Of a stretch of 64,000 nucleotides of DNA, positions 1 to 64,000 are shown in pieces; the stretch's first letter is position 1; every line of letters starts with the position of its first letter. The DNA is from Flavobacteriales bacterium (GTDB taxonomy: Bacteria; Bacteroidota; Bacteroidia; CAIKAF01), in the NCBI GenBank assembly GCA_022402535.1, contig JAKRSD010000007.1:77110-141109 (forward strand), in the 5' to 3' direction. The position numbers and the translations under genes are program-made. The notes beneath the pieces were generated by a model. That model did no database searches. It was not told the origin of the DNA and saw nothing but the letters and a program-made list of their open reading frames with translations.

Positions 1-87
1 GCGAATGATCCCGCTATTCCATGGAGAGGAGACGCGCCAGACTATACAATAAACAATGATTGCAATCCGGCGAATGTAGGGGGATAA
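1..87 (+). CDS. C-terminal end of an unidentified protein (partial)
   Basis: Reading frame 1 is open from the window edge to a TAA at 85-87 and gives 28 residues that end in NDCNPANVGG. The composition (Asn, Asp, Pro, Gly rich) looks like a real secreted protein tail. The stop lies 2 bp before the ATG of the barrel gene at 90, so the two are probably co-transcribed. The same arrangement, a protein gene running directly into a barrel gene, recurs at 1005-2449. The family cannot be named from so short a piece. Confidence 0.5.
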   Translation, partial: ANDPAIPWRGDAPDYTINNDCNPANVGG

Positions 88-89
88 GA

Positions 90-878
90 ATGAAAATCAA
101 AACAATAATATTCGTTTCAATGCTGATTTGTACATCCATGCTTTGCCGTGCGCAGAGCATGGATGTATATTGGGCGCCCGGGCTTACCTTAAGTTGCGCC
201 CAAATTGTAAGCAAATCACCAAACGTTATATCAACAGGAAGATTGGCGCCGCAATTTCAAATCGGAAATGTTGGCTTAAGGTTTTCACCATTTAAGAACG
301 CAGGACATAGTTTGGACGTTGATTTTTTAATATGGCATACTGTCGTGTCACAAGTCAACTATAAAGCTCTTTTTGCAGACCAGCTTGTTGAAGGGGGTGG
401 GAGTACAACCATGATTTATAATGGATTTAGTCTTGGTTACAGTTATAATGTTCAACTCTCACCACGGTGGAGATTTTATCCTATGGTAAAGCTAAATTTT
501 CTTTTTACCAACACTAGCCTTGCTGGTGGTACATCTAGTTCCCCTCCTTTTGTCCTTACAAGTGAATTATCCGGTCAAAGCTATGATGTTAGATTTTTTG
601 ATAATACTATGGATATGGCGCCTTACGCGATCGTTGATCCTACAGTTTCTATAGGTGGAAGGTTCACATATCACACAAAGAAGCGTTTCTTTTTACTGTT
701 CGGAGTACAATATTATCGGGGCTTTAGGGATCAAGTTTTTGCTAATCAACGAATGGAGGATATTAATACTGGAGAACAGCTGGTTTATGTCAATACCAAA
801 AGTAAAAACAGCAATCTGACCATTGAGTTTGGATTTGGCGGAAGAATATCTTTGCCCAAACGAAAAGACAAAAAATGA
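90..878 (+). CDS. Secreted outer-membrane beta-barrel-like protein
   Basis: The protein has 262 residues. A signal peptide is clear: MKIK, then a hydrophobic stretch, ending near CRAQ at residues 20-23. The mature part has alternating aromatic and polar strands, for example LGYSYNVQLSPRWRFYPMVK and FFLLFGVQYYRGF, and ends with a strand-like segment EFGFGGRIS and a lysine-rich tail. This fits a small outer-membrane barrel of the kind common in Bacteroidota, but no named family was recognised. An ATG at 60 is in frame, but the ATG at 90 is preferred because it begins the signal peptide and follows a purine-rich stretch (AGGGGGATAAGA). It starts 2 bp after the preceding stop. Its signal-peptide coding region contains a 12-bp perfect inverted repeat (131-167). 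Confidence 0.7.
   Translation: MKIKTIIFVSMLICTSMLCRAQSMDVYWAPGLTLSCAQIVSKSPNVISTGRLAPQFQIGNVGLRFSPFKNAGHSLDVDFLIWHTVVSQVNYKALFADQLVEGGGSTTMIYNGFSLGYSYNVQLSPRWRFYPMVKLNFLFTNTSLAGGTSSSPPFVLTSELSGQSYDVRFFDNTMDMAPYAIVDPTVSIGGRFTYHTKKRFFLLFGVQYYRGFRDQVFANQRMEDINTGEQLVYVNTKSKNSNLTIEFGFGGRISLPKRKDKK
131..167. repeat. Perfect 12-bp inverted repeat inside a signal-peptide coding region
   Basis: TACATCCATGCT at 131-142 and its exact reverse complement AGCATGGATGTA at 156-167 enclose a 13-nt loop. It lies about 40 nt after the start codon of the barrel gene at 90, in the part that codes for the signal peptide. In the mRNA it could form a stable hairpin just downstream of the initiation region. Confidence 0.8.
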
Positions 879-902
879 TACAAGAGCCATGAGCTTGCAG
901 AT

Positions 903-1044
903 GCCATATATTTAAACAGCGAATGGAAAGTCATACGATATAAATAGTCCATATGTTTTTGCACGTGGTTCAAATTTATCGTTTATGTCAACCTTTACAA
1001 TTTTATGCTACAACTTCACTCAAAAGAAATTTTACCGCGATTGA
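903..1044 (+). pseudogene. C-terminal remnant of a barrel gene related to the one at 1586-2449
   Basis: Read in the frame that continues from the stop at 876-878, this stretch encodes a tail containing GSNLSFMSTF and ending in CYNFTQKKFYRD followed by TGA (1042-1044). The intact protein at 1586-2449 ends with GSAFSLRLTF and SYNFTQKKFYRD, so G-S, S, T-F and the whole last block match. No start codon or N-terminal part is present. I infer that it is the 3' end of a lost third barrel gene, left by recombination between tandem copies. Confidence 0.6.
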
Positions 1045-1586
1045 GAACTGATGTGATATATAGCCGCCAAACCGTAGAAGAGGATCTGTGGGAAATAAGC
1101 GGACTGCCGCAACCCAAAAGTGGCCCGGGAGGAGGGTGTCCTACGGTGGCTCAGTATTCCGGGACGGAAAGACAGCTATATAACGACAAGGCTAATTTAC
1201 ATTTTGGACAAACGGGCTGTCAAGGTGAGCAGCCTAAAGATTTAATCGTAAGATCAAAGGCAAGATATGAAAGGTATGGGATTCTTTTTGAGCTATATAT
1301 ACATGGCTGGGAGCAAAGAGGTCAGAGTAATAATGACTTTTCATGTAATCAAATTAAGATTGAAATCCCTACCCTAGCGTATAAGGGTAACAACTTATCT
1401 GCGGTAGGTCCAGTTTCTCTTTATCCTACTCCGGCAATTGGTGGTTTTAAAGTTAAGCTTAAGCCTTATTCTAAGACGAGAAGGTTGTGTTATTTTTACT
1501 TGAACGGGAGAGTCGGAAGTTTAAAAGGTTGGCCTAATTGGCAATTTACACCTTTTGCTCCTGTTAGATTTAATTATACACCTTAA
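1005..1586 (+). CDS. Uncharacterised protein, probably 5'-truncated
   Basis: The frame codes for up to 193 residues. No signal peptide or family motif was recognised. It has several Cys, Gly-Pro clusters (KSGPGGGCPTVAQYSG) and strand-like C-terminal segments (LCYFYLNGRVGSLKGW). The only ATG (1005) lies inside the repeat that encodes the barrel remnant, so the first 13 codons are that repeat read in another frame. The genuine N-terminal part is therefore probably missing, or translation starts elsewhere (GTG at 1051 is possible). Its stop overlaps the ATG of the next barrel gene (TAATG, 1584-1588), which suggests coupled translation. It occupies the same place relative to a barrel gene as the partial gene at 1-87. 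Confidence 0.5.
   Translation: MLQLHSKEILPRLRTDVIYSRQTVEEDLWEISGLPQPKSGPGGGCPTVAQYSGTERQLYNDKANLHFGQTGCQGEQPKDLIVRSKARYERYGILFELYIHGWEQRGQSNNDFSCNQIKIEIPTLAYKGNNLSAVGPVSLYPTPAIGGFKVKLKPYSKTRRLCYFYLNGRVGSLKGWPNWQFTPFAPVRFNYTP
1009..1047 (+). repeat. 39-bp direct repeat, copy 1 (barrel gene 3' end)
   Basis: This segment matches 2414-2452 with a single mismatch (T at 1020, C at 2425). It codes for the last residues (YNFTQKKFYRD plus stop) of the barrel family. Near-identity at DNA level indicates recent duplication or gene conversion. Confidence 0.85.
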
Positions 1587-2449
1587 TGAAATCATTTTTC
1601 ATATCATCATTAATGAGCATACAGGTCTTTTGCCTGTATGCTCAAAATGTGCTAAAATTGCGATCTGGCATAAGTGGTTTAGATGTTCCCGTTTTTAACT
1701 CTTCCAGGTTAAATGAAGAATTCACAATTGACAATCCTCACTATAGCTCAAGGAAATTAAATAAAGTTTATCCATGGGCTGACTTTCATTTCTTTATTGA
1801 TTTTGAAAGAAATCAAAAGTTTACTATCTCGACTGGATATATAAATTCAGGAATAGGGGCGGGTTTTAAATATATTTACAAAACCGAGCCTCAATATTAC
1901 ATTTCACCTGAAGGATTTAAATATCCATTTGGTTCAGGATATGGAAATTTTTATTCATCATATACCATTCATAAAATACCTTTAATTTTTAGTTATAGAA
2001 TTTTTGACAATAGAAATCAGTGTAGGGAAATTAACCACAAAAAGCTATTTATTCAGCCTGATTTGCTCACCGGAGTTTCTCTAATGCTAATGGGTAATAA
2101 TTTTGATAAATACATTAGCTATGATATTCCAATTGAGAACCAATTTGTGAACCATAACAATGACAGTATCACTTTAAACTATACAAGAATGTCATATAAT
2201 AAAACAGGAGTTGGTCTTATGTTTGGCATGAATTTAAGATTGAAAAATCAGAATCATGAATTTTGCACACTGACAGCATATTATGAACAAGGGTTAATTT
2301 ATCTCTTATCCCTTGAACAAATAGGCACAATAAATAATGAATTTAAATTTGTAGATAATGTAAGCAGTTTGGGGTCAGCTTTCTCATTGCGTCTCACCTT
2401 CCCCGTTTTCTCTTACAACTTCACCCAAAAGAAATTTTACCGCGATTGA
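1586..2449 (+). CDS. Outer-membrane beta-barrel-like protein (paralogue of the remnant at 903-1044)
   Basis: The protein has 287 residues. A hydrophobic N-terminus (MKSFFISSLMSIQVFCLYAQ) is a likely signal peptide cut after AQ. The rest alternates aromatic and polar residues with many Tyr and Asn, and ends SYNFTQKKFYRD. This fits a porin-like barrel of a Bacteroidota-specific kind; no precise family was recognised. The start overlaps the preceding stop by 1 nt. The gene is clearly more AT-rich than the housekeeping genes that follow, which suggests a different history. A strong hairpin terminator follows within 10 bp. Confidence 0.65.
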   Translation: MKSFFISSLMSIQVFCLYAQNVLKLRSGISGLDVPVFNSSRLNEEFTIDNPHYSSRKLNKVYPWADFHFFIDFERNQKFTISTGYINSGIGAGFKYIYKTEPQYYISPEGFKYPFGSGYGNFYSSYTIHKIPLIFSYRIFDNRNQCREINHKKLFIQPDLLTGVSLMLMGNNFDKYISYDIPIENQFVNHNNDSITLNYTRMSYNKTGVGLMFGMNLRLKNQNHEFCTLTAYYEQGLIYLLSLEQIGTINNEFKFVDNVSSLGSAFSLRLTFPVFSYNFTQKKFYRD

Positions 2450-2452
2450 GAA
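2414..2452 (+). repeat. 39-bp direct repeat, copy 2 (barrel gene 3' end)
   Basis: This is the partner of 1009-1047, with 38 of 39 bases identical. It lies at the intact 3' end of the barrel gene. Confidence 0.85.
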
Positions 2453-2454
2453 AA

Positions 2455-2486
2455 TAAAAAAGGCTGTCGATTGACAGCCTTTTTGT
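2455..2486. terminator. Bidirectional rho-independent terminator
   Basis: An A-run is followed by the stem AGGCTGTC (2461-2468), a GATT loop, GACAGCCT (2473-2480) and a T-run. It lies between the convergent barrel gene (ending 2449) and the PepSY-like gene (ending 2505), and can end transcription from both sides. Confidence 0.9.
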
Positions 2487-2504
2487 TAATTATTGGGTAT
2501 GTAT

Positions 2505-2942
2505 TTATTGAAATACGTTACGTTTTACCATTTGACCGCTCGCCTGATAAAGCACTTCTACGTGTGTATTCCCGGTGAGGTATTGGTATTCGTACAGGGT
2601 CACTCCATCCGGATAATCGCGCTTGGCCACTCCTTCAAACGTAAAGTTTGAAAAACGGGCTTCCATATCCTGAAGCGCCGGAGCCGGAACCTCTGCCTTA
2701 GCCAAGGCCGTTTCGGTAAACTGAAGCACAGCCTGAGCATCATACACCATATACATCTGTTTGCCGTTTTGCGTAAAGCCGGCTTTCCATAATGAGCCTT
2801 CGGCAGTGTAAGTTGCATTTACGCCCGGCATAGCCTGATTAAAGGCCGTTTTGACGGCTGCAGGAACCGTTGAAGGGGTTTGCGAAAATAAAAATCCGGT
2901 GAGTGAGAAGGTAAACAACAGGGTGAATAAGCCTTTTTTCAT
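2505..2942 (-). CDS. Periplasmic PepSY-like protein
   Basis: The protein has 145 residues. MKKGLFTLLF plus a hydrophobic run up to GFLFSQ is a signal peptide. The mature part matches the pattern of the PepSY-like / BLIP-like secreted proteins of Bacteroidota: VPAAVKTAFNQAMPG near the start, then W-K-A-G-F, a repeated half with the pattern 'Y-D-A-Q-A-V-L', and a final beta hairpin (YEYQYLTGNTHVEVLY). Such proteins are thought to bind or inhibit other envelope proteins; the role here is unknown. An in-frame TTG at 2963 exists, but the ATG at 2942 is preferred because it begins the signal peptide and lies 26 nt after a good promoter. Confidence 0.75.
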   Translation of the reverse strand: MKKGLFTLLFTFSLTGFLFSQTPSTVPAAVKTAFNQAMPGVNATYTAEGSLWKAGFTQNGKQMYMVYDAQAVLQFTETALAKAEVPAPALQDMEARFSNFTFEGVAKRDYPDGVTLYEYQYLTGNTHVEVLYQASGQMVKRNVFQ

Positions 2943-2968
2943 GATAAATCTGTTTTTTAACAATTATT

Positions 2969-2998
2969 CAAAGTTAATCTTTTTTTCAAAACACCAAA
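2969..2998 (-). promoter_or_regulatory. Bacteroidota-type promoter of the PepSY-like gene
   Basis: On the minus strand TTTG (2995-2998) is followed after 18 bp by TAACTTTG (2969-2976). This matches the -33 TTTG and -7 TAnnTTTG consensus of Bacteroidota sigma-ABfr. The gene starts at 2942. Confidence 0.75.
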
Positions 2999-3012
2999 GG
3001 TTTTGACAATTT

Positions 3013-4071
3013 TTAGGCCAAACCGGCCAAAAAATTAAAAATATCCACCCCATCCGGATAGTCACTCAGCCCGGGAGACTGGGTTTTGCCGGGAGGAACC
3101 GCCCGGGGAAACAGTTGGGTATTCAAACTTGAAACACACTGTATCTGCTGCTCATCCTGCATCAACCTTTCTTTCAACTGCTCCGGGGAATCATAGTATT
3201 CATAAAAAACGGTACCCACGGGAGCTCCGCTCGCCGGATTTTCTTTGAACAGAAAAATTCCGTTGTCGTAAAAAGAATCGCCATTCAGCAAAAACATAGA
3301 ACGATGATACTCGTAGTTGTTTACGTATTTGTGGTTTTCCATCAGATGCGTAAATGATTCAAGGCGCTGGAGAAGGGGTACAAAATCATACCCCCGGGGT
3401 ACAAACAGTTTGCTCACATTGCGGCAACCCATTCCGTAAAAAGTAGAAATATCATCGCCAAGTGATTTAAAGTCTTCCTCTTTTTCATCACCCGTAATAA
3501 CGGCTACGGAGGTTCTGTTTTTGCGGATTACATGAGGATAGGTGCCAAAATAATATTCAAAATAGCGCGAAGAATTGTTGCTTCCCGTGGCAATTACCGC
3601 ATCAAACGATTGGCTGATTCTGTCCTGATCAAAATGTATATAGGGCTTTAATGCCGGCTCCAGTTCGGTAATTTCAGCCGCCAGAAAAGGAAGCCAATAC
3701 GGGTCTGATGAAGAAAGTTTGCCCACAAAATGAAACCCGGAAAGCACCACACACATAAAATCATAAAAATTTACTGCGGGAATATTTCCGGCCATGATTA
3801 CGGCAATGGTTTTATTGCGATTGCCTTCAAAAGCGGTGGCATAAGGCGCCAATGCTTCGCGAATGGATTGTTCATCCAACAGGCGGGCTATGCCTTTCAG
3901 TGCCATTATTTGATTTTCGGGCGTAAACCATCCGTTTTCGGCGGTTGATTTTTCCACCGTTTTGCGCCAATGCCCGGGCAGGCTTTCCAACGTGCCGTCC
4001 CACTTTTCCGTAACCGACTGAATATCTTTGCCCAGCTGAACAAACAGACTGATTCTGCGTTCCATTTCCAT
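3013..4071 (-). CDS. Acyl-CoA reductase (LuxC family)
   Basis: The protein has about 352 residues and resembles LuxC-type NADPH-dependent fatty-acyl-CoA reductases, which make aldehydes from acyl-CoA or acyl enzymes. Visible features are IAVIMAGNIPAVNFYDFMCV near residues 90-110, GSNNSSRYFEYYFG, and YGMGCRNVSKLFVPRGYDF, whose Cys is the likely nucleophile. The frame extends upstream to 4194, but that part overlaps the divergent ferredoxin gene and lies beyond the promoter, so the ATG at 4071 (or 4065) is chosen. Pairing of this gene with a divergent ferredoxin, serC and serA is a recurrent Bacteroidota arrangement. The physiological substrate is unknown, and no luciferase genes are present. 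Confidence 0.8.
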   Translation of the reverse strand: MEMERRISLFVQLGKDIQSVTEKWDGTLESLPGHWRKTVEKSTAENGWFTPENQIMALKGIARLLDEQSIREALAPYATAFEGNRNKTIAVIMAGNIPAVNFYDFMCVVLSGFHFVGKLSSSDPYWLPFLAAEITELEPALKPYIHFDQDRISQSFDAVIATGSNNSSRYFEYYFGTYPHVIRKNRTSVAVITGDEKEEDFKSLGDDISTFYGMGCRNVSKLFVPRGYDFVPLLQRLESFTHLMENHKYVNNYEYHRSMFLLNGDSFYDNGIFLFKENPASGAPVGTVFYEYYDSPEQLKERLMQDEQQIQCVSSLNTQLFPRAVPPGKTQSPGLSDYPDGVDIFNFLAGLA

Positions 4072-4093
4072 TTGAATCCGTTTTTTACCTTTG

Positions 4094-4121
4094 CAAAAGT
4101 ATTCAATAGTTCCTACCGCAA
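4094..4121 (-). promoter_or_regulatory. Bacteroidota-type promoter of the acyl-CoA reductase gene
   Basis: On the minus strand TTG (4119-4121) is followed after 17 bp by TACTTTTG (4094-4101), a full TAnnTTTG match. The ATG at 4071 lies 22 nt downstream. Confidence 0.7.
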
Positions 4122-4162
4122 GGTAAAAACGGGAACTGACCACATAAACGAGTTGAACTGAA

Positions 4163-4510
4163 ATGGCAATTATAATAACCGAAGAATGTATCAATTGCGG
4201 GGCCTGCGAACCCGAATGTCCGAATAATGCAATTTACGAAGGCGGAGTAGAATGGCGGATGAGCGACGGCACTTCCGTTTCGGGTAATTTTACCCTGCGT
4301 GATGGCAAAAATGTAGATGCCGATTCCGTGCAGACACCCGTTTCCATGGATCTGTATTATATCGTGCCGGATAAATGTACCGAGTGTGTGGGATTTCATG
4401 ATGAACCCCAATGTGCGGCCGTGTGCCCCGTAGATTGCTGTGTGGACGATCCGGATATCCGCGAAACTAAAGAGGAACTGTTTGCCAAAAAGGACAAACT
4501 GCATCTCTGA
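4163..4510 (+). CDS. 2[4Fe-4S] ferredoxin
   Basis: The protein has 115 residues and two [4Fe-4S] binding sites. The first motif is [12 protein letters not shown] (C9, C12, C15, C19). The second is [18 protein letters not shown] (C72, C75, C84, C88), in which the extended spacing between the second and third Cys is typical of the YfhL/Allochromatium-type ferredoxins. The central insertion (residues 27-65) is characteristic of the Bacteroidota version. It is a cytoplasmic electron carrier. It is transcribed away from the acyl-CoA reductase; a link between the two is plausible but not shown by the sequence. Confidence 0.9.
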
Positions 4511-4569
4511 TTCCTGCTAAATATCCTTAAATCGGGAATAGGGACCGGTTTATCCCGTTACTAAATGGT

Positions 4570-5451
4570 ATGAAAAAACACCTGATTTTATGGCTTTTGA
4601 TTTTTACCGGCATGTCCGGAATCAACTCATTTGCCCAACCCGTAAGCCTTAATAAACTGGCCTTGGAAGGTCAGGTGTTGCTGGACCGCAATATTCCCGA
4701 TACGATAAAAATAACCGCCGCCGCCGATTTTATCCGCGATTTTGAATTGTATCTGAAGCGCTACGGACCCGATTCGGTGAATACCACAAGCCTCCCTTTC
4801 GTTTCCCGGTTAACGTCTCCCGATAAACTGACTGATGTATTCACCTGGAATCTGAAACGGGCAGAAGATTCTTTTATTCACTATGGCCTTGTGCTGAACA
4901 AGAACAAAAAAACCGGGGAAACAAAACTGTTTCGCCTCGAAGACAAAGGAGAAACCATCAAAAATCCCGAAACGAAAAATCTTGGAAAATCAAGCTGGAT
5001 GGGCTGTCTGTACTATTCACTTACCGATATTTCCAAAGGCAAAAAAAAGATGTATCTCTTATTGGGATATGGAGGAAATACGCCGCAGGTACGCCGCAAA
5101 GTGGCTGAAATTATCTCATTCAATAATGTGGGCGATATACAGTTGGGGGCACCCATTTTTCAAAAAGAAAACAAAACATTTAACCGGGTTGTACTCGAAT
5201 ACAATGCAAAAGCCACCGTATCGCTTAAATATTTTCCCGAATCATCCCTGCTGATATTTGATTTTCTGGTCCCCGTTTCAGATATATATCTGGGTAACCC
5301 TGCATTTTATGGACCCGACGGTTCGTACAACGGATTTCTGAAAAAAGGAGGAAAATTCAAATTCGTGCAGGATGTGGATGCCCGAAACCCTACAGAAAAT
5401 AAGGGAAACCGCACCAAACAGATTGAGCGGAAACTGCCGCAGGGCAATTAA
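4570..5451 (+). CDS. Secreted protein of unknown function
   Basis: The protein has 293 residues. MKKHLILWLLIFTGMSGINSFAQ is a signal peptide with the usual AQ end. The mature part has a helical first third (KITAAADFIRDFELYLKRYG), a middle strand-rich part with KKMYLLLGYGGNTPQVRRK, and a basic tail. The pattern is familiar from hypothetical proteins found beside serC in Bacteroidota, but I know no function. The 60-bp gap before it contains an imperfect inverted repeat (CGGGA...TCCCG, about 4534-4557) without a T-run. The stop overlaps the convergent hemerythrin gene by 4 bp (TTAA, 5448-5451). Confidence 0.7.
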   Translation: MKKHLILWLLIFTGMSGINSFAQPVSLNKLALEGQVLLDRNIPDTIKITAAADFIRDFELYLKRYGPDSVNTTSLPFVSRLTSPDKLTDVFTWNLKRAEDSFIHYGLVLNKNKKTGETKLFRLEDKGETIKNPETKNLGKSSWMGCLYYSLTDISKGKKKMYLLLGYGGNTPQVRRKVAEIISFNNVGDIQLGAPIFQKENKTFNRVVLEYNAKATVSLKYFPESSLLIFDFLVPVSDIYLGNPAFYGPDGSYNGFLKKGGKFKFVQDVDARNPTENKGNRTKQIERKLPQGN

Positions 5452-6152
5452 TGTGTTGCCATTTTTTCTTCCATTTCCAACATCATGGGCAAAAACACAT
5501 AGTCTTCAATGAGTGCGTGTTTGCGGAGTTCTACGGCAAAAAGCTCCACCTGGGTAAGAAAAATACGGTAAGGAAAAGGTACTTCTCCCTCCACGGAATA
5601 GGATTTGATAATCCGGCTCACTTCGTCCAGTTCATCTTCAATGGAATGGTGATTTTCTTTAATAGTTTTAAGCGGTGAATTCGAAATCAATGCCTGTAAA
5701 TCCGTGTTGGCAGCATGTGCATTCTGAGCACAAATCAACTGATAAGCATACGGGAAAAAATGAGTTTCCTCGGCCCGTATATGTTCAACAAGCTTTTCTT
5801 TATACTCGTTAAAAAACAGCGCCAAAGCTGATAACAGCGAATGTCCGTTTGGATATCGGGTAAAAACATGCAGCATGGATTGTTCAATCTCGGGCAGCAG
5901 TTTGGTTAAATAATACCGATGGGTAGCTTTCAGATAATTCAAAATCTGCAGAGGAGAATATTTGCGCATCTGTGGATAAAGCGATTCTTCCTCTTTGTCA
6001 TAAAATTCCAGAATCAGTTCTATCAGACTGCGATCAAACTCTACCGCAGAACAGGGACCATCCTGGGCATACGAAGGCACATCAAGGCGTTCGGTAACCC
6101 GATTATATAATTGACTTTCAAAAGCAAGTTCGTCAAAAACGGAAGTATTCAT
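5448..6152 (-). CDS. Hemerythrin-like (HHE) protein, possible Fe-S repair / RIC family
   Basis: The protein has 234 residues and is mostly helical. Its likely di-iron ligands are carried by YDKEEESLYPQM, ATHRYYLTKLLPEIE, HIRAEETHFFPY, NHHSIEDELDEV and RKHALIEDYVFLPMM. This order of HxxxxE/E..HxxxE segments matches the hemerythrin HHE domain found in ScdA/YtfE (RIC) proteins, which repair iron-sulfur centres after nitrosative stress. The N-terminal ScdA domain with its Cys pair is not seen, so assignment to RIC proper is uncertain. An in-frame start at 6233 would add residues unlike the family; the ATG at 6152 is preferred. It is a cytoplasmic protein. Upstream lies a short palindrome (GTCAAACTTGAC, about 6173-6184). 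Confidence 0.7.
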   Translation of the reverse strand: MNTSVFDELAFESQLYNRVTERLDVPSYAQDGPCSAVEFDRSLIELILEFYDKEEESLYPQMRKYSPLQILNYLKATHRYYLTKLLPEIEQSMLHVFTRYPNGHSLLSALALFFNEYKEKLVEHIRAEETHFFPYAYQLICAQNAHAANTDLQALISNSPLKTIKENHHSIEDELDEVSRIIKSYSVEGEVPFPYRIFLTQVELFAVELRKHALIEDYVFLPMMLEMEEKMATH

Positions 6153-6343
6153 ATCCAGTATATTTTGTTCTGTCAAACTTGACGAAAATCTGCAGAGATA
6201 AAACTGATAATAATCAGGTTTGAGAAACCACAAATCATATATTCCTGTTTTTCTGCATATTAAATAAAAGTAGGAATCAAAAATTCACATATTTAAGGGA
6301 TATTAGAACACATTTTCCTGTTTAAAAATACGATACAAATCAC

Positions 6344-6373
6344 CTTGCTTCCTTTCAAATTTGGTTAGCTTTG
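6344..6373 (+). promoter_or_regulatory. Bacteroidota-type promoter of serC-serA
   Basis: CTTG (6344-6347) is followed after 18 bp by TAGCTTTG (6366-6373), a full TAnnTTTG -7 box. The serC ATG lies at 6394, so the leader is short. Confidence 0.75.
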
Positions 6374-6393
6374 AGCCCGAAAAACAAACAAAC

Positions 6394-7467
6394 ATGAAAG
6401 TGCATAATTTTTCGGCAGGTCCGGGAATCCTTCCCGCTGAAGTGCTTCAAAAAGCCTCGGAAGCCGTAATCAATTTTGACGGACTGAATCTTTCCCTTCT
6501 GGAAATTTCGCACCGTTCGGCCAACTTCGAAGCCGTAATGGACAAAGCCCGCGCCCTGGTAAAAGAATTGACCGGATTGGGCGATGAGTATGAAGTGCTC
6601 TTTTTGCAGGGAGGAGCCAGCATGCAGTTTCTGCAGGTTCCCATGAATCTGATGAAAAACGGCGGCAGCGCCGCTTACGTGAACACGGGAGAATGGGCAA
6701 CCCGCGCCATTAAAGAGGCCAAAATGCTGGGAAATTGTGAAGTAATTGCCTCTTCGGAAGACAAAAACTTCAATTACATTCCAGAAGGATTCCACGCACC
6801 GGCCGGCACCGATTATTTACATATCACCTCCAACAATACCATTTTCGGAACGCAGTATCACGCCTTTCCGGAAACGGACGGTTTATTGGTTTGCGACATG
6901 TCTTCGGATATTTTCAGCCGCAAAATGGATTTTTCAAAGTTTGACCTGATTTATGCCGGTGCCCAAAAAAATATGGGTCCCGCGGGAACCACATTAGTCA
7001 TCGTGAAAAAAGAGATTTTAGGCAAAACAGGCCGTCAGATTCCGACCATGTTGGATTATCAGGTGCACATCAAAGGCGGAAGTATGTATAACACCCCTCC
7101 CGTTTTTCCTATTTATGTGAGTATGCTTACGCTGGAATGGTTGAAAAATAACGGAGGATTAGCCTGGATTGAAGGCGTAAACCGCGCCAAACAGGAATTG
7201 TTCTATAACACGGTGGATAGCCTGCCGAATGCGTTTCGCGGTACGGCGGCCAAAGAAGACCGTTCGTGGATGAACGCCACCTTTGTACTTACCGATGAAA
7301 GCAAAGACGCTGAATTTGCAGCCATGCTCAAAGCGGCAAATATAAGCCAATTAAAAGGCCACCGCAGCGTTGGCGGCTACCGCGCCAGTATGTATAACGC
7401 CCTTCCGTTGGAAAGCGTGCAGGTGCTGTGTGATGTGATGAAAGAATTTGCCAATAAATACGCATAA
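6394..7467 (+). CDS. serC: Phosphoserine aminotransferase
   Basis: The protein has 357 residues, the usual length of SerC. It converts 3-phosphohydroxypyruvate to phosphoserine (serine synthesis) and also acts in pyridoxal phosphate synthesis. Diagnostic parts are the start HNFSAGPGILPAEVL, ISHRS, LQGGASMQF, the PLP-lysine motif GAQKNMGPAG (K192), NTPPVFPIYV and the C-terminal HRSVGGYRASMYNA. An in-frame TTG at 6361 lies inside the promoter, so the ATG at 6394 is the start. The next gene, serA, starts 8 bp after its stop, and together they supply two steps of the serine pathway. Confidence 0.97.
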   Translation: MKVHNFSAGPGILPAEVLQKASEAVINFDGLNLSLLEISHRSANFEAVMDKARALVKELTGLGDEYEVLFLQGGASMQFLQVPMNLMKNGGSAAYVNTGEWATRAIKEAKMLGNCEVIASSEDKNFNYIPEGFHAPAGTDYLHITSNNTIFGTQYHAFPETDGLLVCDMSSDIFSRKMDFSKFDLIYAGAQKNMGPAGTTLVIVKKEILGKTGRQIPTMLDYQVHIKGGSMYNTPPVFPIYVSMLTLEWLKNNGGLAWIEGVNRAKQELFYNTVDSLPNAFRGTAAKEDRSWMNATFVLTDESKDAEFAAMLKAANISQLKGHRSVGGYRASMYNALPLESVQVLCDVMKEFANKYA

Positions 7468-7475
7468 ACATTCCC

Positions 7476-8435
7476 ATGAAAAAAGTATTAGCCAACGACG
7501 GAATTGACGCCGCAGGAAAAGCCATTCTGGAAAAGGCCGGATTCACCGTAATTACGGAAAAAGTAGCGCAGGACCAACTTGCCGATTATCTCTTCAATGA
7601 AAAAGTCGCTGTTCTGCTTGTGCGCAGCGCCACCACGGCCCGTGCGGAACTCATTGATCAATGTCCCGATTTAAAAATAATCGGCCGTGCCGGCGTGGGT
7701 ATGGACAATATTGATGTGGCCTATGCCCGCGAAAAGGGAATCAAAGTACTAAATACGCCGGGGGCCTCATCGCAATCGGTAGCGGAATTGGTGTTTTCCC
7801 ATTTATTTACGCTATCCCGAAAACTGCATGTGGCAAACCGCGAAATGCCAGAAAAAGGCACCACGGAATTTGGCGGGCTGAAAAAGACCTGTTCCGAAGG
7901 CATTGAACTCAAAGGAAAAACCTTGGGTGTAATCGGTTTCGGACGTATCGGTCAGGCTACGGCCACCATGGCTTTAGGGCTGGGAATGAATGTATTGCCC
8001 TATGACCCGTTTGTGGAAAAAACGGTGTTGGAAATTGACTTTTTTCACACCGACGATACCTTCTCCATTGAATACCATACCGTGCCACTGGAAGAAGTCA
8101 TTGCCAAAAGCGACTTTCTGACTTTACATGTACCCGCTTCCAAAGACGGTAAACCCCTGATTGGGGAAGCCGAGCTTGCGAAAATGAAAGACGGGGTAAT
8201 TTTGGTGAATACGGCACGCGGCGGGTTAATAGACGAACAGGCGTTGTTGGATGCCTTAAACAACGGAAAAGTTCGCGGGGCGGGATTAGATGTATTTGTG
8301 GGCGAACCCCAACCCGACAAAAGACTGTTAAACCATCCGAAAATTTCGGTCACTCCCCACATAGGCGGAAGCACGGCAGAAGCACAGGAACGTATCGGTA
8401 TCGAATTGGCTGAAGCGGTTGTGGCGCAGTTTTAA
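7476..8435 (+). CDS. serA: D-3-phosphoglycerate dehydrogenase / D-2-hydroxyacid dehydrogenase
   Basis: The protein has 319 residues. It is an NAD-dependent D-2-hydroxyacid dehydrogenase: GFGRIG (residues 154-159) is the dinucleotide-binding loop, and the catalytic set is Arg in NTARGG (R248), Glu in VGEP (E277) and His in PHIGGST (H295). It is of the short type, lacking the C-terminal ACT domain that mediates serine feedback in longer SerA proteins. Its place directly after serC makes phosphoglycerate oxidation the best assignment. Its TAA is immediately followed by the stop of convergent gatC with no intergenic base. Confidence 0.92.
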   Translation: MKKVLANDGIDAAGKAILEKAGFTVITEKVAQDQLADYLFNEKVAVLLVRSATTARAELIDQCPDLKIIGRAGVGMDNIDVAYAREKGIKVLNTPGASSQSVAELVFSHLFTLSRKLHVANREMPEKGTTEFGGLKKTCSEGIELKGKTLGVIGFGRIGQATATMALGLGMNVLPYDPFVEKTVLEIDFFHTDDTFSIEYHTVPLEEVIAKSDFLTLHVPASKDGKPLIGEAELAKMKDGVILVNTARGGLIDEQALLDALNNGKVRGAGLDVFVGEPQPDKRLLNHPKISVTPHIGGSTAEAQERIGIELAEAVVAQF

Positions 8436-8729
8436 TTAGCCTCTCTCCAGTACCTTAGGTACCCGAAAATAGTCGGAGTCTTTTTTGGGTGCGTTTTTCA
8501 GGGCTTCGTCGTGGGTCAGTGTCTGAACCACTTCATCCTTACGGAGTGCATTAATTTCATCCGTCATATAAATTAACGGCTCCACGCCTTCCGTGTCCAA
8601 TGCATTGAGTTTTTCCATGAAGGATAAAATTTTATTCATATCCCCCAAAAGTGTGGCCTTTTCTTCCGAATTGAATTCCAGTTTGGCCAATTCGGCCATT
8701 TTATCCACCGTTTCTTCCGTTAATTTCAT
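8436..8729 (-). CDS. gatC: Asp-tRNA(Asn)/Glu-tRNA(Gln) amidotransferase subunit C
   Basis: The protein has 97 residues. It is the small subunit that holds GatA and GatB together in the enzyme that converts Glu-tRNA(Gln) or Asp-tRNA(Asn) to the amidated form. The family pattern is complete: KLTEETVDKMAELAKLEF near the start, LGDMNKILSFMEKLNALDT in the middle, LRKDEV, and the C-terminal YFRVPKVLERG. An in-frame upstream start at 8750 is less likely than the ATG at 8729. No gatA or gatB is in the window. Confidence 0.95.
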   Translation of the reverse strand: MKLTEETVDKMAELAKLEFNSEEKATLLGDMNKILSFMEKLNALDTEGVEPLIYMTDEINALRKDEVVQTLTHDEALKNAPKKDSDYFRVPKVLERG

Positions 8730-8797
8730 GATGCGAAGATAACGAATCACCGATAAATCAAAACATCAGCTCAAATATTGCGGAAAAGCGCATTCTG

Positions 8798-8828
8798 TTT
8801 GGAAAATTCACAACATTGAGTAAGTTTG
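8798..8828 (+). promoter_or_regulatory. Bacteroidota-type promoter in front of the regulator and polysaccharide operon
   Basis: TTTG (8798-8801) is followed after 19 bp by TAAGTTTG (8821-8828), a perfect match to the consensus. The regulator's ATG at 8842 is only 13 nt further on, so the leader must be very short. Confidence 0.85.
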
Positions 8829-8837
8829 TTACTCAAT
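8815..8837. promoter_or_regulatory. Palindromic operator candidate over the -7 box
   Basis: ATTGAGTAA (8815-8823), spacer GTTTG, and TTACTCAAT (8829-8837) form a perfect 9-bp inverted repeat. It covers the -7 element completely and ends 4 nt before the start codon of a winged-helix protein. The geometry is that of an autorepressor binding site. That the neighbouring regulator is the one that binds is an inference. Confidence 0.7.
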
Positions 8838-8841
8838 TAAG

Positions 8842-9363
8842 ATGATAGAGGCCTTAATTACATCCAAAACCCGAATCCGCCTGTTGGTGAAATTCTTTTT
8901 GAATCCCGCCATGAGTGCGTATTTGCGCGAACTTTCAGACGAATTCGGTGAAAGCACAAACGGCATTCGGGTAGAACTAAACCGTATGGCCAAAGCAGGT
9001 ATTCTGGAAACCCGTTCCGAAGGTAAAACCCTCTTATACAAAGCCAAAGTATCGCATCCGCTGTTCAATGAAATCAGCGGGCTGGTGGCAAAATACATCG
9101 GGCTGGACAAAATTGTGGAAGATGTGGTGCGTAAACTCGGTAAAGTAGATGCGGCCTACATTACGGGCGACTATGCCAAAGGAAAAGATACAGGCATAGT
9201 GGACTTGGTGCTGGTTGGCGATGTGGACAAAGCTTATCTGCTTACGTTGATTGAAAAAGTTGAAAATCTGATAAACAGAAAAATTCGTTTTTTGATTCTT
9301 ACCCGAGAAGAGTCAGAAAACATATTAAATAAACCGGGGGCCATCCTGATCTGGAGGTCCTGA
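8842..9363 (+). CDS. Winged-helix regulator with a C-terminal nucleotidyltransferase-like domain
   Basis: The protein has 173 residues. Residues 1-75 form an ArsR-like winged helix (TRIRLLVKFFLNPAMSAYLREL, then a recognition helix in STNGIRVELNRMAKAGILE and a wing SEGKTLLYKA). Residues 100-173 (VDAAYITGDYAKGKDTGIVD, LVLVGD) resemble a minimal nucleotidyltransferase fold, but the full G-S-x10-D-x-D signature is not evident, so activity is doubtful. Proteins of this build often stand at the head of polysaccharide clusters in Bacteroidota. It lies 64 bp before the ABC exporter genes and may be the first gene of that operon. A palindrome over its own promoter points to autoregulation. Confidence 0.8.
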   Translation: MIEALITSKTRIRLLVKFFLNPAMSAYLRELSDEFGESTNGIRVELNRMAKAGILETRSEGKTLLYKAKVSHPLFNEISGLVAKYIGLDKIVEDVVRKLGKVDAAYITGDYAKGKDTGIVDLVLVGDVDKAYLLTLIEKVENLINRKIRFLILTREESENILNKPGAILIWRS

Positions 9364-9365
9364 TT

Positions 9366-9431
9366 ATGCTGCCTTGGCAGTTGCTTCTCATCCTTTCGCC
9401 GGGACTGAGGAGGCGAAGCTTTGAAAAATGA
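9366..9431 (+). CDS. Possible 21-residue leader ORF upstream of wzm
   Basis: An ATG 2 bp after the regulator's stop opens a 21-codon frame, MLPWQLLLILSPGLRRRSFE plus K. Its TGA overlaps the ATG of the exporter permease (ATGA, 9428-9431). A small imperfect hairpin (TTCGCC...GGCGAA, about 9395-9418) lies within it. It may be a translational coupler or chance. No homologue is known to me. Confidence 0.25.
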   Translation: MLPWQLLLILSPGLRRRSFEK

Positions 9432-10276
9432 ATCCACATTATAAACTGTATACCGCCGAAGCGGGAAAAAAATCAAGGTATAGCCTGTTTTCAGCGCCAT
9501 TCAAGGATTTGGCCGACTCGCAAGGCTTAGCCATGCGGCTCACTATCCGCGATATCAAAAGCTCATACCGGGGGTCATTTTTGGGCGTGTTATGGATTTT
9601 CATCACCCCGCTGATGAATACGCTGATCTGGATGATGCTGAATGTTTCGGGTGTGGTGCGTATTGCCGAAACCCCAATCCCCTACCCGGTGTATATTTTC
9701 ACGGGAACCATGCTTTGGTCCGTTTTTACCGAAAGTTTACTTAGCCCGCTCAATCAGACCACTTCATCCAAAAGCATACTTTCCAAAATTAATTTCCCTA
9801 AAGAAGCGCTTATACTCTCCGGAATCTATAAAATTCTCTTCAACACGGGTATAAAACTAATATTGATGTTTGGCACCATGTTGATTTTGGGAGTATATCC
9901 CGACTGGCATCTGTTGTTTTTTCCCATTGCCCTTTTTTCATTGATGTTTGCGGGAACAGCTTTCGGAATGCTTGCCGCACCGCTGGGATTACTTTATGGC
10001 GATGTGGGTCGGATTATTCCCATGGCCACACAGGTACTCATGTACATGAGTCCGGTGGTATATGTGATGAAAGGGGAAGGCGTATTACAAAAAGTCATGG
10101 CCATAAACCCGCTTACCCCCTTGTTGGTGAATGCAAGAAACTGGCTTACGGGATTGCACTCCGAACAGATTTATTACTTTATCGGAATTAATCTGGTATT
10201 AATACCGGTATTTTTTGCCGGCTGGTTGTTTTACAGAGTATCCATTCCAATCATTGTAGAGCGTTCGGGCTCATAA
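9428..10276 (+). CDS. wzm: ABC-2 type polysaccharide export permease
   Basis: The protein has 282 residues and six predicted membrane spans. The N-terminal cytoplasmic part carries the typical LTIRDIKSSYRGSFLGVLWIFITP block of the Wzm/TagG/KpsM family. Later segments include YPVYIFTGTMLWSVF, FPKEALILSGIY and YMSPVVYVM. It forms the inner-membrane channel that moves a lipid-linked glycan with the ATPase encoded 4 bp downstream. It is the first of 35 closely spaced genes on this strand. Confidence 0.92.
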   Translation: MNPHYKLYTAEAGKKSRYSLFSAPFKDLADSQGLAMRLTIRDIKSSYRGSFLGVLWIFITPLMNTLIWMMLNVSGVVRIAETPIPYPVYIFTGTMLWSVFTESLLSPLNQTTSSKSILSKINFPKEALILSGIYKILFNTGIKLILMFGTMLILGVYPDWHLLFFPIALFSLMFAGTAFGMLAAPLGLLYGDVGRIIPMATQVLMYMSPVVYVMKGEGVLQKVMAINPLTPLLVNARNWLTGLHSEQIYYFIGINLVLIPVFFAGWLFYRVSIPIIVERSGS

Positions 10277-10280
10277 AAAT

Positions 10281-11492
10281 ATGCAGGAAGAAGTACTGAT
10301 CCGGGCGGAACATGTTTCCAAAAAATTTTGTCGCGACCTTAAAAAAAGTTTGTGGTACGGCATGCAGGATTTGGGAAAAGCGGCTGTTGGGATATCTCCT
10401 TCACAGCAGTTAAGACCGCATGAGTTTTGGGCGGTTAATGATATTTCGTTTGAAGTAAAACGGGGCGAATGCTTAGGGTTAATCGGTCATAACGGAGCCG
10501 GCAAAAGCACCCTGCTCAAAATGCTGAACGGACTGCTCACTCCCGACAAAGGAAGCATAGAAATGAAGGGGCGTGTGGGGGCACTGATCGAACTGGGCGC
10601 AGGATTTAATCCGATACTTACCGGAAGAGAAAACATCTTCAACAATGCCGCCATTCTGGGCTTTTCAAAAAAAGAAACGCTCGACAAACTTGATGAAATT
10701 ATTGCCTTTGCCGATATAGAAGATTTTCTGGATACACCCGTACAAAACTACAGTTCGGGCATGAGGGTCAGATTGGGTTTTGCCGTGGCTGCACAGATGA
10801 AACCCGATATTCTGATTATTGATGAAGTGTTGGCCGTGGGCGACATGGGATTTGTGTTGAAATGCTTCAACCGCATGGACGAACTTTTGAAAGATACGGC
10901 CCTGATTCTGGTTTCACACAGTATGCCACAGATAGCCCGCATGTGTACTCAGGTTTTGCTTATGTCAAAAGGGCAAAATCAATACCTGAGCAACGATGTA
11001 AGTACAGGAATCACCCGCTATTACGAAATGTTCGGAGAAGAAATAAATTCCTTTTCCGAAGGAGAAAAAGTAGATCTTTCGGATATAACACTGCTTTCGG
11101 AAGGAAATAAAGGAACCCGAACGGAAAACTTATTGATGGATTATGCGGCTCCATTGGAAATTCAAATCGAAATTACCTGCCGCGAAGCGGTAGAATATAT
11201 GTGGGTTTATCTGGCTTTTTACGATAAAGAACAACGCATTTTTGCCGAAGTCAATAATTTTACGGATGCCCTGACTCTTAAGCGGGTTGAGAATAAAGTG
11301 ATTGTATCGGCATATATTCCTTCACTTCCCTTTGCGCAGGGCGCATATTCTATCAGTGTAGGCATCGGCGAAGAACAAAACGGAGCCAGAAGAACTTTAC
11401 TCCGAAGTCAGTCGGCTATTTATTTCACGGTACACGGTAAGCATCACGGTTGGGCGCCCATACAGTACGAACCCGAATGGAAGCTGTTATAG
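10281..11492 (+). CDS. wzt: ABC transporter ATPase with glycan-binding C-terminal domain
   Basis: The protein has 403 residues. Residues 1-240 are the nucleotide-binding domain: Walker A GHNGAGKST (69-77), ABC signature YSSGM (157-161), Walker B DILIIDE and a switch His in LVSHS. Residues 250-403 form an added beta-rich domain as in Wzt, which in O-antigen systems recognises the finished end of the chain. That extension suggests that the exported polymer may carry a specific terminal modification. It acts with the Wzm permease at the inner membrane. Confidence 0.92.
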   Translation: MQEEVLIRAEHVSKKFCRDLKKSLWYGMQDLGKAAVGISPSQQLRPHEFWAVNDISFEVKRGECLGLIGHNGAGKSTLLKMLNGLLTPDKGSIEMKGRVGALIELGAGFNPILTGRENIFNNAAILGFSKKETLDKLDEIIAFADIEDFLDTPVQNYSSGMRVRLGFAVAAQMKPDILIIDEVLAVGDMGFVLKCFNRMDELLKDTALILVSHSMPQIARMCTQVLLMSKGQNQYLSNDVSTGITRYYEMFGEEINSFSEGEKVDLSDITLLSEGNKGTRTENLLMDYAAPLEIQIEITCREAVEYMWVYLAFYDKEQRIFAEVNNFTDALTLKRVENKVIVSAYIPSLPFAQGAYSISVGIGEEQNGARRTLLRSQSAIYFTVHGKHHGWAPIQYEPEWKLL

Positions 11493-11508
11493 ATACTATT
11501 GCATTTTC

Positions 11509-12930
11509 ATGATTTCCAAATTTCATAAATCGCACCAAAAGTTTTTAGAAAGTGCTTTTGCATTTAACGGAGCCAAACATACCACGGCTTTTGTGAAACA
11601 ATGGCTGAAGGAACAGAACGAAAAAGTGTATGTGAAGGTGGAAAAGATTCCCTTTTCCCAATTAGAAAAATGGGAATTCCGAAACGGTGCTTTGCGCCAC
11701 GAAAGCGGCAAATTTTTCAGTATTGAAGGGATACAGGTAGAAACCAACTGGGGCCCTGTATTATCTTGGGAACAGCCCATTATCAATCAGCCCGAAATCG
11801 GTTATCTGGGCTTTATCGTGAAAGAATTTAACGGGGTATTGCACTTTTTGATGCAGGCCAAAATAGAACCGGGGAATATTAATTACGTGCAGCTTTCGCC
11901 CACCATACAGGCCACCAAAAGCAATTACACCCGTGTACACGAAGGGAAATCCCCGTTATACCTGGAATATTTTGTAAACACCCCTCCTGATGAAGTGTGG
12001 GTAGACCAGTTACAATCGGAACAGGGGGCTCGTTTTCTCAAAAAAAGAAACCGAAATATCATCATTCATGTAAATGAGAATATCCCTGAATATGAAAATT
12101 TTATTTGGCTTACCCTGGCGCAGATAAAAGAACTGGCCCAATTCGACAATCTGGTGAATATGGATACCCGGACAGTAATTTCGGGCATAACCTTCGGGAA
12201 TTTTGATGTCGATTCCTTTATGCAGTCACATCAACTTTCAGGGATAGAATCAGCCCTTTTGAAATCGGCATGTAACAACGAAAACGAGCTGAACAGCTTC
12301 GATTATATCCTTCGTTTTGTAACGCGACACAAGGCGGGATATGATATATCCATAACATCCGTTGCGCTCGACAAAGTGAAAAACTGGCAACAGGACGCAT
12401 ATAAAATTCATCACGCAGAAAATAAATACTTTAATGTGATAGCCGTTCGGGTAGAAATTGGGAACCGTGAAGTGGTGCAATGGACACAACCCATGATTGA
12501 ACCGGCACAGGAAGGTATTTGTGCGTTTGTGTGTAAAGAAATCAATGGGATTTTACATTTTGCCGTGCAGGCAAAAATGGAATGCGGAAATTTTGATGTC
12601 ATAGAATTTGCACCTACTGTTCAATGCCTGACCGGAAACTATAACAACGAAAATTCGCTGAAAACACTTCCTTTTTTAGATTATGTGTTGAAAGCAGACA
12701 CAAAACAAATCATCTTCGACACATATCAATCCGAAGAAGGCGGTCGCTTTTATCGCGAACAAAACCGCAATGTAATGGTATTGGCAGGTGATGAAATTCC
12801 GGTAGAATTGCCGGAACATTTTATCTGGATGACTTTGCAACAATTGCAGACATTCATACGGTTTAATAATTACATTAATGTGCAGGCCCGGAGTTTAATT
12901 TCGGCCATCCGTTTTAAACATGAATCATAA
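11509..12930 (+). CDS. NDP-hexose 2,3-dehydratase (EvaA family)
   Basis: The protein has 473 residues, the family's usual length. It consists of two homologous halves, about 1-235 and 245-473, as in all members: FNGVLHFLMQAKIEPGN / INGILHFAVQAKMECGN, SEQGARF / SEEGGRF, and NFIWLTLAQIKEL / HFIWMTLQQLQTF recur in each half. Known members remove water from dTDP-4-keto-6-deoxyglucose to give a 3,4-diketo-2,6-dideoxy sugar, the entry to 2-deoxysugars in antibiotics. The next two genes encode a matching 3-ketoreductase and an aminotransferase. The substrate here is inferred from the family. Confidence 0.85.
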   Translation: MISKFHKSHQKFLESAFAFNGAKHTTAFVKQWLKEQNEKVYVKVEKIPFSQLEKWEFRNGALRHESGKFFSIEGIQVETNWGPVLSWEQPIINQPEIGYLGFIVKEFNGVLHFLMQAKIEPGNINYVQLSPTIQATKSNYTRVHEGKSPLYLEYFVNTPPDEVWVDQLQSEQGARFLKKRNRNIIIHVNENIPEYENFIWLTLAQIKELAQFDNLVNMDTRTVISGITFGNFDVDSFMQSHQLSGIESALLKSACNNENELNSFDYILRFVTRHKAGYDISITSVALDKVKNWQQDAYKIHHAENKYFNVIAVRVEIGNREVVQWTQPMIEPAQEGICAFVCKEINGILHFAVQAKMECGNFDVIEFAPTVQCLTGNYNNENSLKTLPFLDYVLKADTKQIIFDTYQSEEGGRFYREQNRNVMVLAGDEIPVELPEHFIWMTLQQLQTFIRFNNYINVQARSLISAIRFKHES

Positions 12931-12933
12931 ACC

Positions 12934-13923
12934 ATGAGCAGACCTGTAAGAATCGGCGTGTTAAGTACGGCTTCCATAGGAAAACGATTTGTAATTCCTG
13001 CCATACAAGAGCTTCCCGAACTTTTTTCTTTTGCAGGAATTGCTGGTAGAAACATTGATAAAACAAAAGCATTCGCAGAAACTCTTGGTGAAAACATAGC
13101 CTATTATGGCAATTATGACGATTTGATAGACGCCCAAAAAGTAGATGCGTTATATATTCCCCTGCCTAATGCAATGCATTATGAGTGGGTGAAAAAAGCA
13201 TTGGAAAACGGAATTCATGTATTGGTGGAAAAATCATTAGCGTGTAGTGTATCAGAAGCTGAAGAATTAGTCGATTTAGCCGAATCTAAACACCTGGCCC
13301 TGATTGAAAATTTTCAATTCCGATTTCATCCCCAGACTCAATTCATACTGGATACGCTTAAAAAGGGCGTAATTGGCGATATCCGCTCGGTGAAAAGTTA
13401 TTTCGGCTTTCCTCCATTTCAAGAGGATGATAACATCCGCTATCAACAAACATTAGGCGGCGGGGCATTATTGGATGCCGGTGCTTATCCGTTAAAAATG
13501 TCGCAACTGCTACTGGGATTTGACCTTCAGGTATGTTCAGCCGTATTAAACACTCAGCCTGAACGCGAAGTGGATATATGGGGTGGAGCCTTTTTAAAAC
13601 AAAATAATGGTGCAGCCTTTTCGCAAATCAGTTTTGGTTTTGACCATTTTTACCAATGCAGTTTAGAAATTTGGGGAAGCCAGGGGAAATTAACCGCAGA
13701 ACGCATATTTACCGCACCGCCGGGATTTGAAGCCGAAATAAAAATAGAAACATCGAAAGGAACCGAACTCCATAAAATATCGGCAGCCAATCATTTCAAA
13801 AATATGCTGGCACATTTTTATAGATTAATTACAAAAGGCGAAGGGCTTGAGATTGAATACCTGCATAACAGAACACAAGCCCGTTTAATTGACGAATTAC
13901 GCAATACATCACATGAGCAATAA
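12934..13923 (+). CDS. Gfo/Idh/MocA family oxidoreductase, likely 3-ketoreductase for a 2-deoxysugar
   Basis: The protein has 329 residues. The Rossmann start RIGVLSTASIGKRFVIPAI binds NAD(P); the middle has the family's EKSLACS (Glu-Lys pair) and GGGALLDAGAYPL motif. It follows the 2,3-dehydratase by 3 bp. In macrolide and vancomycin pathways this family reduces the 3-keto group left by the dehydratase, giving dTDP-4-keto-2,6-dideoxyhexose. That role is inferred from the family and its position. The 3' end overlaps the next gene by 11 bp. Confidence 0.82.
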   Translation: MSRPVRIGVLSTASIGKRFVIPAIQELPELFSFAGIAGRNIDKTKAFAETLGENIAYYGNYDDLIDAQKVDALYIPLPNAMHYEWVKKALENGIHVLVEKSLACSVSEAEELVDLAESKHLALIENFQFRFHPQTQFILDTLKKGVIGDIRSVKSYFGFPPFQEDDNIRYQQTLGGGALLDAGAYPLKMSQLLLGFDLQVCSAVLNTQPEREVDIWGGAFLKQNNGAAFSQISFGFDHFYQCSLEIWGSQGKLTAERIFTAPPGFEAEIKIETSKGTELHKISAANHFKNMLAHFYRLITKGEGLEIEYLHNRTQARLIDELRNTSHEQ

Positions 13924-14998
13924 ACCCATTTTTGTTACCAGGGCCTCATTGGCTCCTTTAGAAGAATATACAGAAATATTAAAAGGAGTATGGGAAAGAG
14001 GCATCCTTACGCATAACGGTCCATTGGTTCAGCAATTGGAAGCCGATATATGTGCAGAGTTAAATCTATCTCATTTTGTAGCCGTTTCTAACGGAACCAT
14101 AGCCCTTCAAATGGCCATTAAAGCCCTGGAACTGCAAGGCGAAATTATCACCACGCCATTTACCTGGATTGCCACGGTTAGCGCCATAAAATGGGAAGGC
14201 TGCACCCCGGTATTTTGTGATATCGACCCGGAAACCCTCAATATTGACCCCGCTAAAATAGAGGCATTAATAACCGATAAAACGGTGGCCATTATGCCGG
14301 TACATGTTTTTGGTGTACCCTGCGATGTAGATGCCATTCAGGCGATTGCCGATAAACATGGACTTAAGGTGATTTATGATGCGGCGCATGCCATAGGTTC
14401 AACATATCAGGGAAAAAGCATATTGGAATTTGGTGATATATCTGCTACCAGTTTACATGCCACCAAACTGCTGAATACTGCTGAAGGAGGCGGTTGTATA
14501 ACAAAAAATAAAGGGCTGTTTCATAAACTTCAGCGTATCCGTTTTTTCGGACACAGCGACGATAAAACAGACATTGTGGAGGACGGATTCAACGGTAAGC
14601 TGACCGAGGTGCACGCCGCATTGGGACTGGCCAATCTGAAATACCACAAACAGGTTGCAGAAGACCGTAAACGGAAATACAACCTGTATCTGGAACTGTT
14701 GCAGAACAATCCCGAACTTACTTTTCAAAAATCAAAAACCGGGGAATGCAATTACTCCTATTTCCCGGTTATATTTGAAAGTGAAGAAAAACTGCTGAAA
14801 ACTGAAAATAAACTGAAAGAAACACAGATTTATCCCCGCAGGTATTTTTACCCATCGGTGAACACTTATACCAAAGTGGTTCCTTATCAACCCTGCCCGA
14901 TTTCGGAAGATATTTCAAAACGGATATTGTGTTTACCGCTTTATTGGGAACTGAAAGAGGAAGACGTGCAACAAATTATACAAATAATCAATTCTTAG
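13913..14998 (+). CDS. DegT/DnrJ/EryC1 family sugar aminotransferase
   Basis: The protein has 361 residues. It is a PLP-dependent sugar aminotransferase: the lysine is K185 in SLHATKLLNTAEGG, and ITTPFTWIATVSAIKWEG, the DIDPETLNID loop and YDAAHAIGSTY are family landmarks. The sequence is closest to the type that aminates C-4 (as in VioA). With the two preceding enzymes it could make dTDP-4-amino-2,4,6-trideoxyhexose. An upstream in-frame start at 13889 is disfavoured. The ATG at 13913 overlaps the end of the reductase gene. Confidence 0.87.
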   Translation: MSNKPIFVTRASLAPLEEYTEILKGVWERGILTHNGPLVQQLEADICAELNLSHFVAVSNGTIALQMAIKALELQGEIITTPFTWIATVSAIKWEGCTPVFCDIDPETLNIDPAKIEALITDKTVAIMPVHVFGVPCDVDAIQAIADKHGLKVIYDAAHAIGSTYQGKSILEFGDISATSLHATKLLNTAEGGGCITKNKGLFHKLQRIRFFGHSDDKTDIVEDGFNGKLTEVHAALGLANLKYHKQVAEDRKRKYNLYLELLQNNPELTFQKSKTGECNYSYFPVIFESEEKLLKTENKLKETQIYPRRYFYPSVNTYTKVVPYQPCPISEDISKRILCLPLYWELKEEDVQQIIQIINS

Positions 14999-15001
14999 TC
15001 C

Positions 15002-15709
15002 ATGAAGCTGGCAGTAATGCAGCCATACCTATTTCCTTACATCGGATATTTTCAATTGATAAATTCTGTAGATAAAATAATTATGTACGATGATGTAAAT
15101 TATATTAAAAATGGGTGGATAGATCGAAATAGAATTTTAGTAAACAGTAATCCAATATATTTCAAAGTTCCCTTAAAAGATACTAGTTCATTTAAAAAAA
15201 TATGTGAAACAGAAATTAATTACGCAATCTACAGTAAATGGAAAGATAAATTATATAAAACCATAGAATTGTCATATAAAAAAGCTCCGAATTATAAAAA
15301 TGTATTTGAATTGATAACAGAAACCTTTGAAAAAAAATATATGAACGTAGGTCAACTTGCTACACAATCAATTAATAACACTTCAAAGTATTTAGGAATA
15401 AAAACAAAAATTGAAATAACATCAACAATATATAAAAATGAAAGTTTACAGCGGACAGAAAGGCTTATAAATTTTTGTAAAATTGAAGGAGCGAAAACAT
15501 ATATTAATTTAGTTTCTGGAAAAGAGTTGTATGACAAAAATAATTTTAATATACGCCAAATTGAATTAAATTTTATTTCACCAATGCTAAATGAATATAA
15601 ACAACTTAAAAATACTTTTATTCCAGGATTGAGTATTATAGATGTAATGATGTTTAATTCAAAAGAAGAAATAACTTATATGCTAACTCAATATAAATTA
15701 ATCAAATGA
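15002..15709 (+). CDS. WbqC family protein
   Basis: The protein has 235 residues. The start MKLAVMQPYLFPYIGYFQLI, followed by DKIIMYDDVNYIKNGWIDRN, is the signature of the WbqC family, which occurs in O-antigen and capsule clusters. A role in amino-sugar N-modification has been suggested from context, but I know of no proven reaction. The coding sequence is strikingly AT-rich (for example 13 G+C in 60 bases at 15061-15120, against 31 in 60 at 14161-14220), which suggests separate acquisition. It overlaps the next gene by 4 bp. Confidence 0.85.
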   Translation: MKLAVMQPYLFPYIGYFQLINSVDKIIMYDDVNYIKNGWIDRNRILVNSNPIYFKVPLKDTSSFKKICETEINYAIYSKWKDKLYKTIELSYKKAPNYKNVFELITETFEKKYMNVGQLATQSINNTSKYLGIKTKIEITSTIYKNESLQRTERLINFCKIEGAKTYINLVSGKELYDKNNFNIRQIELNFISPMLNEYKQLKNTFIPGLSIIDVMMFNSKEEITYMLTQYKLIK

Positions 15710-16689
15710 GCAAAAAGGAAAGTATCGGCGGGTACTTAAGTCTAGAATTAAGCAATTTAAACACATTATACCATGATAATGCATATGCATTAAATACAGG
15801 AAGAAATGCACTTGAACACATCTTAAGATGCAAAAACTATAAACATGTCTATATTCCATTTTTTACTTGTGAAGTAATTCTTGAGCCTTTTATTAAAACA
15901 AAAACACCATACTCATTTTACCATATAAATAACTGTTTTCAACCTATACTAGGACAAATAAAATCATATGATGCAATACTTTATACAAACTACTTCGGTT
16001 TAATGAATGATGATATAGAAAAACTATCTAATAGATATTCAAATTTAATTATCGACAATTCACAAGCATTTTATGACTACCCCTTAAGAAATAATCCTAC
16101 ATTTTATAGTCCCCGAAAATTTTTTGGAATAAGTGACGGAGGATTTTGTTATAATGCTGAAGAAATCCCTATAGAAAAATATAAAATTGATTTTTCTTAT
16201 AAAAGGTTTTTGCATTTGATAAAATCTATTGACACGGGAAAAGAAGATTCTTACCAAGAATATTTATATAATGAGGACCATTTGAAAAATCAAAAGGTGA
16301 AGATTATGTCAGCTTTGACAAGAAATATTTTGAAATCAATACATTTTGAAAATATTAAAAATAAGAGAAATTCAAATTTTAATTTTCTTCATGAAAATTT
16401 AAAAGATTATAATTTGCTTACTGAATTGATAGATTACAAATCTCACCATTGTCCAATGGTATATCCATTTATGGTAGAAAATGGTACGGAATTAAGAAAA
16501 TATCTCATTAATAATAAAATATATACAGCACAATATTGGTCTAATGTAAAGGATTGGACTGAACCAACATCTAATGAATATATATTTACTGAAAATATTA
16601 TTCATATTCCTATAGATCAAAGATATAATTTCAAAGATTTAGAAATAATTCAAAATTTAATTTATGAATATTTACGGAAAACTTGTTAA
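15706..16689 (+). CDS. DegT-like PLP-fold protein, paired with WbqC
   Basis: The protein has 327 residues. It begins with GGYLSLELSNL and YALNTGRNALEHILRCKNY, as in a divergent group of DegT/DnrJ-type aminotransferases. YIPFFTCEVILEP, the LIIDNSQAFYDYP Asp/Gln region and SPRKFFGISDGGF, with a candidate PLP lysine, keep the order of a fold-type-I enzyme. It is shorter and more divergent than the two canonical DegT proteins in this cluster, so activity is likely but not certain. It is AT-rich like its wbqC neighbour and overlaps it and the acetyltransferase gene, so the three probably moved together. Confidence 0.65.
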   Translation: MSKKESIGGYLSLELSNLNTLYHDNAYALNTGRNALEHILRCKNYKHVYIPFFTCEVILEPFIKTKTPYSFYHINNCFQPILGQIKSYDAILYTNYFGLMNDDIEKLSNRYSNLIIDNSQAFYDYPLRNNPTFYSPRKFFGISDGGFCYNAEEIPIEKYKIDFSYKRFLHLIKSIDTGKEDSYQEYLYNEDHLKNQKVKIMSALTRNILKSIHFENIKNKRNSNFNFLHENLKDYNLLTELIDYKSHHCPMVYPFMVENGTELRKYLINNKIYTAQYWSNVKDWTEPTSNEYIFTENIIHIPIDQRYNFKDLEIIQNLIYEYLRKTC

Positions 16690-17206
16690 AATGAGAGCCA
16701 TTGAAAAAGAAGACCTGGTGCTTTTGAATAAATGGGCCAACGACCCAGAGATTCAATACTGGCTGGGGGGGTGGCATTTTCCTACCAATATGGAAGATCA
16801 ACAAAAATGGTTTAATTCATTGTCAGCCAATTCAAAAGATCAACGTTTTATTATTGAAACAGAAGAGCTGGGTATAATTGGTACTGCAAATCTTGTTGAT
16901 ATTAACTGGAAAGACAGAAACGCTTTTCATGGCATGTTATTAGGAGACAAAGATACCCGTGGCAAAGGGTATGCCTTTGATACAGTGATGACAATCATGA
17001 AATATGCTTTTGAAGAATTAGGTTTGGAAAGGCTAGACGGATCAATTATAGATTATAATAAAGCATCTATTAAACTATATACTGAGAAGTGCGGATGGGA
17101 AATTGAAGGAACAAAAAGAAGGTGGTATTTTCGAAATGGCAAATTTTGGGATAAGCTAATTGTTGGAATAACAAAAGATAAATATAATGAAATATTTAAT
17201 TATTAA
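16664..17206 (+). CDS. GNAT family N-acetyltransferase
   Basis: The protein has 180 residues. MNIYGKLVKMRAIEKEDLVL is the usual beginning of RimJ/PseH-type GNAT proteins, and LLGDKDTRGKGYAFDTVMTI carries the acetyl-CoA loop (R/Q-x-x-G-x-G/A pattern as RGKGYA). YTEKCGWEIEGTKR is the final strand. In a sugar cluster it most likely acetylates an amino sugar made by a neighbouring aminotransferase. The start overlaps the previous gene by 26 bp; the ATG is kept because it gives the full family N-terminus. Confidence 0.83.
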   Translation: MNIYGKLVKMRAIEKEDLVLLNKWANDPEIQYWLGGWHFPTNMEDQQKWFNSLSANSKDQRFIIETEELGIIGTANLVDINWKDRNAFHGMLLGDKDTRGKGYAFDTVMTIMKYAFEELGLERLDGSIIDYNKASIKLYTEKCGWEIEGTKRRWYFRNGKFWDKLIVGITKDKYNEIFNY

Positions 17207-17208
17207 TT

Positions 17209-17694
17209 ATGGACTTATTTAATAAATTATTATTTAAGATATTATGGCAGTTAAAAAAATACTTTGAAAAACATGCTATTAAAAACTTAAAATCAATATA
17301 TAATATTCACGATAGCGTTGAAATATTTTATCCTATAATTTTTAATGGTAATATTTCTATTGGTGAAAATACATATATCATGCATTACTGTGAATTTATT
17401 ACAGGGGAGAATTCAAAAATAACAATTGGTTCAAATTGTGCAATAGCAAAAAATGTTACAATCAGAAGCTTAACACATGAACAAAATAAACCACTATATA
17501 GAACAAAAAATTTAAAAGAAAAAGATGTATTTATTGGAGATAATTGTTGGATAGGCGCAAATGTTTTTATAAAAGAAGGGGTAACAATAGGTAGTAATTC
17601 TATAATTGGAGCCAATTCAGTTGTGACAAAATCATTTCCTGAAAATTCTATAATAGGTGGTGCACCTGCCATATCTTTAATGAAAAATGTTTGA
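17209..17694 (+). CDS. Left-handed beta-helix (hexapeptide repeat) acyltransferase
   Basis: The protein has 161 residues. Imperfect hexapeptide repeats ([LIV]-G-x4) run from ISIGENTYIMHYCEF to VTIGSNSIIGANSVVTKSFP, with the common closing motif IIGGAPA. LTHE near residue 90 contains the likely catalytic His. Such trimeric enzymes transfer acetyl groups to sugars. The acceptor is unknown. The gene is AT-rich. Its end overlaps the next glycosyltransferase by 8 bp. Confidence 0.83.
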   Translation: MDLFNKLLFKILWQLKKYFEKHAIKNLKSIYNIHDSVEIFYPIIFNGNISIGENTYIMHYCEFITGENSKITIGSNCAIAKNVTIRSLTHEQNKPLYRTKNLKEKDVFIGDNCWIGANVFIKEGVTIGSNSIIGANSVVTKSFPENSIIGGAPAISLMKNV

Positions 17695-18592
17695 TAATAC
17701 TGAAATACCTGTTGTAAGTATCTGCTGTATTACATATAATCACAGTAAATTTATACGTGACTGCATTCAAGGTTTTTTAATTCAAAAAACATCGTTTCCA
17801 ATAGAAATCTTAATTTTCGATGATGCATCAACAGATAATACAGCAAATATTTTACAAGAGTTTACCTTAAATAATGAAAATATTATTCTCTTTTTACAAA
17901 GCGAAAACCAATGGAAAAAAAATAAATTTGGAATTAAAGACTGGTTATTACCAAATGCAAAAGGAAAATACATTGCCTTTTGTGAGGGAGATGATTACTG
18001 GACTGATCCGCATAAACTGCAAAAGCAGGTAGATTTTTTGGAAAGTAATTCAACATATATCGGTACGTTTCACCGGGCTCATTTTTTAAATGAACGAAAT
18101 GGTGCCGATACGTGCTATCCTGTTTGGTATAAAGAAAAAGTAGAATTTACGGATGCACTTAGGGAATGGCTGATTCCTACAAATACCTTGATGTTCAGAA
18201 ATACAAACGATTTTCCGTTTTCGCATTTTGAAAATAAATTAACGTATTCTGGCGACCGGCTTATGCATCTTTTGTTGACGGATAAAGGCCCGATTCATTA
18301 TATGCATGAAACCATGTCGGTTTATCGAATCCACAATGCAGGAGCTACAGCCGATGCTTCCTATCATAATTACGAGGGCGAACTCCGATATTTTAAATTA
18401 CTCACACTCGTCTGCGATGTCGTTTCACCACAAAATGCATTGAAAATTAAAGAATATATCTACAGACGAAGTCTGTTTTTATACAGAACCGGAAACGGTA
18501 AAAAGAAAAAAGAATTTGCACGTTTTTACTTAAAAAACGACTTGCATTCAAATTATCTAGGCAAAATTCACAACCTGCTTAAATGGCGGTAA
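17687..18592 (+). CDS. Glycosyltransferase family 2
   Basis: The protein has 301 residues. It has a GT-A fold start, VVSICCITYNHSKFIRDCI, then IEILIFDDASTDNTANIL with the first Asp pair, and FCEGDDYWTDPHKLQKQ with the metal-binding D-D. SVYRIHNAGATAD lies after the catalytic domain. It should transfer a nucleotide-activated sugar at the cytoplasmic membrane. The sugar cannot be told from sequence. It overlaps the next gene by 10 bp. Confidence 0.85.
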   Translation: MFDNTEIPVVSICCITYNHSKFIRDCIQGFLIQKTSFPIEILIFDDASTDNTANILQEFTLNNENIILFLQSENQWKKNKFGIKDWLLPNAKGKYIAFCEGDDYWTDPHKLQKQVDFLESNSTYIGTFHRAHFLNERNGADTCYPVWYKEKVEFTDALREWLIPTNTLMFRNTNDFPFSHFENKLTYSGDRLMHLLLTDKGPIHYMHETMSVYRIHNAGATADASYHNYEGELRYFKLLTLVCDVVSPQNALKIKEYIYRRSLFLYRTGNGKKKKEFARFYLKNDLHSNYLGKIHNLLKWR

Positions 18593-20106
18593 AAGAACCT
18601 GTATTACTGATTATTTTTAATCGTCCGGATAAAGTTCGGGCGGTGATGCAGGCGATTTCGATATATGCTCCCGAAAAATTGTATATTACTGCCGACGGAC
18701 CGAGAATAAATCATTCGGGAGATATTGAAAAATGTGAAGCTGCCCGAAAAGCCGCGTTGGAATCCATAACCTGGCCCTGCGAAGTAAAAACCCGTTTTCT
18801 GGATGAAAATATGGGCTGTGGACCGGCTCCGTCTTCGGGCACGACCTGGTTTTTTGAACACGAAGAAAGGGGTATCATTCTGGAAGATGACTGTCTGCCC
18901 CATCCTGATTTTTTTAATTATTGCAGTGAACTACTCGAAAAATATAAGGACCATACAAACGTCATGAAAATAAATGGCAACCTCTTGACAGAATTGCCTT
19001 CAAAAATTTCACATTCCTACTTTTTCTCAAAATTCAGTCAGGGCCCCGGATATGCCACCTGGAGAAGGGCCTGGAAACATTTCAGCTTTCAACTTCAGGA
19101 ATATGATGCATTTAAGAATTCGGATATACTGGAAAAAATAAATCCAAACCGGTCTTTCAAAAAGTATTGGATTGAAAAATTCAATATTGTGGAATTTGGT
19201 CAGCGCGATATCTGGGATTATCAATGGGCATACGCCATCTGGAAAAATAACGGAATTTGCATTACTCCGGCGGTAAATCTGGTATCCAACATCGGATTTG
19301 ATGAAGAAGGCACCCATACCAAAGGAGATTCTGTGCTGGGTAACAGAAAAACATTTCCCATTCTACCGCTGAAACACCCTGCTAAGGAGGAGATGGACAA
19401 GAAGAGAGATCAACATCTGTTTGAAAACATCTTTTTTGTTAAAGAGGAAAAAACGCCCTTGGTACAAAAGCTGAAAAATAAGCTGAGTGCGGCTTCTGCC
19501 CAATATTTTCAAAATGAAGAAAACCTTAAATTTCATCCCGAAAAAACAATCGGTTCTTATGCGTTTAATCAAAAAATATGGAAGTTTTATTCGGGTGATA
19601 TTCTGAAAATTGAAAAAGAAGTGGTTTTAAAAAAATGGCATCTTTCGGTTAAACATTCCTTTAATAAACTACTCCTGTTTCATGAGCAATCCGGCCTTTT
19701 GGCCTCGGAAATATTTCGTTACCATGCCATCGAAAAAGCGGTAATATTCAGGGACAGTTTATCTCATATTCCCTATGAACTATTGGCTACTAATTTGAAT
19801 GAGAATAACATTCCGTACAGTGAAATGGAATCAACTTCATTCAATGAACAAGGTGCACATTTTTTGGTGGGAATAGCAGAGGATAATTATGAAGAATTGT
19901 TCCAAAACCTTCACCAATGGCATGTGAAAGAAGCCGTATTGATACTCAGAATTAAAAAATCTTCGGCATTAAACATAAACACAGAAGGATTTACAATCAA
20001 TTTCAGAGGGGTATATTATTCCAAAAGACCACTTATGTATCCATTTTTAGGCGATTCGGATACGGTGAATATTGTTTGTTTACATCTTAGCAAAAACTCA
20101 AACTGA
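18583..20106 (+). CDS. GT-A glycosyltransferase with an unidentified C-terminal domain
   Basis: The protein has 507 residues. Residues 1-290 are a GT-A type domain: VLLIIFNRPDKVRAVMQAI, LYITADGPR, GIILEDDCLPHPDFF (the D-D-x motif) and the WGYATW-like GPGYATWRRAWKHF. This type is often annotated as a nucleotide-diphospho-sugar transferase in Bacteroidota. Residues 300-507 are a separate region with no family I recognise (LSAASAQYFQNEENLKFHPE onwards, with HFLVGIAEDNYEELFQNLHQ). The extra domain could be a second enzyme or a partner-binding part. The stop is 1 bp before the methyltransferase start. Confidence 0.75.
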   Translation: MAVKEPVLLIIFNRPDKVRAVMQAISIYAPEKLYITADGPRINHSGDIEKCEAARKAALESITWPCEVKTRFLDENMGCGPAPSSGTTWFFEHEERGIILEDDCLPHPDFFNYCSELLEKYKDHTNVMKINGNLLTELPSKISHSYFFSKFSQGPGYATWRRAWKHFSFQLQEYDAFKNSDILEKINPNRSFKKYWIEKFNIVEFGQRDIWDYQWAYAIWKNNGICITPAVNLVSNIGFDEEGTHTKGDSVLGNRKTFPILPLKHPAKEEMDKKRDQHLFENIFFVKEEKTPLVQKLKNKLSAASAQYFQNEENLKFHPEKTIGSYAFNQKIWKFYSGDILKIEKEVVLKKWHLSVKHSFNKLLLFHEQSGLLASEIFRYHAIEKAVIFRDSLSHIPYELLATNLNENNIPYSEMESTSFNEQGAHFLVGIAEDNYEELFQNLHQWHVKEAVLILRIKKSSALNINTEGFTINFRGVYYSKRPLMYPFLGDSDTVNIVCLHLSKNSN

Positions 20107-20107
20107 A

Positions 20108-20944
20108 ATGAAGTATGTTAATTTAGGTTGCGGAAACCGATATCATAATGATTGGATAAATTTTGATTTTATTTCAGCCGGTGCAGATGTTATTCCTTGT
20201 GACCTTACCCGCGGAATTCCCTTAGAAGATAATTCAACTGACGTAGTATATCATTCACACGTTCTAGAACATTTTACTAAAGAAGGTGGGGAATTTTTCA
20301 TTTCAGAATGTTTTAGAATACTTAAACCCGGAGGCATAATCCGCATTGCGGTTCCCGATTTGGAAGGAATCACCAAATCCTATCTGGAATGTCTGGCTGA
20401 TGTCAGAAACAAGCCGGACGAAAAAACGAAAGCCAATTATCAGTGGGCCGTGATTGAATTGATAGATCAATTATCCAGAAATCAGAGCGGCGGAGAAATG
20501 ATTAAAATGTGGAAACAGGAAAATGTAGTGAATACGGATTTCATACAACAACGCATCGGAGATGAATTTGTAGCATTTCGCAACCAACTCCTTCAACCTG
20601 GAGAAAAAGTAATAGCTAAAACGGCTAAAAACACTTCGTTTACCGATAAGTTGAAACATAAGCTGATACTTATGCTGGGCGGAAACAACGGCATGAGCGA
20701 AAGCGAAAAAAAACAATACCAGACCGGCAAATTCCGCACGGAAGGCGAAGTGCATTTATGGATGTACGATGCGTATTCACTACAAAATTTACTTGAAAAC
20801 ATCGGTTTTAAACAAGTTCAAAAGACTACAGCCGATAAGAGTTTAATCAGTCAATGGGAAAAATATAACAGCCTGGATATTGAAAACGGCCAAACCCGAA
20901 AACCTGATTCCCTTTTTATGGAAGCTGTAAAACCGCTGCAATAA
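20108..20944 (+). CDS. Class I SAM-dependent methyltransferase
   Basis: The protein has 278 residues. MKYVNLGCGNRYHNDWINFD gives the SAM-binding G-x-G motif, followed by the VIPCDLTRGIPLEDNSTDVV acidic loop, YHSHVLEHF and FRILKPGGIIRIAVPDLEG, all typical of methyltransferases in glycan clusters. A long central insert (residues 105-225) is helical. An in-frame start at 20072 inside the preceding gene is rejected. It may methylate a sugar, perhaps the chain end that Wzt recognises, but this is inference. Confidence 0.82.
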   Translation: MKYVNLGCGNRYHNDWINFDFISAGADVIPCDLTRGIPLEDNSTDVVYHSHVLEHFTKEGGEFFISECFRILKPGGIIRIAVPDLEGITKSYLECLADVRNKPDEKTKANYQWAVIELIDQLSRNQSGGEMIKMWKQENVVNTDFIQQRIGDEFVAFRNQLLQPGEKVIAKTAKNTSFTDKLKHKLILMLGGNNGMSESEKKQYQTGKFRTEGEVHLWMYDAYSLQNLLENIGFKQVQKTTADKSLISQWEKYNSLDIENGQTRKPDSLFMEAVKPLQ

Positions 20945-20945
20945 C

Positions 20946-22193
20946 ATGAGAATTCTGCATGTAAGCACCACCTTAGGAGGCGGAGCCGGAAAAGCGGCTC
21001 TCAGGCTACATGAAGCCCTATTGGATAGGGGTGTGGATTCTCATATACTTTGTAAAGATTTTGGCGGAGTTACCACCCGTAATGCACACCGGATTCAGTT
21101 TCAGCCCAATCGTTTTCAGCGCCTTGCCCACAAACTGGGTTCAACCTATATTCTCGAAAAAAATATTCGGAAAACAAAAGGAGCTACCCATTTTTATGAG
21201 TTTTTTTCCTTTGCTTCCAATGACTTAGATATAACCCGACACCCGGAATTTGAAAAAGCGGATATTATCCATTTGCATTGGGTAGGCAATTTTTTCGATT
21301 GGGAGCGTTTTTTCACTTCACACAACAAACCTGTATTTTGGTCATTGTGCGATATGAATCCTTTTACCGGCGGATGTCATTATGCCGACGGATGCAATAA
21401 ATATACAGACACATGCAGCTCTTGCCCTCAGTTAAGAGGTACGGAAAACGAACAAAATGCTGCGTTGAATCTTTCCTATAAAATGAATTCGCTTCAGGCT
21501 TTCAAAGGGAAATTATATCCTGTAGCAGCCGCCCATTGGATGAAAAATCACATGGAGAATTCGGTGCTTTTTAAGCCATTACATATTGAAGTTATTCCAC
21601 ACGCTTCGGACGAGAAAATATACCGTCCTACAGATAAACACTTTTGTAAAAGTGTGTTTAATGTGCCCGAAAACAAAATCCTTTTTCTCTTTTTGGCCGA
21701 TAATACGGACATTAAACGAAAAGGTTTTGACCTCTTGTTAGATGCCTTAAAACTCATCGATACAGAACGGGTACATTTTTTAATCGTGGGCCATGTAAGT
21801 TCAAAAATGAACCTTCCTGCAGAGCAATTCACCCAAACGGGAATTATACGCGATGAAAGACTGCTCGCATTGGCCTATAACGCTGCAAATGCAATAATCA
21901 TTCCTTCCAGAGAAGATAATCTGCCCCTTACGTTGATAGATTCTCAGATGTGCGGAGTGCCGGCTATAACATTTGACACGGGAGGAATGGCCGAACATAT
22001 TATAGAAGGTAAAAACGGATTTAAAGCCGAAGAAATTACCGCAGCGTCTTTAGCCAATGCCATAAAACGAGCCATTTCCGGGTTAGATGAAATTAAGGCG
22101 GAGCCTTTACATCAACAGGCTATGGAAAAATTTGCCAAACCGGTTCATGCACAACACTATCTGTCGCTATACAAAAGGGTTTTAGAGAAATGA
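20946..22193 (+). CDS. Glycosyltransferase family 4
   Basis: The protein has 415 residues and a GT-B fold. MRILHVSTTLGGGAGKAALR is the N-terminal start, HLHWVGNFF the first-domain end, LFLADNTDIKRKGFDLLLDA the linker, and PSREDNLPLTLIDSQMCGVP the E-x7-E-type motif. A Cys-rich part (CHYADGCNKYTDTCSSCPQL, residues 141-160) is typical of the subgroup that acts in Bacteroidota surface polysaccharide clusters. The gene ends in an ATGA overlap with the next one. Confidence 0.87.
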   Translation: MRILHVSTTLGGGAGKAALRLHEALLDRGVDSHILCKDFGGVTTRNAHRIQFQPNRFQRLAHKLGSTYILEKNIRKTKGATHFYEFFSFASNDLDITRHPEFEKADIIHLHWVGNFFDWERFFTSHNKPVFWSLCDMNPFTGGCHYADGCNKYTDTCSSCPQLRGTENEQNAALNLSYKMNSLQAFKGKLYPVAAAHWMKNHMENSVLFKPLHIEVIPHASDEKIYRPTDKHFCKSVFNVPENKILFLFLADNTDIKRKGFDLLLDALKLIDTERVHFLIVGHVSSKMNLPAEQFTQTGIIRDERLLALAYNAANAIIIPSREDNLPLTLIDSQMCGVPAITFDTGGMAEHIIEGKNGFKAEEITAASLANAIKRAISGLDEIKAEPLHQQAMEKFAKPVHAQHYLSLYKRVLEK

Positions 22194-22876
22194 TTATCGG
22201 AAACGGACTCATTGCGAATGCGCTCAGCAGTTTTAGAGAAAATCAGGATATTCTCCTCTTTGCATCAGGCGTATCCGATTCATCAGAAACCCGGGAGGAA
22301 GCTTTTCAACGCGAATACAATCTGATTGAGGACACCTTGAATAAGTATGCCTCTTTGCGTTTTATTTATATCAGCACATGCAGTATTTACGACGATTCAC
22401 TTAAACACTCTCCTTATCTGCATCACAAATTAGCAATTGAAAAAAAAATTCAAGAGACTCATGCCGATTATTTGATTTTGAGACTTCCCAATATGGTAGG
22501 TCAAGGAGGAAATCCTAAAACCATGGTGAATTATTTTGTACATGCCATCAGAAATAACCAGAAAATACAGATTCAAAAATCTGCTTTTCGAAATCTGTTG
22601 GACTGTGAAGATTTGGAACCGGCATTACAAGCCATTCTAAACAATACATTTCATAACGAGATAATCAATATTGCCAATCCGATAAATTATCGGGTTTCAG
22701 ACATTGTGCGCACGATTGAAAACTACCTGAATAAAAAAGCAGATATTGAATGGATTGAAGGAGGAGGAGAATATGAAATTACTCTTGAAAAAACCGGTGA
22801 TATCCTGTTTAGCCTGAGAAAAGATTATGGGTTGAATTATTTAACCGAAATGCTAAAAAAATACATCCCGAATTGA
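22190..22876 (+). CDS. Short NAD-dependent epimerase/dehydratase-like protein
   Basis: The protein has 228 residues. It starts MIIGNGLIANALSSF, a shortened Rossmann nucleotide loop, then has YISTCSIYDDS and YLHHKLAIEKKI, which carry the Ser/Tyr-x3-Lys catalytic set of SDR sugar enzymes (HHKLAIEK gives His in place of the usual Tyr). ILRLPNMVGQGGNP is the substrate-domain start. It is shorter than standard sugar epimerases (about 300) and the Tyr is not where expected, so its reaction is uncertain. It overlaps the preceding and following genes by 4 bp. Confidence 0.65.
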   Translation: MIIGNGLIANALSSFRENQDILLFASGVSDSSETREEAFQREYNLIEDTLNKYASLRFIYISTCSIYDDSLKHSPYLHHKLAIEKKIQETHADYLILRLPNMVGQGGNPKTMVNYFVHAIRNNQKIQIQKSAFRNLLDCEDLEPALQAILNNTFHNEIINIANPINYRVSDIVRTIENYLNKKADIEWIEGGGEYEITLEKTGDILFSLRKDYGLNYLTEMLKKYIPN

Positions 22877-23661
22877 AAAATCCTGTGCTATCTGTATTAT
22901 TGATTGTGTTGAATAATAAGCAATTTATTGCGGCCGCCATTCAAAATTATCTGGATCAGCAATGTGCAGAATCTGAATTGGTCATCATGGATGGAGCCAG
23001 CACGGACGGTACAAAGGAAATTATAGAATCACAGGCAAAAAATAACCCGCAGATTCGCTGGGTTTCCGAAAAAGACAAGGGACAATCGGATGCCATGAAC
23101 AAAGCCATCCGCATGGCAAAGGGTAAATACATCAGCTTTTTAAACGTGGATGATTTTTATGAACCCGGTACCCTGAACCAGATTCTTCAACTGATAAAAA
23201 GCGGAGAAACAGCCGAATTTATTGTGGGGAATTGTAATGTGTGGGACAGCGACGGGAAATTAATTTATGTAAACCGTCCTAAAAAACTCAAGCCCTGGCA
23301 TATACTCAGCGGGAAATATTTACCCGTAAATCCTACGGCTTATTTTTACAAAAAATCCATTCATGATAAGGTTGGTTTTTACACTATGGAAAACCACTAT
23401 AATATGGATGTTGAGTTTATTATTATGGCCTCTACGGTGGCGAAAATGAAATATTTCGACAGTACATGGGGAAATTTCAGGGTTCTGCCCGATACCAAAA
23501 CAGGTTCTGATGCCGAAGCCGGAAAAATGTGGGAACGGAAAAATCAGCTTTTTGAACGCAAATTGAAAGAGTTGGGATTTTACATTTTCTTACGGACTAA
23601 ATTATTCCTTTACTACCTGCATTATAAAAACGTATTTAAGAAAAAATGGCAGGCCGGCTGA
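22873..23661 (+). CDS. Glycosyltransferase family 2
   Basis: The protein has 262 residues and a TTG start. It has LSVLLIVLNNKQFIAAAIQN, ELVIMDGASTDGTKEII and ISFLNVDDFYEPGTL, giving the GT-A Asp motifs. WVSEKDKGQSDAMNKAIRMA is the typical helix before the D-x-D. This resembles the WcaA-like group. It overlaps the neighbours on both sides by a few bases, consistent with coupled translation. Confidence 0.85.
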   Translation: MKNPVLSVLLIVLNNKQFIAAAIQNYLDQQCAESELVIMDGASTDGTKEIIESQAKNNPQIRWVSEKDKGQSDAMNKAIRMAKGKYISFLNVDDFYEPGTLNQILQLIKSGETAEFIVGNCNVWDSDGKLIYVNRPKKLKPWHILSGKYLPVNPTAYFYKKSIHDKVGFYTMENHYNMDVEFIIMASTVAKMKYFDSTWGNFRVLPDTKTGSDAEAGKMWERKNQLFERKLKELGFYIFLRTKLFLYYLHYKNVFKKKWQAG

Positions 23662-24341
23662 AACAACTAGCCGAAAGGCTTTACCGTAGGAGATTGCGCA
23701 ATGCCATGCTTCGAACCCAAGTTTGTATTATATCAAACGATTGTTGGGGCGGACAGCCCTATAAATATGCCGGAGTGGAATACAATACGCCTTTTGTCGG
23801 ATTGTTTCTTACGGCACCCTGTTATATAAAGCTGTTAAATAAGCTGGAAGATCATATTAAAAGAAATCATTTGGAATTTGTACCCATTTCAAAATATGAT
23901 TTTATCAATGCGTACAGAAATAAAAACAACCTCAATTATCCTATCGGTTTATTAAATGGGGAAATTGAAATTCAATTTTTACACTACCCTTCTGAAGCTG
24001 ATGCTTTTGAAAAATGGAACAAAAGGGCACAAAGAATGAATTTTTCAAATCTGGCGGTAAAATTTGATGGTTCTAAAGATTTAGCGGGCCCTGATGAATG
24101 TACGACGTTTAGCCAAATGCCCTTCACAAAAAAAATACTGTTGAATAATTTCGAAAACAAAACAGGGTTATCCTGCGAAATAATCAGCCCCGAATGGCAG
24201 TCAGATGGTGCAAAAATGTTCAGATACTCCCTAAATTTATTTGACTTTAACACATGGATACAAACAGGTAATTTGGTTTCCAATCCTTTTCAACTTCTCT
24301 GTTATAAACACATTATTGCCCACACGAAAAATTTGTTATAG
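23646..24341 (+). CDS. DUF1919 exopolysaccharide biosynthesis protein
   Basis: The protein has 231 residues. VCIISNDCWGGQPYKYAGVE followed by YNTPFVGLFL and PIGLLNGEIEIQFLHY, and later NLAVKFDGSK, identify the DUF1919 family found in capsule and exopolysaccharide clusters, thought to be sugar-modifying or transferase-like. No mechanism is proven to my knowledge. The basic N-terminus (KQLAERLYRRRLRNAM) could sit on the membrane. The start overlaps the preceding GT by 16 bp. Confidence 0.8.
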   Translation: MAGRLKQLAERLYRRRLRNAMLRTQVCIISNDCWGGQPYKYAGVEYNTPFVGLFLTAPCYIKLLNKLEDHIKRNHLEFVPISKYDFINAYRNKNNLNYPIGLLNGEIEIQFLHYPSEADAFEKWNKRAQRMNFSNLAVKFDGSKDLAGPDECTTFSQMPFTKKILLNNFENKTGLSCEIISPEWQSDGAKMFRYSLNLFDFNTWIQTGNLVSNPFQLLCYKHIIAHTKNLL

Positions 24342-25352
24342 TTGAAAAAGGGGGTTTCCATATTAATTTCAACCTATAACGGCAAGGAAAAACTGCCGGC
24401 CACGCTGGAGGCTTTATCCCAATTAAAAACGAATCAAATCCCCGGTGTAGAGCTGATTTTGGTGGATAATGCCTCTACTGACGGAACAGCTGCGTACACC
24501 CAAGAAAAATGGAATACACTCGGCTATCCTTTTCCGTTGCTGATTTTGGAAGAAACCAAACCCGGTAAACTGAATGCGCAAGAAAAGGGATTTGCTCATG
24601 CTGCATACGAATATGTGATTACCTGCGATGATGATAATTCCTTTTTTTCGGATTATTTGGAGGTTGGATATTTATTGATGGAACAAAACCCGCAAATCGG
24701 AGTTTTGGGCGGACAGGGAATAGCCGTAAGCACAATTCCCATCCCGGATTGGTTTTCGGAATATGCCTATAATTTTGCCTGTGCTCCCCAAGCCCCCCAA
24801 ACCGGCGAAGTAAGACCTATCCGCAATGTGGTATATGGCGCGGGTATGTGGGTGCGGATGAAAGGCTATCAAAAGGCAAAAGAAAACGGATTTGAATTTA
24901 TTCTTGCTTCGCGAACCGGAAAATCATTAGCCACAGGCGGAGAAGACAGCGAACTCTGTTGGGCATTACGGTTTTTGGGCTACGAAGTGTGGTATGCCGA
25001 AGAATTGAAATTTTATCATCATATACCGGCACAACGATTAACCGAAAGTTACCGGCACAGACTTTTGGAAGGAATGCAGGCTAATGGTCCTCTTGGGAAT
25101 ATTTACATTCGGGTAAACAAGGGCGAATTCCCCGACAGAGTACATAATTTTTGGATTAAAGAATTGGTCTACACCCTGCTCTACACCCTGCAATTCCCTT
25201 TCAACAAAGCCATAAAGAATAAAAAAAGGGAATGGAAACGCATACAAATCAATCTTCGTTATTTTTTAAAAGAACGAAGCCAATATGACGAAAAAGTGAA
25301 CGGGTTATTGCTGTATAAAAATTCATGTCAGAAGCACCCTATTTCTCTATAA
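24342..25352 (+). CDS. Glycosyltransferase family 2
   Basis: The protein has 336 residues. The TTG start directly follows the previous TAG. VSILISTYNGKEKLPATLEA, ELILVDNASTDGTAAYT and EYVITCDDDNSFFSDYLEV carry the GT-A motifs. GGEDSELCWALRFLGYEVWY is the later conserved acceptor region (E-D-x-E-L). A basic C-terminal part with aromatic residues (TLLYTLQFPFNKAIKNKKRE) suggests membrane association. The acceptor and donor are unknown. Confidence 0.85.
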   Translation: MKKGVSILISTYNGKEKLPATLEALSQLKTNQIPGVELILVDNASTDGTAAYTQEKWNTLGYPFPLLILEETKPGKLNAQEKGFAHAAYEYVITCDDDNSFFSDYLEVGYLLMEQNPQIGVLGGQGIAVSTIPIPDWFSEYAYNFACAPQAPQTGEVRPIRNVVYGAGMWVRMKGYQKAKENGFEFILASRTGKSLATGGEDSELCWALRFLGYEVWYAEELKFYHHIPAQRLTESYRHRLLEGMQANGPLGNIYIRVNKGEFPDRVHNFWIKELVYTLLYTLQFPFNKAIKNKKREWKRIQINLRYFLKERSQYDEKVNGLLLYKNSCQKHPISL

Positions 25353-26266
25353 TTATTCCTGTGTATAACCGGGAAAAATATCTGGGTAGAGCCTTGGATT
25401 CGCTCATGGCACAGACATTCACCGATTTTGAAACGATAATAGTAGACGATGCCTCCACCGACTGGTCTGTGGAAATTGCCCGTCAACATCCTTTATTCCG
25501 TAAATGGATTATACAAAATGATATAAACCGTGAACGTTGTGTATCGCGAAACATAGGAATTCAGCAGGCAAAAGGAAAATATATCGGTTTTCTAGACAGC
25601 GATGATTACCACCTGCCCGATCATTTGGAAAAAATGTACGCCTTCATTCAGGAAAAAAGTGAACCCGAAGCCCTATTTTTTTCAAATGCATGGGATGAAA
25701 CAGCCGAAGGTAAAAGAACGCCGAGGGTTTGCCCAGATTTTGAAAAATACAATCCCTTCACGTATTTTTTGCATTATACCGTAAATCCGCAACGCTGGTT
25801 TGTACATAACAACCTATTTAAGAAAATATCTTTTGATCCGGGAATTACCATCTGCGAAGACATGGATACCTCATTGCGTATGGTGGCTTCGGGAATTCCG
25901 GTGTATCAGTTAAAAGAGCGGACCACCGTATATGTGGCGGCTCCCGACAGTTTCACGCATGGGGCATCAGATAAATGGGAGCGGGAATTGTCGAGCCTTA
26001 AAAAAATAATTGGGCGTAGCGAATTATCAGGAAAACTCCCTAAGCGCGAAACAAACCGCCTGCTCAGTATGTGCTATTTTCACCTTGCATTAAAAAGTGA
26101 TGCATTACAAAAAAGGAGCGATTTTTATTCACACGCATGTAAATCATTCCGCCTTTGTCCCAAAGGATACAATGGGAAAACGAATAAAATCCTGTTTACA
26201 CTTTCATTATATCATCTGCCAGTGCTGGGTTTAATCATAAAAAAAACATACCGGTCATTGAAATGA
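25325..26266 (+). CDS. Glycosyltransferase family 2
   Basis: The protein has 313 residues. It shows FSIIIPVYNREKYLGRALDS, ETIIVDDASTDWSVEIA, RNIGIQQAKGKYIGFLDSDD and ICEDMDTSLRMVASG, the GT-A set with a nucleotide-binding first Asp and a D-S-D-D metal motif. It is closely similar in layout to the gene at 44352. It begins 27 bp inside the preceding gene and ends in an ATGA overlap with the next. Confidence 0.86.
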   Translation: MSEAPYFSIIIPVYNREKYLGRALDSLMAQTFTDFETIIVDDASTDWSVEIARQHPLFRKWIIQNDINRERCVSRNIGIQQAKGKYIGFLDSDDYHLPDHLEKMYAFIQEKSEPEALFFSNAWDETAEGKRTPRVCPDFEKYNPFTYFLHYTVNPQRWFVHNNLFKKISFDPGITICEDMDTSLRMVASGIPVYQLKERTTVYVAAPDSFTHGASDKWERELSSLKKIIGRSELSGKLPKRETNRLLSMCYFHLALKSDALQKRSDFYSHACKSFRLCPKGYNGKTNKILFTLSLYHLPVLGLIIKKTYRSLK

Positions 26267-27366
26267 GTTTTGAGGAAAACATAACCGTTCAAATTCCGGA
26301 TAATGTACAGGCAGAATATCTGCCGTTGATGAAGCCGAGAGCGAGTTACAACGTGAAAATCCCTGAAATCCGTAGGATAAAAAATGCATTTATCAGTCAT
26401 TACGGTTTGGTATTACATCATGGATTGCTGGCAAAAGGATGTGCCTTCAACCTGTCCGGAACAGAAGACAATACGTTTTATTATCCGTTTTGGAAACAGA
26501 CCCTGGAGGAATATGCCGTATGTAAATGGGGGAAAAGCCTTCGTTCCGTGCACATGAAAGAGCCTTGTTTAATTATCCATTCCAAATGGTTTAATTATGC
26601 GTTTTGGGTGAATGCATATCTGCCCAGACTCCTAATGGCTGAAGAAGCTGGATTACTGGATAAAGTGAAATTACTGATTCCGGAAAAATGGCAACATATT
26701 CCATTCGTTTGGGAAACGCTGAAGACATTTTCTATAACCATGGAAATTATACCTGACGGTGCCCATGTATTTGCCGATATGTTATATTTACCGGAAACGC
26801 GAAAATGGACGGCTTCTTTTTATCCGCCGCTGATTCAGAAAACCAGAGAACGACTGGTGAAAGAAGCCCTCAAAAAAATTCCTGACGGCGCAATCTATCC
26901 CAAAAAAGTATACCTGACCCGTGCACAAAGAGGGGTACGCTGTGTGGAAAATGAAACGGAAGTAATGAATATGCTGAAAGAATACGGATTTGAATCGGTT
27001 ACCTTTGAAAACCTTTCTGTTTGGGAACAGATTTACATGATGCATCATGCCTCTGTTTTTATATCCCTCCATGGTGCCGGATTTTCAAACCTGATGTTTA
27101 TGAAACCGGGTGCCGTCTGTTATGAACTGATTAACGGACCTTATGCAAAAAAAGAATATACCTTTCCCTTTTGGAAACTGGCCCATGCCGCCGGAGTGGA
27201 ATACCATTGTCAGTTCTGTGAAATAAAAGACAACACGGTAAAAAAAACCATGAAAATAGGAAAAGCCGAAGGCCGTGAAACCGACTATCTGGTGAATCAA
27301 AACGTACTTGTAGATACCGTGAAACTAAGCGATTCTGTTTCTCAAATTTTGAAAAATATTTCATGA
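26263..27366 (+). CDS. Glycosyltransferase family 61
   Basis: The protein has 367 residues. The C-terminal half holds the GT61 (DUF563) hallmarks: KKVYLTRAQRGVRCVENETE, FESVTFENLSVWEQIYMMHH and FISLHGAGFSNLMFMKPGA. The N-terminal half contains CLIIHSKWFNYAFWVNAYLP, where related proteins have the H-x-x-W-E region. GT61 enzymes move a sugar (such as xylose or GlcNAc) to a polysaccharide or protein. Its donor here is unknown. Confidence 0.85.
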   Translation: MSFEENITVQIPDNVQAEYLPLMKPRASYNVKIPEIRRIKNAFISHYGLVLHHGLLAKGCAFNLSGTEDNTFYYPFWKQTLEEYAVCKWGKSLRSVHMKEPCLIIHSKWFNYAFWVNAYLPRLLMAEEAGLLDKVKLLIPEKWQHIPFVWETLKTFSITMEIIPDGAHVFADMLYLPETRKWTASFYPPLIQKTRERLVKEALKKIPDGAIYPKKVYLTRAQRGVRCVENETEVMNMLKEYGFESVTFENLSVWEQIYMMHHASVFISLHGAGFSNLMFMKPGAVCYELINGPYAKKEYTFPFWKLAHAAGVEYHCQFCEIKDNTVKKTMKIGKAEGRETDYLVNQNVLVDTVKLSDSVSQILKNIS

Positions 27367-29009
27367 AAAACAGCCTGAATATATTCACGGGAACCGTATT
27401 CACGGGTATACTTTTGTTTTGGATGGTCAATGTTATTTTTTTAATTAACATTCCGTCCACTTTATTTCCACAACACTTTGTTTTGCCGCTGGGAACCTTG
27501 GTTTCAGTTATACTCTTTACGGGTTATTTTAGAAAAATTTTCAATATTTCTTTGGGTAAATCCATTTTTGTAATCGTATCAATCCTGCTTCTGCTGGCGG
27601 GTTCATTAGGGTTTGCCGGATTATTTTACGACTATTCATTCGACGGGCAATGGTATCATCAACAAACCGTAATACAACTGGCAAACGGGTGGAATATTTT
27701 TGAAACCCGACTGCCCGAAGAAGTGAACGGTGCGGTATGGATTAATCATTATGCCAAATCGCCTTATCTGTTTCAGGCGGCAATCTATTCCTTTACCGGA
27801 AAAATTGAAACCGCCAAAGGGCTGAATATCCTGCTTGCGGGGTCTTCCTTTTTATTATTGCTTGCATACCTGAAAACATATACCCGACTATCCTGGATTT
27901 CGGTAATCGGCATATCGGCGTTAACCGCATCAAATCCCGTTGTTTTTTCTCAACTTTTCACTTTTTTAATTGATGGAATCGTCAGTTCTCTTCTGTTGAT
28001 ATTTGTGTTATTTCTGTTCTATTATCACCAGACAAAATCTTCCGTTTTTCTTTGGGCTTTGTTTTTTACGGGAACCCTTACCCTCAATGCCAAATTCACG
28101 GCGGCCGCTTACCTGGCCGTGATTTGTTTCCTCTACTTGCTATATATACTCGTTAAAGAAAATCGCATTCAAACCGTAAAAATCATCGGGGTTTTCTCCA
28201 TCATGACCTTATTGGGTGTGGCCGGAATGGGTTATCATCCCTATGTGCAGAACACCGTTGAAAAAGGCCATCCGTTTTTTCCGATAGCCGGGAAAAATAA
28301 AATGGATATTGCCAAGGCGCATACCTCGCCCGATTTTAATGCAAAAAGCCGTTTCAGCAAGTTTGCCATTTCTCTTTTTTCACGAACCGAAACAAAATCC
28401 ATTACCTTTTTTGAACCGGAGCCCAAAACGCCCTTTACGTTTACAGCCCGCGAAATGTATTGTGCTTCCGATCCGCAAGTCAGAGTGGGCGGAATGGGAG
28501 TGTTATTCAGCGGTATTTTTTTGGTTACCTTATTGCTTGCGTTCGTATATCTTATTTTTTCATTTACGTTGGATACACCCCGTATGCTCACGTTAGGTGT
28601 GATTATATTAGGAATTTTTGCTACCATTTTTATTAATCCTGAACCCTGGTGGGCAAGATATATCGCCCAAATCTGGTGGTTTCCGGTGCTTATGATTATT
28701 GAGTGTATGCAGGATAACCGCAGATTTTTCAGAGGGGCAGCATACGCCCTCATTTTGTTAATGGTGGTCAATCAGGGTATTTTTCTGTTACAAAGTAAAA
28801 ACCGCATCACCGAAGCCAATGCCGCTATTTCAAATGCGTTGGAATTACTGAAGCAAAATCAAAAAGTGGAGGTTTCTTTCCGTATGATGCAATCGAACAA
28901 AATCCGGTTGCAGGAAGCGGGTATTGTTTTTAACGAGGTTAAACCTGACAGTTCTGCTAGTTTTATCGGATTTCCGAACTCCGATACGCAATACCGGATT
29001 ATTAAATAA
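27363..29009 (+). CDS. Multi-pass membrane protein, GT-C-type glycosyltransferase candidate
   Basis: The protein has 548 residues and about eleven hydrophobic segments. Shortly after the first ones comes YDYSFDGQWYHQQTVIQLA, placing an Asp in a periplasm-facing loop as in GT-C enzymes that use polyprenyl-phosphate sugars. The C-terminal 70 residues are soluble. It might alternatively be a polymerase (Wzy-like), since no other candidate apart from the next gene is seen. It starts within an ATGA overlap with the GT61 gene. Confidence 0.65.
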   Translation: MKNSLNIFTGTVFTGILLFWMVNVIFLINIPSTLFPQHFVLPLGTLVSVILFTGYFRKIFNISLGKSIFVIVSILLLLAGSLGFAGLFYDYSFDGQWYHQQTVIQLANGWNIFETRLPEEVNGAVWINHYAKSPYLFQAAIYSFTGKIETAKGLNILLAGSSFLLLLAYLKTYTRLSWISVIGISALTASNPVVFSQLFTFLIDGIVSSLLLIFVLFLFYYHQTKSSVFLWALFFTGTLTLNAKFTAAAYLAVICFLYLLYILVKENRIQTVKIIGVFSIMTLLGVAGMGYHPYVQNTVEKGHPFFPIAGKNKMDIAKAHTSPDFNAKSRFSKFAISLFSRTETKSITFFEPEPKTPFTFTAREMYCASDPQVRVGGMGVLFSGIFLVTLLLAFVYLIFSFTLDTPRMLTLGVIILGIFATIFINPEPWWARYIAQIWWFPVLMIIECMQDNRRFFRGAAYALILLMVVNQGIFLLQSKNRITEANAAISNALELLKQNQKVEVSFRMMQSNKIRLQEAGIVFNEVKPDSSASFIGFPNSDTQYRIIK

Positions 29010-29029
29010 AACCTGATTATACTCTTCCC

Positions 29030-30667
29030 ATGAAATCTGTTTTCAACCTTATCAATAAAGACCGATGGATAATTCCGGGTTTGGCCTTGTTGATTCTCTG
29101 CTGGAATGCTTACACAACGATGCGCTGCGGTTCAGACGAGCTGGTGCAGTTGGGCACGGTAGTGAATTTTCTACAGGGTGAAGGTTTTACCTTACTTCAG
29201 ACTAACGACGGAAATATCATCGAAAATATCGTGATAGAAGACTGGCCTTATGCTTACCGCATTATCAGCCTACCTTTTGTCTGGATTACAGGAGGAAACA
29301 TGGATATATCTTTCGTACTGGTGTTATGCTTAAGTTACCTGGTGTTGTTTGTGGTGGTAGGCAAGATATTCCGTGAATTGGGTGGTGCAAATCATCTGTT
29401 CATGCGAAACATCAGTTTTTTATATTTTGCATTAAATATAAGTCCCGTTAAATTTTGTGCAGAAATTGATCTGTTTACTGCTTCCCTGTTTTTATATGGC
29501 ATTCTTATTCTGTATCGATATATTAAAAAAGAAGATACTCCTGCACGCCTTATCGGCATCATGACGGTTATTTTACTGCTTCCGCATTTCAGATATGCTT
29601 ATTTGGCCAAATCGTTGGCTCTTTTCGGATTATTGGCATTATTACTCATGCTGTTTTCAAAACCCAAAAAATATATTCCGATTCTTGCCGTGGGGGCTGT
29701 GCTTTGGTCGTTAAACACGTATTGGATTACTTCTGCGTCATACTTTCAGGAAACCGCTGCGCATATTGTTCAAACGGGCACCACTACCGAAACGGTTCCC
29801 GACGCCGGAATTTCCTATTGGTTATATTACTATGCACCCGCCTTCAATTCTTTCTTTCCTGATTTTATTATTTTCTCATTCATCAAATCAGCCGCTCCGG
29901 GGCTTTACGCAAAAGGGGTATTTGGCCTGGCGGTGGTTTTTGCCTTTTTATCACTCCTCATATTGGGCATGATGCTTTCCTGGTTTATTAAAACCTATTT
30001 TCCACTGAAAAAAGAAAAACTCCGCGAACAGCTCCTGCCTTTTTTGCTTTTCGCAGCTGCCGGAATCAATCTGCTTTTCTTACTGGCTTTTTACCGTCTG
30101 AAAACCATTCAGCCCGAAGGCGTTTATTCCGGGTCGTTTTTCTACACCATTCTTTCGGTTACCAACCGCTACTTCGCTCTTTTTCATCTGAGCATATTTA
30201 TACTTGCCGTATACTTTGCCTTTTCGCTGCAAAAACGATTTTTTCAGATGGTATTGATTTCGGGCCTGTTTTTCGGAGGTGCACATGCTGCCTATTTGCG
30301 AACGGTTTTCTCTACCTTTGACCGGATGAAAAATATGGACATCGTGAATCTTCCTGTGGGCAGCTATAACGACAGCCGGCATATTGGCTCGCTGGTGAAC
30401 CATGCACGCAAGGAAAATACAAAAACCATATTTGTTCATCCGATCGGTGAAAAAGCAGGCGATGCTAACCGGCAAATCAAACCGGGTTTATTTTTACGGA
30501 CAACCGGTACCGTTTGGACCACCGTACCTTTTATTCCCCAAGAAAACCAGCGTCTGTTTCTTTCGGTCAGAAAGGGAGAAAAATTACCTGATTTGCCGGT
30601 TAATTTCATTCCGGTGTATGAAGGCAAAGTATATGATTTATTTGAACTGACTGCCTATGCTCAATAA
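29030..30667 (+). CDS. Multi-pass membrane protein, GT-C or polymerase candidate
   Basis: The protein has 545 residues and about twelve hydrophobic segments. After the first span it has TTMRCGSDELVQLGTVVNFL, with an Asp-Glu pair in the loop where GT-C enzymes hold their catalytic acid. A soluble C-terminal part follows the last span (from about residue 440). It and the previous gene are of similar size and topology but share little sequence. Because a polyprenyl-sugar synthase-like GT2 follows directly, a periplasmic glycosyl transfer is plausible. Confidence 0.62.
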   Translation: MKSVFNLINKDRWIIPGLALLILCWNAYTTMRCGSDELVQLGTVVNFLQGEGFTLLQTNDGNIIENIVIEDWPYAYRIISLPFVWITGGNMDISFVLVLCLSYLVLFVVVGKIFRELGGANHLFMRNISFLYFALNISPVKFCAEIDLFTASLFLYGILILYRYIKKEDTPARLIGIMTVILLLPHFRYAYLAKSLALFGLLALLLMLFSKPKKYIPILAVGAVLWSLNTYWITSASYFQETAAHIVQTGTTTETVPDAGISYWLYYYAPAFNSFFPDFIIFSFIKSAAPGLYAKGVFGLAVVFAFLSLLILGMMLSWFIKTYFPLKKEKLREQLLPFLLFAAAGINLLFLLAFYRLKTIQPEGVYSGSFFYTILSVTNRYFALFHLSIFILAVYFAFSLQKRFFQMVLISGLFFGGAHAAYLRTVFSTFDRMKNMDIVNLPVGSYNDSRHIGSLVNHARKENTKTIFVHPIGEKAGDANRQIKPGLFLRTTGTVWTTVPFIPQENQRLFLSVRKGEKLPDLPVNFIPVYEGKVYDLFELTAYAQ

Positions 30668-31754
30668 TAAAACCATAGCCGTAATTGTTCCCTGCTATAA
30701 CGAAGAAACGCAGATAGGAATGGTCATTGAAACCATGCCCGATTTTGTAGACCGGATTGTGGTAATAAATGATAAATCCAAAGACCATACGGCCGAAGTG
30801 GTTATGGAATATATCCAAAAAGACAGTTCACCCACAATCAGAATTGAAAATATTTTAAATAACATAAAACCCGGACGATTTAACAGAGCCAATATGGTGG
30901 TTCAAAATTTACAGAAAGAAGAAGGTAAATTTTATACACCCTCTGAAGTGGTAAATTCTAATCCGGAAGAAAGCCGCATTATCCTGATTAATCACCTGGA
31001 AAACGGAGGCAAAGGAGCCGGAATTGCCACGGGATATAAATGGGCCAAAGATTATGGGATAGATTGCGTAGCCACCATGGATGGCGACGGCCAAATGGAT
31101 CCCGACGAACTGGAAAGCCTTTGTTTGCCCATTGTAAACGAAGGAATTGATTATGTAAAAGGAAACCGGCTGATACATCGCAGCGCATTGTTGGTGATTC
31201 CCAAAGTGCGCTATTTGGGCAACTCCGTGTTATCCATTCTTACCAAATTAGCCAGCGGATATTGGCATGTATCGGATACACAGACCGGATACACCGCCAT
31301 CTCCAACAAAGCCCTAAATTCTATCCGATTATACGATATTTATCATTCATACGGCTATCCGAACGATATGCTGGTGAAGCTGAATATTGCCTTCTGCACA
31401 TTGAAAGAAGTAGAAATTAAACCGGTATACGATGTAGGCGAACAGTCTAAAATGAAAATTTTAAAGGTGATTCCCACCATTTCGTGGCTACTGCTACGGT
31501 CCTTTGTAAAACGGCTATGGCACAAATACCTTTTCCGCGATTTTCATCCTTTGTTTTTGTTATATCACTTTTCTTTTTTGCTCGGATTAATCTGGATTCC
31601 CTATTTATGGAAAGTAGGAAAAGCCATTATTCTGGGTAATAATCTTTCTTTTGAAACCTTATTCGCATTCACATTTTTGGGCATCAGTGCCGTACAAAGC
31701 TTTCTGTTTGCCATGTGGATGGACATTCAAGATAACGAACGACTTTATAAATAA
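30657..31754 (+). CDS. Glycosyltransferase family 2, DPM1/GtrB-like with C-terminal membrane spans
   Basis: The protein has 365 residues. The catalytic part (1-270) has IAVIVPCYNEETQIGMVIET, RIVVINDKSKDHTAEVV, NGGKGAGIATGYKWAKDYG and VATMDGDGQMDPDELESL, the pattern of polyprenyl-phosphate hexose synthases. A 60-residue insert (about 55-110) separates the first two motifs. Two hydrophobic segments follow near the C-terminus (about 300-355). It may supply lipid-linked sugar to the two GT-C candidates encoded just upstream. It overlaps the previous gene by 11 bp. Confidence 0.82.
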   Translation: MLNNKTIAVIVPCYNEETQIGMVIETMPDFVDRIVVINDKSKDHTAEVVMEYIQKDSSPTIRIENILNNIKPGRFNRANMVVQNLQKEEGKFYTPSEVVNSNPEESRIILINHLENGGKGAGIATGYKWAKDYGIDCVATMDGDGQMDPDELESLCLPIVNEGIDYVKGNRLIHRSALLVIPKVRYLGNSVLSILTKLASGYWHVSDTQTGYTAISNKALNSIRLYDIYHSYGYPNDMLVKLNIAFCTLKEVEIKPVYDVGEQSKMKILKVIPTISWLLLRSFVKRLWHKYLFRDFHPLFLLYHFSFLLGLIWIPYLWKVGKAIILGNNLSFETLFAFTFLGISAVQSFLFAMWMDIQDNERLYK

Positions 31755-31757
31755 AAA

Positions 31758-33476
31758 ATGAATATTTTAGGAATTCATGACGGACATACGGCCACAGCAT
31801 GTCTGATTCAGAACGGTAAAGTAATCTTCAACATCAGCGAAGAACGTTTTACCAAAATTAAAGGACAGGGCGGATTTCCCACATTGGCGGTACAATACAT
31901 TTTGCGCGAAGCCAATCTGACTCCCAAAGACATTGATGCCGTGGGTTTGGTGGGCTTGGCAAAGCCGCTTACTTCCATAAAAGAATATAACTCCGGCAGG
32001 CAGCTCATTTTCCCATATCTGCTGAAAGCTTTTCCGCTGGATCCGCGAAACCTCATAAAATCGTACATCCGTTTTGCGGGTAAAAAACGCTTAAAGGACG
32101 AAGCCCTGATCAAAAATTTTGAAAACATAGGTATTGATCTTTCAAAAGTAAACGTGTTTGAACACCATCAGACACACGCAGCCACCGCATATTACATGTC
32201 GGGGTTTTATCAGAAAAATGAAGACACGCTGGTAATTACTCTCGATGGGTCGGGAGACGGACTTTCGGGTACGGTTTCGGTGGTGAAAAACGGTAAATGG
32301 GAACGATTGAAAGAAATTTCCTCCATTGATTCTTTGGGTATAGTGTATGGAAGAGCCACCCAGTATCTGGGCATGAAGCCATGGGAACATGAGTATAAAC
32401 TCATGGGCATGGCGCCCTATTGCAATGAAGAATATGCCCAAAGGGCCCACAAAATTTTCTCAAAATACCTCACGCTTTCCGAAGATGGTTTAGGATTTAC
32501 CAATCCAACGCGAAATTGGGGAAACTCGCTGCTGGAAGCCATGCGCCGCGATTTAAAAACCATCCGTTTTGATGCGGTGAGCGCGGGGGTGCAATTGCTG
32601 CACGAAAATCTGGCTACCCAATTTGTGATTAATTGGATTAAAAAAACCGGAATTTCTAATGTGGCCGTTGCCGGCGGAAGTTTCATGAATATTAAAGCCA
32701 ACAAACTGCTGATTGAATCAGCAGAATGTAAAAACCTGTTCGTGATGCCTTCGGGCGGGGATGAAAGCTGCGCCCTGGGTGCCTGTCTTCTGATCCACAA
32801 CGAAAAGTCCGACACTAAAAATGAACCCCTCTTGCATTTATACTGGGGGCCGGACAATAAAGAAGAACAAATTCTGGAAACCCTGAAAAAATACGCCGAT
32901 AAAATTGACTTTGAAAAATCGGCCGATATTGAACTTAAATCGGCACAATTATTAGCGGAACATAAAATCCTCGGAAGGGTTTCGGGCCGCATGGAATGGG
33001 GAGCGAGAGCGTTGGGCAATCGTTCCATCGTGGCCAATCCGAGCCGTACCGAAAATCTTCGTGATTTAAATATTGCCATCAAAATGCGCGACTTCTGGAT
33101 GCCATTTGCGCCTTCCATTTTGTGGGAATCGCGTAAAGACTATGCGGTATATCCGAAAGACAAAGAAGTGGATGCCTACCTGATGACCATCGGATTTGAC
33201 AGTACAGAACTGGCAAAAGACCACCTGAGGGCGGCGCTGCATCCATACGATCAAACCATGAGACCCCAATACGTAAAAGCAGACTATAATCCGGCGTATC
33301 ATAAAATGTTGAATCATTTTAAAGACATAACCGGTATCGGCGGTGTACTGAACACCAGTTTTAATCTTCATGGCATGCCCATCGTAAACGATACGGAAGA
33401 CGCCATTTATACGCTGTTACATTCCGATTTGGATTACGTAACGGTGAACGATTATTTAATCTGGAAAAAGAAATAA
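31758..33476 (+). CDS. Carbamoyltransferase (NodU/CmcH/TobZ family)
   Basis: The protein has 572 residues, the full family length. The N-terminal Kae1-like domain opens with MNILGIHDGHTATACLI, and has FEHHQTHAATAYYMSGF (metal-binding His) and VITLDGSGDGLSGT. The YrdC-like C-terminal part contains GRMEWGARALGNRSIVANPS and GVLNTSFNLHG. The family uses carbamoyl phosphate and ATP to add a carbamoyl group to a hydroxyl, on sugars in O-antigens, Nod factors and antibiotics. It probably decorates a sugar of this polysaccharide. The amidotransferase gene begins 3 bp downstream. Confidence 0.93.
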   Translation: MNILGIHDGHTATACLIQNGKVIFNISEERFTKIKGQGGFPTLAVQYILREANLTPKDIDAVGLVGLAKPLTSIKEYNSGRQLIFPYLLKAFPLDPRNLIKSYIRFAGKKRLKDEALIKNFENIGIDLSKVNVFEHHQTHAATAYYMSGFYQKNEDTLVITLDGSGDGLSGTVSVVKNGKWERLKEISSIDSLGIVYGRATQYLGMKPWEHEYKLMGMAPYCNEEYAQRAHKIFSKYLTLSEDGLGFTNPTRNWGNSLLEAMRRDLKTIRFDAVSAGVQLLHENLATQFVINWIKKTGISNVAVAGGSFMNIKANKLLIESAECKNLFVMPSGGDESCALGACLLIHNEKSDTKNEPLLHLYWGPDNKEEQILETLKKYADKIDFEKSADIELKSAQLLAEHKILGRVSGRMEWGARALGNRSIVANPSRTENLRDLNIAIKMRDFWMPFAPSILWESRKDYAVYPKDKEVDAYLMTIGFDSTELAKDHLRAALHPYDQTMRPQYVKADYNPAYHKMLNHFKDITGIGGVLNTSFNLHGMPIVNDTEDAIYTLLHSDLDYVTVNDYLIWKKK

Positions 33477-33479
33477 AAT

Positions 33480-35486
33480 ATGTGCGGAATTCTCGGATTT
33501 GTAGGCAATAAAAAGGGTATATCGGCGGAAGATTCCGTGCGGGTTATCCATGATTTATTTCTTTTATCCGAATCCCGAGGCAAAGAAGCTTCGGGTTTTG
33601 CCGGCAATAACGGGAGTGAAATACGTTATTTAAAAACGCCGTTCCCTGCCGGAGAGCTTGTTCAATCTGCCGTTTTTGAACGGGAAATGAAATCTCTGTT
33701 CAACTCCAATAACGCGAATATTACGTTAATCGGGCACTCCCGGTTGGTTACCAACGGCTACGAACACGATAACATAAACAATCAGCCGGTTGTCAAAAAT
33801 AATTTTGTTGCCGTACACAACGGCATCATTGTGAATTGCGATGCTATTTGGAAAAAATATGCTGATGAAACCCAAATTTCACAATTAGACAGTGAACTTA
33901 TCCCCACGTTATTGAGTCGTTTTACCCGCGAAGGAAATTCAACCCTTGACGCAGTTAAAAAACTCTATGCCGAAATTTACGGGATGACTACAATCGCTGT
34001 GCTGAACAGCGAAACAGAAGAGTTAATACTGGCTACGAATAACGGTTCATTGTATTATACGTACGACGATTCCAAAAATGCCTTTGTTTTTGCTTCTGAG
34101 CGTTATATTCTCAACCAATTGTGCGATAAGAAATACGGAATCCGGTTTTCAAAAGAAAACATAAAACACCTGGAACCACAATCCCTTTTGGCCGTGCATG
34201 AAAATGTAAACGCTTTTGAATTTTCATTTTCGTCTCCCAATGAATCGTATCATTCACCCAAAAGAAACGCATCGGTTGCCATTACAGAAATTAAGGAAAA
34301 CATCAGCAACAAACCGATTCCGAAAAACACCAGTTTCGAATACGCCTTTAAACAGATTCCGGAAGTACTTTTGGATGTTATAAAAAACAGAGCCGGGCGC
34401 ATTGCCCATCTGAAAAGATGCACCAAATGTATTTTACCCGAAACGTTTCCATTTATCGAATTTGACGAAAAAGGAATCTGCAATTACTGCAACCATTATA
34501 AACCGCTAACATTCAAAGGGAAAGATGCCTTTGTAGAACTTGCCCGGGAATACAAATCGGGAAATGCACAACACGATTGTCTGCTTCCCTTCAGCGGCGG
34601 ACGCGACAGCAGTTATGCCCTGCATTATGTAAAAAAAGAATTAGGCCTGAATCCGATTGCCTTTTCGTATGACTGGGGGATGCTTACCGATCTGGCCCGA
34701 AGAAACCAGGCCCGAATGTGTGGTGCCTTAGGCATTGAACATATTCTTATCTCTGCCGATATACGAAAGAAAAGAGAAAACATCCGCAAGAATGTGAGTG
34801 CCTGGCTGAAAAGACCTGATTTGGGCACCATACCGCTGTTTATGGCCGGCGATAAACAGTACTTCTATTTTGCCAACCTGCTCATGGAGCAAAATAACCT
34901 GAAATTGTCCATCATGGGCGAAAATATGCTGGAAACTACCCGGTTCAAATCCGGATTTTGCGGCATAAAACCCAACTTTAATACAGAACATACTTATACC
35001 CTTTCCACGGCAGATAAAATCAAGATGATTTTATATTACGGAAAAGAATATCTGTTGAATCCTGCCTATATCAATTCCTCGCTTTTAGACACGTTTGATG
35101 CGTTTAAATCGTACTACGTGATGACCCACAGAAACATCAATCTGTTTGATTATATCCCCTGGATTGAAAGTGAAGTGGAAGGTGTGTTAATTAACGAATA
35201 TGACTGGGAAACCGACCCGGGAACCCAAACCACCTGGAGAATCGGGGACGGAACCGCAGCTTTTTACAACTACATTTATTATGTGGTAGCCGGTTTTTCC
35301 GAAAACGATACATTCCGCAGTAACCAGATCCGCGAAGGCCTCATCACGCGTGAAGAAGCGCTCAGGAAAACCAATACGGAAAATAATCCCCGTTGGGAAT
35401 CTATTCAATGGTATTGCAATACGATTGGAATTGATTGGGAAAAGGCTATAAAAATTATCAATAACATCAAAACGCTTTACCCTTAA
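33480..35486 (+). CDS. Fused class II glutamine amidotransferase and N-acetyl sugar amidotransferase (PseA/WbpG-like)
   Basis: The protein has 668 residues and two enzymes in one chain. Residues 1-240 are a class II (Ntn) glutaminase: MCGILGFVG with nucleophile C2, HSRLVTNG (86-93) and AVHNGIIVN (111-119). Residues 300-668 are the ATP-using sugar amidotransferase: a putative zinc site made by C314, C317, C334 and C337, the PP-loop SGGRDSS (372-378) and YDWGMLTDLARRNQ. In known WbpG/PseA systems ammonia comes from a separate HisH/HisF-like pair; here the glutaminase is built in. The product would be an amidine or amide on an N-acyl sugar, which is inference. A linker of about 60 residues joins the halves. 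Confidence 0.85.
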   Translation: MCGILGFVGNKKGISAEDSVRVIHDLFLLSESRGKEASGFAGNNGSEIRYLKTPFPAGELVQSAVFEREMKSLFNSNNANITLIGHSRLVTNGYEHDNINNQPVVKNNFVAVHNGIIVNCDAIWKKYADETQISQLDSELIPTLLSRFTREGNSTLDAVKKLYAEIYGMTTIAVLNSETEELILATNNGSLYYTYDDSKNAFVFASERYILNQLCDKKYGIRFSKENIKHLEPQSLLAVHENVNAFEFSFSSPNESYHSPKRNASVAITEIKENISNKPIPKNTSFEYAFKQIPEVLLDVIKNRAGRIAHLKRCTKCILPETFPFIEFDEKGICNYCNHYKPLTFKGKDAFVELAREYKSGNAQHDCLLPFSGGRDSSYALHYVKKELGLNPIAFSYDWGMLTDLARRNQARMCGALGIEHILISADIRKKRENIRKNVSAWLKRPDLGTIPLFMAGDKQYFYFANLLMEQNNLKLSIMGENMLETTRFKSGFCGIKPNFNTEHTYTLSTADKIKMILYYGKEYLLNPAYINSSLLDTFDAFKSYYVMTHRNINLFDYIPWIESEVEGVLINEYDWETDPGTQTTWRIGDGTAAFYNYIYYVVAGFSENDTFRSNQIREGLITREEALRKTNTENNPRWESIQWYCNTIGIDWEKAIKIINNIKTLYP

Positions 35487-35510
35487 GGCTCGCTGCCAAT
35501 TCATAAAGCC

Positions 35511-36713
35511 GTGCAAAAACCGTCGATTTTGGTCCTCACTTCATCGTTCCCGAAAACCCCCGGCGACCCGAACGGAAATTTTGTATTTGAACTCTGCTCC
35601 CGGTTAAAAAAAGAGTTTACCGTTTTTGTTATCTGTCCCAAATTTAAAGGGGCGGAAAAAGAAGTGGTAATGAACGGAATACAGGTACGGAGACACAAAC
35701 AATTTTTTTTCGACAATATTGAATTGGCGTACGGCACAGCCATTATGACCAAAATAAAGAGAAACCCTTTTTACCTTTTTGTGCTTCCCGTATTCTTTGT
35801 ATATCAATTTAAGTTGATATATAAAACCTGCCGCAAGGAAAACATACAGGCCATTCATGCCCATTGGTTAATTCCTACGGCAATTTGGCCGTTGTTATAT
35901 AAAATGCTGTTCAACCCGCAGATAAAAGTAATCTGCACAGCCCACGGTACCGATGTAAACAGTTTTAATGGAACACTGGGGAAGGCCCTGAAAAAATGGA
36001 TTCTGAAAAAAGCAGATGCCGTTACTGCGGTCAGCCGGGCTTTGGCCGAAAAATTGAATAAGGTCAATCCCTCCAAAAATATTTCCATATACCCGATGGG
36101 AATCGATACAACAGTGTTTACACCTTCGGCAAAAAATAACGAGATAAAAAAAACACTGAATATCCACGGTCGTTATATACTCTATGTGGGCGAAATGATA
36201 ACAACCAAAGGCGTGGATCTGCTAATCAATGCCATGCCCGGAGTGTTGAAGCATTTCCCCGATTATTATCTGGTGATGGTGGGCCAGGGAAGTCTTACGG
36301 AAGAAATAAAGACTACCTGCCAAACGTTGGGAATAAGTGAAAAGGTCATTTTCACCGGAGCCATTCCCAACCGGGAACTGCCGCCTTATTTTGCCTCGGC
36401 CGAGTTATTTGTTCTACCCAGCCACAATGAAGGTTTCGGTCTTGTGATAGCCGAAGCGCTCAGTTGCGAAACGCCCGCATTGGCCACAGATTTACCGGCC
36501 ATCCATGATATCATGACCGAAGGAAAAACCGGTTTCTTTTTAAACGAATTATCGGTAGAGGACATCCGCAACCGGATTACTGAATTATTGGAGAACACCG
36601 TAAAAAGAGACACCGTGAAAAAAGCGGGACGCATAGAAATGGTAAACCGTTTCGATTGGGAAATCGTCAATCATAACTATACAACCCTTATTAAAAATTG
36701 TATCGCACAATAA
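35511..36713 (+). CDS. Glycosyltransferase family 4
   Basis: The protein has 400 residues and a GTG start. It has a GT-B fold: ILVLTSSFPKTPGDPNGNFV, HAHWLIPTAIWPLLYK, TAHGTDVNSF, RYILYVGEMITTKGVDLLIN and PSHNEGFGLVIAEALSCETP with the E-x7-E motif. The phrase FPKTPGDPNGNFVFE is common in the WbaZ/PimB-like subgroup. Donor and acceptor are unknown. It follows the amidotransferase gene after 24 bp. Confidence 0.87.
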   Translation: MQKPSILVLTSSFPKTPGDPNGNFVFELCSRLKKEFTVFVICPKFKGAEKEVVMNGIQVRRHKQFFFDNIELAYGTAIMTKIKRNPFYLFVLPVFFVYQFKLIYKTCRKENIQAIHAHWLIPTAIWPLLYKMLFNPQIKVICTAHGTDVNSFNGTLGKALKKWILKKADAVTAVSRALAEKLNKVNPSKNISIYPMGIDTTVFTPSAKNNEIKKTLNIHGRYILYVGEMITTKGVDLLINAMPGVLKHFPDYYLVMVGQGSLTEEIKTTCQTLGISEKVIFTGAIPNRELPPYFASAELFVLPSHNEGFGLVIAEALSCETPALATDLPAIHDIMTEGKTGFFLNELSVEDIRNRITELLENTVKRDTVKKAGRIEMVNRFDWEIVNHNYTTLIKNCIAQ

Positions 36714-36717
36714 ACGC

Positions 36718-37593
36718 ATGATGCAAGAAGCCCGTATTATTGAACTTCCTAAAATAAAAGACCCCAGAGGTAATCTTACCTTTTTGGAAGGGGAAAATCA
36801 TATCCCTTTTCCCATTGTGCGTACCTTTTGGATTTACGATGTACCGGGTGGCGAAACCCGGGGCGGACATGCCTATAAAAACACGCAGGAATTTATCATT
36901 GCGCTTTCGGGAAGCTTTGATGTGGTGCTGCATGATGGTAAACAGGAACGCCGCTTTTCACTCAACCGTTCGTATTACGGTTTATATATCCCCGCAGGAA
37001 CCTGGCGACACATGGAAAACTTTTCCACGAATGCCCTGGCTTTAGTCATTGCCTCTACACCTTACAGCGAAAAAGAATATATCCGGAATTTTGAAGAGTT
37101 CAACGCGGGAAGTCTTGATACACTGACAGCACAGGCCACTCAGCTTTCTGAAGAAAAAGAAGATAAAATACCTTTTTCAAAAAGCACATTACATGATTGT
37201 AGAAAAATAGAACTCCCCATAAACCACCGCGAAAAAGGAAATATAACCGTTATTGAAAATGCAATAACACTCCCTTTTTCCGCACGAAGGGTGTATTACC
37301 TGTACGATGTGCCCGGTGGCGAAACCCGGGGCGGACATGCACACAAAGAGTTGCATCAGTTAATAATCGCCGCAGGCGGAAGTTTTGATGTGGTATTAAA
37401 CGACGGTACTTCCGAAAAAACCGTTACCCTGAACCGACCCTATCAGGCACTGAAAATTGTACCCGGTATCTGGCGCGAACTGAATAATTTTTCGTCCGGA
37501 GCCACATGCCTCGTTTTAGCCTCCGAAACCTATAGGGAAAGCGATTATATCCGAGACTTTGATGAATTTTTAAATAAAAAAAATGAGTCGTAG
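36718..37593 (+). CDS. Tandem FdtA/WxcM-type sugar 3,4-ketoisomerase (two cupin domains)
   Basis: The protein has 291 residues, twice the usual length of FdtA/QdtA (about 140). Two homologous cupin domains occupy residues 1-130 and 155-291. Both have the [13 protein letters not shown] block and a following SFDVVL strand. FdtA-type enzymes isomerise dTDP-4-keto-6-deoxyglucose to the 3-keto sugar, and the HxH pair in RGxHAHK is catalytic. Domain 2 has the pair (H207, H209) but domain 1 has RGGHAYK (H51, Y53), so domain 1 is probably altered or inactive. Acetyltransferase and aminotransferase genes of the same pathway follow with overlaps. Confidence 0.85.
36835..36872 (+). repeat. 38-bp internal repeat of the FdtA-like gene, copy 1
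   Basis: This segment matches 37303-37340 at 36 of 38 positions, and codes for [13 protein letters not shown] in the first cupin domain. The DNA similarity is much higher here than in the rest of the two domains, which suggests recent gene conversion. Confidence 0.85.
37303..37340 (+). repeat. 38-bp internal repeat of the FdtA-like gene, copy 2
   Basis: This is the partner of 36835-36872. It codes for the catalytic block of the second cupin domain. Confidence 0.85.
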
Positions 37594-38059
37594 AATACAT
37601 CCCACCGCAGAAGTTCAAACTGAACAAATTGGAGAAAATACCCAAGTATGGCAGTACTCCGTGATATTGAAAGGCGCAAAAGTTGGGGCTGATTGCAACA
37701 TTAATTGCCATGTATTTATTGAAAATGATGTAGAAATCGGGAACTCCGTAACCGTGAAATCCGGGGTACAAATCTGGGACGGTATTCGTATTGGGAATCA
37801 TGTATTTATTGGACCTAACGTTACCTTTACCAATGATAAATATCCCCGTTCAAAACAATATCCCGAAGAATTCATGAAAATTATCATCGAAGACGGGGCT
37901 TCCATCGGTGCCGCATCGGTTATATTGGGAGGGATAACAATCGGTAAAAATGCCATGGTAGGCGCAGGCAGCTTGGTTACTAAATCCATCCCAGACAATG
38001 AATTATGGTTTGGATCCCCTGCAAAGTTTATACGCAAAATAGAAGACGGAAATGATTAA
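37583..38059 (+). CDS. Amino-sugar N-acetyltransferase, FdtC/WxcM N-terminal type (left-handed beta helix)
   Basis: The protein has 158 residues. [20 protein letters not shown] is the usual start of the dTDP-3-amino-3,6-dideoxyhexose acetyltransferases. Hexapeptide repeats run through [20 protein letters not shown] to [30 protein letters not shown] holds the conserved Asn-Asp-x-x-P-Arg. It would acetylate the 3-amino group put on by the next gene's aminotransferase. It overlaps its neighbours by 11 and 8 bp. Confidence 0.87.
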
Positions 38060-39179
38060 ATTTCTAGACTTACAAAAAATCAATGCCCAATACGGCGAAG
38101 AATTAAAAAAAGTGGCCGCTGAAGTCATTGATTCGGGCTGGTATTTATTGGGCGAACGGGTAAATACGTTTGAAAAAGAATTGGCTGCCTACACCGATGC
38201 ACCCCATGCCATCGCCTGCGCCAACGGACTGGATGCATTACGCCTTATTTTAAGGGCTTATATAGAAACGGGATATATGCAGGAAGGCGACGAAATTATC
38301 GTGCCCGCCAATACCTATATCGCCTCCATATTGGCCATTACCGACAATCGGCTGGTGCCCGTGCTGACAGAACCCGACGAGTTTACCTATAACCTGGATA
38401 TTTCACAGATTGAAGAAAATATAACACCCCGCACCAAAGCCATCATGGTGGTGCATTTGTACGGGCAAGTTTGTTGGAGCGATGAGCTAGAAAGCCTTTC
38501 CCAAAAACATCATTTAAAAATTATCGAAGATAATGCCCAGGCCCTGGGCGCTGAATGGCGGGGGATAAAAACCGGAAATTTGGGCGATGCGTCCGGCTTT
38601 TCCTTTTATCCCGGAAAAAACTTAGGAGCACTGGGCGATGCCGGAGCCATTACCGTAAAAGACCCTGAACTGGCCACCGTAATAAGAGCTTTAGCCAATT
38701 ACGGAAGCCGCCAAAAATATGTGCATGAGTGGGCCGGGCTCAATAGCCGTATGGACGAACTGCAAGCCGCCTTTTTATCGGTAAAACTGAAGTTTTTAGA
38801 CCGAGAAAATGAAATCCGTAGGCAGGTTGCAAAATTTTATTGCGAAGAAATTAAGCATCCCGGTGTGATTTTACCCACCCAAAAACATCCCGATCTGTTT
38901 ACGGGCGCCAAAGCGCTCACCCATGTCTGGCATCTGTTTGTGGTATGTTGCCAATATAGAGATGCCCTGCAAAAACACCTCACCGAATCGGGCGTACAGA
39001 CTTTAATTCATTATCCGGTGGCACCTCATCGGCAAAAGGCGTATCCTAATTATTCCTTCAAATCACTTCCCATAACCGAAGCCTTACAACATGAGGTGTT
39101 GAGTTTACCGGTTAGTCCGGTGATAACAACTGAAGAAATGAAGAAGATAACAACTTCAATTAATTCTTATATCAAATGA
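38052..39179 (+). CDS. Sugar aminotransferase, FdtB/QdtB type (DegT family)
   Basis: The protein has 375 residues. The PLP lysine is K189 in [17 protein letters not shown], which is the hallmark of the 3-aminotransferase branch. [26 protein letters not shown] and [13 protein letters not shown] are further family landmarks. It acts on the 3-keto sugar made by the FdtA-like enzyme to give dTDP-3-amino-3,6-dideoxyhexose. With the two preceding genes it forms a complete three-step module for a 3-acetamido-3,6-dideoxyhexose. Confidence 0.9.
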
Positions 39180-40477
39180 ATAGTTTCATCTCATTTTTAA
39201 AAAAAATACTGCCTAGTTATCTGTATTCGTTTTTTGCAAACATATATAATACTATTAACTCAATAGTAATTAAATTTACCTTGCCTATAAAAATTAAAAA
39301 AACAAAACAAAAACAAGCAACATTTCTACAACATATTAAATCAAATAAAAAAATCAGGGTTGCATTTTTTACTATACATAGCTCGGTTTGGAAGTATGAC
39401 GAACTGTACAATTTAATGGTAAAATCAGAAAAATATGAACCTTTGCTGTTCATATGCCCCGTGGTTAATAAAGGAAAAGAGGAGATGCTGGTTCAATTAG
39501 AGAAAACCAAACTTTTTTTTGAGTCAAAAGGATATAAAACTATAAATACATATAACAAATCAGATGATACCTATTTGGATATTAAAAAGGAATATAATCC
39601 CGATATTATATTTTATACCAATCCTTATGATACTTTAATTTACCATAAATACAACATATATCACTTTTTAGATAGACTCACTTGTTATGTACCCTATTCA
39701 TATATGGTGTTAAACCATGATTGGGCATATAATCTTCCTTTTCACAATTTATGTTGGAAGCTATTTTATCCAAATGAAATTTACCAAAGTACTGCAAAAG
39801 AAAAAATGGTGAACAAGGGTAGAAATATAGTAGTAACAGGCTACCCAAAATCAGACGAGTTTTTAGAATATGAAACGCTTGATTTTAGTATCTGGAAAAA
39901 TAAAGATTTTAAAAAAATAATTTGGTCTCCACATCATACCATAGAAGAACATACCGATTTTCAAAACTCCAATTTTCTTGAGTTAAGTGAGTTTATGGTT
40001 AATGTTTGTTTGAAATACCAAAATGAGATTGAAATTGCTTTCAAACCTCACCCTCTGCTAAAAATAAAACTCTACAATCACTCAAAATGGGGGCCTAAAA
40101 AAACGGATGACTATTTCAATAAATGGAAAACCATGCCCAACTCCATAGTGCAGGAGGATGATTATGTGAATCTTTTCAAAACATCAGATGCATTAATTCA
40201 TGACTGTGCATCCTTTACTGTAGAATATTTACATGTTAACAAACCCGCCTTATATATTTGTAATCAAAATACAGAAGGTTACTTTTCTGAAATTGGAAAA
40301 CGGGCATTTGATTGTCATTATAAATCAAATTCAATTGAAGACATTACTCATTTTATTGAGCAAGTTGTTTTAAAAGAAGATGATATTAAAGAAACAGAAA
40401 GAACTGAATTTTTTAATCAATATATATACAAATATAAAAATGCCTCACAGGCAATACTTGATCATCTAAACTTTTAA
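39176..40477 (+). CDS. CDP-glycerol glycerophosphotransferase-like GT-B protein
   Basis: The protein has 433 residues. Residues 1-60 are basic and hydrophobic and may bind the membrane. Further on are [81 protein letters not shown] and [20 protein letters not shown]. The last three blocks match the nucleotide-binding half of CDP-glycerol/TagF-type transferases. It could attach glycerol phosphate, ribitol phosphate or a sugar to the glycan. The coding sequence is AT-rich compared with the aminotransferase gene before it. Confidence 0.75.
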
Positions 40478-40481
40478 AAAA

Positions 40482-41114
40482 ATGGATAAAAATTATTGGA
40501 ATGAATATTACAAAAAAGGAATTGTGACCCAATTACCTTCCTTATTCGCAAAACACGTTTTTTCTTCTTATTGTGATCAAAATACTTCATTGGTGGAACT
40601 GGGATGTGGAAACGGTAGAGATGCCATTTTTTTTGCAGAAAAAAATATTAAGATTACAGCTATAGATCAGTCTGAAGTAGCAATTTCTAAATTGAAAGAA
40701 AATTTTCATTCATACACTAACCTACAATTACTGAATGGGGATTTTACAATACTAAATGATTTTGATAATCCGTTTGATATTGTATACAGCCGTTTCACAA
40801 TGCACTCCATAACTGAAGAACAAGAGACGGATGTATTAAAGTGGGCATTACGAAACTTGAATCCCACAGGTTTATTTTGTATTGAGGCCCGAGGCCTCAA
40901 AAACGAACTGTATGAAAAAGGGGAGCCGGTTGGAGAAAGAAACACCTTCTTTTATGAAGGCCACTCAAGAAGATTTATAGACCTGTCTGAGTTTAAAGCT
41001 AAAATGCAGGAGTTGGGCTATGAAATAATTGACTACGCAGAGGAAAAAGGATTTTCACCGTTTAATGATGACGATGAAACATTTATCCGAATTACTGGAA
41101 AAAAGAATAATTAA
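40482..41114 (+). CDS. Class I SAM-dependent methyltransferase
   Basis: The protein has 210 residues. LVELGCGNGRDAIFFAEKNI is the SAM-binding loop with an extended G-x-G-x-G. ITAIDQSEVAISKLKENF, LNGDFTIL, FDIVYSRFTMHSI and WALRNLNPTGLFCIEARG follow in the usual order. The sequence resembles TehB-like methyltransferases. In this setting a sugar or chain-end O-methylation is likely. The gene is AT-rich like its upstream neighbour. Confidence 0.83.
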   Translation: MDKNYWNEYYKKGIVTQLPSLFAKHVFSSYCDQNTSLVELGCGNGRDAIFFAEKNIKITAIDQSEVAISKLKENFHSYTNLQLLNGDFTILNDFDNPFDIVYSRFTMHSITEEQETDVLKWALRNLNPTGLFCIEARGLKNELYEKGEPVGERNTFFYEGHSRRFIDLSEFKAKMQELGYEIIDYAEEKGFSPFNDDDETFIRITGKKNN

Positions 41115-41123
41115 TCCAACTCA

Positions 41124-42569
41124 TTGTCTTCTGAGTTAAAACATATCGCCCTGCGCGGGTTATTTTGGAATGCCGTAGATAAACTGGGCGTTCAGTCCTG
41201 GAATTTCATCATCGGCCTGTTGTTGGCCCGTATCCTACTTCCGGAAGATTTTGGCCTTATCGGCATGTTAGCCATTTTTATGGCTATTGCCCAAAGTTTA
41301 GTTGAAAGCGGTATGGCCTCGGGACTTATACAAAAAAAAGAAAAAAAAGACGAGGATTTTTCCACCGTATTTGTGTTTAATATGGGCGTAAGTGTGGGTA
41401 TATATGGTATCCTGTTTTTATCCGCACCCCTCATTGCGTCTTTTTATAACAAACCCGAACTGACTCTACTCACCCGTGTATTGTGCCTTTCCATACTGAT
41501 TAATGCGTTTTCGGTAGTACATCGAACCAAACTCAGTATACTGCTCGATTTTAAAACGCCTGCCAAAGTAAATGCAATAGCGGTGATTACTAGCGCCATC
41601 GTCGCTTTTTATTTAGCCTATAAAGGGCATGGTGTTTGGGCCCTGGTGGGACAACAATTAACCTCTGCCGCAACAGCTACCCTAGCACTGGGAATAATGG
41701 GGATTTGGAAACCTTCCGTTACCTTTTCGCAAGACTCATTTAAGGCCTTATTTGGTTTCGGATCCAAGCTGTTGGCCGCAGGTATATATAGTCAGGTAAT
41801 GAACCAGGTGTATAACATCATCATCGGAAAAGCGTATCCCACCGCTCAATTGGGCTTTTATACGCGTGCCCGTGAGTTTTCCGATTTACCCGCCGGTGTA
41901 GTCACCAGCATCATTAATCAGGTGAGTTATCCGCTGCTGGCTTCTATTCAGGACGAAAAAGAACGGATGATTATGGTTTTCAGAAGACTGGTTCGCCTGG
42001 GCGCATTTATTAATTTTCCGCTGATGACCTTGCTCGCCTTATTGGCCGATCCGTTTATCACCTGGGTTTTGCCCCCTGTTTGGAAACCTACGGTGCCCCT
42101 GCTACAATGGGTGGTATTTTCTCGCCTTTTATTTCCGCTAAGCAGCATAAACCTGAATATTTTAAATGCGGTAGGCCGTTCTGACCTGTTCTTAAAAGTA
42201 GATTTATCTAAACTCCCTATTGTTATACTTGCATTAATTATTACCATTCCTTTAGGCATTAAAGCCATGGTTATCGGACAGGTAATCAGTGGGGCAGTAG
42301 CGTATGGCATCAATACGTTTATGCCCGGTCGCTTATTTGGCTTTGGACTATGGGAACAAATCAAGGAAATTAAAATGGTGATTTTAGCCACATGCATCAT
42401 GGCGGCATGTGTGTATGTGTCCATCGAGTTGGCTGAGCAGCCATTCATAAAATTAATGTTGGGAGGCATAACCGGGGGAATCAGCTATCTGCTGATTACT
42501 TTTCTCTTCAATATGAAAGAAATGGAAGACATTAAAGACATCCTGAAAAAAATCAAAAACCGGAAATGA
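41124..42569 (+). CDS. Wzx-like lipopolysaccharide flippase (MOP superfamily)
   Basis: The protein has 481 residues, a TTG start and about twelve to fourteen predicted spans. GLFWNAVDKLGVQSWNFIIG and LLARILLPEDFGLIGMLAIF form the typical N-terminus of WzxC-type exporters, and LGFYTRAREFSDLPAGVVTS is a familiar cytoplasmic loop. Such proteins flip undecaprenyl-linked repeat units for Wzy-dependent assembly. Its presence beside a complete Wzm/Wzt pair means the cluster has two kinds of exporter. A terminal 4-bp overlap joins it to the next gene. Confidence 0.9.
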   Translation: MSSELKHIALRGLFWNAVDKLGVQSWNFIIGLLLARILLPEDFGLIGMLAIFMAIAQSLVESGMASGLIQKKEKKDEDFSTVFVFNMGVSVGIYGILFLSAPLIASFYNKPELTLLTRVLCLSILINAFSVVHRTKLSILLDFKTPAKVNAIAVITSAIVAFYLAYKGHGVWALVGQQLTSAATATLALGIMGIWKPSVTFSQDSFKALFGFGSKLLAAGIYSQVMNQVYNIIIGKAYPTAQLGFYTRAREFSDLPAGVVTSIINQVSYPLLASIQDEKERMIMVFRRLVRLGAFINFPLMTLLALLADPFITWVLPPVWKPTVPLLQWVVFSRLLFPLSSINLNILNAVGRSDLFLKVDLSKLPIVILALIITIPLGIKAMVIGQVISGAVAYGINTFMPGRLFGFGLWEQIKEIKMVILATCIMAACVYVSIELAEQPFIKLMLGGITGGISYLLITFLFNMKEMEDIKDILKKIKNRK

Positions 42570-43504
42570 ATACACTTCCTTTAGTATCGGTTATTGTGCC
42601 TTCCTACAACCACGAACGCTTCGTTGAACAAACCATTCATGCGATACTTAACCAGAAGTATAAAAACATTGAACTGATCGTTATAGATGACGGCTCTAAA
42701 GACAAAAGCCCTGAATTATTGGAGAAATTAAGCAATAAACATGGATTTTATTACGAGAGAACTAAAAATAACGGGCTTCCGGCTACACTAAATTATGCAC
42801 TAGATAAATGTAAAGGGAAATATATTTGTTTTTGTGCTTCCGATGATGTTTGGTTAAATAATAAAATTGAAATACAGGTTAATTTTCATGAAAATAATCG
42901 TGATGTGTATTTGTCATTTGGGAAAGCAGATATTTTACAAAATGATGATACCGCAGAATTTAATTTGCCCGGCAAAATCCCTGATAAAATTGAGTATAAG
43001 GAACTAACATTTAAAAACTTCTTACTATTAGAAAGTGGTGTTTCCCCCTTAACAGCCATGTTTAAAAAGGAAGTTTTTGAAATTGTAGGAAAATATGATA
43101 CCAGATATAAAATTGAAGATTATTATATGTGGCTAAAAATCTCAAACAGAGAACTAAGAACAGTAGAGTTGAACGTGCTAATGGGATTGTATAGAAGACA
43201 TGATGATAATATTTCAAAAAAAACATATTTAATGTATACTTCTGAAAAAGAAGTAGCCGCCGAATACGCAAATCATCCTTTATATCCTACCTTTTTAAAA
43301 GAACGGTCTTTACATTTTTTATTGCATTTATCATTATATCATAAAAATGAAGCCTTTGCCATTATTATTAAATATCCTTCAATGAATGCAAAATGGTTTT
43401 TGGGGCTTATTCTACTTGTTTTACCCCGTACTATTGGTTTTATGATAATGAAACCGATTCTAAAGAGATTTCAACCTTTTTATTTATTTATGATCTATAA
43501 ATAG
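42566..43504 (+). CDS. Glycosyltransferase family 2
   Basis: The protein has 312 residues. VSVIVPSYNHERFVEQTIHA, ELIVIDDGSKDKSPELLEK and CKGKYICFCASDDVWLNNKI give the GT-A motifs. FGKADILQNDD and ESGVSPLTAMFKKEVFE are further domain parts. The last 60 residues contain a hydrophobic stretch (FLGLILLVLPRTIGFMIMK), probably a membrane anchor. From about 42780 on the gene is AT-rich. Confidence 0.85.
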   Translation: MNTLPLVSVIVPSYNHERFVEQTIHAILNQKYKNIELIVIDDGSKDKSPELLEKLSNKHGFYYERTKNNGLPATLNYALDKCKGKYICFCASDDVWLNNKIEIQVNFHENNRDVYLSFGKADILQNDDTAEFNLPGKIPDKIEYKELTFKNFLLLESGVSPLTAMFKKEVFEIVGKYDTRYKIEDYYMWLKISNRELRTVELNVLMGLYRRHDDNISKKTYLMYTSEKEVAAEYANHPLYPTFLKERSLHFLLHLSLYHKNEAFAIIIKYPSMNAKWFLGLILLVLPRTIGFMIMKPILKRFQPFYLFMIYK

Positions 43505-43508
43505 GAAA

Positions 43509-44321
43509 ATGTTAAAAGAATCCATTAAAAACAAAAATATTGCGGTACTGATTCCGCATTATAATAACCCAGAGGGGTTAATTATCAGTTTAAAAAGTAT
43601 TGAAGAATCACATCCTGTCGATGTTGTAATAGTTGATGACGGTAGTGTAAAAAAGCCTGATATTCCGGAAACATTTTCAAACAAATCTATCCGAAATTTA
43701 AAAATAATTCCCCTTGAAAAGAACTCTGGCATTTGCAAGGCATTAAATGCAGGATTAGAATATATTATGAGTGAGAATTATAAATACATCGCACGACTTG
43801 ATTGTGATGATTTATGCCTGCCCAATAGATTCGGAATACAAAGCAAATACTTGGACGAAAATAAAAATATCGTTTTACTGGGAGCCAATTCAGAATTTGT
43901 GGATGAAAATTACAACCATCTCTATTTTGGAAAACCTAAAGTAAAAGTGAGCCGTTCCTATTTATTTGCATTCAACCCCTTTATGCACGACAGTGTAATG
44001 TTCACCCGAGACGCTGTACGCTCTGCCGGATACTACCCGACAAAGTATCCGTATAACGAAGATCATGCCTATTGGTTAGAGCTTTCAAAATACGGTGAGA
44101 TGGAAATTTTACCAGAAATATTGGTTAAAACTCAGTTGAGTACAGGCAGCCAATCGCCAAAAAACTATAGAAAACAAAGGTTGGGATGCCTCCGGGTAAT
44201 GGTGGATTATTTTAAAATACAGTACTTACACCATTTCATAATTGGACTTATAAAAGTAGGTGCAGGAATTTTACTTGGTCATAAAATCATGAGGCGAATT
44301 CTTAAAATCGTGAAAATTTAA
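43509..44321 (+). CDS. Glycosyltransferase family 2
   Basis: The protein has 270 residues. It has IAVLIPHYNNPEGLIISLKS, DVVIVDDGSVKKPDIPE, GICKALNAGLEYIMSENYKY and IARLDCDDLCLPNRFGIQSK. FMHDSVMFTRDAVRSAGYYP and YNEDHAYWLELSKYGE complete the acceptor part. It belongs to the WaaE/LgtA-like GT2 branch by pattern. It is AT-rich at DNA level. The gap to the preceding gene is 4 bp. Confidence 0.85.
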   Translation: MLKESIKNKNIAVLIPHYNNPEGLIISLKSIEESHPVDVVIVDDGSVKKPDIPETFSNKSIRNLKIIPLEKNSGICKALNAGLEYIMSENYKYIARLDCDDLCLPNRFGIQSKYLDENKNIVLLGANSEFVDENYNHLYFGKPKVKVSRSYLFAFNPFMHDSVMFTRDAVRSAGYYPTKYPYNEDHAYWLELSKYGEMEILPEILVKTQLSTGSQSPKNYRKQRLGCLRVMVDYFKIQYLHHFIIGLIKVGAGILLGHKIMRRILKIVKI

Positions 44322-44351
44322 TCCCAACAAATTTTTCAATCTTTGAATAAC

Positions 44352-45251
44352 ATGCCTTTTTTCAGCATAATCATTCCGGCATACAATCGCGCCGACTTAC
44401 TACCCGAAACGTTTGTGTCCATCAAAAATCAAACGTTTACAGATTGGGAATGTATTGTGGTGGACGACGGTTCTACAGATAATACCCGGGAGGTGATTGC
44501 CCGCCTGCAACAGGAAGATTCCCGTATCAGGTATGTATATCAAAAAAATGCCGAGCGCAGTGCCGCAAGAAATAACGGTATTCATCATGCACAGGGTAAA
44601 TATTTATGCTTTTTAGACAGCGATGACGCTTATACAACAAATTATCTGCAGGAAATGTATGCATTTCTGCAAGAAAAAAACTTCCCTGAAGCCTTAGTCG
44701 TATCGGGTTTTTGTAATTGGGACGGAAAAAATACTCTGGTACAATCTATTCCGAAGCCCTCTGAAAATATAGCAGCATGGTTATTTGAATATCCGGTATC
44801 TCCATCGCGGACTTGTGTTCACCGGGCAATAACCGAAAAATATAGATTCCGTGAGGATATCGTGATTGTGGAAGATACTGTTTTATGGGTAAGCATGGCG
44901 AATGAATATCCAGTTCTGTATATGGATAAACCGTTGGTATGGTACAGGGTTCATGACGGAAATTCGGTAAATAAAAAGAACAATTCCGGGGTGAAACGTC
45001 TGGATGGATTGAAGAAATTCTTCAAAGATCCGCTCTCTGATATTATACCGAAACCGCTGAAAAGAAAAATAATGAGCGACTGTTATTTTTCCATCGGACA
45101 GTTTTATTTCTATAATAGAGAAAAGATTTCGGCATTCAAATACCTGATTATTTCCATTTTCACTAAACCCAATCATCCACAAACCAAAGCAAAAATATTT
45201 CTAATACTTTGCCTCATTCCCGGGTTTCAAAAAATTTGGGGAGAAAAATAG
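44352..45251 (+). CDS. Glycosyltransferase family 2
   Basis: The protein has 299 residues from the ATG at 44352; a TTG at 44343 would add three residues. MPFFSIIIPAYNRADLLPET, WECIVVDDGSTDNTREVIA, SAARNNGIHHAQGKYLCFLD and SDDAYTTNYLQEMYAFLQEK are GT-A motifs. The layout and even phrases (LQEMYAFLQEK) parallel the gene at 25325, so the two are paralogues. Base composition returns here to that of the housekeeping genes. Confidence 0.86.
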   Translation: MPFFSIIIPAYNRADLLPETFVSIKNQTFTDWECIVVDDGSTDNTREVIARLQQEDSRIRYVYQKNAERSAARNNGIHHAQGKYLCFLDSDDAYTTNYLQEMYAFLQEKNFPEALVVSGFCNWDGKNTLVQSIPKPSENIAAWLFEYPVSPSRTCVHRAITEKYRFREDIVIVEDTVLWVSMANEYPVLYMDKPLVWYRVHDGNSVNKKNNSGVKRLDGLKKFFKDPLSDIIPKPLKRKIMSDCYFSIGQFYFYNREKISAFKYLIISIFTKPNHPQTKAKIFLILCLIPGFQKIWGEK

Positions 45252-45259
45252 TCTGACCT

Positions 45260-46381
45260 TTGCGCATTCTACACATCATACCCACATTACGAAAGGGAGG
45301 AGCCGAGCGCATCTGCCTCGATTTGGTAAGAGCGCAAAACCGTATGGAAAATACGGAATCGAGGGTGGCCATTTTGCACGATATCCACGACTTCAAAAAA
45401 GAATTCCCCGAAATTAAACCGGTGCTGTTAAACAGCAAAGTGGTTCCTTCGCTCTCAGGGAAATGGCAGGTAAATATCACCGAACTGAACAACCTGATAC
45501 GCGAGTTTAAACCCGACGTAATCCATTCCCACCTTTTTGAAGCTGAAATGGTTTCGCGATATGAACCCGTGAAAGGAATAAGATATTTCACACATTGCCA
45601 CAACAACATGCCCCAATTTAAAAGGCTGGAAGTAGGCGAATGGTTTAACAAAAAAAGAATTACGGAAGCGTACGAAAGGCGATTCATCTTATCTAAATAT
45701 ACACAGTGCAATAACCGGTTTATTGCCATCAGCCCGGATACCCGAACGTATTTTCAACAGAATTTGCCGGCGCATTTATCGAAAAATATAACACTGCTTC
45801 CCAATGCGGTGGATCTTTCGAGATTTGTACTAAAAAGCCGTTGGACTGAGGGCGAAAAAATAAAACTCATCAATATCGGTTCGTTTTTTCCGGTGAAAAA
45901 TCAATCCTTTTTGCTGGAGGTGATGAAGCGCCTCTTGGATAAAAATATTCGGGTTTCATTAACCTTGGCAGGCGACGGTCCCGAGCGAAAAAAAACAGAA
46001 GAAAAAGCACGACAAATGGGTGTTTTCTCCGACGTTTCATTTGTGGGCAGCCGCAATGATATTCCCGAGTTACTTTCAGCATCGACGGTCTATGTACACT
46101 CAGGCTTGAGCGAAGCTTTCGGACTGGTATTTATAGAAGCTATGGCTGCGGGTTTACCAGTGGTAACCTTAAACGGAGGAGGAAATAAAGACCTGATTAT
46201 TGAAGGAGAAAACGGATATCTGATAGAACCTCCCGACGCTGAAAAATTTGCTGATAAAATTTTAGAATGCCATTCTTCAAATGATTCTTGGAATGAGTTG
46301 AGTGTCCATGCACAGAATTTTGCCGGTTCTTTTGATATTCAGGATTATAACAAAAAACTGATTGCGTTATATAAGGGGTAA
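45260..46381 (+). CDS. Glycosyltransferase family 4, last gene of the operon
   Basis: The protein has 373 residues and a TTG start. MRILHIIPTLRKGGAERICL, VIHSHLFEAEMVSRYE, INIGSFFPVKNQSFLLEVM, VSLTLAGDGPERKKTEEKAR and HSGLSEAFGLVFIEAMAAGL form the complete GT-B pattern with the E-x7-E motif. It ends the run of 35 genes that begins at 9428. No terminator of the usual kind follows; the hairpin-rich repeat array begins within about 30 bp and may take that role. Confidence 0.87.
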   Translation: MRILHIIPTLRKGGAERICLDLVRAQNRMENTESRVAILHDIHDFKKEFPEIKPVLLNSKVVPSLSGKWQVNITELNNLIREFKPDVIHSHLFEAEMVSRYEPVKGIRYFTHCHNNMPQFKRLEVGEWFNKKRITEAYERRFILSKYTQCNNRFIAISPDTRTYFQQNLPAHLSKNITLLPNAVDLSRFVLKSRWTEGEKIKLINIGSFFPVKNQSFLLEVMKRLLDKNIRVSLTLAGDGPERKKTEEKARQMGVFSDVSFVGSRNDIPELLSASTVYVHSGLSEAFGLVFIEAMAAGLPVVTLNGGGNKDLIIEGENGYLIEPPDAEKFADKILECHSSNDSWNELSVHAQNFAGSFDIQDYNKKLIALYKG

Positions 46382-46410
46382 TCCCCAACTACCCTTCCCC
46401 TCTCTTTCTT

Positions 46411-46870
46411 TCCATCGTCACCTCGCACTTGATGCGCGGTCTGCCGGGTCAGGAGTCTGCCTTTTCCTATCGTCACTCCGTGCTTGACACGGAGTCTGTT
46501 ATGTATAACAAACAATGCTCTTTTCTAACAGACGCCGCATACCCCCGCATCAAGTGCGGGGTGCGGCGTGACTGTTCCAAATGATACCTCTACAGTCACT
46601 CAGTGCTTGAAACGGAGTCTGCCTTTCCCTATCGCCACTCCGTGCTTGACACGGAGTCTGTTATGTATAACTGATAATGCACTTTTCTAACAGACGCCGC
46701 ATCGAGTGCGGCGTGACTGTTCCAAATGATACCTCTACAGTCACTCAGTGCTTGAAACGGAGTCTGCCTTTCCCCATCGTCACTCCGCACCCGATGCGGA
46801 GTCTGCCGGGTAAGGAAAAAGCCTTTCCGCAATTCTCACTCCACGCCTCTTACTTGATGCGTGGTCTGTT
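46411..46870. repeat. Hairpin-forming repeat array, left part
   Basis: About nine short inverted repeats occur here. The main type is ACTCCGTG-CTTGA-CACGGAGT followed by CTG, for example at 46473-46498, and variants with the same CTTGA/TTGAT centre appear at 46415, 46594, 46635, 46739, 46779 and 46838. A second type, ACGCCGCA...TGCGGCGT, occurs at 46532-46569 and 46694-46714. They combine into two composite units (46471-46600 and 46633-46745) that are largely identical. Nothing that looks like a real gene is present. Confidence 0.85.
46532..46569. repeat. Long nested hairpin of the composite repeat
   Basis: ACGCCGCA, then TA, CCCCCGCA, the loop TCAAG, TGCGGGG and TGCGGCGT form a nested stem. 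The copy at 47754-47792 is the same. Other composite copies have a short form in which the inner CCCCCGCA/TGCGGGG stem is absent. Confidence 0.8.
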
Positions 46871-46877
46871 GGTTTGT

Positions 46878-47195
46878 TTATGATTTATACAAATTCTTAA
46901 CATCAGGGAGTTCCCAATCAAAAGCCAAATCATCCATATTATCATTCATGGTTTTGATAAGCTCCAACTTCCACGACCGCTTCCATTTCTTAAGTACTTT
47001 CTCTCTGTGAATCGCATCAACAATAGACTCGAAATACTCATAATACATTAAGTCATGGCAGTTATATTTTTTAGTAAACACTGAACCTATACCATTTTTA
47101 TGTTCTGCAATTCTGCGCTCTATATCGTTGGTTACACCTGTGTAAAAAGTGGTTCTGTTTTTATTGCTTAAAATATATACATAGCCAGGTTTCAT
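46878..47195 (-). CDS. GIY-YIG nuclease family protein
   Basis: The protein has 105 residues. YVYILSNKNRTTFYTGVTND carries the GIY-YIG core (Y-V-Y, then Y-T-G), ERRIAEHKNG the catalytic Arg region, and YEYFESIVDAIHREKVLKKW the region with the metal-binding Glu. The length and pattern match the UPF0213/YhbQ-like single-domain group that is very common in Bacteroidota genomes. It should cut or nick DNA, but the role is unknown. It is the only gene inside a hairpin repeat array that extends on both sides, and its stop lies 10 bp from the nearest repeat. Confidence 0.9.
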   Translation of the reverse strand: MKPGYVYILSNKNRTTFYTGVTNDIERRIAEHKNGIGSVFTKKYNCHDLMYYEYFESIVDAIHREKVLKKWKRSWKLELIKTMNDNMDDLAFDWELPDVKNLYKS

Positions 47196-47280
47196 TTAAA
47201 TTAGGTTTTTTACTTGGAGAAAAATACAATATTTATACAAATGGGACGCTTTACAACTCAATATATTCCTTTATCCCTAT

Positions 47281-47803
47281 CGTCACTCCACACACCCTCC
47301 TATCGTCACTCCGTGCCCTGCCTTTCCCTTTCGTCACTCCGTGCTTGACACGGAGTCTGCCCAACCCGGAGTCTGCATTTCCCTTTCGTCACTCCGTGCT
47401 TGGCACGGAGTCTGTTATGTATAACAAACAATGCTCTTTTCTAACAGATGCCGCATCGAGTGCGGCGTGACTGTTCCAAATGATACCTCTACAGTCACTC
47501 CGTGCTTGACACGGAGTCTCTTATGTATAAAAAACAATACACTTTTTGAAAAGACTCCGCATACCCCAGCATCAAGTGCGGGATGCAGCGTGACAGTCCC
47601 CAATATTAACATCATCACTCCGTGCTCCTTTTTTCTATCGTCACTCCGCACTAGATGCGGAGTCTACCCAATCCGGGGCCTGCCTTTCCCTTTCGTCACT
47701 CCGTGCTTGACACGGAGTCTGTTATGTATAACTGATAATGCACTTTTCTAACAGACGCCGCATACCCCCGCATCAAGTGCGGGGTGCGGCGTGACTGTTC
47801 CAA
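47281..47803. repeat. Hairpin-forming repeat array, right part
   Basis: The same repeats as in 46411-46870 continue on the other side of the GIY-YIG gene. Composite units are seen at 47387-47499 (short inner hairpin), 47494-47610 (degenerate, long form) and 47694-47803 (long form). Single ACTCCGTG/CACGGAGT palindromes and damaged pieces fill the gaps, for example at 47281, 47302 and 47638-47664. Frames through this area are repeat translations and not genes. The 85 bp before it (47196-47280) hold nothing recognisable. Confidence 0.85.
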
Positions 47804-47812
47804 GTAATAATC

Positions 47813-49063
47813 CTATAGTCTCTCTCCCTTCAAAATCTTCACAAATTTAGGGTAATTCTCTGCCGCAGAAAAATGAGTCTGCCAATATTGGACACAATAA
47901 TCCCGCATTCCTTTCCTTTCTTCGGCGGGAATTTCCATAATCCGTTGTAGGGTTGAAAACACCTGTTCTGCTGTAACCTTTTCGGGAAGCAGCCACCCTG
48001 TTTTATTTTCTTTTACAATTTCTGAAACACCGCCCACATCGGTAGATAAAATGGGTATGCCTGCACTTTGCGCTTCCATCATACTTACGGGAAGGCCCTC
48101 TGATTCGGATAGTGAAATAAAAAGGTCAATTTTATTTTCGGAATAAAATCTTCTGACCTCTTCATTTTTCATCTGCCCTTTAAAGTCAATACTCACAAAT
48201 GGATTTTGATAAAAATTACTGTTATATTTTTCCTGAATAATCTTCAATTCCTGACCATCACCTAAGTGAGTCCAAAGCACGGGCATTGAACTGTTTTTTA
48301 GCGATTCTGCAATTAAGTGCACACGTTTTCTGGGAATCACGGCCGAACAACTCACAATATGAAAAGGGGTTGAGCTTTTAAAAGGAAAAGCATTTACGGG
48401 CAAAGTTCCCAGATACGATAATCCTACTTTTTCCTTTTCCATTTCAGGAAAATGGGTAGTAAGATATTCCACATTATCCGCCGCAATGCAGACAATTTCA
48501 GATAACCGGTTACCCACAAACGGCCGGAAAGGCAAATAGGTAATCGGATGCATATTCTCATACACATCCCAGCGATGTGCACGACTTATCGCCCTAAGGG
48601 AAGGAAAATCATTTTTTATCAAAGCCGATGCAAGAGCCGATTCATCTAACCAATAACTGTAGAGGACTGTTTCCGCAGCATTAAATTCTTGGTTTACGAA
48701 CAGCGGTTTTACCGTTTTATTAATTTTCAATGCCTTTGCATAAACGCCCCATGCTACCCGAAAAGCCTGAAAAAATGACACCGAGATGGAACTTCGTTTT
48801 AAATCCCAAACCATAGCCTCCCAAAATAATGGAGACACCAAGGCCAATATCCGCAGCCACACATTTGAGCACGGACTGATTTCGTAAACCTCAATGTTGG
48901 AAGGCACAGGTCTTGCAACACCTTTAGCAACCCTCTGGGGTACGTAAATACGAATTTTATGGAATGATTCAGCTAAATAGGAAATCTCGTTTTCGATGAA
49001 TGTTTCCCCATTTCCGTATGGAAAACTTGCTGTAAAAAAAATAAGCGTCTGACGTAGAGGCAT
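47813..49063 (-). CDS. Glycosyltransferase family 4
   Basis: The protein has 416 residues and a GT-B fold. It starts MPLRQTLIFFTASFPYGNGE, has an N-terminal domain with ENEISYLAESFHKIRIYVPQ, and in the second domain CSAVIPRKRVHLIAESLKN, HLGDGQELKIIQEKYN and LSESEGLPVSMMEAQSAGIP (the E-x7-E motif). It lies alone on the opposite strand, beyond the repeat array, so it is under separate control from the large operon but may act on the same glycan. An in-frame TTG at 49069 is disfavoured against the ATG at 49063. Confidence 0.86.
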   Translation of the reverse strand: MPLRQTLIFFTASFPYGNGETFIENEISYLAESFHKIRIYVPQRVAKGVARPVPSNIEVYEISPCSNVWLRILALVSPLFWEAMVWDLKRSSISVSFFQAFRVAWGVYAKALKINKTVKPLFVNQEFNAAETVLYSYWLDESALASALIKNDFPSLRAISRAHRWDVYENMHPITYLPFRPFVGNRLSEIVCIAADNVEYLTTHFPEMEKEKVGLSYLGTLPVNAFPFKSSTPFHIVSCSAVIPRKRVHLIAESLKNSSMPVLWTHLGDGQELKIIQEKYNSNFYQNPFVSIDFKGQMKNEEVRRFYSENKIDLFISLSESEGLPVSMMEAQSAGIPILSTDVGGVSEIVKENKTGWLLPEKVTAEQVFSTLQRIMEIPAEERKGMRDYCVQYWQTHFSAAENYPKFVKILKGERL

Positions 49064-49081
49064 AGTCAAAAGTAATAAAAG

Positions 49082-49103
49082 TTTTACCCCACTTAGGGTA
49101 AAA
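49082..49103. promoter_or_regulatory. 8-bp inverted repeat between divergent genes
   Basis: TTTTACCC (49082-49089) and GGGTAAAA (49096-49103) are separated by CACTTA. It lies in the 63-bp gap between the start of the glycosyltransferase (49063, minus) and the C45 gene (49127, plus). It is well placed to act as an operator for both. A near-consensus -7 box for the plus strand (TTAATTTG, 49108-49115) and one for the minus strand (TACTTTTG, 49067-49074) flank it, but no good -33 boxes were found. Confidence 0.4.
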
Positions 49104-49126
49104 TGCCTTAATTTGTCATAAGAATA

Positions 49127-50815
49127 ATGACAAAAAAATCAAAAATAAAAGTCGCGCTGTTTATAGGCATCCCATTCTTGGGTATTGGCATTTTTATACT
49201 CTGGTTTAACATCGCCACCCGAATTACTCCTCCAATTATAGAAAATCGCAGTGCGCTGGAATGGGAACGAAAACAAACCGGCGATAATTTTTTTAGCATC
49301 GGGAAAAATAAGCTTCAGAAAAGCGAATCAGGGCTCTGGGAAATGTATGTGGAAGGCAACGGTTTTGAACGCGGCGCCGCTTTTGGAAAACTTACGAAGG
49401 AACTTATTTACGAGCAGGAAAAAGCCTTTATAGATCAGATAAAAATTCTGGTCCCTAACGAATCGTACCTGAAATCCCTCAAATATCTTCTGGCCTTTTT
49501 TAACCGCGGAATGGACAATTATATTCCGGAGGAATACCTGAATGAAATTTACGGCATTTCGTTTTCTCACCCGGACACCTTTGATTTTGTGGGCGAAAAA
49601 TATAACAGAGTGCTTAACTATCATGCGGCCCACGATATTGGTCACGCCATGCGTCAGTATATGCTGGTAGGATGTACTTCGTTTTCGGTTAACGGAAAAT
49701 TATCAGAAGATTCGAGTTTAATTATCGGGCGGAATTTTGATTTTTATGTGGGCGATGATTTTGCCAAAAACAAAATAGTCGCCTTTTTTAATCCTGACAG
49801 CGGACATAAATTTATGACCGTTACCTGGCCGGGATTTATCGGAGCTGTTTCAGGAATGAATGAACATGGACTCACCGTTACCCTGAATGCAGCGGCATCG
49901 GCTCCGCCCACATCTACCAAAACACCTATCGCTTTGCTGGCCAGAGAAATTTTGCAATATGCTTCCACGATTGATGAAGCTTTTGCTATTGCCCAACAAA
50001 GAGAAACGTTTGTTTCAGAAACAATTATGATTGGTTCAGCCAAAGACAATAAAACGGCATTGATTGAAAAATCACCGAAAAAAACGGCTTTGTTTTATTC
50101 CGAAACGGAAAAAACAATCTGTTCCAACCATTATCAGAGTGCCGTATTTGCTGAAGATAATATGAATCTGGAAAATATCCGGACCAGCGATTCGCCCTAT
50201 CGGTTTCAACGAACCGAAGAACTTATATTTCTTTCAGAAAAACTGAACCCCGAAAAAACAGCGGCTATTCTTCGAAATCAAAAAGGAACCGGAGAAACTG
50301 AGCTGGGTTATGGAAATCAGAAATCCATCAATCAGTTGATTGCCCATCATTCGGTTATATTTAAACCTTCCGAAAGAAAAGTATGGGTTTCTTCTTCGCC
50401 CTACCAGCTGGGGGAATTTATCTGTTATGATTTACGGAAAGTATTTGCAGAATTCCCGGAGCTTACCGAAAAAACACGGATAAGCACAGACGAAGAAAAC
50501 ATTCCTGCTGACCCCTTTTTGCATGCTTCAGCCTATCGGGGTTATGAGCATTTCCGTAAACTGAAAAATTACATTCAATGGTTTACGGCTCATGCGGAAT
50601 TTGAACTGCCTGAACATGTGCTCACGGCTTTTGAAGGGTCTAATCCGAAATTTTATCACACCCACGAAGTGCTCGGAAATTATCATAAAGCCCACAAAAA
50701 TTATCAAGTTGCCGAACGGTACTATAACAATGCGTTGGCTTTGGAAATAGCCACATTGACAGAAAAAGAAAACATAGAAAAACAACGGGAATATTGCCGA
50801 AAAAAAGTAAAATAA
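49127..50815 (+). CDS. C45 family Ntn-hydrolase / acyltransferase, membrane-anchored
   Basis: The protein has 562 residues. A single N-terminal span (about 8-28) anchors it, with the rest outside the cytoplasm. VGCTSFSVNG places the autocatalytic nucleophile at C183, followed by IIGRNFDFYVGDD, the typical G-R-N-x-D of the acyl-CoA:6-APA acyltransferase (C45) family. GMNEHGLTVTLNA and NHYQS are further landmarks. The last 90 residues (HEVLGNYHKAHKNYQVAERY and onwards) look like a TPR repeat. Members of this family are found in flexirubin loci of Flavobacteria. A role in joining or trimming an acyl chain is inferred. The ligase gene follows after 7 bp. Confidence 0.8.
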   Translation: MTKKSKIKVALFIGIPFLGIGIFILWFNIATRITPPIIENRSALEWERKQTGDNFFSIGKNKLQKSESGLWEMYVEGNGFERGAAFGKLTKELIYEQEKAFIDQIKILVPNESYLKSLKYLLAFFNRGMDNYIPEEYLNEIYGISFSHPDTFDFVGEKYNRVLNYHAAHDIGHAMRQYMLVGCTSFSVNGKLSEDSSLIIGRNFDFYVGDDFAKNKIVAFFNPDSGHKFMTVTWPGFIGAVSGMNEHGLTVTLNAAASAPPTSTKTPIALLAREILQYASTIDEAFAIAQQRETFVSETIMIGSAKDNKTALIEKSPKKTALFYSETEKTICSNHYQSAVFAEDNMNLENIRTSDSPYRFQRTEELIFLSEKLNPEKTAAILRNQKGTGETELGYGNQKSINQLIAHHSVIFKPSERKVWVSSSPYQLGEFICYDLRKVFAEFPELTEKTRISTDEENIPADPFLHASAYRGYEHFRKLKNYIQWFTAHAEFELPEHVLTAFEGSNPKFYHTHEVLGNYHKAHKNYQVAERYYNNALALEIATLTEKENIEKQREYCRKKVK

Positions 50816-50822
50816 ATCACCC

Positions 50823-52112
50823 ATGAATTCTTCAGAAATTGCTTTTTTATCAAAACCGGAAATAAAGGCGCATCAGGATGCACTTTTAAAAAAAGCAGTG
50901 CAGTATGCGGGTGAACATTCCCCCTTTTTCAAAGCATGGTTTTCAGAAAGAGGCATTTCCATACATAACATTCAACAAACGGAAGATTTACAGGTATTAC
51001 CGACCGTTACCAAAGATGAACTCTTCATCAGAAATGATGATTTTTTAAGTGTCCCAAAATCGAATATTCAGGAATATGTTACCACTTCAGGCACTTTGGG
51101 CGACCCTGTCTGGATTGCATTAACAGATGCCGATCTGAATCGTTTAGGACAAAATGAAGCCTATTCGTATGCCTTAGCCGGCTTAACCCCAAATGACCTG
51201 ATTCAGCTGACCACCACCCTCGATAAACGATTTATGGCCGGACTGGCTTATTGGTTAGGCGCTAGAGAAAGCAAAATGGGAATCATTCGTACAGGACCCG
51301 GCATTCCGGAACTGCAATGGGACACCATACGCCGAATGAAAACCACCGTGCTGATTGCCGTACCTTCCTTTTTGCTGAAAATGATTGAGTTTGCCGAAAA
51401 AGAAGGAATTGATCCCAATCAATCTTCAGTGAAAAAAATCATCTGCATCGGAGAACCCCTGCGCAACCCGGACTTGACACCCAATGCCCTTTGCACACGC
51501 ATTCTGGAAAAGTGGAACGTGCAGTTGTTTGGCACGTATGCCAGCACCGAAATGGCCACGGCATTTACGGAATGTGAAGCTGGACAAGGCGGTCACTTGA
51601 ACCCGGACCTGATGGTTGTAGAATGCCTCGATGATGAAGGGAAATCTGTTCCCGAAGGAGAAATTGGCGAAATAACGGTTACGCCTCTCGGCGTGGAAGC
51701 CATGCCACTGCTTCGTTTCCGCACGGGCGATTTAGCCAGAATTCATCACTCTCCGTGTTCCTGCGGAAGAAATACACCCCGCGTAGGTCCGGTGGAAGGC
51801 CGTAAACAACAGATGATAAAATACCGTGGAACCACGTTGTATCCTCCTGCCATTTTTGATTTGCTGAACGGAATACCCCGGATAGAAACCTACGTGGTAG
51901 AACTGCGGCAGAATGAAACCGGTACCGATGAAATTCTGATAAAAGCGGCTATTCAAAACCCGGATGAGGAGTTTGAAAAATTTCTGAAAGATAAATTCAG
52001 AGCTAAACTTCGGGTTTCTCCTCAGTTTAAGGTGGAAACCCCGGAAGTGATCAATGCACTGAAATGGCCGGAATCAAACCGTAAGCCGAGATTATTGATA
52101 GATATGAGGTAA
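50823..52112 (+). CDS. PaaK-like acyl ligase (phenylacetate-CoA ligase family)
   Basis: The protein has 429 residues, the family's usual size. TTSGTLGDPVWIALTDADL is the nucleotide-binding loop (T-S-G-T-x-G), FGTYASTEMATAFTECEAGQ the A5-like motif, LLRFRTGDLARI the A7-8 motif and GRKQQMIKYRGTTLYPPAIF the C-terminal hinge. It activates an aromatic or aryl acid to adenylate and thioester. In this locus the likely substrate is the 4-coumarate made by the lyase gene at 54266, for transfer to CoA or the ACP. CSCGR (residues 314-318) is the usual Cys-rich turn. Confidence 0.88.
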   Translation: MNSSEIAFLSKPEIKAHQDALLKKAVQYAGEHSPFFKAWFSERGISIHNIQQTEDLQVLPTVTKDELFIRNDDFLSVPKSNIQEYVTTSGTLGDPVWIALTDADLNRLGQNEAYSYALAGLTPNDLIQLTTTLDKRFMAGLAYWLGARESKMGIIRTGPGIPELQWDTIRRMKTTVLIAVPSFLLKMIEFAEKEGIDPNQSSVKKIICIGEPLRNPDLTPNALCTRILEKWNVQLFGTYASTEMATAFTECEAGQGGHLNPDLMVVECLDDEGKSVPEGEIGEITVTPLGVEAMPLLRFRTGDLARIHHSPCSCGRNTPRVGPVEGRKQQMIKYRGTTLYPPAIFDLLNGIPRIETYVVELRQNETGTDEILIKAAIQNPDEEFEKFLKDKFRAKLRVSPQFKVETPEVINALKWPESNRKPRLLIDMR

Positions 52113-52148
52113 CCTGTATACTACGTATGATGTATTTTTAAGTAAAAA

Positions 52149-52180
52149 TTGGCTTTCCGTTTTTTTTACTTATACATTTG
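52149..52180 (+). promoter_or_regulatory. Bacteroidota-type promoter of the secreted protein gene
   Basis: TTG (52149-52151) is followed after 21 bp by TACATTTG (52173-52180). The gene starts at 52205. Confidence 0.7.
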
Positions 52181-52204
52181 ATTCATTAATCTAAACTTAT
52201 AATC

Positions 52205-52807
52205 ATGAAACGCACATTTGCACTATTTATCGGAGTCGCCTTTTTGGCTTCAGGAGTTTCGGCCCAAAAAATCAAATTGGTTTCGGGCAAACTTGGATTT
52301 TTAAAATCAGAAAAGTCCATCGCCATTGAGTATGATTATTCTCAGATGGGAGTAGGAAAATTCAAAAGCGAGCAGGATTATCTGGACAAAAAATCAGACG
52401 AGTATAACAAAAAAGAACCCGGAAAAGGCGATCAGTGGAAACAAGCCTGGAAAAATGACCGTGCTTCCCGTTTTCAGCCTAAGTTTGAAGAACTTTTAAA
52501 CAAAAACACCGAGAAACTCGGACCCGTATTTGGCGGTGGAGCTTCCGGCACACCGGTGGTTATGGTAGTTAAAACTACGTATACCGAACCTGGTTACAAC
52601 ATAGCGATAAGCCGTGCCCCTGCCATGATTAACTTAGAAATTACATTTAAACAAAATGGAGCCGAAGCCGCCAAAATTACCCTTAAAGGAGCTCCCGGAG
52701 CCACTTTCGGCGGATATGATTTTGACACAGGACTTCGCATTGGTGAAGCCTATGCCAAAGCCGGTAAAGAATTGGGTAAATTCATTACCAAAATGGCCAA
52801 AAAATAA
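52205..52807 (+). CDS. Secreted protein of unknown function
   Basis: The protein has 200 residues. MKRTFALFIGVAFLASGVSAQ is a signal peptide. The mature part begins KIKLVSGKLGFLKSEKSIAI, has a charged helical middle (YDYSQMGVGKFKSEQDYLDK and QPKFEELLNKNTEKLG), and a second half of beta strands (VVMVVKTTYTEPGYNIAISR). It is lysine-rich. The pattern resembles Bacteroidota hypothetical secreted proteins, and no family is recognised. It has its own promoter and a terminator, so it is an independent unit inside the pigment locus, and a role there is not shown. Confidence 0.75.
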   Translation: MKRTFALFIGVAFLASGVSAQKIKLVSGKLGFLKSEKSIAIEYDYSQMGVGKFKSEQDYLDKKSDEYNKKEPGKGDQWKQAWKNDRASRFQPKFEELLNKNTEKLGPVFGGGASGTPVVMVVKTTYTEPGYNIAISRAPAMINLEITFKQNGAEAAKITLKGAPGATFGGYDFDTGLRIGEAYAKAGKELGKFITKMAKK

Positions 52808-52836
52808 ATACCCGAATTAATTCCCCTACCTATACT

Positions 52837-52868
52837 AAAAAGGCTGCCCGATCGGACAGCCTTTTTTC
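52837..52868. terminator. Bidirectional rho-independent terminator
   Basis: AAAAGGCTG (52837-52845) and CAGCCTTTTTT (52857-52867) flank a centre CCCGATCGGA, giving a stem of about ten pairs with one mismatch, A-run before and T-run after. It separates the convergent gene ending at 52807 from the flavoenzyme gene ending at 52889. Confidence 0.85.
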
Positions 52869-52888
52869 ATAGTAAGATGTTTGTATTT

Positions 52889-54136
52889 CTAAGAGGTAAC
52901 CAGTTCCATTTTTCCTTCGCGGATAAACTTAGAAAGGGTATAAACCAATGAATCGTGTTTACGCACAAACGGATTCTTTTTGTCCCAGACATACCCTGCC
53001 AAAATTGACGACAATTGATGTTTAATGCCCTGATTGGGCTGGGGAACAAAAAACACATCCTGCAAAGCGCCATCGTACCAGCTCTTTACGTATGTAGCAA
53101 ATACATTTACGGCATCCTGAATGTATTTTTCGTATTCCTCTTCCCAGTTTACTTCCTCACCTTTCAGTTGGCGGGCGGCCAATTTTCCGGCCAATATGCC
53201 GCTTTCGGTGGCAAACATAACCCCCGAAGAAAACACGGGATCTAAAAATTCCACAGAATTCCCAACAATGGCATATCCGGGTCCATACATTTCGGAAGTG
53301 GAGGCTGAATACGCTTCCAATTTCTTCACATCAAACAAAAACTCAGTGTCGCGGAAACGGTCACGATAATTCGGATCCTGCTCAATAATCTGACGAATCA
53401 CTTCTTCGTCTGTTCCTTCAAATTCATTAAAGAAATCGGGATTACCCACTACACCAATCGAAGTAACACCATTGCTGAAAGGAATTACCCAAATCCAGAT
53501 ATCCACCCGATGAACCACAAACGTAATCATCCAGCCTTCGCGTCCTTCGGGACGACGTTCGTCTTTACAATGCACAAAAAGCGCTTTACGCGGCGGCAGT
53601 TTTGCGGTTTTTGCCGTACCCATCAGATTGGGTAACACACGGGCATATCCGCTGGCATCTATAATAAATTTAGCATCAATGATGCTTTTTTCGCCCTGTT
53701 CGTTTTCAATAATCACTTCGCTCTGATTTCCCTGAAATGTAACCCCTGTTACGCCGGTTTTGTAACGCACGGGAACTCCCTGCTTTTCCACTTCTTTTGC
53801 CAAAATAGTATCAAACTCTCCCCTGGGACACTGCCAGGTCCAGGCCCAACCATTGGTAAAGCGTTCTGAAAAATCAAACTCGCACACGCGGCCCTCTTTT
53901 AAAAACCGGGCACCGAATTTTTTCTGAAAATTGGCTTTATTCACCGCATCCATAAAGCCGGCTTCATCCAAATGATCCATCACCCTTGGAATCAGGCTTT
54001 CGCCGATTACAAACCGGGGAAATGTACTTTTTTCGACAATCAGCGTTTTTAAACCAGCTTTGTTAGTCATAGATGCAGCTACCGTACCGGCTGGCCCTGC
54101 GCCAATCACCAATACATCTGTTGATTCTCTTTTCAT
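52889..54136 (-). CDS. FAD-dependent oxidoreductase with halogenase motifs
   Basis: The protein has 415 residues. DVLVIGAGPAGTVAASMTN is the FAD-binding loop (G-x-G-x-x-G, residues 12-17), and FPRFVIGESLIPRVMDHLDE with RGEFDTILAKE follow as in carrier-protein type flavin halogenases (CmlS/PltA). The halogenase signature W-x-W-x-I-P is present as WIWVIP (214-219), and a lysine pair in QKKFGARF (72-73) stands where such enzymes have their catalytic lysine. YAIVGNSVEFLDPVFSSGVM is the second FAD motif. The gene stands divergent from the lyase gene within a flexirubin-type locus, where an aromatic-ring hydroxylase or halogenase is expected. Whether it halogenates is inference. Confidence 0.8.
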   Translation of the reverse strand: MKRESTDVLVIGAGPAGTVAASMTNKAGLKTLIVEKSTFPRFVIGESLIPRVMDHLDEAGFMDAVNKANFQKKFGARFLKEGRVCEFDFSERFTNGWAWTWQCPRGEFDTILAKEVEKQGVPVRYKTGVTGVTFQGNQSEVIIENEQGEKSIIDAKFIIDASGYARVLPNLMGTAKTAKLPPRKALFVHCKDERRPEGREGWMITFVVHRVDIWIWVIPFSNGVTSIGVVGNPDFFNEFEGTDEEVIRQIIEQDPNYRDRFRDTEFLFDVKKLEAYSASTSEMYGPGYAIVGNSVEFLDPVFSSGVMFATESGILAGKLAARQLKGEEVNWEEEYEKYIQDAVNVFATYVKSWYDGALQDVFFVPQPNQGIKHQLSSILAGYVWDKKNPFVRKHDSLVYTLSKFIREGKMELVTS

Positions 54137-54198
54137 GTAAATTGTAAATATGTAAGAAGATAACGCAAAAGGCCTATTTTATAAATCGTTCCTCAGCT

Positions 54199-54206
54199 TA
54201 TCTTTG
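54199..54206 (+). promoter_or_regulatory. Promoter -7 element before the ammonia-lyase gene
   Basis: TATCTTTG is a full match to TAnnTTTG. A poor -33 (TTTT at 54177-54180) lies 18 bp upstream. The gene starts at 54266, leaving a leader of about 55 nt. It drives the run lyase-FabG-KAS-ACP-acyltransferase. Confidence 0.6.
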
Positions 54207-54265
54207 CAAATTTATAAGAACATTTGTTCGAAATTTTAGTTTAGCTTCGAATAATATTTTTCCGC

Positions 54266-55804
54266 ATGATTAATCTTGGTCAACACCCTGCACAATATAA
54301 CGAGTTCAAAAAAATTGTAATAGACGGTGAGCCTGTAGAAATTTCAGAAATAGCCCTGAACCGGGTGAAACACAGTTACGACTTTCTGGACAACTTCTGC
54401 AAAGGCAAAATCATATATGGCATCAATACCGGTTTTGGTCCAATGGCTCCCTATCGGATTAATGCCAAACATCAGAAAGAACTTCAATACAATCTGGTAA
54501 GAAGCCACAGCTCCGGAACGGGCGAAGTGCTTCCGCCTGTTTATCTCAGAGCAATACTAACGGCCCGACTCAACACCCTGCTTCAGGGATATTCGGGAGT
54601 GCACGACAGTATCATCAACCAGTTTAAAGAATACATTAACCGCGGAATATATCCGGTGGTATTTACCCACGGCGGTGTGGGTGCCAGCGGAGATTTGGTT
54701 CAGTTGGCTCATGTGGCGTTAGGCCTGATCGGTGAAGGTGAGGTCATTTACCAAAACGAACGCCGCAATGCGGATGAAATCCTGAAATCGGAAAACCTGG
54801 AGCCGGTGGAACTTAAACTGCGCGAAGGAATCGGCGTAATGAACGGCACGGCCGCCATGACGGGAATCGGCATGGTGAATCTGCATTATGCCCGCAAAAT
54901 CGTAAAACTCTCCTTGCTGGCGTCCTGTATCATCAACGAACTGGTTCAATCTTTCAGTGATCACTTTTCAGCCGAATTGAACGAAGCCAAAAAACACAAA
55001 GGGCAACATGAAATTGCCGCCCGCATGCGGCATATTCTGGGCGACAGCCATTTGCTCCGCACCCGCTCCGAGCACCTGTATGATAATATTCCCGAAATAG
55101 ATGTGGTGGCCGACAAAGTGCAGGAATACTACAGCATCCGCTGTGTTCCGCAAATTTTGGGTGCCGTGGAAGACACGCTCGACTATTCGGAAAAAGTATT
55201 GGTGGACGAAATCAATTCCGCCAACGACAATCCCATCATTGACATGATTAATCAAAACGTATATCATGGCGGAAATTTCCACGGTGATTACGTAGCCTTT
55301 GAAATGGACAAAATGCGGATTGCTATCACCAAAGTAAGCATGTTGGCCGAGCGACAGCTCAATTATCTCATGAACCATAAATTGAACAATATTCTTCCTC
55401 CGTTTGCCAATCTGGGCAGACTGGGTCTCAACTTCGGAATGCAGGGCGTGCAGTTTACGGCAGTTTCTACCACGGCCGAAAATCAGGCACTGAGCACCCC
55501 CATGTATATCCATTCCATTCCCAACAACAATGACAATCAGGATATCGTGAGTATGGGCGCCAATTCGGCTTGGCTTACCAAACGGGTAATTGATAACACG
55601 TTCGAAGTGCTTACCATCCATGTGATGTCACTCTGCCAGGCTATAGACCACCTGCAATGTGCCGATAAAATGTCCACTTCCACCCGCAAATTTTATGATG
55701 GGGTACGGGGCATTTTCCCTGTATTTTCTGATGATAAACCCAAATACAAAGCCATCGCCGAACTCACCGAATATTTAAAAAACGGGCAACCCGAATCATT
55801 TTAG
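54266..55804 (+). CDS. Aromatic amino acid ammonia-lyase, likely tyrosine ammonia-lyase
   Basis: The protein has 512 residues, the usual length of HAL/TAL enzymes. The MIO cofactor forms from A140-S141-G142 in GGVGASGDLVQLAH, and the catalytic Tyr is in YGINTGFGPM (Y51). The whole sequence follows the pattern I remember for the well-characterised tyrosine ammonia-lyase of Flavobacterium johnsoniae, including NLVRSHSSGTG, NDNPIIDM, YHGGNFHGDY and SIPNNNDNQDIVSMG. The residues at the selectivity position are Ser-His (80-81), which also occur in histidine lyases, so histidine use must be excluded by assay. Within a pigment locus the product should be 4-coumarate, the starter unit of the aryl polyene. 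Confidence 0.88.
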   Translation: MINLGQHPAQYNEFKKIVIDGEPVEISEIALNRVKHSYDFLDNFCKGKIIYGINTGFGPMAPYRINAKHQKELQYNLVRSHSSGTGEVLPPVYLRAILTARLNTLLQGYSGVHDSIINQFKEYINRGIYPVVFTHGGVGASGDLVQLAHVALGLIGEGEVIYQNERRNADEILKSENLEPVELKLREGIGVMNGTAAMTGIGMVNLHYARKIVKLSLLASCIINELVQSFSDHFSAELNEAKKHKGQHEIAARMRHILGDSHLLRTRSEHLYDNIPEIDVVADKVQEYYSIRCVPQILGAVEDTLDYSEKVLVDEINSANDNPIIDMINQNVYHGGNFHGDYVAFEMDKMRIAITKVSMLAERQLNYLMNHKLNNILPPFANLGRLGLNFGMQGVQFTAVSTTAENQALSTPMYIHSIPNNNDNQDIVSMGANSAWLTKRVIDNTFEVLTIHVMSLCQAIDHLQCADKMSTSTRKFYDGVRGIFPVFSDDKPKYKAIAELTEYLKNGQPESF

Positions 55805-55821
55805 AACGTTAACACGCAAAT

Positions 55822-56550
55822 ATGAGAACTGCATTAGTCACCGGAGGATCGAGAGGAATTGGCAAAGCCATTTGTAAAAAACTGGCTGCGGAAGGTTGTC
55901 ATGTAATCATCAATTACAAATCCAATACAGAAGAAGCGCAAAACACGCTGAACGAAGTGATTGCCGCAGGCGGAACGGGAGAACTTCTTCCTTTTAACTG
56001 TGGCGATAAAAACGATATAGAAACCACACTTTCGCGCTGGCAGACGGAAAACCCCGACCGGTTTATTGAAATTTTGGTAAACAACGCGGGCATTCGCCGC
56101 GACAATGTGATGGTGATGATGAGTGATGAGGAATGGTACGAGGTCATCAACATCCACCTGAACGGGTTTTTTCATGTTACGCGGGCCGTTTCCAAAAACA
56201 TGGTTTCCAAACGTCGCGGACGCATTGTGAATGTGGTTTCTCTTTCAGGCGTGCAAGGCATGCAGGGGCAAACCAATTATTCGGCAGCTAAAGCCGGCGT
56301 AATCGGCGCCACCAAAGCCCTGGCACGGGAAGTAGGCCGCCGCAACATCACCGTAAATGCCGTGGCTCCCGGGTTCATTAAAACCGACATGACCGAAGAT
56401 ATTGACGAAAGCCAGTATAAAGCTGTAATTCCTGCCGGGCGTTTCGGCACACCCGAAGAAGTAGCCGCTGCGGTTTGTTTTTTAACTTCGGCAGAAGCGT
56501 CTTATATTACCGGAGAAGTAATACAGGTAAACGGAGGTTTATATACATAA
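55822..56550 (+). CDS. 3-oxoacyl-ACP reductase (FabG-like SDR)
   Basis: The protein has 242 residues. ALVTGGSRGIGKAICKKL is the NADPH loop (TGxxxGIG), NNAGIRRDNVMVMM the NAG motif, and VVSLSGVQGMQGQTNYSAAK holds the catalytic Ser, Tyr and Lys (Y-S-A-A-K). It reduces beta-ketoacyl-ACP intermediates. It lies between the ammonia-lyase and the ketosynthase and is therefore assigned to polyene synthesis and not to general fatty acid synthesis. Confidence 0.92.
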   Translation: MRTALVTGGSRGIGKAICKKLAAEGCHVIINYKSNTEEAQNTLNEVIAAGGTGELLPFNCGDKNDIETTLSRWQTENPDRFIEILVNNAGIRRDNVMVMMSDEEWYEVINIHLNGFFHVTRAVSKNMVSKRRGRIVNVVSLSGVQGMQGQTNYSAAKAGVIGATKALAREVGRRNITVNAVAPGFIKTDMTEDIDESQYKAVIPAGRFGTPEEVAAAVCFLTSAEASYITGEVIQVNGGLYT

Positions 56551-56554
56551 CAGC

Positions 56555-57778
56555 ATGAGAAGAGTAGCCATAACGGGAATAGGCATATACTCCTGCATAG
56601 GAAAAAATATTCAGGAGGTAACCGAATCATTGAGAGCCGGTAAATCGGGTATTGTGTTCGATGAAGAACGCAAAGCCATGGGATTTCGCTCGGCCCTTAC
56701 AGGATATGTGGAGCCGCCCGTACTCAAAGGTCTTCTGGATCGCCGTTCACGGGTGGGCATGGCGCAGGAGGGCGAATATGCCTATCTGTCCACCGTGGAA
56801 GCACTCAACATGGCAGGCATCGACCAGGATTTTATCAATACCCACGAGGTAGGCGTAATATTTGGCAATGACAGCAGTGCCAAAGCCGTGGTGGAAGGCA
56901 CCGATATCATGCGCGAGAAAAAAGACACCATGATGATGGGTTCGGGCTTTGTATTTCAGGCCATGAACAGCACCGTTACCATGAATCTCGCCACCATTTT
57001 CAAACTGCGCGGGGTAAATTTCACGCTCAGTGCCGCCTGTGCCAGCGGTTCCCATTCCATCGGATTGGGCTTTTTGCTCATCAGCCAGGGATTACAGAAA
57101 CACATCATCTGCGGAGGGGCACAGGAGGTAAATCCATGGGCATTCGGCAGTTTTGATGCCCTGAGCGCCTTCAGCATCCGCGAAAACGATCCCACAAAAG
57201 CATCCCGTCCGTTTGACTCCGGGCGTGATGGATTGGTTCCCAGCGGAGGAGCCGCCACCGTAATTCTGGAAGATTACGAAGAAGCCCAGAAACGCGGAGC
57301 CACCATATTGGGCGAAGTGGTGGGCTACGGATTTTCATCCAACGGAGATCATATTTCGCAACCCAACGTAGACGGACCCGTTCGTTCGCTGCGTATGGCA
57401 CTCCAGGCCGCCAACATGAATCCCGCACAGGTAGATTACATCAATGCACACGCCACTTCCACTCCCATCGGCGATATGAACGAAGCCAAAGCCATTTACG
57501 AAGTATTCGGCGACTCGGGGGTGCCGGTAACATCCACCAAATCCATGACCGGACACGAATGCTGGATGGCGGGAGCCAGCGAAATTGTGTATTCGATGCT
57601 TATGATGCAGCACGGATTTGTGGCCCCAAATATCAATCTGGAGAACCCAGACCCCGATTCCGCAAAATTGAATATCCCCAATACCGCCATAGAAAAAAAT
57701 ATTGACGTATTTTTGTCCAATTCTTTCGGATTCGGAGGAACCAATTCAACTCTCATAGTTAAAAAACATGAACGCTGA
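56555..57778 (+). CDS. Beta-ketoacyl-ACP synthase (FabF-like)
   Basis: The protein has 407 residues. The catalytic triad is C162 (SAACASGSHSIG), H299 (NAHATSTPIGD) and H334 (MTGHECWMAGAS). VAITGIGIYSCIGKNIQEV is the usual start and SFGFGGTNSTLIV the usual end. It condenses malonyl-ACP with the growing chain, probably extending the 4-coumaroyl starter. It follows the FabG gene by 4 bp, and its 3' end overlaps the ACP gene by 11 bp. Confidence 0.93.
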   Translation: MRRVAITGIGIYSCIGKNIQEVTESLRAGKSGIVFDEERKAMGFRSALTGYVEPPVLKGLLDRRSRVGMAQEGEYAYLSTVEALNMAGIDQDFINTHEVGVIFGNDSSAKAVVEGTDIMREKKDTMMMGSGFVFQAMNSTVTMNLATIFKLRGVNFTLSAACASGSHSIGLGFLLISQGLQKHIICGGAQEVNPWAFGSFDALSAFSIRENDPTKASRPFDSGRDGLVPSGGAATVILEDYEEAQKRGATILGEVVGYGFSSNGDHISQPNVDGPVRSLRMALQAANMNPAQVDYINAHATSTPIGDMNEAKAIYEVFGDSGVPVTSTKSMTGHECWMAGASEIVYSMLMMQHGFVAPNINLENPDPDSAKLNIPNTAIEKNIDVFLSNSFGFGGTNSTLIVKKHER

Positions 57779-58040
57779 AGCAATGAATAAAGACGCTGTT
57801 ATTGAAAAAATAAATGCCTTTCTGGTGGATGAGTTTGAGGTGGATGAAACCGCCCTGGTGCCCGATGCCAACCTGAAAGAAACGCTTGATTTGGACAGCC
57901 TGGATTATGTGGACCTGGTGGTGGTGATTGAAAATACATTCGGATTTAAAGTAAAAGCCGAAGACTTCAGAACCATTCTTACCGTGCAGGATTTTTACAA
58001 CTACATCCTTAACCGCCTCGATGCCGAAAAAGCAGCCTGA
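57768..58040 (+). CDS. Acyl carrier protein
   Basis: The protein has 90 residues (85 if translation starts at the ATG at 57783). The phosphopantetheine attachment site is Ser44 in ETLDLDSLDYVDLV (D-S-L). The acidic four-helix pattern is normal (LVDEFEVDETALV, VVIENTFGFKVKAEDF). It is a dedicated carrier for the polyene chain, as shown by its position between the ketosynthase and acyltransferase. No phosphopantetheinyl transferase gene is in the window. Confidence 0.92.
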   Translation: MNAEAMNKDAVIEKINAFLVDEFEVDETALVPDANLKETLDLDSLDYVDLVVVIENTFGFKVKAEDFRTILTVQDFYNYILNRLDAEKAA

Positions 58041-58048
58041 CCCGGATT

Positions 58049-58951
58049 ATGTCGCAATGGAAAGGACAGTCAAGAGGAAATGTAACCGGGTATAGAATTT
58101 TTGCCTGGCTCCTGAAAAAAGGAGGCCTCAAGCCGGCCTATCTGCTGCTTCGTTTTATTGCTTTTTATTTTATTCCTTTTGCGCCCAAAGGCACCCGGAG
58201 TTCTTGGTTTTATTACCACCGTATTCTTAAATACAATCCCCTTAAAGCCGCAGTTTCCATTTATCGTAATTACTATTCGTTCGGACAGGCGTTGATTGAC
58301 CGCACCGCCACGCTGGCCGGACTGCCCGTAAAACTTACGTTTGAATTTGACGGAGAACACCACCTGCACCAAATGGTGGCCGACGGTAAAGGCGGAATCC
58401 TTATCAGTGCGCATATCGGTAACTGGGAAATTGCGGGGCATTTTCTGCACCAGCTCGAAGGAAAAGTGAACATCATCATGTATGATGAAGAGCGCCAAAA
58501 AATCAAAGAATTTCTGGAGTCCATTCAGGTAAACAAAAACCCGAAGGACAATGTAAATATCATTCCGCTCAAAGACGATCTTTCGCATGTGGTGGCGCTG
58601 AATGCCGCCCTGGCCCGTGGTGAGCTATTGGCCATGCATGGCGACCGTTTTCCGCCCGGAAGCAAAACCTTTGAGTTTGATTTTATGGGGCAAAAAGCCC
58701 ATCTGCCGACGGGACCGTTTTATATTGCCACCAAGTTTAAAGTGCCCGTAAGTTTTTGTTTTGCCTGCAAAGAAGGCAGCAGCCATTATCACCTGTTTGC
58801 CACCCCGCCCAAAGTGTATGAACTGAGCGGCTCACCCGATGAGCGCAACCGAAAACTGCGTGTGCTCATACAGGATTACCTTACCCAGGTGGAAGACAAA
58901 GTAAAACGCTATCCCCACCAGTGGTATAACTTCTACCCGTTCTGGCATTGA
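58049..58951 (+). CDS. LpxL/HtrB-like lysophospholipid acyltransferase
   Basis: The protein has 300 residues. HIGNWEIAGHFLHQLEGK carries the H-x4-E motif of the lauroyl/myristoyl acyltransferase family, with MHGDRFPPGSKTFEFDFMGQ and LPTGPFYIATKFKVPVSF as later conserved parts. An N-terminal hydrophobic region (FYFIPFAPK) sits on the membrane. In aryl polyene loci this type of enzyme joins the ACP-bound polyene to a glycerolipid or resorcinol anchor. The specific acceptor is inferred. It is the last gene of the + strand pigment operon. Confidence 0.83.
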   Translation: MSQWKGQSRGNVTGYRIFAWLLKKGGLKPAYLLLRFIAFYFIPFAPKGTRSSWFYYHRILKYNPLKAAVSIYRNYYSFGQALIDRTATLAGLPVKLTFEFDGEHHLHQMVADGKGGILISAHIGNWEIAGHFLHQLEGKVNIIMYDEERQKIKEFLESIQVNKNPKDNVNIIPLKDDLSHVVALNAALARGELLAMHGDRFPPGSKTFEFDFMGQKAHLPTGPFYIATKFKVPVSFCFACKEGSSHYHLFATPPKVYELSGSPDERNRKLRVLIQDYLTQVEDKVKRYPHQWYNFYPFWH

Positions 58952-59000
58952 GAGACAGCGGCGTATTAAACAACAAAGAACGGGATGTTTGTGGAGTGTT

Positions 59001-59100
59001 TATATTGCGTCCCTAAAGGGACTTCACCGTTATCTATAAATCCTGATTTCTACCGATATGTAATTCCTACGGAATTAATTTTTTGCATCCAAGAAATTTC
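59001..59100 (+). repeat. Palindrome-bearing direct repeat R1, copy 1
   Basis: This 100-bp segment matches 59206-59305 with only a few differences. It holds the palindrome GTCCCT-AA-AGGGAC (59009-59022) and another, AATTCC-TAC-GGAATT, near its end. The block 58952-59000 before it contains nothing recognisable. Confidence 0.85.
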
Positions 59101-59115
59101 CCGTGAAATAAATAA

Positions 59116-59190
59116 CCCGTCCCGTTAGGGACGTAATACAGGTAGAAACATCATAACCACACAAAACAAGGTGCCTTTAGGTACGGGATA
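59116..59190 (+). repeat. Palindrome-bearing direct repeat R2, copy 1
   Basis: This 75-bp segment has CGTCCC-GTTA-GGGACG at its start and the imperfect palindrome GTGCC-TTTA-GGTAC at its end. Similar copies stand at 59337-59411 and 59460-59533. Confidence 0.85.
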
Positions 59191-59205
59191 ATTTATGGGT
59201 TTATT

Positions 59206-59305
59206 TATATTTCGTCCCTAAAGGGACTTCCCCGTTATCTATAAATCCTGATTTCTACCCATATTAAATTCCTACGGAATTAATTTTTTGCATCCAAGAA
59301 ATTTC
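59206..59305 (+). repeat. Palindrome-bearing direct repeat R1, copy 2
   Basis: This segment repeats 59001-59100 at a distance of 205 bp. R1 plus R2 thus forms a tandem unit of about 205-220 bp. Confidence 0.85.
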
Positions 59306-59336
59306 TACAAAGCCGAATTATACCGGAAATGAAAAG

Positions 59337-59411
59337 CCCGTCCCGTCAGGGACGAAATATAGGTAGAAATAACATAACCATACAAAACAACGTGCCTTTA
59401 GTTACGGGATA
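59337..59411 (+). repeat. Palindrome-bearing direct repeat R2, copy 2
   Basis: This copy has the same two palindromes as R2 copy 1, with CGTCCC-GTCA-GGGACG and GTGCC-TTTA-GTTAC (one base change). Confidence 0.85.
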
Positions 59412-59459
59412 ATTTGATGATGCAATTTAATTTCGTCCAATTATTCAGGAAAAAAATAG

Positions 59460-59533
59460 CGCGTCCCGTCAGGGACGAAATATAGGTAGAAAAGCATAAC
59501 CACACAAAACAACGTGCCTTTAGGTACGGGATA
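59460..59533 (+). repeat. Palindrome-bearing direct repeat R2, copy 3
   Basis: This third R2 copy lacks its R1 partner; only a short TTTCGTCC remnant is seen at about 59431-59438. The array ends about 40 bp before the stop of the oligopeptidase gene. Confidence 0.85.
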
Positions 59534-59574
59534 TATTCGTTGAAAAGGGGATAGAATAATGTTTCAAAAACCTA

Positions 59575-61614
59575 TTATCCTTCCCCCTCTAAACCGAGGA
59601 TAAAGGCATATTCCATGGCAATTTCTTTGAGCCGTTCAAATCGTCCGGATTTGCCTCCATGCCCCGTTTCTAAATCACAATGAAAAAGCAGCAGGTTATC
59701 GTCTGTTTTCAACTCGCGCAGCTTAGCTACCCATTTGGCCGGTTCCCAATACTGCACCTGACTGTCGTGATACCCGGTGGTAACCAACAGATTCGGGTAG
59801 GCTTTGGCCTCCACATTATCATAAGGGGAATAGGATAATATATACTGATAAAATGTTTCCTGTTTGGGATTTCCCCATTCGTCGAACTCGCCGGTGGTAA
59901 GCGGTATGCTTTCATCGAGCATGGTAGTAACCACATCCACAAACGGAACGGCCGCCACCAGCCCATTAAATAAATCGGGGCGCATATTCATCACGGCACC
60001 CATCAACAGGCCGCCGGCACTGCCCCCCATGGCATATAGATGTCGGGGAGAGGTATATTGCTGTTCTATCAGCGTTTCTGCGCAGCGGATAAAATCAAAA
60101 AACGTGTTTTTCTTATTTAGCATTTTTCCGTTTTCGTACCAGTAACGCCCCAAATCCTGCCCGCCGCGGATATGGGCAATCACATACACAAAACCACGGT
60201 CCACCAGACTGAGCCTTACCGAACTGAACGTAGGATCTACGGTAATTCCATACGAACCATATCCATATAACAGGGCCGGATTTTGACCGTTTTTTTGCAG
60301 CCCTTTTTTATATAACACACTCATGGGCACTTTTTCTCCGTCGGGAGTGTGCGCAAACAGCCGCTCGGTAATGTATTCTTCCGGATTATGTCCGCCCACC
60401 ACTTCCTGTTGTTTAAGCAGGGTTTTTTCGCGGGTTTGCATGTTATATTCAAATACCGACATGGGCGTTTTCAGCGAACTGAATACAAAACGGAGCATCT
60501 GCGTGCGATAGCCGTAATTAGTATCGGTATATACCGTATATACAGGTTCTCCAAAATCGATACGGTAATCCGTATTTCCGTCGGTAGAAAGCACCCGAAG
60601 ATGGGTAAGTCCGTTTTCGCGCTCTTCCAGCACCAGAAACTGTTCAAAACCTTCCACACCTTCGAGTAACACCTCATTTCTCTGAGGAATGACCGTTTCC
60701 CAATGGGATTCGCCGGGATTTTGCACGGAGCAGCGCATCAATTTAAAATTGAGGGCATCGGCATTACTGCGGATATAAAACATACCGCCGAAATGCTGCA
60801 CAAAATACAGATGATCGCGGCGGCGGGGCTGAATAATCCGAAATTCGGCATCAGGCTCCGAGGCGAATATAAAACGCTCTTCGGCGCTTACGGTGCTGAA
60901 GGATGATATAAAAATAATTTCTTCGGATTTAGACTTGGAAACCGAGCAGTAAAAGGTTTCGTCCTTCTCTTCAAACACCAGTGAATCGCTTTCCTGGGGC
61001 TGACCCAATACATGTTTTTTTACCTGAAACGTACGCAGGGTTTCTTCGTCCTTCACATCGTAAAACAGGGTGCGGTTATCGGCTGCCCATACATACGAGC
61101 CGTCGGTGTTTTCCACAGCTTCGTTCAACATTTCGCCCGTTTGCAGATTGCGGATCTTGAGCGTGTACTGCCGGCGGCTTACCGTGTCAATTCCATACGC
61201 CAACAGGGTATTATCCGGACTTACGGTAAGGCCCTGTACATCGCAGAAACTATGTCCTTCGGCAAGTGTATTCACATTCAGAATTACTTCTTCCACGGCA
61301 TCTGTTTCTGCCTTTTTGCGGCAATACAAAGGGTATTCAAATCCTTCTTCGTAGCGCACATAATAGCTGTAACCGCGCAACAGATAAGGCACACTCATAT
61401 CCGTTTCTTTGATGCGCCCTTTCATTTCCTGAAAGAGTTTTTTGCGCAGAGGAACCCATTTTTCCATCACGGAATCGGTATAGGCATTTTCGGCCTTCAG
61501 ATGCTCCAGCACTTCGGGCGAGTCGCGTTCATTCATCCAGAAGTAAGCGTCGGTACGGGTATGTCCGTGTATAGTAAGTTCTTTAGGCTTTTTGGCCGCA
61601 ATGGGTTGCATCAT
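59575..61614 (-). CDS. ptrB: Oligopeptidase B (S9 prolyl oligopeptidase family)
   Basis: The protein has 679 residues, the usual length. The first 400 residues form the seven-bladed propeller (starting with HGHTRTDAYFWMNERDSPEV). The catalytic Ser is in AMGGSAGGLLMGAV, the Asp in TGYHDSQVQYWEPAKW and the His in ETGHGGKSGRFERLKE. YGSYGITVDPTFSSVRLSLV is typical of oligopeptidase B, which cuts short peptides after Arg or Lys. No signal peptide is seen, so it is cytoplasmic. Its start lies 44 bp after the stop of the hydrolase gene on the same strand. Confidence 0.93.
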   Translation of the reverse strand: MMQPIAAKKPKELTIHGHTRTDAYFWMNERDSPEVLEHLKAENAYTDSVMEKWVPLRKKLFQEMKGRIKETDMSVPYLLRGYSYYVRYEEGFEYPLYCRKKAETDAVEEVILNVNTLAEGHSFCDVQGLTVSPDNTLLAYGIDTVSRRQYTLKIRNLQTGEMLNEAVENTDGSYVWAADNRTLFYDVKDEETLRTFQVKKHVLGQPQESDSLVFEEKDETFYCSVSKSKSEEIIFISSFSTVSAEERFIFASEPDAEFRIIQPRRRDHLYFVQHFGGMFYIRSNADALNFKLMRCSVQNPGESHWETVIPQRNEVLLEGVEGFEQFLVLEERENGLTHLRVLSTDGNTDYRIDFGEPVYTVYTDTNYGYRTQMLRFVFSSLKTPMSVFEYNMQTREKTLLKQQEVVGGHNPEEYITERLFAHTPDGEKVPMSVLYKKGLQKNGQNPALLYGYGSYGITVDPTFSSVRLSLVDRGFVYVIAHIRGGQDLGRYWYENGKMLNKKNTFFDFIRCAETLIEQQYTSPRHLYAMGGSAGGLLMGAVMNMRPDLFNGLVAAVPFVDVVTTMLDESIPLTTGEFDEWGNPKQETFYQYILSYSPYDNVEAKAYPNLLVTTGYHDSQVQYWEPAKWVAKLRELKTDDNLLLFHCDLETGHGGKSGRFERLKEIAMEYAFILGLEGEG

Positions 61615-61658
61615 ATTGTACTGGAAATTCTTTCCGTTTTATGGATAAAAAAGAGGAA

Positions 61659-62615
61659 TTAATTCACCAAAAAATGGCGGATTAACCCCAAAAATTCGTT
61701 GCGCATTTTGGGATTGGGCACATGTCCCGAATTGGGAAGCACGGCCAGTTCGGCATGTAGGGTATCGGCCAGTTTTTCGCCATACCGGAGCGGAAATACC
61801 TGATCATCGGCACACCAGAGTACTTTGTTTTTTACATAAGGCGAAAGGTTACTTTGCCTGTATTTGGCGGCATTTTCCACCAGTTCGCGCATAAGCGCTT
61901 TTTTGATATCGGCATTTTTGAGTGTTTCATTGGCGTGTATCTGCCGGTACAGAAAATCGGGAATGGGAGGCTCGGCCGAAAACACAAACTTAAACCCGTG
62001 TTTGAGCGCCTCCACCGTTTCGGGAATAAATAATTCTTCGGGTTTGGATACCTGGGCACGGGCACACATGGAATCCACGTCGTTGGCCCCAAAAACAGGT
62101 CCGGGACTGTTAATAATCAACAGTTCTTTGGTTCCCTGCGGGCGCTGATGCAGCATTTCGAAACTTACAAATCCGCCGTAAGAAATACCCGCAATCAAGT
62201 CGGGAGTAAAATTCAGTTCATCGCAAAGTTTCCACATCATCCGGGCCTGATTGGTAAGCGTGGGTTCCACTTTTCCGGTAGATTCTCCGAACCACATCAG
62301 ATCGGGCACAATAAACTGCAAGTCCGACTCCAGTCCCAACATAGGATCGAGCCAGGTAGTGGCACCCCCCAGTCCGAATCCGTGTACCAACAGCACTTTT
62401 TTAGCGCCTTCTCCGCCGCGATAGTAATAAATTTCGGCGGAGTCGGTTTTTAGCGTTTCCCCACGAAAACCCGCCACATAAAGCCGCGCATCACGCACCT
62501 GGTTCACCAGCGACAAGGTATGTGTATATCCGTACCATCCTGTTATGGAAACCAATACCGCTAAAACGGAAAGGATAATGATTCGTTTTTTCTTTTTTTG
62601 ATTCACGTTGTTCAT
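61659..62615 (-). CDS. Membrane-anchored alpha/beta hydrolase
   Basis: The protein has 318 residues. A basic start (NQKKKKR) is followed by one hydrophobic span (about residues 11-29), which anchors the enzyme in the inner membrane. VLLVHGFGLGGATTWLD forms the oxyanion region, GISYGG the nucleophile elbow (Ser), ADDQVFPL the Asp and NSGHVPN the His. The substrate is unknown. It starts 2 bp from the stop of scoB, so it is probably co-transcribed with the CoA-transferase genes. Confidence 0.87.
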   Translation of the reverse strand: MNNVNQKKKKRIIILSVLAVLVSITGWYGYTHTLSLVNQVRDARLYVAGFRGETLKTDSAEIYYYRGGEGAKKVLLVHGFGLGGATTWLDPMLGLESDLQFIVPDLMWFGESTGKVEPTLTNQARMMWKLCDELNFTPDLIAGISYGGFVSFEMLHQRPQGTKELLIINSPGPVFGANDVDSMCARAQVSKPEELFIPETVEALKHGFKFVFSAEPPIPDFLYRQIHANETLKNADIKKALMRELVENAAKYRQSNLSPYVKNKVLWCADDQVFPLRYGEKLADTLHAELAVLPNSGHVPNPKMRNEFLGLIRHFLVN

Positions 62616-62617
62616 TG

Positions 62618-63274
62618 CTAAAGAGCCATTTCAGGAACATCACCTTCTATGATCAGTTTGCCGGCGGTGGCTTTCTGTATATCTTCCACCGAAACCCCGG
62701 GTGCTCTTTCGAGGAGTTTAAATCCTCCTTCGGGAACCACTTCAAGCACGGCCAGTTCGGTAACGATTTTTTTCACGCATCCTACGCCGGTTAAGGGCAG
62801 AGAACACTTGGGCAACAGTTTGCTTTCTCCGGCTTTGTTGACATGCTGCATGGCCACAATAATATTTTTGGCCGAAGCCACCAAATCCATGGCACCGCCC
62901 ATGCCTTTCACCATTTTACCGGGAATTTTCCAGTTGGCAATGTCCCCGTTTTCACTCACTTCCATTGCCCCCAAAATGGTAAGATGCACCTTGCCGGCAC
63001 GAATCATACCGAAGCTCATGGCGCTGTCGAATATAGCGGAACCAGGCAGCGTGGTTACGGTTTGTTTTCCGGCATTGATCAGATCGGCATCTTCTTCACC
63101 CTCAAAAGGAAAAGGCCCCATGCCCAACAGCCCGTTTTCTGACTGAAGCACTACATTTACTCCTTCGGGAATATAATTGGCTACCAGGGTGGGAATTCCG
63201 ATTCCGAGATTTACATACATACCGTCTTTTACTTCTTTGGCTATGCGTTTGGCTATTCCTGTTTTATCTAACAT
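62618..63274 (-). CDS. scoB: 3-oxoacid CoA-transferase subunit B
   Basis: The protein has 218 residues. The catalytic Glu is in [31 protein letters not shown] is the CoA-transferase loop and [15 protein letters not shown] the second conserved block. It works with ScoA as a heteromer that moves CoA from succinyl-CoA to acetoacetate. Its partner gene stands upstream, at 63727-64000, but is separated by the four-helix-bundle element instead of adjoining it as usual. Confidence 0.95.
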
Positions 63275-63286
63275 ATTCTAATTTGA

Positions 63287-63315
63287 TGATTTGAAAATTT
63301 GGTGATTTGATGATG
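63287..63315 (+). repeat. 29-bp inverted repeat, left end of the four-helix-bundle element
   Basis: TGATTTGAAAATTTGGTGAT and the following nine bases are the reverse complement of 63693-63721 at 25 of 29 positions. The two flank the gene at 63329-63676. Confidence 0.85.
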
Positions 63316-63328
63316 TAGTTCTTCGATA

Positions 63329-63676
63329 TTACTTCTTGGAGGTGGAAATTATTTTTGATAAAATTTTATTGATGGATTCTATTTCTTGAATTAATTCAAT
63401 TGGACTGGGATAGTTTTCTGATTTTTCACAAAGGGATAACCAATAGGTTGTTTCGTCTGCTTCTTTAGCTGCAAGTTTTATTTTATGTATGAAATCCACT
63501 TTGCTTTGAGCATTCTGAGCTTCTCTTACATTTGCGCCAATAGAAGTCCCAGACCGAAATAATTGATTAGCAATATTGAATTTTCGTTTTTCTTCCAATA
63601 ATTCTGTGAATGAAATAATCTTCAACGCAAAATCAAACGTTAAATCAACAATCAGATTGGGTTTGTCTGTCCTCAT
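63329..63676 (-). CDS. Four-helix-bundle protein (23S rRNA intervening-sequence protein / S23 family)
   Basis: The protein has 115 residues and is entirely helical. The family signature is seen in VDLTFDFALKIISFTELL, NIANQLFRSGTSIGANVREA and VDFIHKIKLAAKEADETTYW. In some bacteria such genes lie inside 23S rRNA intervening sequences; in Bacteroidota they occur at many other places, with unknown function. The related Avd protein of diversity-generating retroelements is also a four-helix bundle. Here it stands between scoA and scoB and is flanked by 29-bp inverted repeats, so it reads as an insertion in the operon. Its codons are AT-rich compared with sco genes. Confidence 0.9.
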   Translation of the reverse strand: MRTDKPNLIVDLTFDFALKIISFTELLEEKRKFNIANQLFRSGTSIGANVREAQNAQSKVDFIHKIKLAAKEADETTYWLSLCEKSENYPSPIELIQEIESINKILSKIISTSKK

Positions 63677-63692
63677 GATTGATCTTAATGCT

Positions 63693-63721
63693 CATTATCA
63701 AATTGCCAAATTTTCAAATTA
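63693..63721 (-). repeat. 29-bp inverted repeat, right end of the four-helix-bundle element
   Basis: CATTATCAAATTGCCAAATT and the following nine bases pair with 63287-63315. It ends 6 bp before the stop codon of scoA. Confidence 0.85.
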
Positions 63722-63726
63722 CCAGA

Positions 63727-64000
63727 TTACTTATTTCTAACCGTACGTTGTTCAATCCGTTTCTCAAACTTTTCTCCTTTAAAAATGCGGTGAACATAAA
63801 TTCCCGGAACATGAATCTGATCGGGGTCTAATTCACCGGCAGGAACCAGTTCTTCTACTTCAGCCACGGTAATTTTTCCGGCCATGGCCATCATGGGGTT
63901 AAAATTTCGAGCCGTGTAACGGAAGATCAGATTTCCGGCAGTATCGCCCTTCCAGGCTTTTACCAGCGCAAAATCGGCATCAAAAGCATGTTCGAGCAGA
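63727..64000 (-). CDS. scoA: 3-oxoacid CoA-transferase subunit A, C-terminal part (runs off the window)
   Basis: Read on the minus strand, the last 91 codons encode [20 protein letters not shown], then [40 protein letters not shown] and [20 protein letters not shown], ending at a TAA (63727-63729). This is the C-terminal part of the alpha subunit of succinyl-CoA:3-ketoacid CoA-transferase. The N-terminal part lies beyond position 64000. It would be the first gene of the scoA - element - scoB - hydrolase unit. Confidence 0.93.

Follow-up and report, generated by a model that had tools for sequence, protein, structure and literature searches.

A conserved palindrome over the promoter of a predicted autorepressor and a putative ops-like element at the head of a Flavobacteriales polysaccharide operon

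Results

Gene content of the locus

The stretch of Flavobacteriales DNA analysed here (64,000 nucleotides in full, hereafter the window) contains a gene for a 173-aa regulator (8842..9363, + strand) that combines an N-terminal winged helix with a C-terminal nucleotidyltransferase-like domain. It is followed on the same strand by 35 ORFs of a polysaccharide cluster, the number given in the original prediction, which extend to position 46381 and are separated by gaps of at most 25 nt, with the exception of 65 nt behind the regulator. The families of the cluster comprise glycosyltransferases, an ABC exporter and nucleotide-sugar enzymes. An ABC-2 type membrane protein, i.e. a Wzm-like exporter component, is encoded at 9428..10276 (+), an ABC ATPase with a Wzt C-terminal domain at 10281..11492 (+), and the other 33 ORFs, likewise with gaps of at most 25 nt, occupy 11509..46381 (+). 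An NDP-hexose 2,3-dehydratase gene lies early in the cluster (11509-12930) and points to a deoxysugar in the polysaccharide. Upstream of the regulator is a divergent gene (8436..8750, - strand), GatC-like in our own judgement of its sequence. Right behind the cluster, positions 46399-47800 hold several diverged copies, about 100-175 nt each, around the hairpin ACTCCGTGCTTG(A/G)CACGGAGT; these copies are REP-like and yield no Rfam match.

The operator and the regulator promoter

The regulator gene is preceded by a perfect palindrome, ATTGAGTAA-N5-TTACTCAAT, at 8815..8837, which belongs to neither strand in particular. Its arms (8815-8823 and 8829-8837) are complementary at 9/9 positions across a 5 nt spacer, and its conserved core reads GAGTA-N7-TACTC (8818-8834). 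The regulator promoter, TTTG-N19-TAAGTTTG (8798-8828), matches the Bacteroidota -33/-7 pattern, with the -33 box TTTG at 8798..8801 (+) and the -7 box TAAGTTTG at 8821..8828 (+), the latter lying wholly within the operator. The ATG at 8842 begins 4 nt past the right arm, and the transcription start is predicted at about 8834-8836. The palindrome, the enclosed -7 box and the distance to the ATG had been described in the original prediction for the span 8798-8842, i.e. from the -33 box through the ATG, and all agree with the present analysis. Termination of the upstream gene by the palindrome is ruled out by the divergent orientation of that gene.

Perfect inverted repeats with arms of 9 and a gap of up to 10 are present at 12 positions of the window, versus a mean of 4.75 in simulated sequence; such repeats arise by chance, so that the palindrome alone proves nothing and outside evidence is needed. 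When one mismatch is permitted, the window still contains a single GAGTA-N7-TACTC motif, and the full operator site is present in a single copy in the 3.4-Mb genome, so that the regulon in this genome would be the operon itself. Searches of the same genome for a wider regulon gave N5-9-spaced sites no more often than the control (6 versus 7), and 24 near matches to the operator versus 29 in the control.

Conservation of the operator among homologues

A scan of GTDB species genomes recovered 80 homologues of the regulator with 41-64% identity over the best segment. They come from Bacteroidota, Balneolota, Chlorobiota, Kapabacteria, Synergistota, one Spirochaetota genome and Aneurinibacillus, and the window protein clusters with homologues of its own family and of Flavobacteriales. 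With at most one mismatch, GAGTA-N7-TACTC is found within 400 nt upstream in 70 of the 80 (51 exact, 19 with one mismatch); the 777 control stretches, drawn from these loci, gave 0 exact and 7 single-mismatch occurrences. A second search, in a set of 39 homologues that overlaps partly with the first (a few genomes are common to both), detected the motif with the same tolerance within 500 nt in 35/39. The original prediction had staked itself on conservation of the palindrome upstream of orthologues, and the palindrome is present before most of about 120 homologues in several phyla. In three loci (L025, L168, L190) the operator is located farther upstream and does not adjoin the gene, and some homologues, e.g. 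those of L033, L036, L065 and L077, have no recognisable operator. Loci L001, L004, L008 and L014 possess an operator that ends at or overlaps the ATG, so that the transcript predicted there would have almost no leader or none. L047 and other Algoriphagus loci share an ORF of about 123 aa immediately 5' of the operator; in L047, where it spans 4367-4735, its product gives no Pfam match.

The bases enclosed by the half-sites follow the promoter type. TAnnTTTG is in register at the centre of 52 Bacteroidota operators; in operators outside the Algoriphagus group, a TTG is situated 18-20 nt upstream of it in 17/20. In many Bacteroidota operators the -7 box is without its TTTG half: outside the Algoriphagus group, 19/53 have TAnnTTTG. 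Operators of Synergistota, Chlorobi-like, Spirochaetota and Bacillota genomes are centred on a TAnnnT hexamer, i.e. a sigma-70 -10 box, and 13 of these 18 sites from outside the Bacteroidota proper have a -35 box matching TTGACA in at least 5/6 positions at 16-18 bp (0.3 expected by shuffling). As read from the sequences, the half-sites are constant and the box between them varies with the promoter type of the host. The flanking pairs 1 to 4 of the operator covary (T-A with C-G, A-T with T-A), with shuffle fractions of 0.0004-0.015 when kinship is ignored. Half-sites kept over the core promoter, together with covarying flanks, are the mark of a DNA-bound dimer, i.e. of a repressor.

Genome-wide, GAGTAnnTTTGnTACTC is found in 13 of 296 genomes of the phylum, namely in 10/42 with the regulator versus 3/254 without (Fisher 2.5e-7). 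Three Algoriphagus-type genomes, all of one genus, possess a second operator before a nucleotide-sugar dehydrogenase gene 20-28 kb from the regulator, and these trans copies are followed by the second element described below at a distance of 111-128 bp. Polysaccharide genes are also located downstream in other homologue loci, and are absent from the vicinity of a distant homologue (29%) on a Bradyrhizobium plasmid.

The regulator protein

In the winged helix, residues S38, N40, R43, E45 and L46 of the recognition helix are invariant in 55 homologues; a DNA-reading helix of this kind would be in keeping with the invariant half-site. The C-terminal domain (residues 89-165, 9106..9336, + strand) gives a profile match to PDB 2RFF (E 1.8e-4), which weakly suggests its identity as a nucleotidyltransferase-like domain, and contains the conserved motif GDYAxGxDSGxID. 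The position of the first catalytic Asp (Ile119 in the window protein) is I, L, V, T or K in 53/55 homologues, the second catalytic Asp is retained in 46/55, and the GS motif reads GD in 48/55. Judged by these counts, the domain does not have the signature of active nucleotidyltransferases (Pol beta fold, MNT), GS plus paired Asp (DxD). Ligand binding, not catalysis, appears the likeliest role of the domain; loss of the first catalytic Asp fits a sensor. The original prediction of a nucleotidyltransferase-like sensor is thus retained in part: the domain is recognised, if weakly, by its sequence, and the lost Asp is compatible with sensing. That the ligand may be a nucleotide sugar is a guess from the neighbouring genes. 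The window protein scores below every curated family cut-off that was tried, e.g. 18.5 bits for ArsR/SmtB metalloregulators (curated NCBIfam cut-off 55) and 20 bits for the PaaX-like family PF07848 (Pfam gathering score 24.8).

The second element between regulator and exporter

The one wide gap of the operon, between the regulator and the exporter, contains a second element, CGGGACTGAGGAGGCGAAGCTTTG, at 9400..9423 (+). Its consensus, drawn from 80 distinct sites, is TGKGACTGA-N3/4-GGCGAAGCYKTR, from which the window copy deviates at one position; the ops-like half comprises the 12 nt at 9412-9423. Flanks that were not used in the search are 95-99% conserved. In about half of the regulator loci the element occurs behind the regulator gene or between operator and gene, and three genomes from the same family as the window possess a GACTCA variant in the same place.

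Of 395 genomes of the phylum, 36 contain the full pattern, at 46 sites in all; the reversed-pattern control gave 0 sites. It is intergenic at 29/30 examined sites, often 30-130 nt from the next ORF, and a NusG-paralogue gene lies within 1.2 kb at 8/30; in locus L115 the element extends into the 5' end of one of these genes. With N3 spacing the element is present in 29/296 genomes, 26 of which (26/29) have at least two NusG genes, versus 157/296 overall (p 1.8e-5, kinship ignored). The N1 and N2 spacings have no link to NusG genes. The window's own genome possesses one housekeeping NusG, one NusG paralogue (L099, on another contig) and one second element. In loci L221 and L224 (also L136 and L140) the element is situated at about position 1500, before an operon that starts with a contractile-tail sheath gene (MAVQ..YPGVYVQE), and is accordingly not restricted to polysaccharide operons.

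The conserved bases of the element fall into two blocks, little paired and at an almost constant distance from each other. Neither an Rfam family nor JUMPstart was matched at the leader, and the predicted folding of the window leader does not surpass that of shuffled sequences (z 0.09). As DNA, some variants of the ops-like half are predicted to form a non-template hairpin, the window copy not being among them, and the outer pair of this hairpin has a weak covariation that is not significant (0.09). Bacteroides UpxY reportedly reads non-template and upstream duplex DNA at the paused polymerase. On this ground, and by its likeness to ops, the second element is read as an ops-like loading site for a NusG paralogue, an assignment that seems likely, though less certain than that of the operator.

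Discussion

Proposed mechanism

Read directly from the sequence are the palindrome, its position on the promoter, its conservation and covariation, its trans copies and the second element; binding, dimerisation, repression, the ligand and the recruitment of NusG are what we infer from them. A palindrome that overlaps the regulator's own core promoter and is conserved with the gene has the hallmark of an autorepressor. Two copies of the product of 8842-9363 would bind the operator together, the winged helix of each contacting one GAGTA half-site, and the bound homodimer would cover the -7 box and leave RNA polymerase unable to open the promoter. Since the regulator gene heads the operon, the protein would limit both its own synthesis and the entire polysaccharide cluster. 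The C-terminal domain, in which the first catalytic Asp is lost, is probably a sensor for a nucleotide or a nucleotide sugar and would thereby alter DNA binding. A polymerase that has escaped would then encounter a second gate at 9400-9423. At this ops-like site it would pause and be loaded with a specialised NusG paralogue, encoded elsewhere in the genome, which would carry transcription through the remaining 37 kb. The operon thus probably has two gates, one at initiation (operator) and one at elongation (NusG paralogue). Taken as a whole, the reading of 8815-8837 as an autorepressor operator, with control of the operon, a C-terminal sensor and an ops-like second gate, appears highly probable.

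The autorepressor of the original prediction thus gains support from operators that lie mostly over the -7/-10 box and have covarying flanks. The accompanying view, that one small switch may control the full cluster, is incomplete, as the second element suggests an additional gate at elongation. On a wider scale, a two-gate module for long polysaccharide operons in Bacteroidota and beyond, in which a trans-phylum winged-helix repressor, sensing a nucleotide sugar through its degenerate nucleotidyltransferase domain, controls initiation, and a phylum-wide, two-part, ops-like element controls elongation by loading a NusG paralogue, is put forward tentatively, as a possibility slightly short of even. 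The findings would name a regulator family, and the DNA code that it reads, for the surface-polysaccharide operons of many Bacteroidota from the environment, of Synergistota and of others, groups in which the regulation of surface polysaccharides is little known, and TGKGACTGA-N3/4-GGCGAAGCYKTR would provide a sequence handle on how NusG paralogues find operons outside Bacteroides and proteobacteria.

Alternative explanations

The same palindrome might serve an activator, or a repressor converted by its ligand, that reshapes the promoter as MerR proteins do; an operator on the core promoter and a C-terminal domain capable of binding a ligand would both suit such a protein. Sites of the MerR type are placed between the -35 and -10 boxes, where the spacer is 19 bp. 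Here the palindrome core starts 3 bp upstream of the TA in the -10/-7 box and extends beyond the box toward the start site, where a bound protein would block opening, and the sigma-70-type operators mostly have a spacer of 17 bp, which makes an activator improbable. Still less probable is a global regulator that binds the palindrome while the neighbouring winged-helix protein works elsewhere: enrichment of the pattern is confined to genomes that have the regulator (10/42 versus 3/254), the operator accompanies the regulator gene in several phyla, and a site that occurs once in its own genome is ill-suited to global control. The palindrome is self-complementary and precedes the start codon, as would a 5'-leader RNA hairpin, be it an attenuator or a stability element; the predicted start, however, falls inside or just past the palindrome and would leave the left arm untranscribed, the operators of L001, L004, L008 and L014 reach or overlap the ATG, and conservation tracks the promoter boxes, so that such a hairpin is hardly credible.

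More weight, if still on the unlikely side, is due to the proposal that a structured RNA or a ribosome-binding feature, and not an ops-like loading site, accounts for the second element. The element would be transcribed and often lies 30-130 nt before the next ORF, as such a feature might; yet no Rfam match was obtained, the folding of the leader (z 0.09) is that of shuffles, the two blocks at nearly fixed spacing have little pairing, and NusG-paralogue genes adjoin the element. The loading site remains the preferred reading.

Comparison with known systems

In the literature searched, no paper was found on the regulator or on the second element. Switches of this type are already known; in that literature nothing was found on the regulator family and its DNA code, on their occurrence in several phyla or on their pairing with an ops-like element. 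Autorepressors of the ArsR, PaaX and GntR types share with the present system a small winged-helix protein, a palindromic operator over the -10/-7 box and the position of the gene as first of its operon. Unlike in these, the regulator scores under the family cut-offs, a nucleotidyltransferase-like domain replaces the known sensor, and the half-sites are the same across phyla while the promoter boxes differ. Proteins combining an HTH with a minimal nucleotidyltransferase, including MNT antitoxins, are comparable in that the C-terminal domain aligns with 2RFF, a solved putative nucleotidyltransferase (E 1.8e-4). They differ in that nearly all homologues of the regulator have another residue in place of the first catalytic Asp, and in that the neighbours are polysaccharide genes; with regard to HEPN/MNT toxin-antitoxin pairs, the adjoining gene encodes an ABC exporter and HEPN is absent from the listed families of the cluster.

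The loading element of RfaH in E. coli, ops, is GGCGGTAGCGTG (PMC5995543). The half GGCGAAGCYKTR resembles the RfaH/ops/JUMPstart system (PMC5995543) in its 12 nt, the leading GG, the T at position 11 and a short loop that a C3:G7 pair might close. The intergenic location before long surface-polysaccharide operons and a NusG paralogue in trans are further likenesses. The second element differs from ops in its central bases, in the additional conserved upstream half TGKGACTGA and in its phylum, and matches neither GGCGGTAGCGTG nor JUMPstart.

UpxY, like the paralogue proposed here, is a NusG paralogue of Bacteroidota, and its reported two-part reading of DNA would suit a two-part element. It acts on its own Bacteroides capsule operon together with UpxZ. 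In contrast, the NusG paralogue of the window's genome is encoded apart from the operon (L099), one element consensus is common across the phylum, and the first genes of the operon are those of the regulator and the exporter in place of upxY and upxZ.
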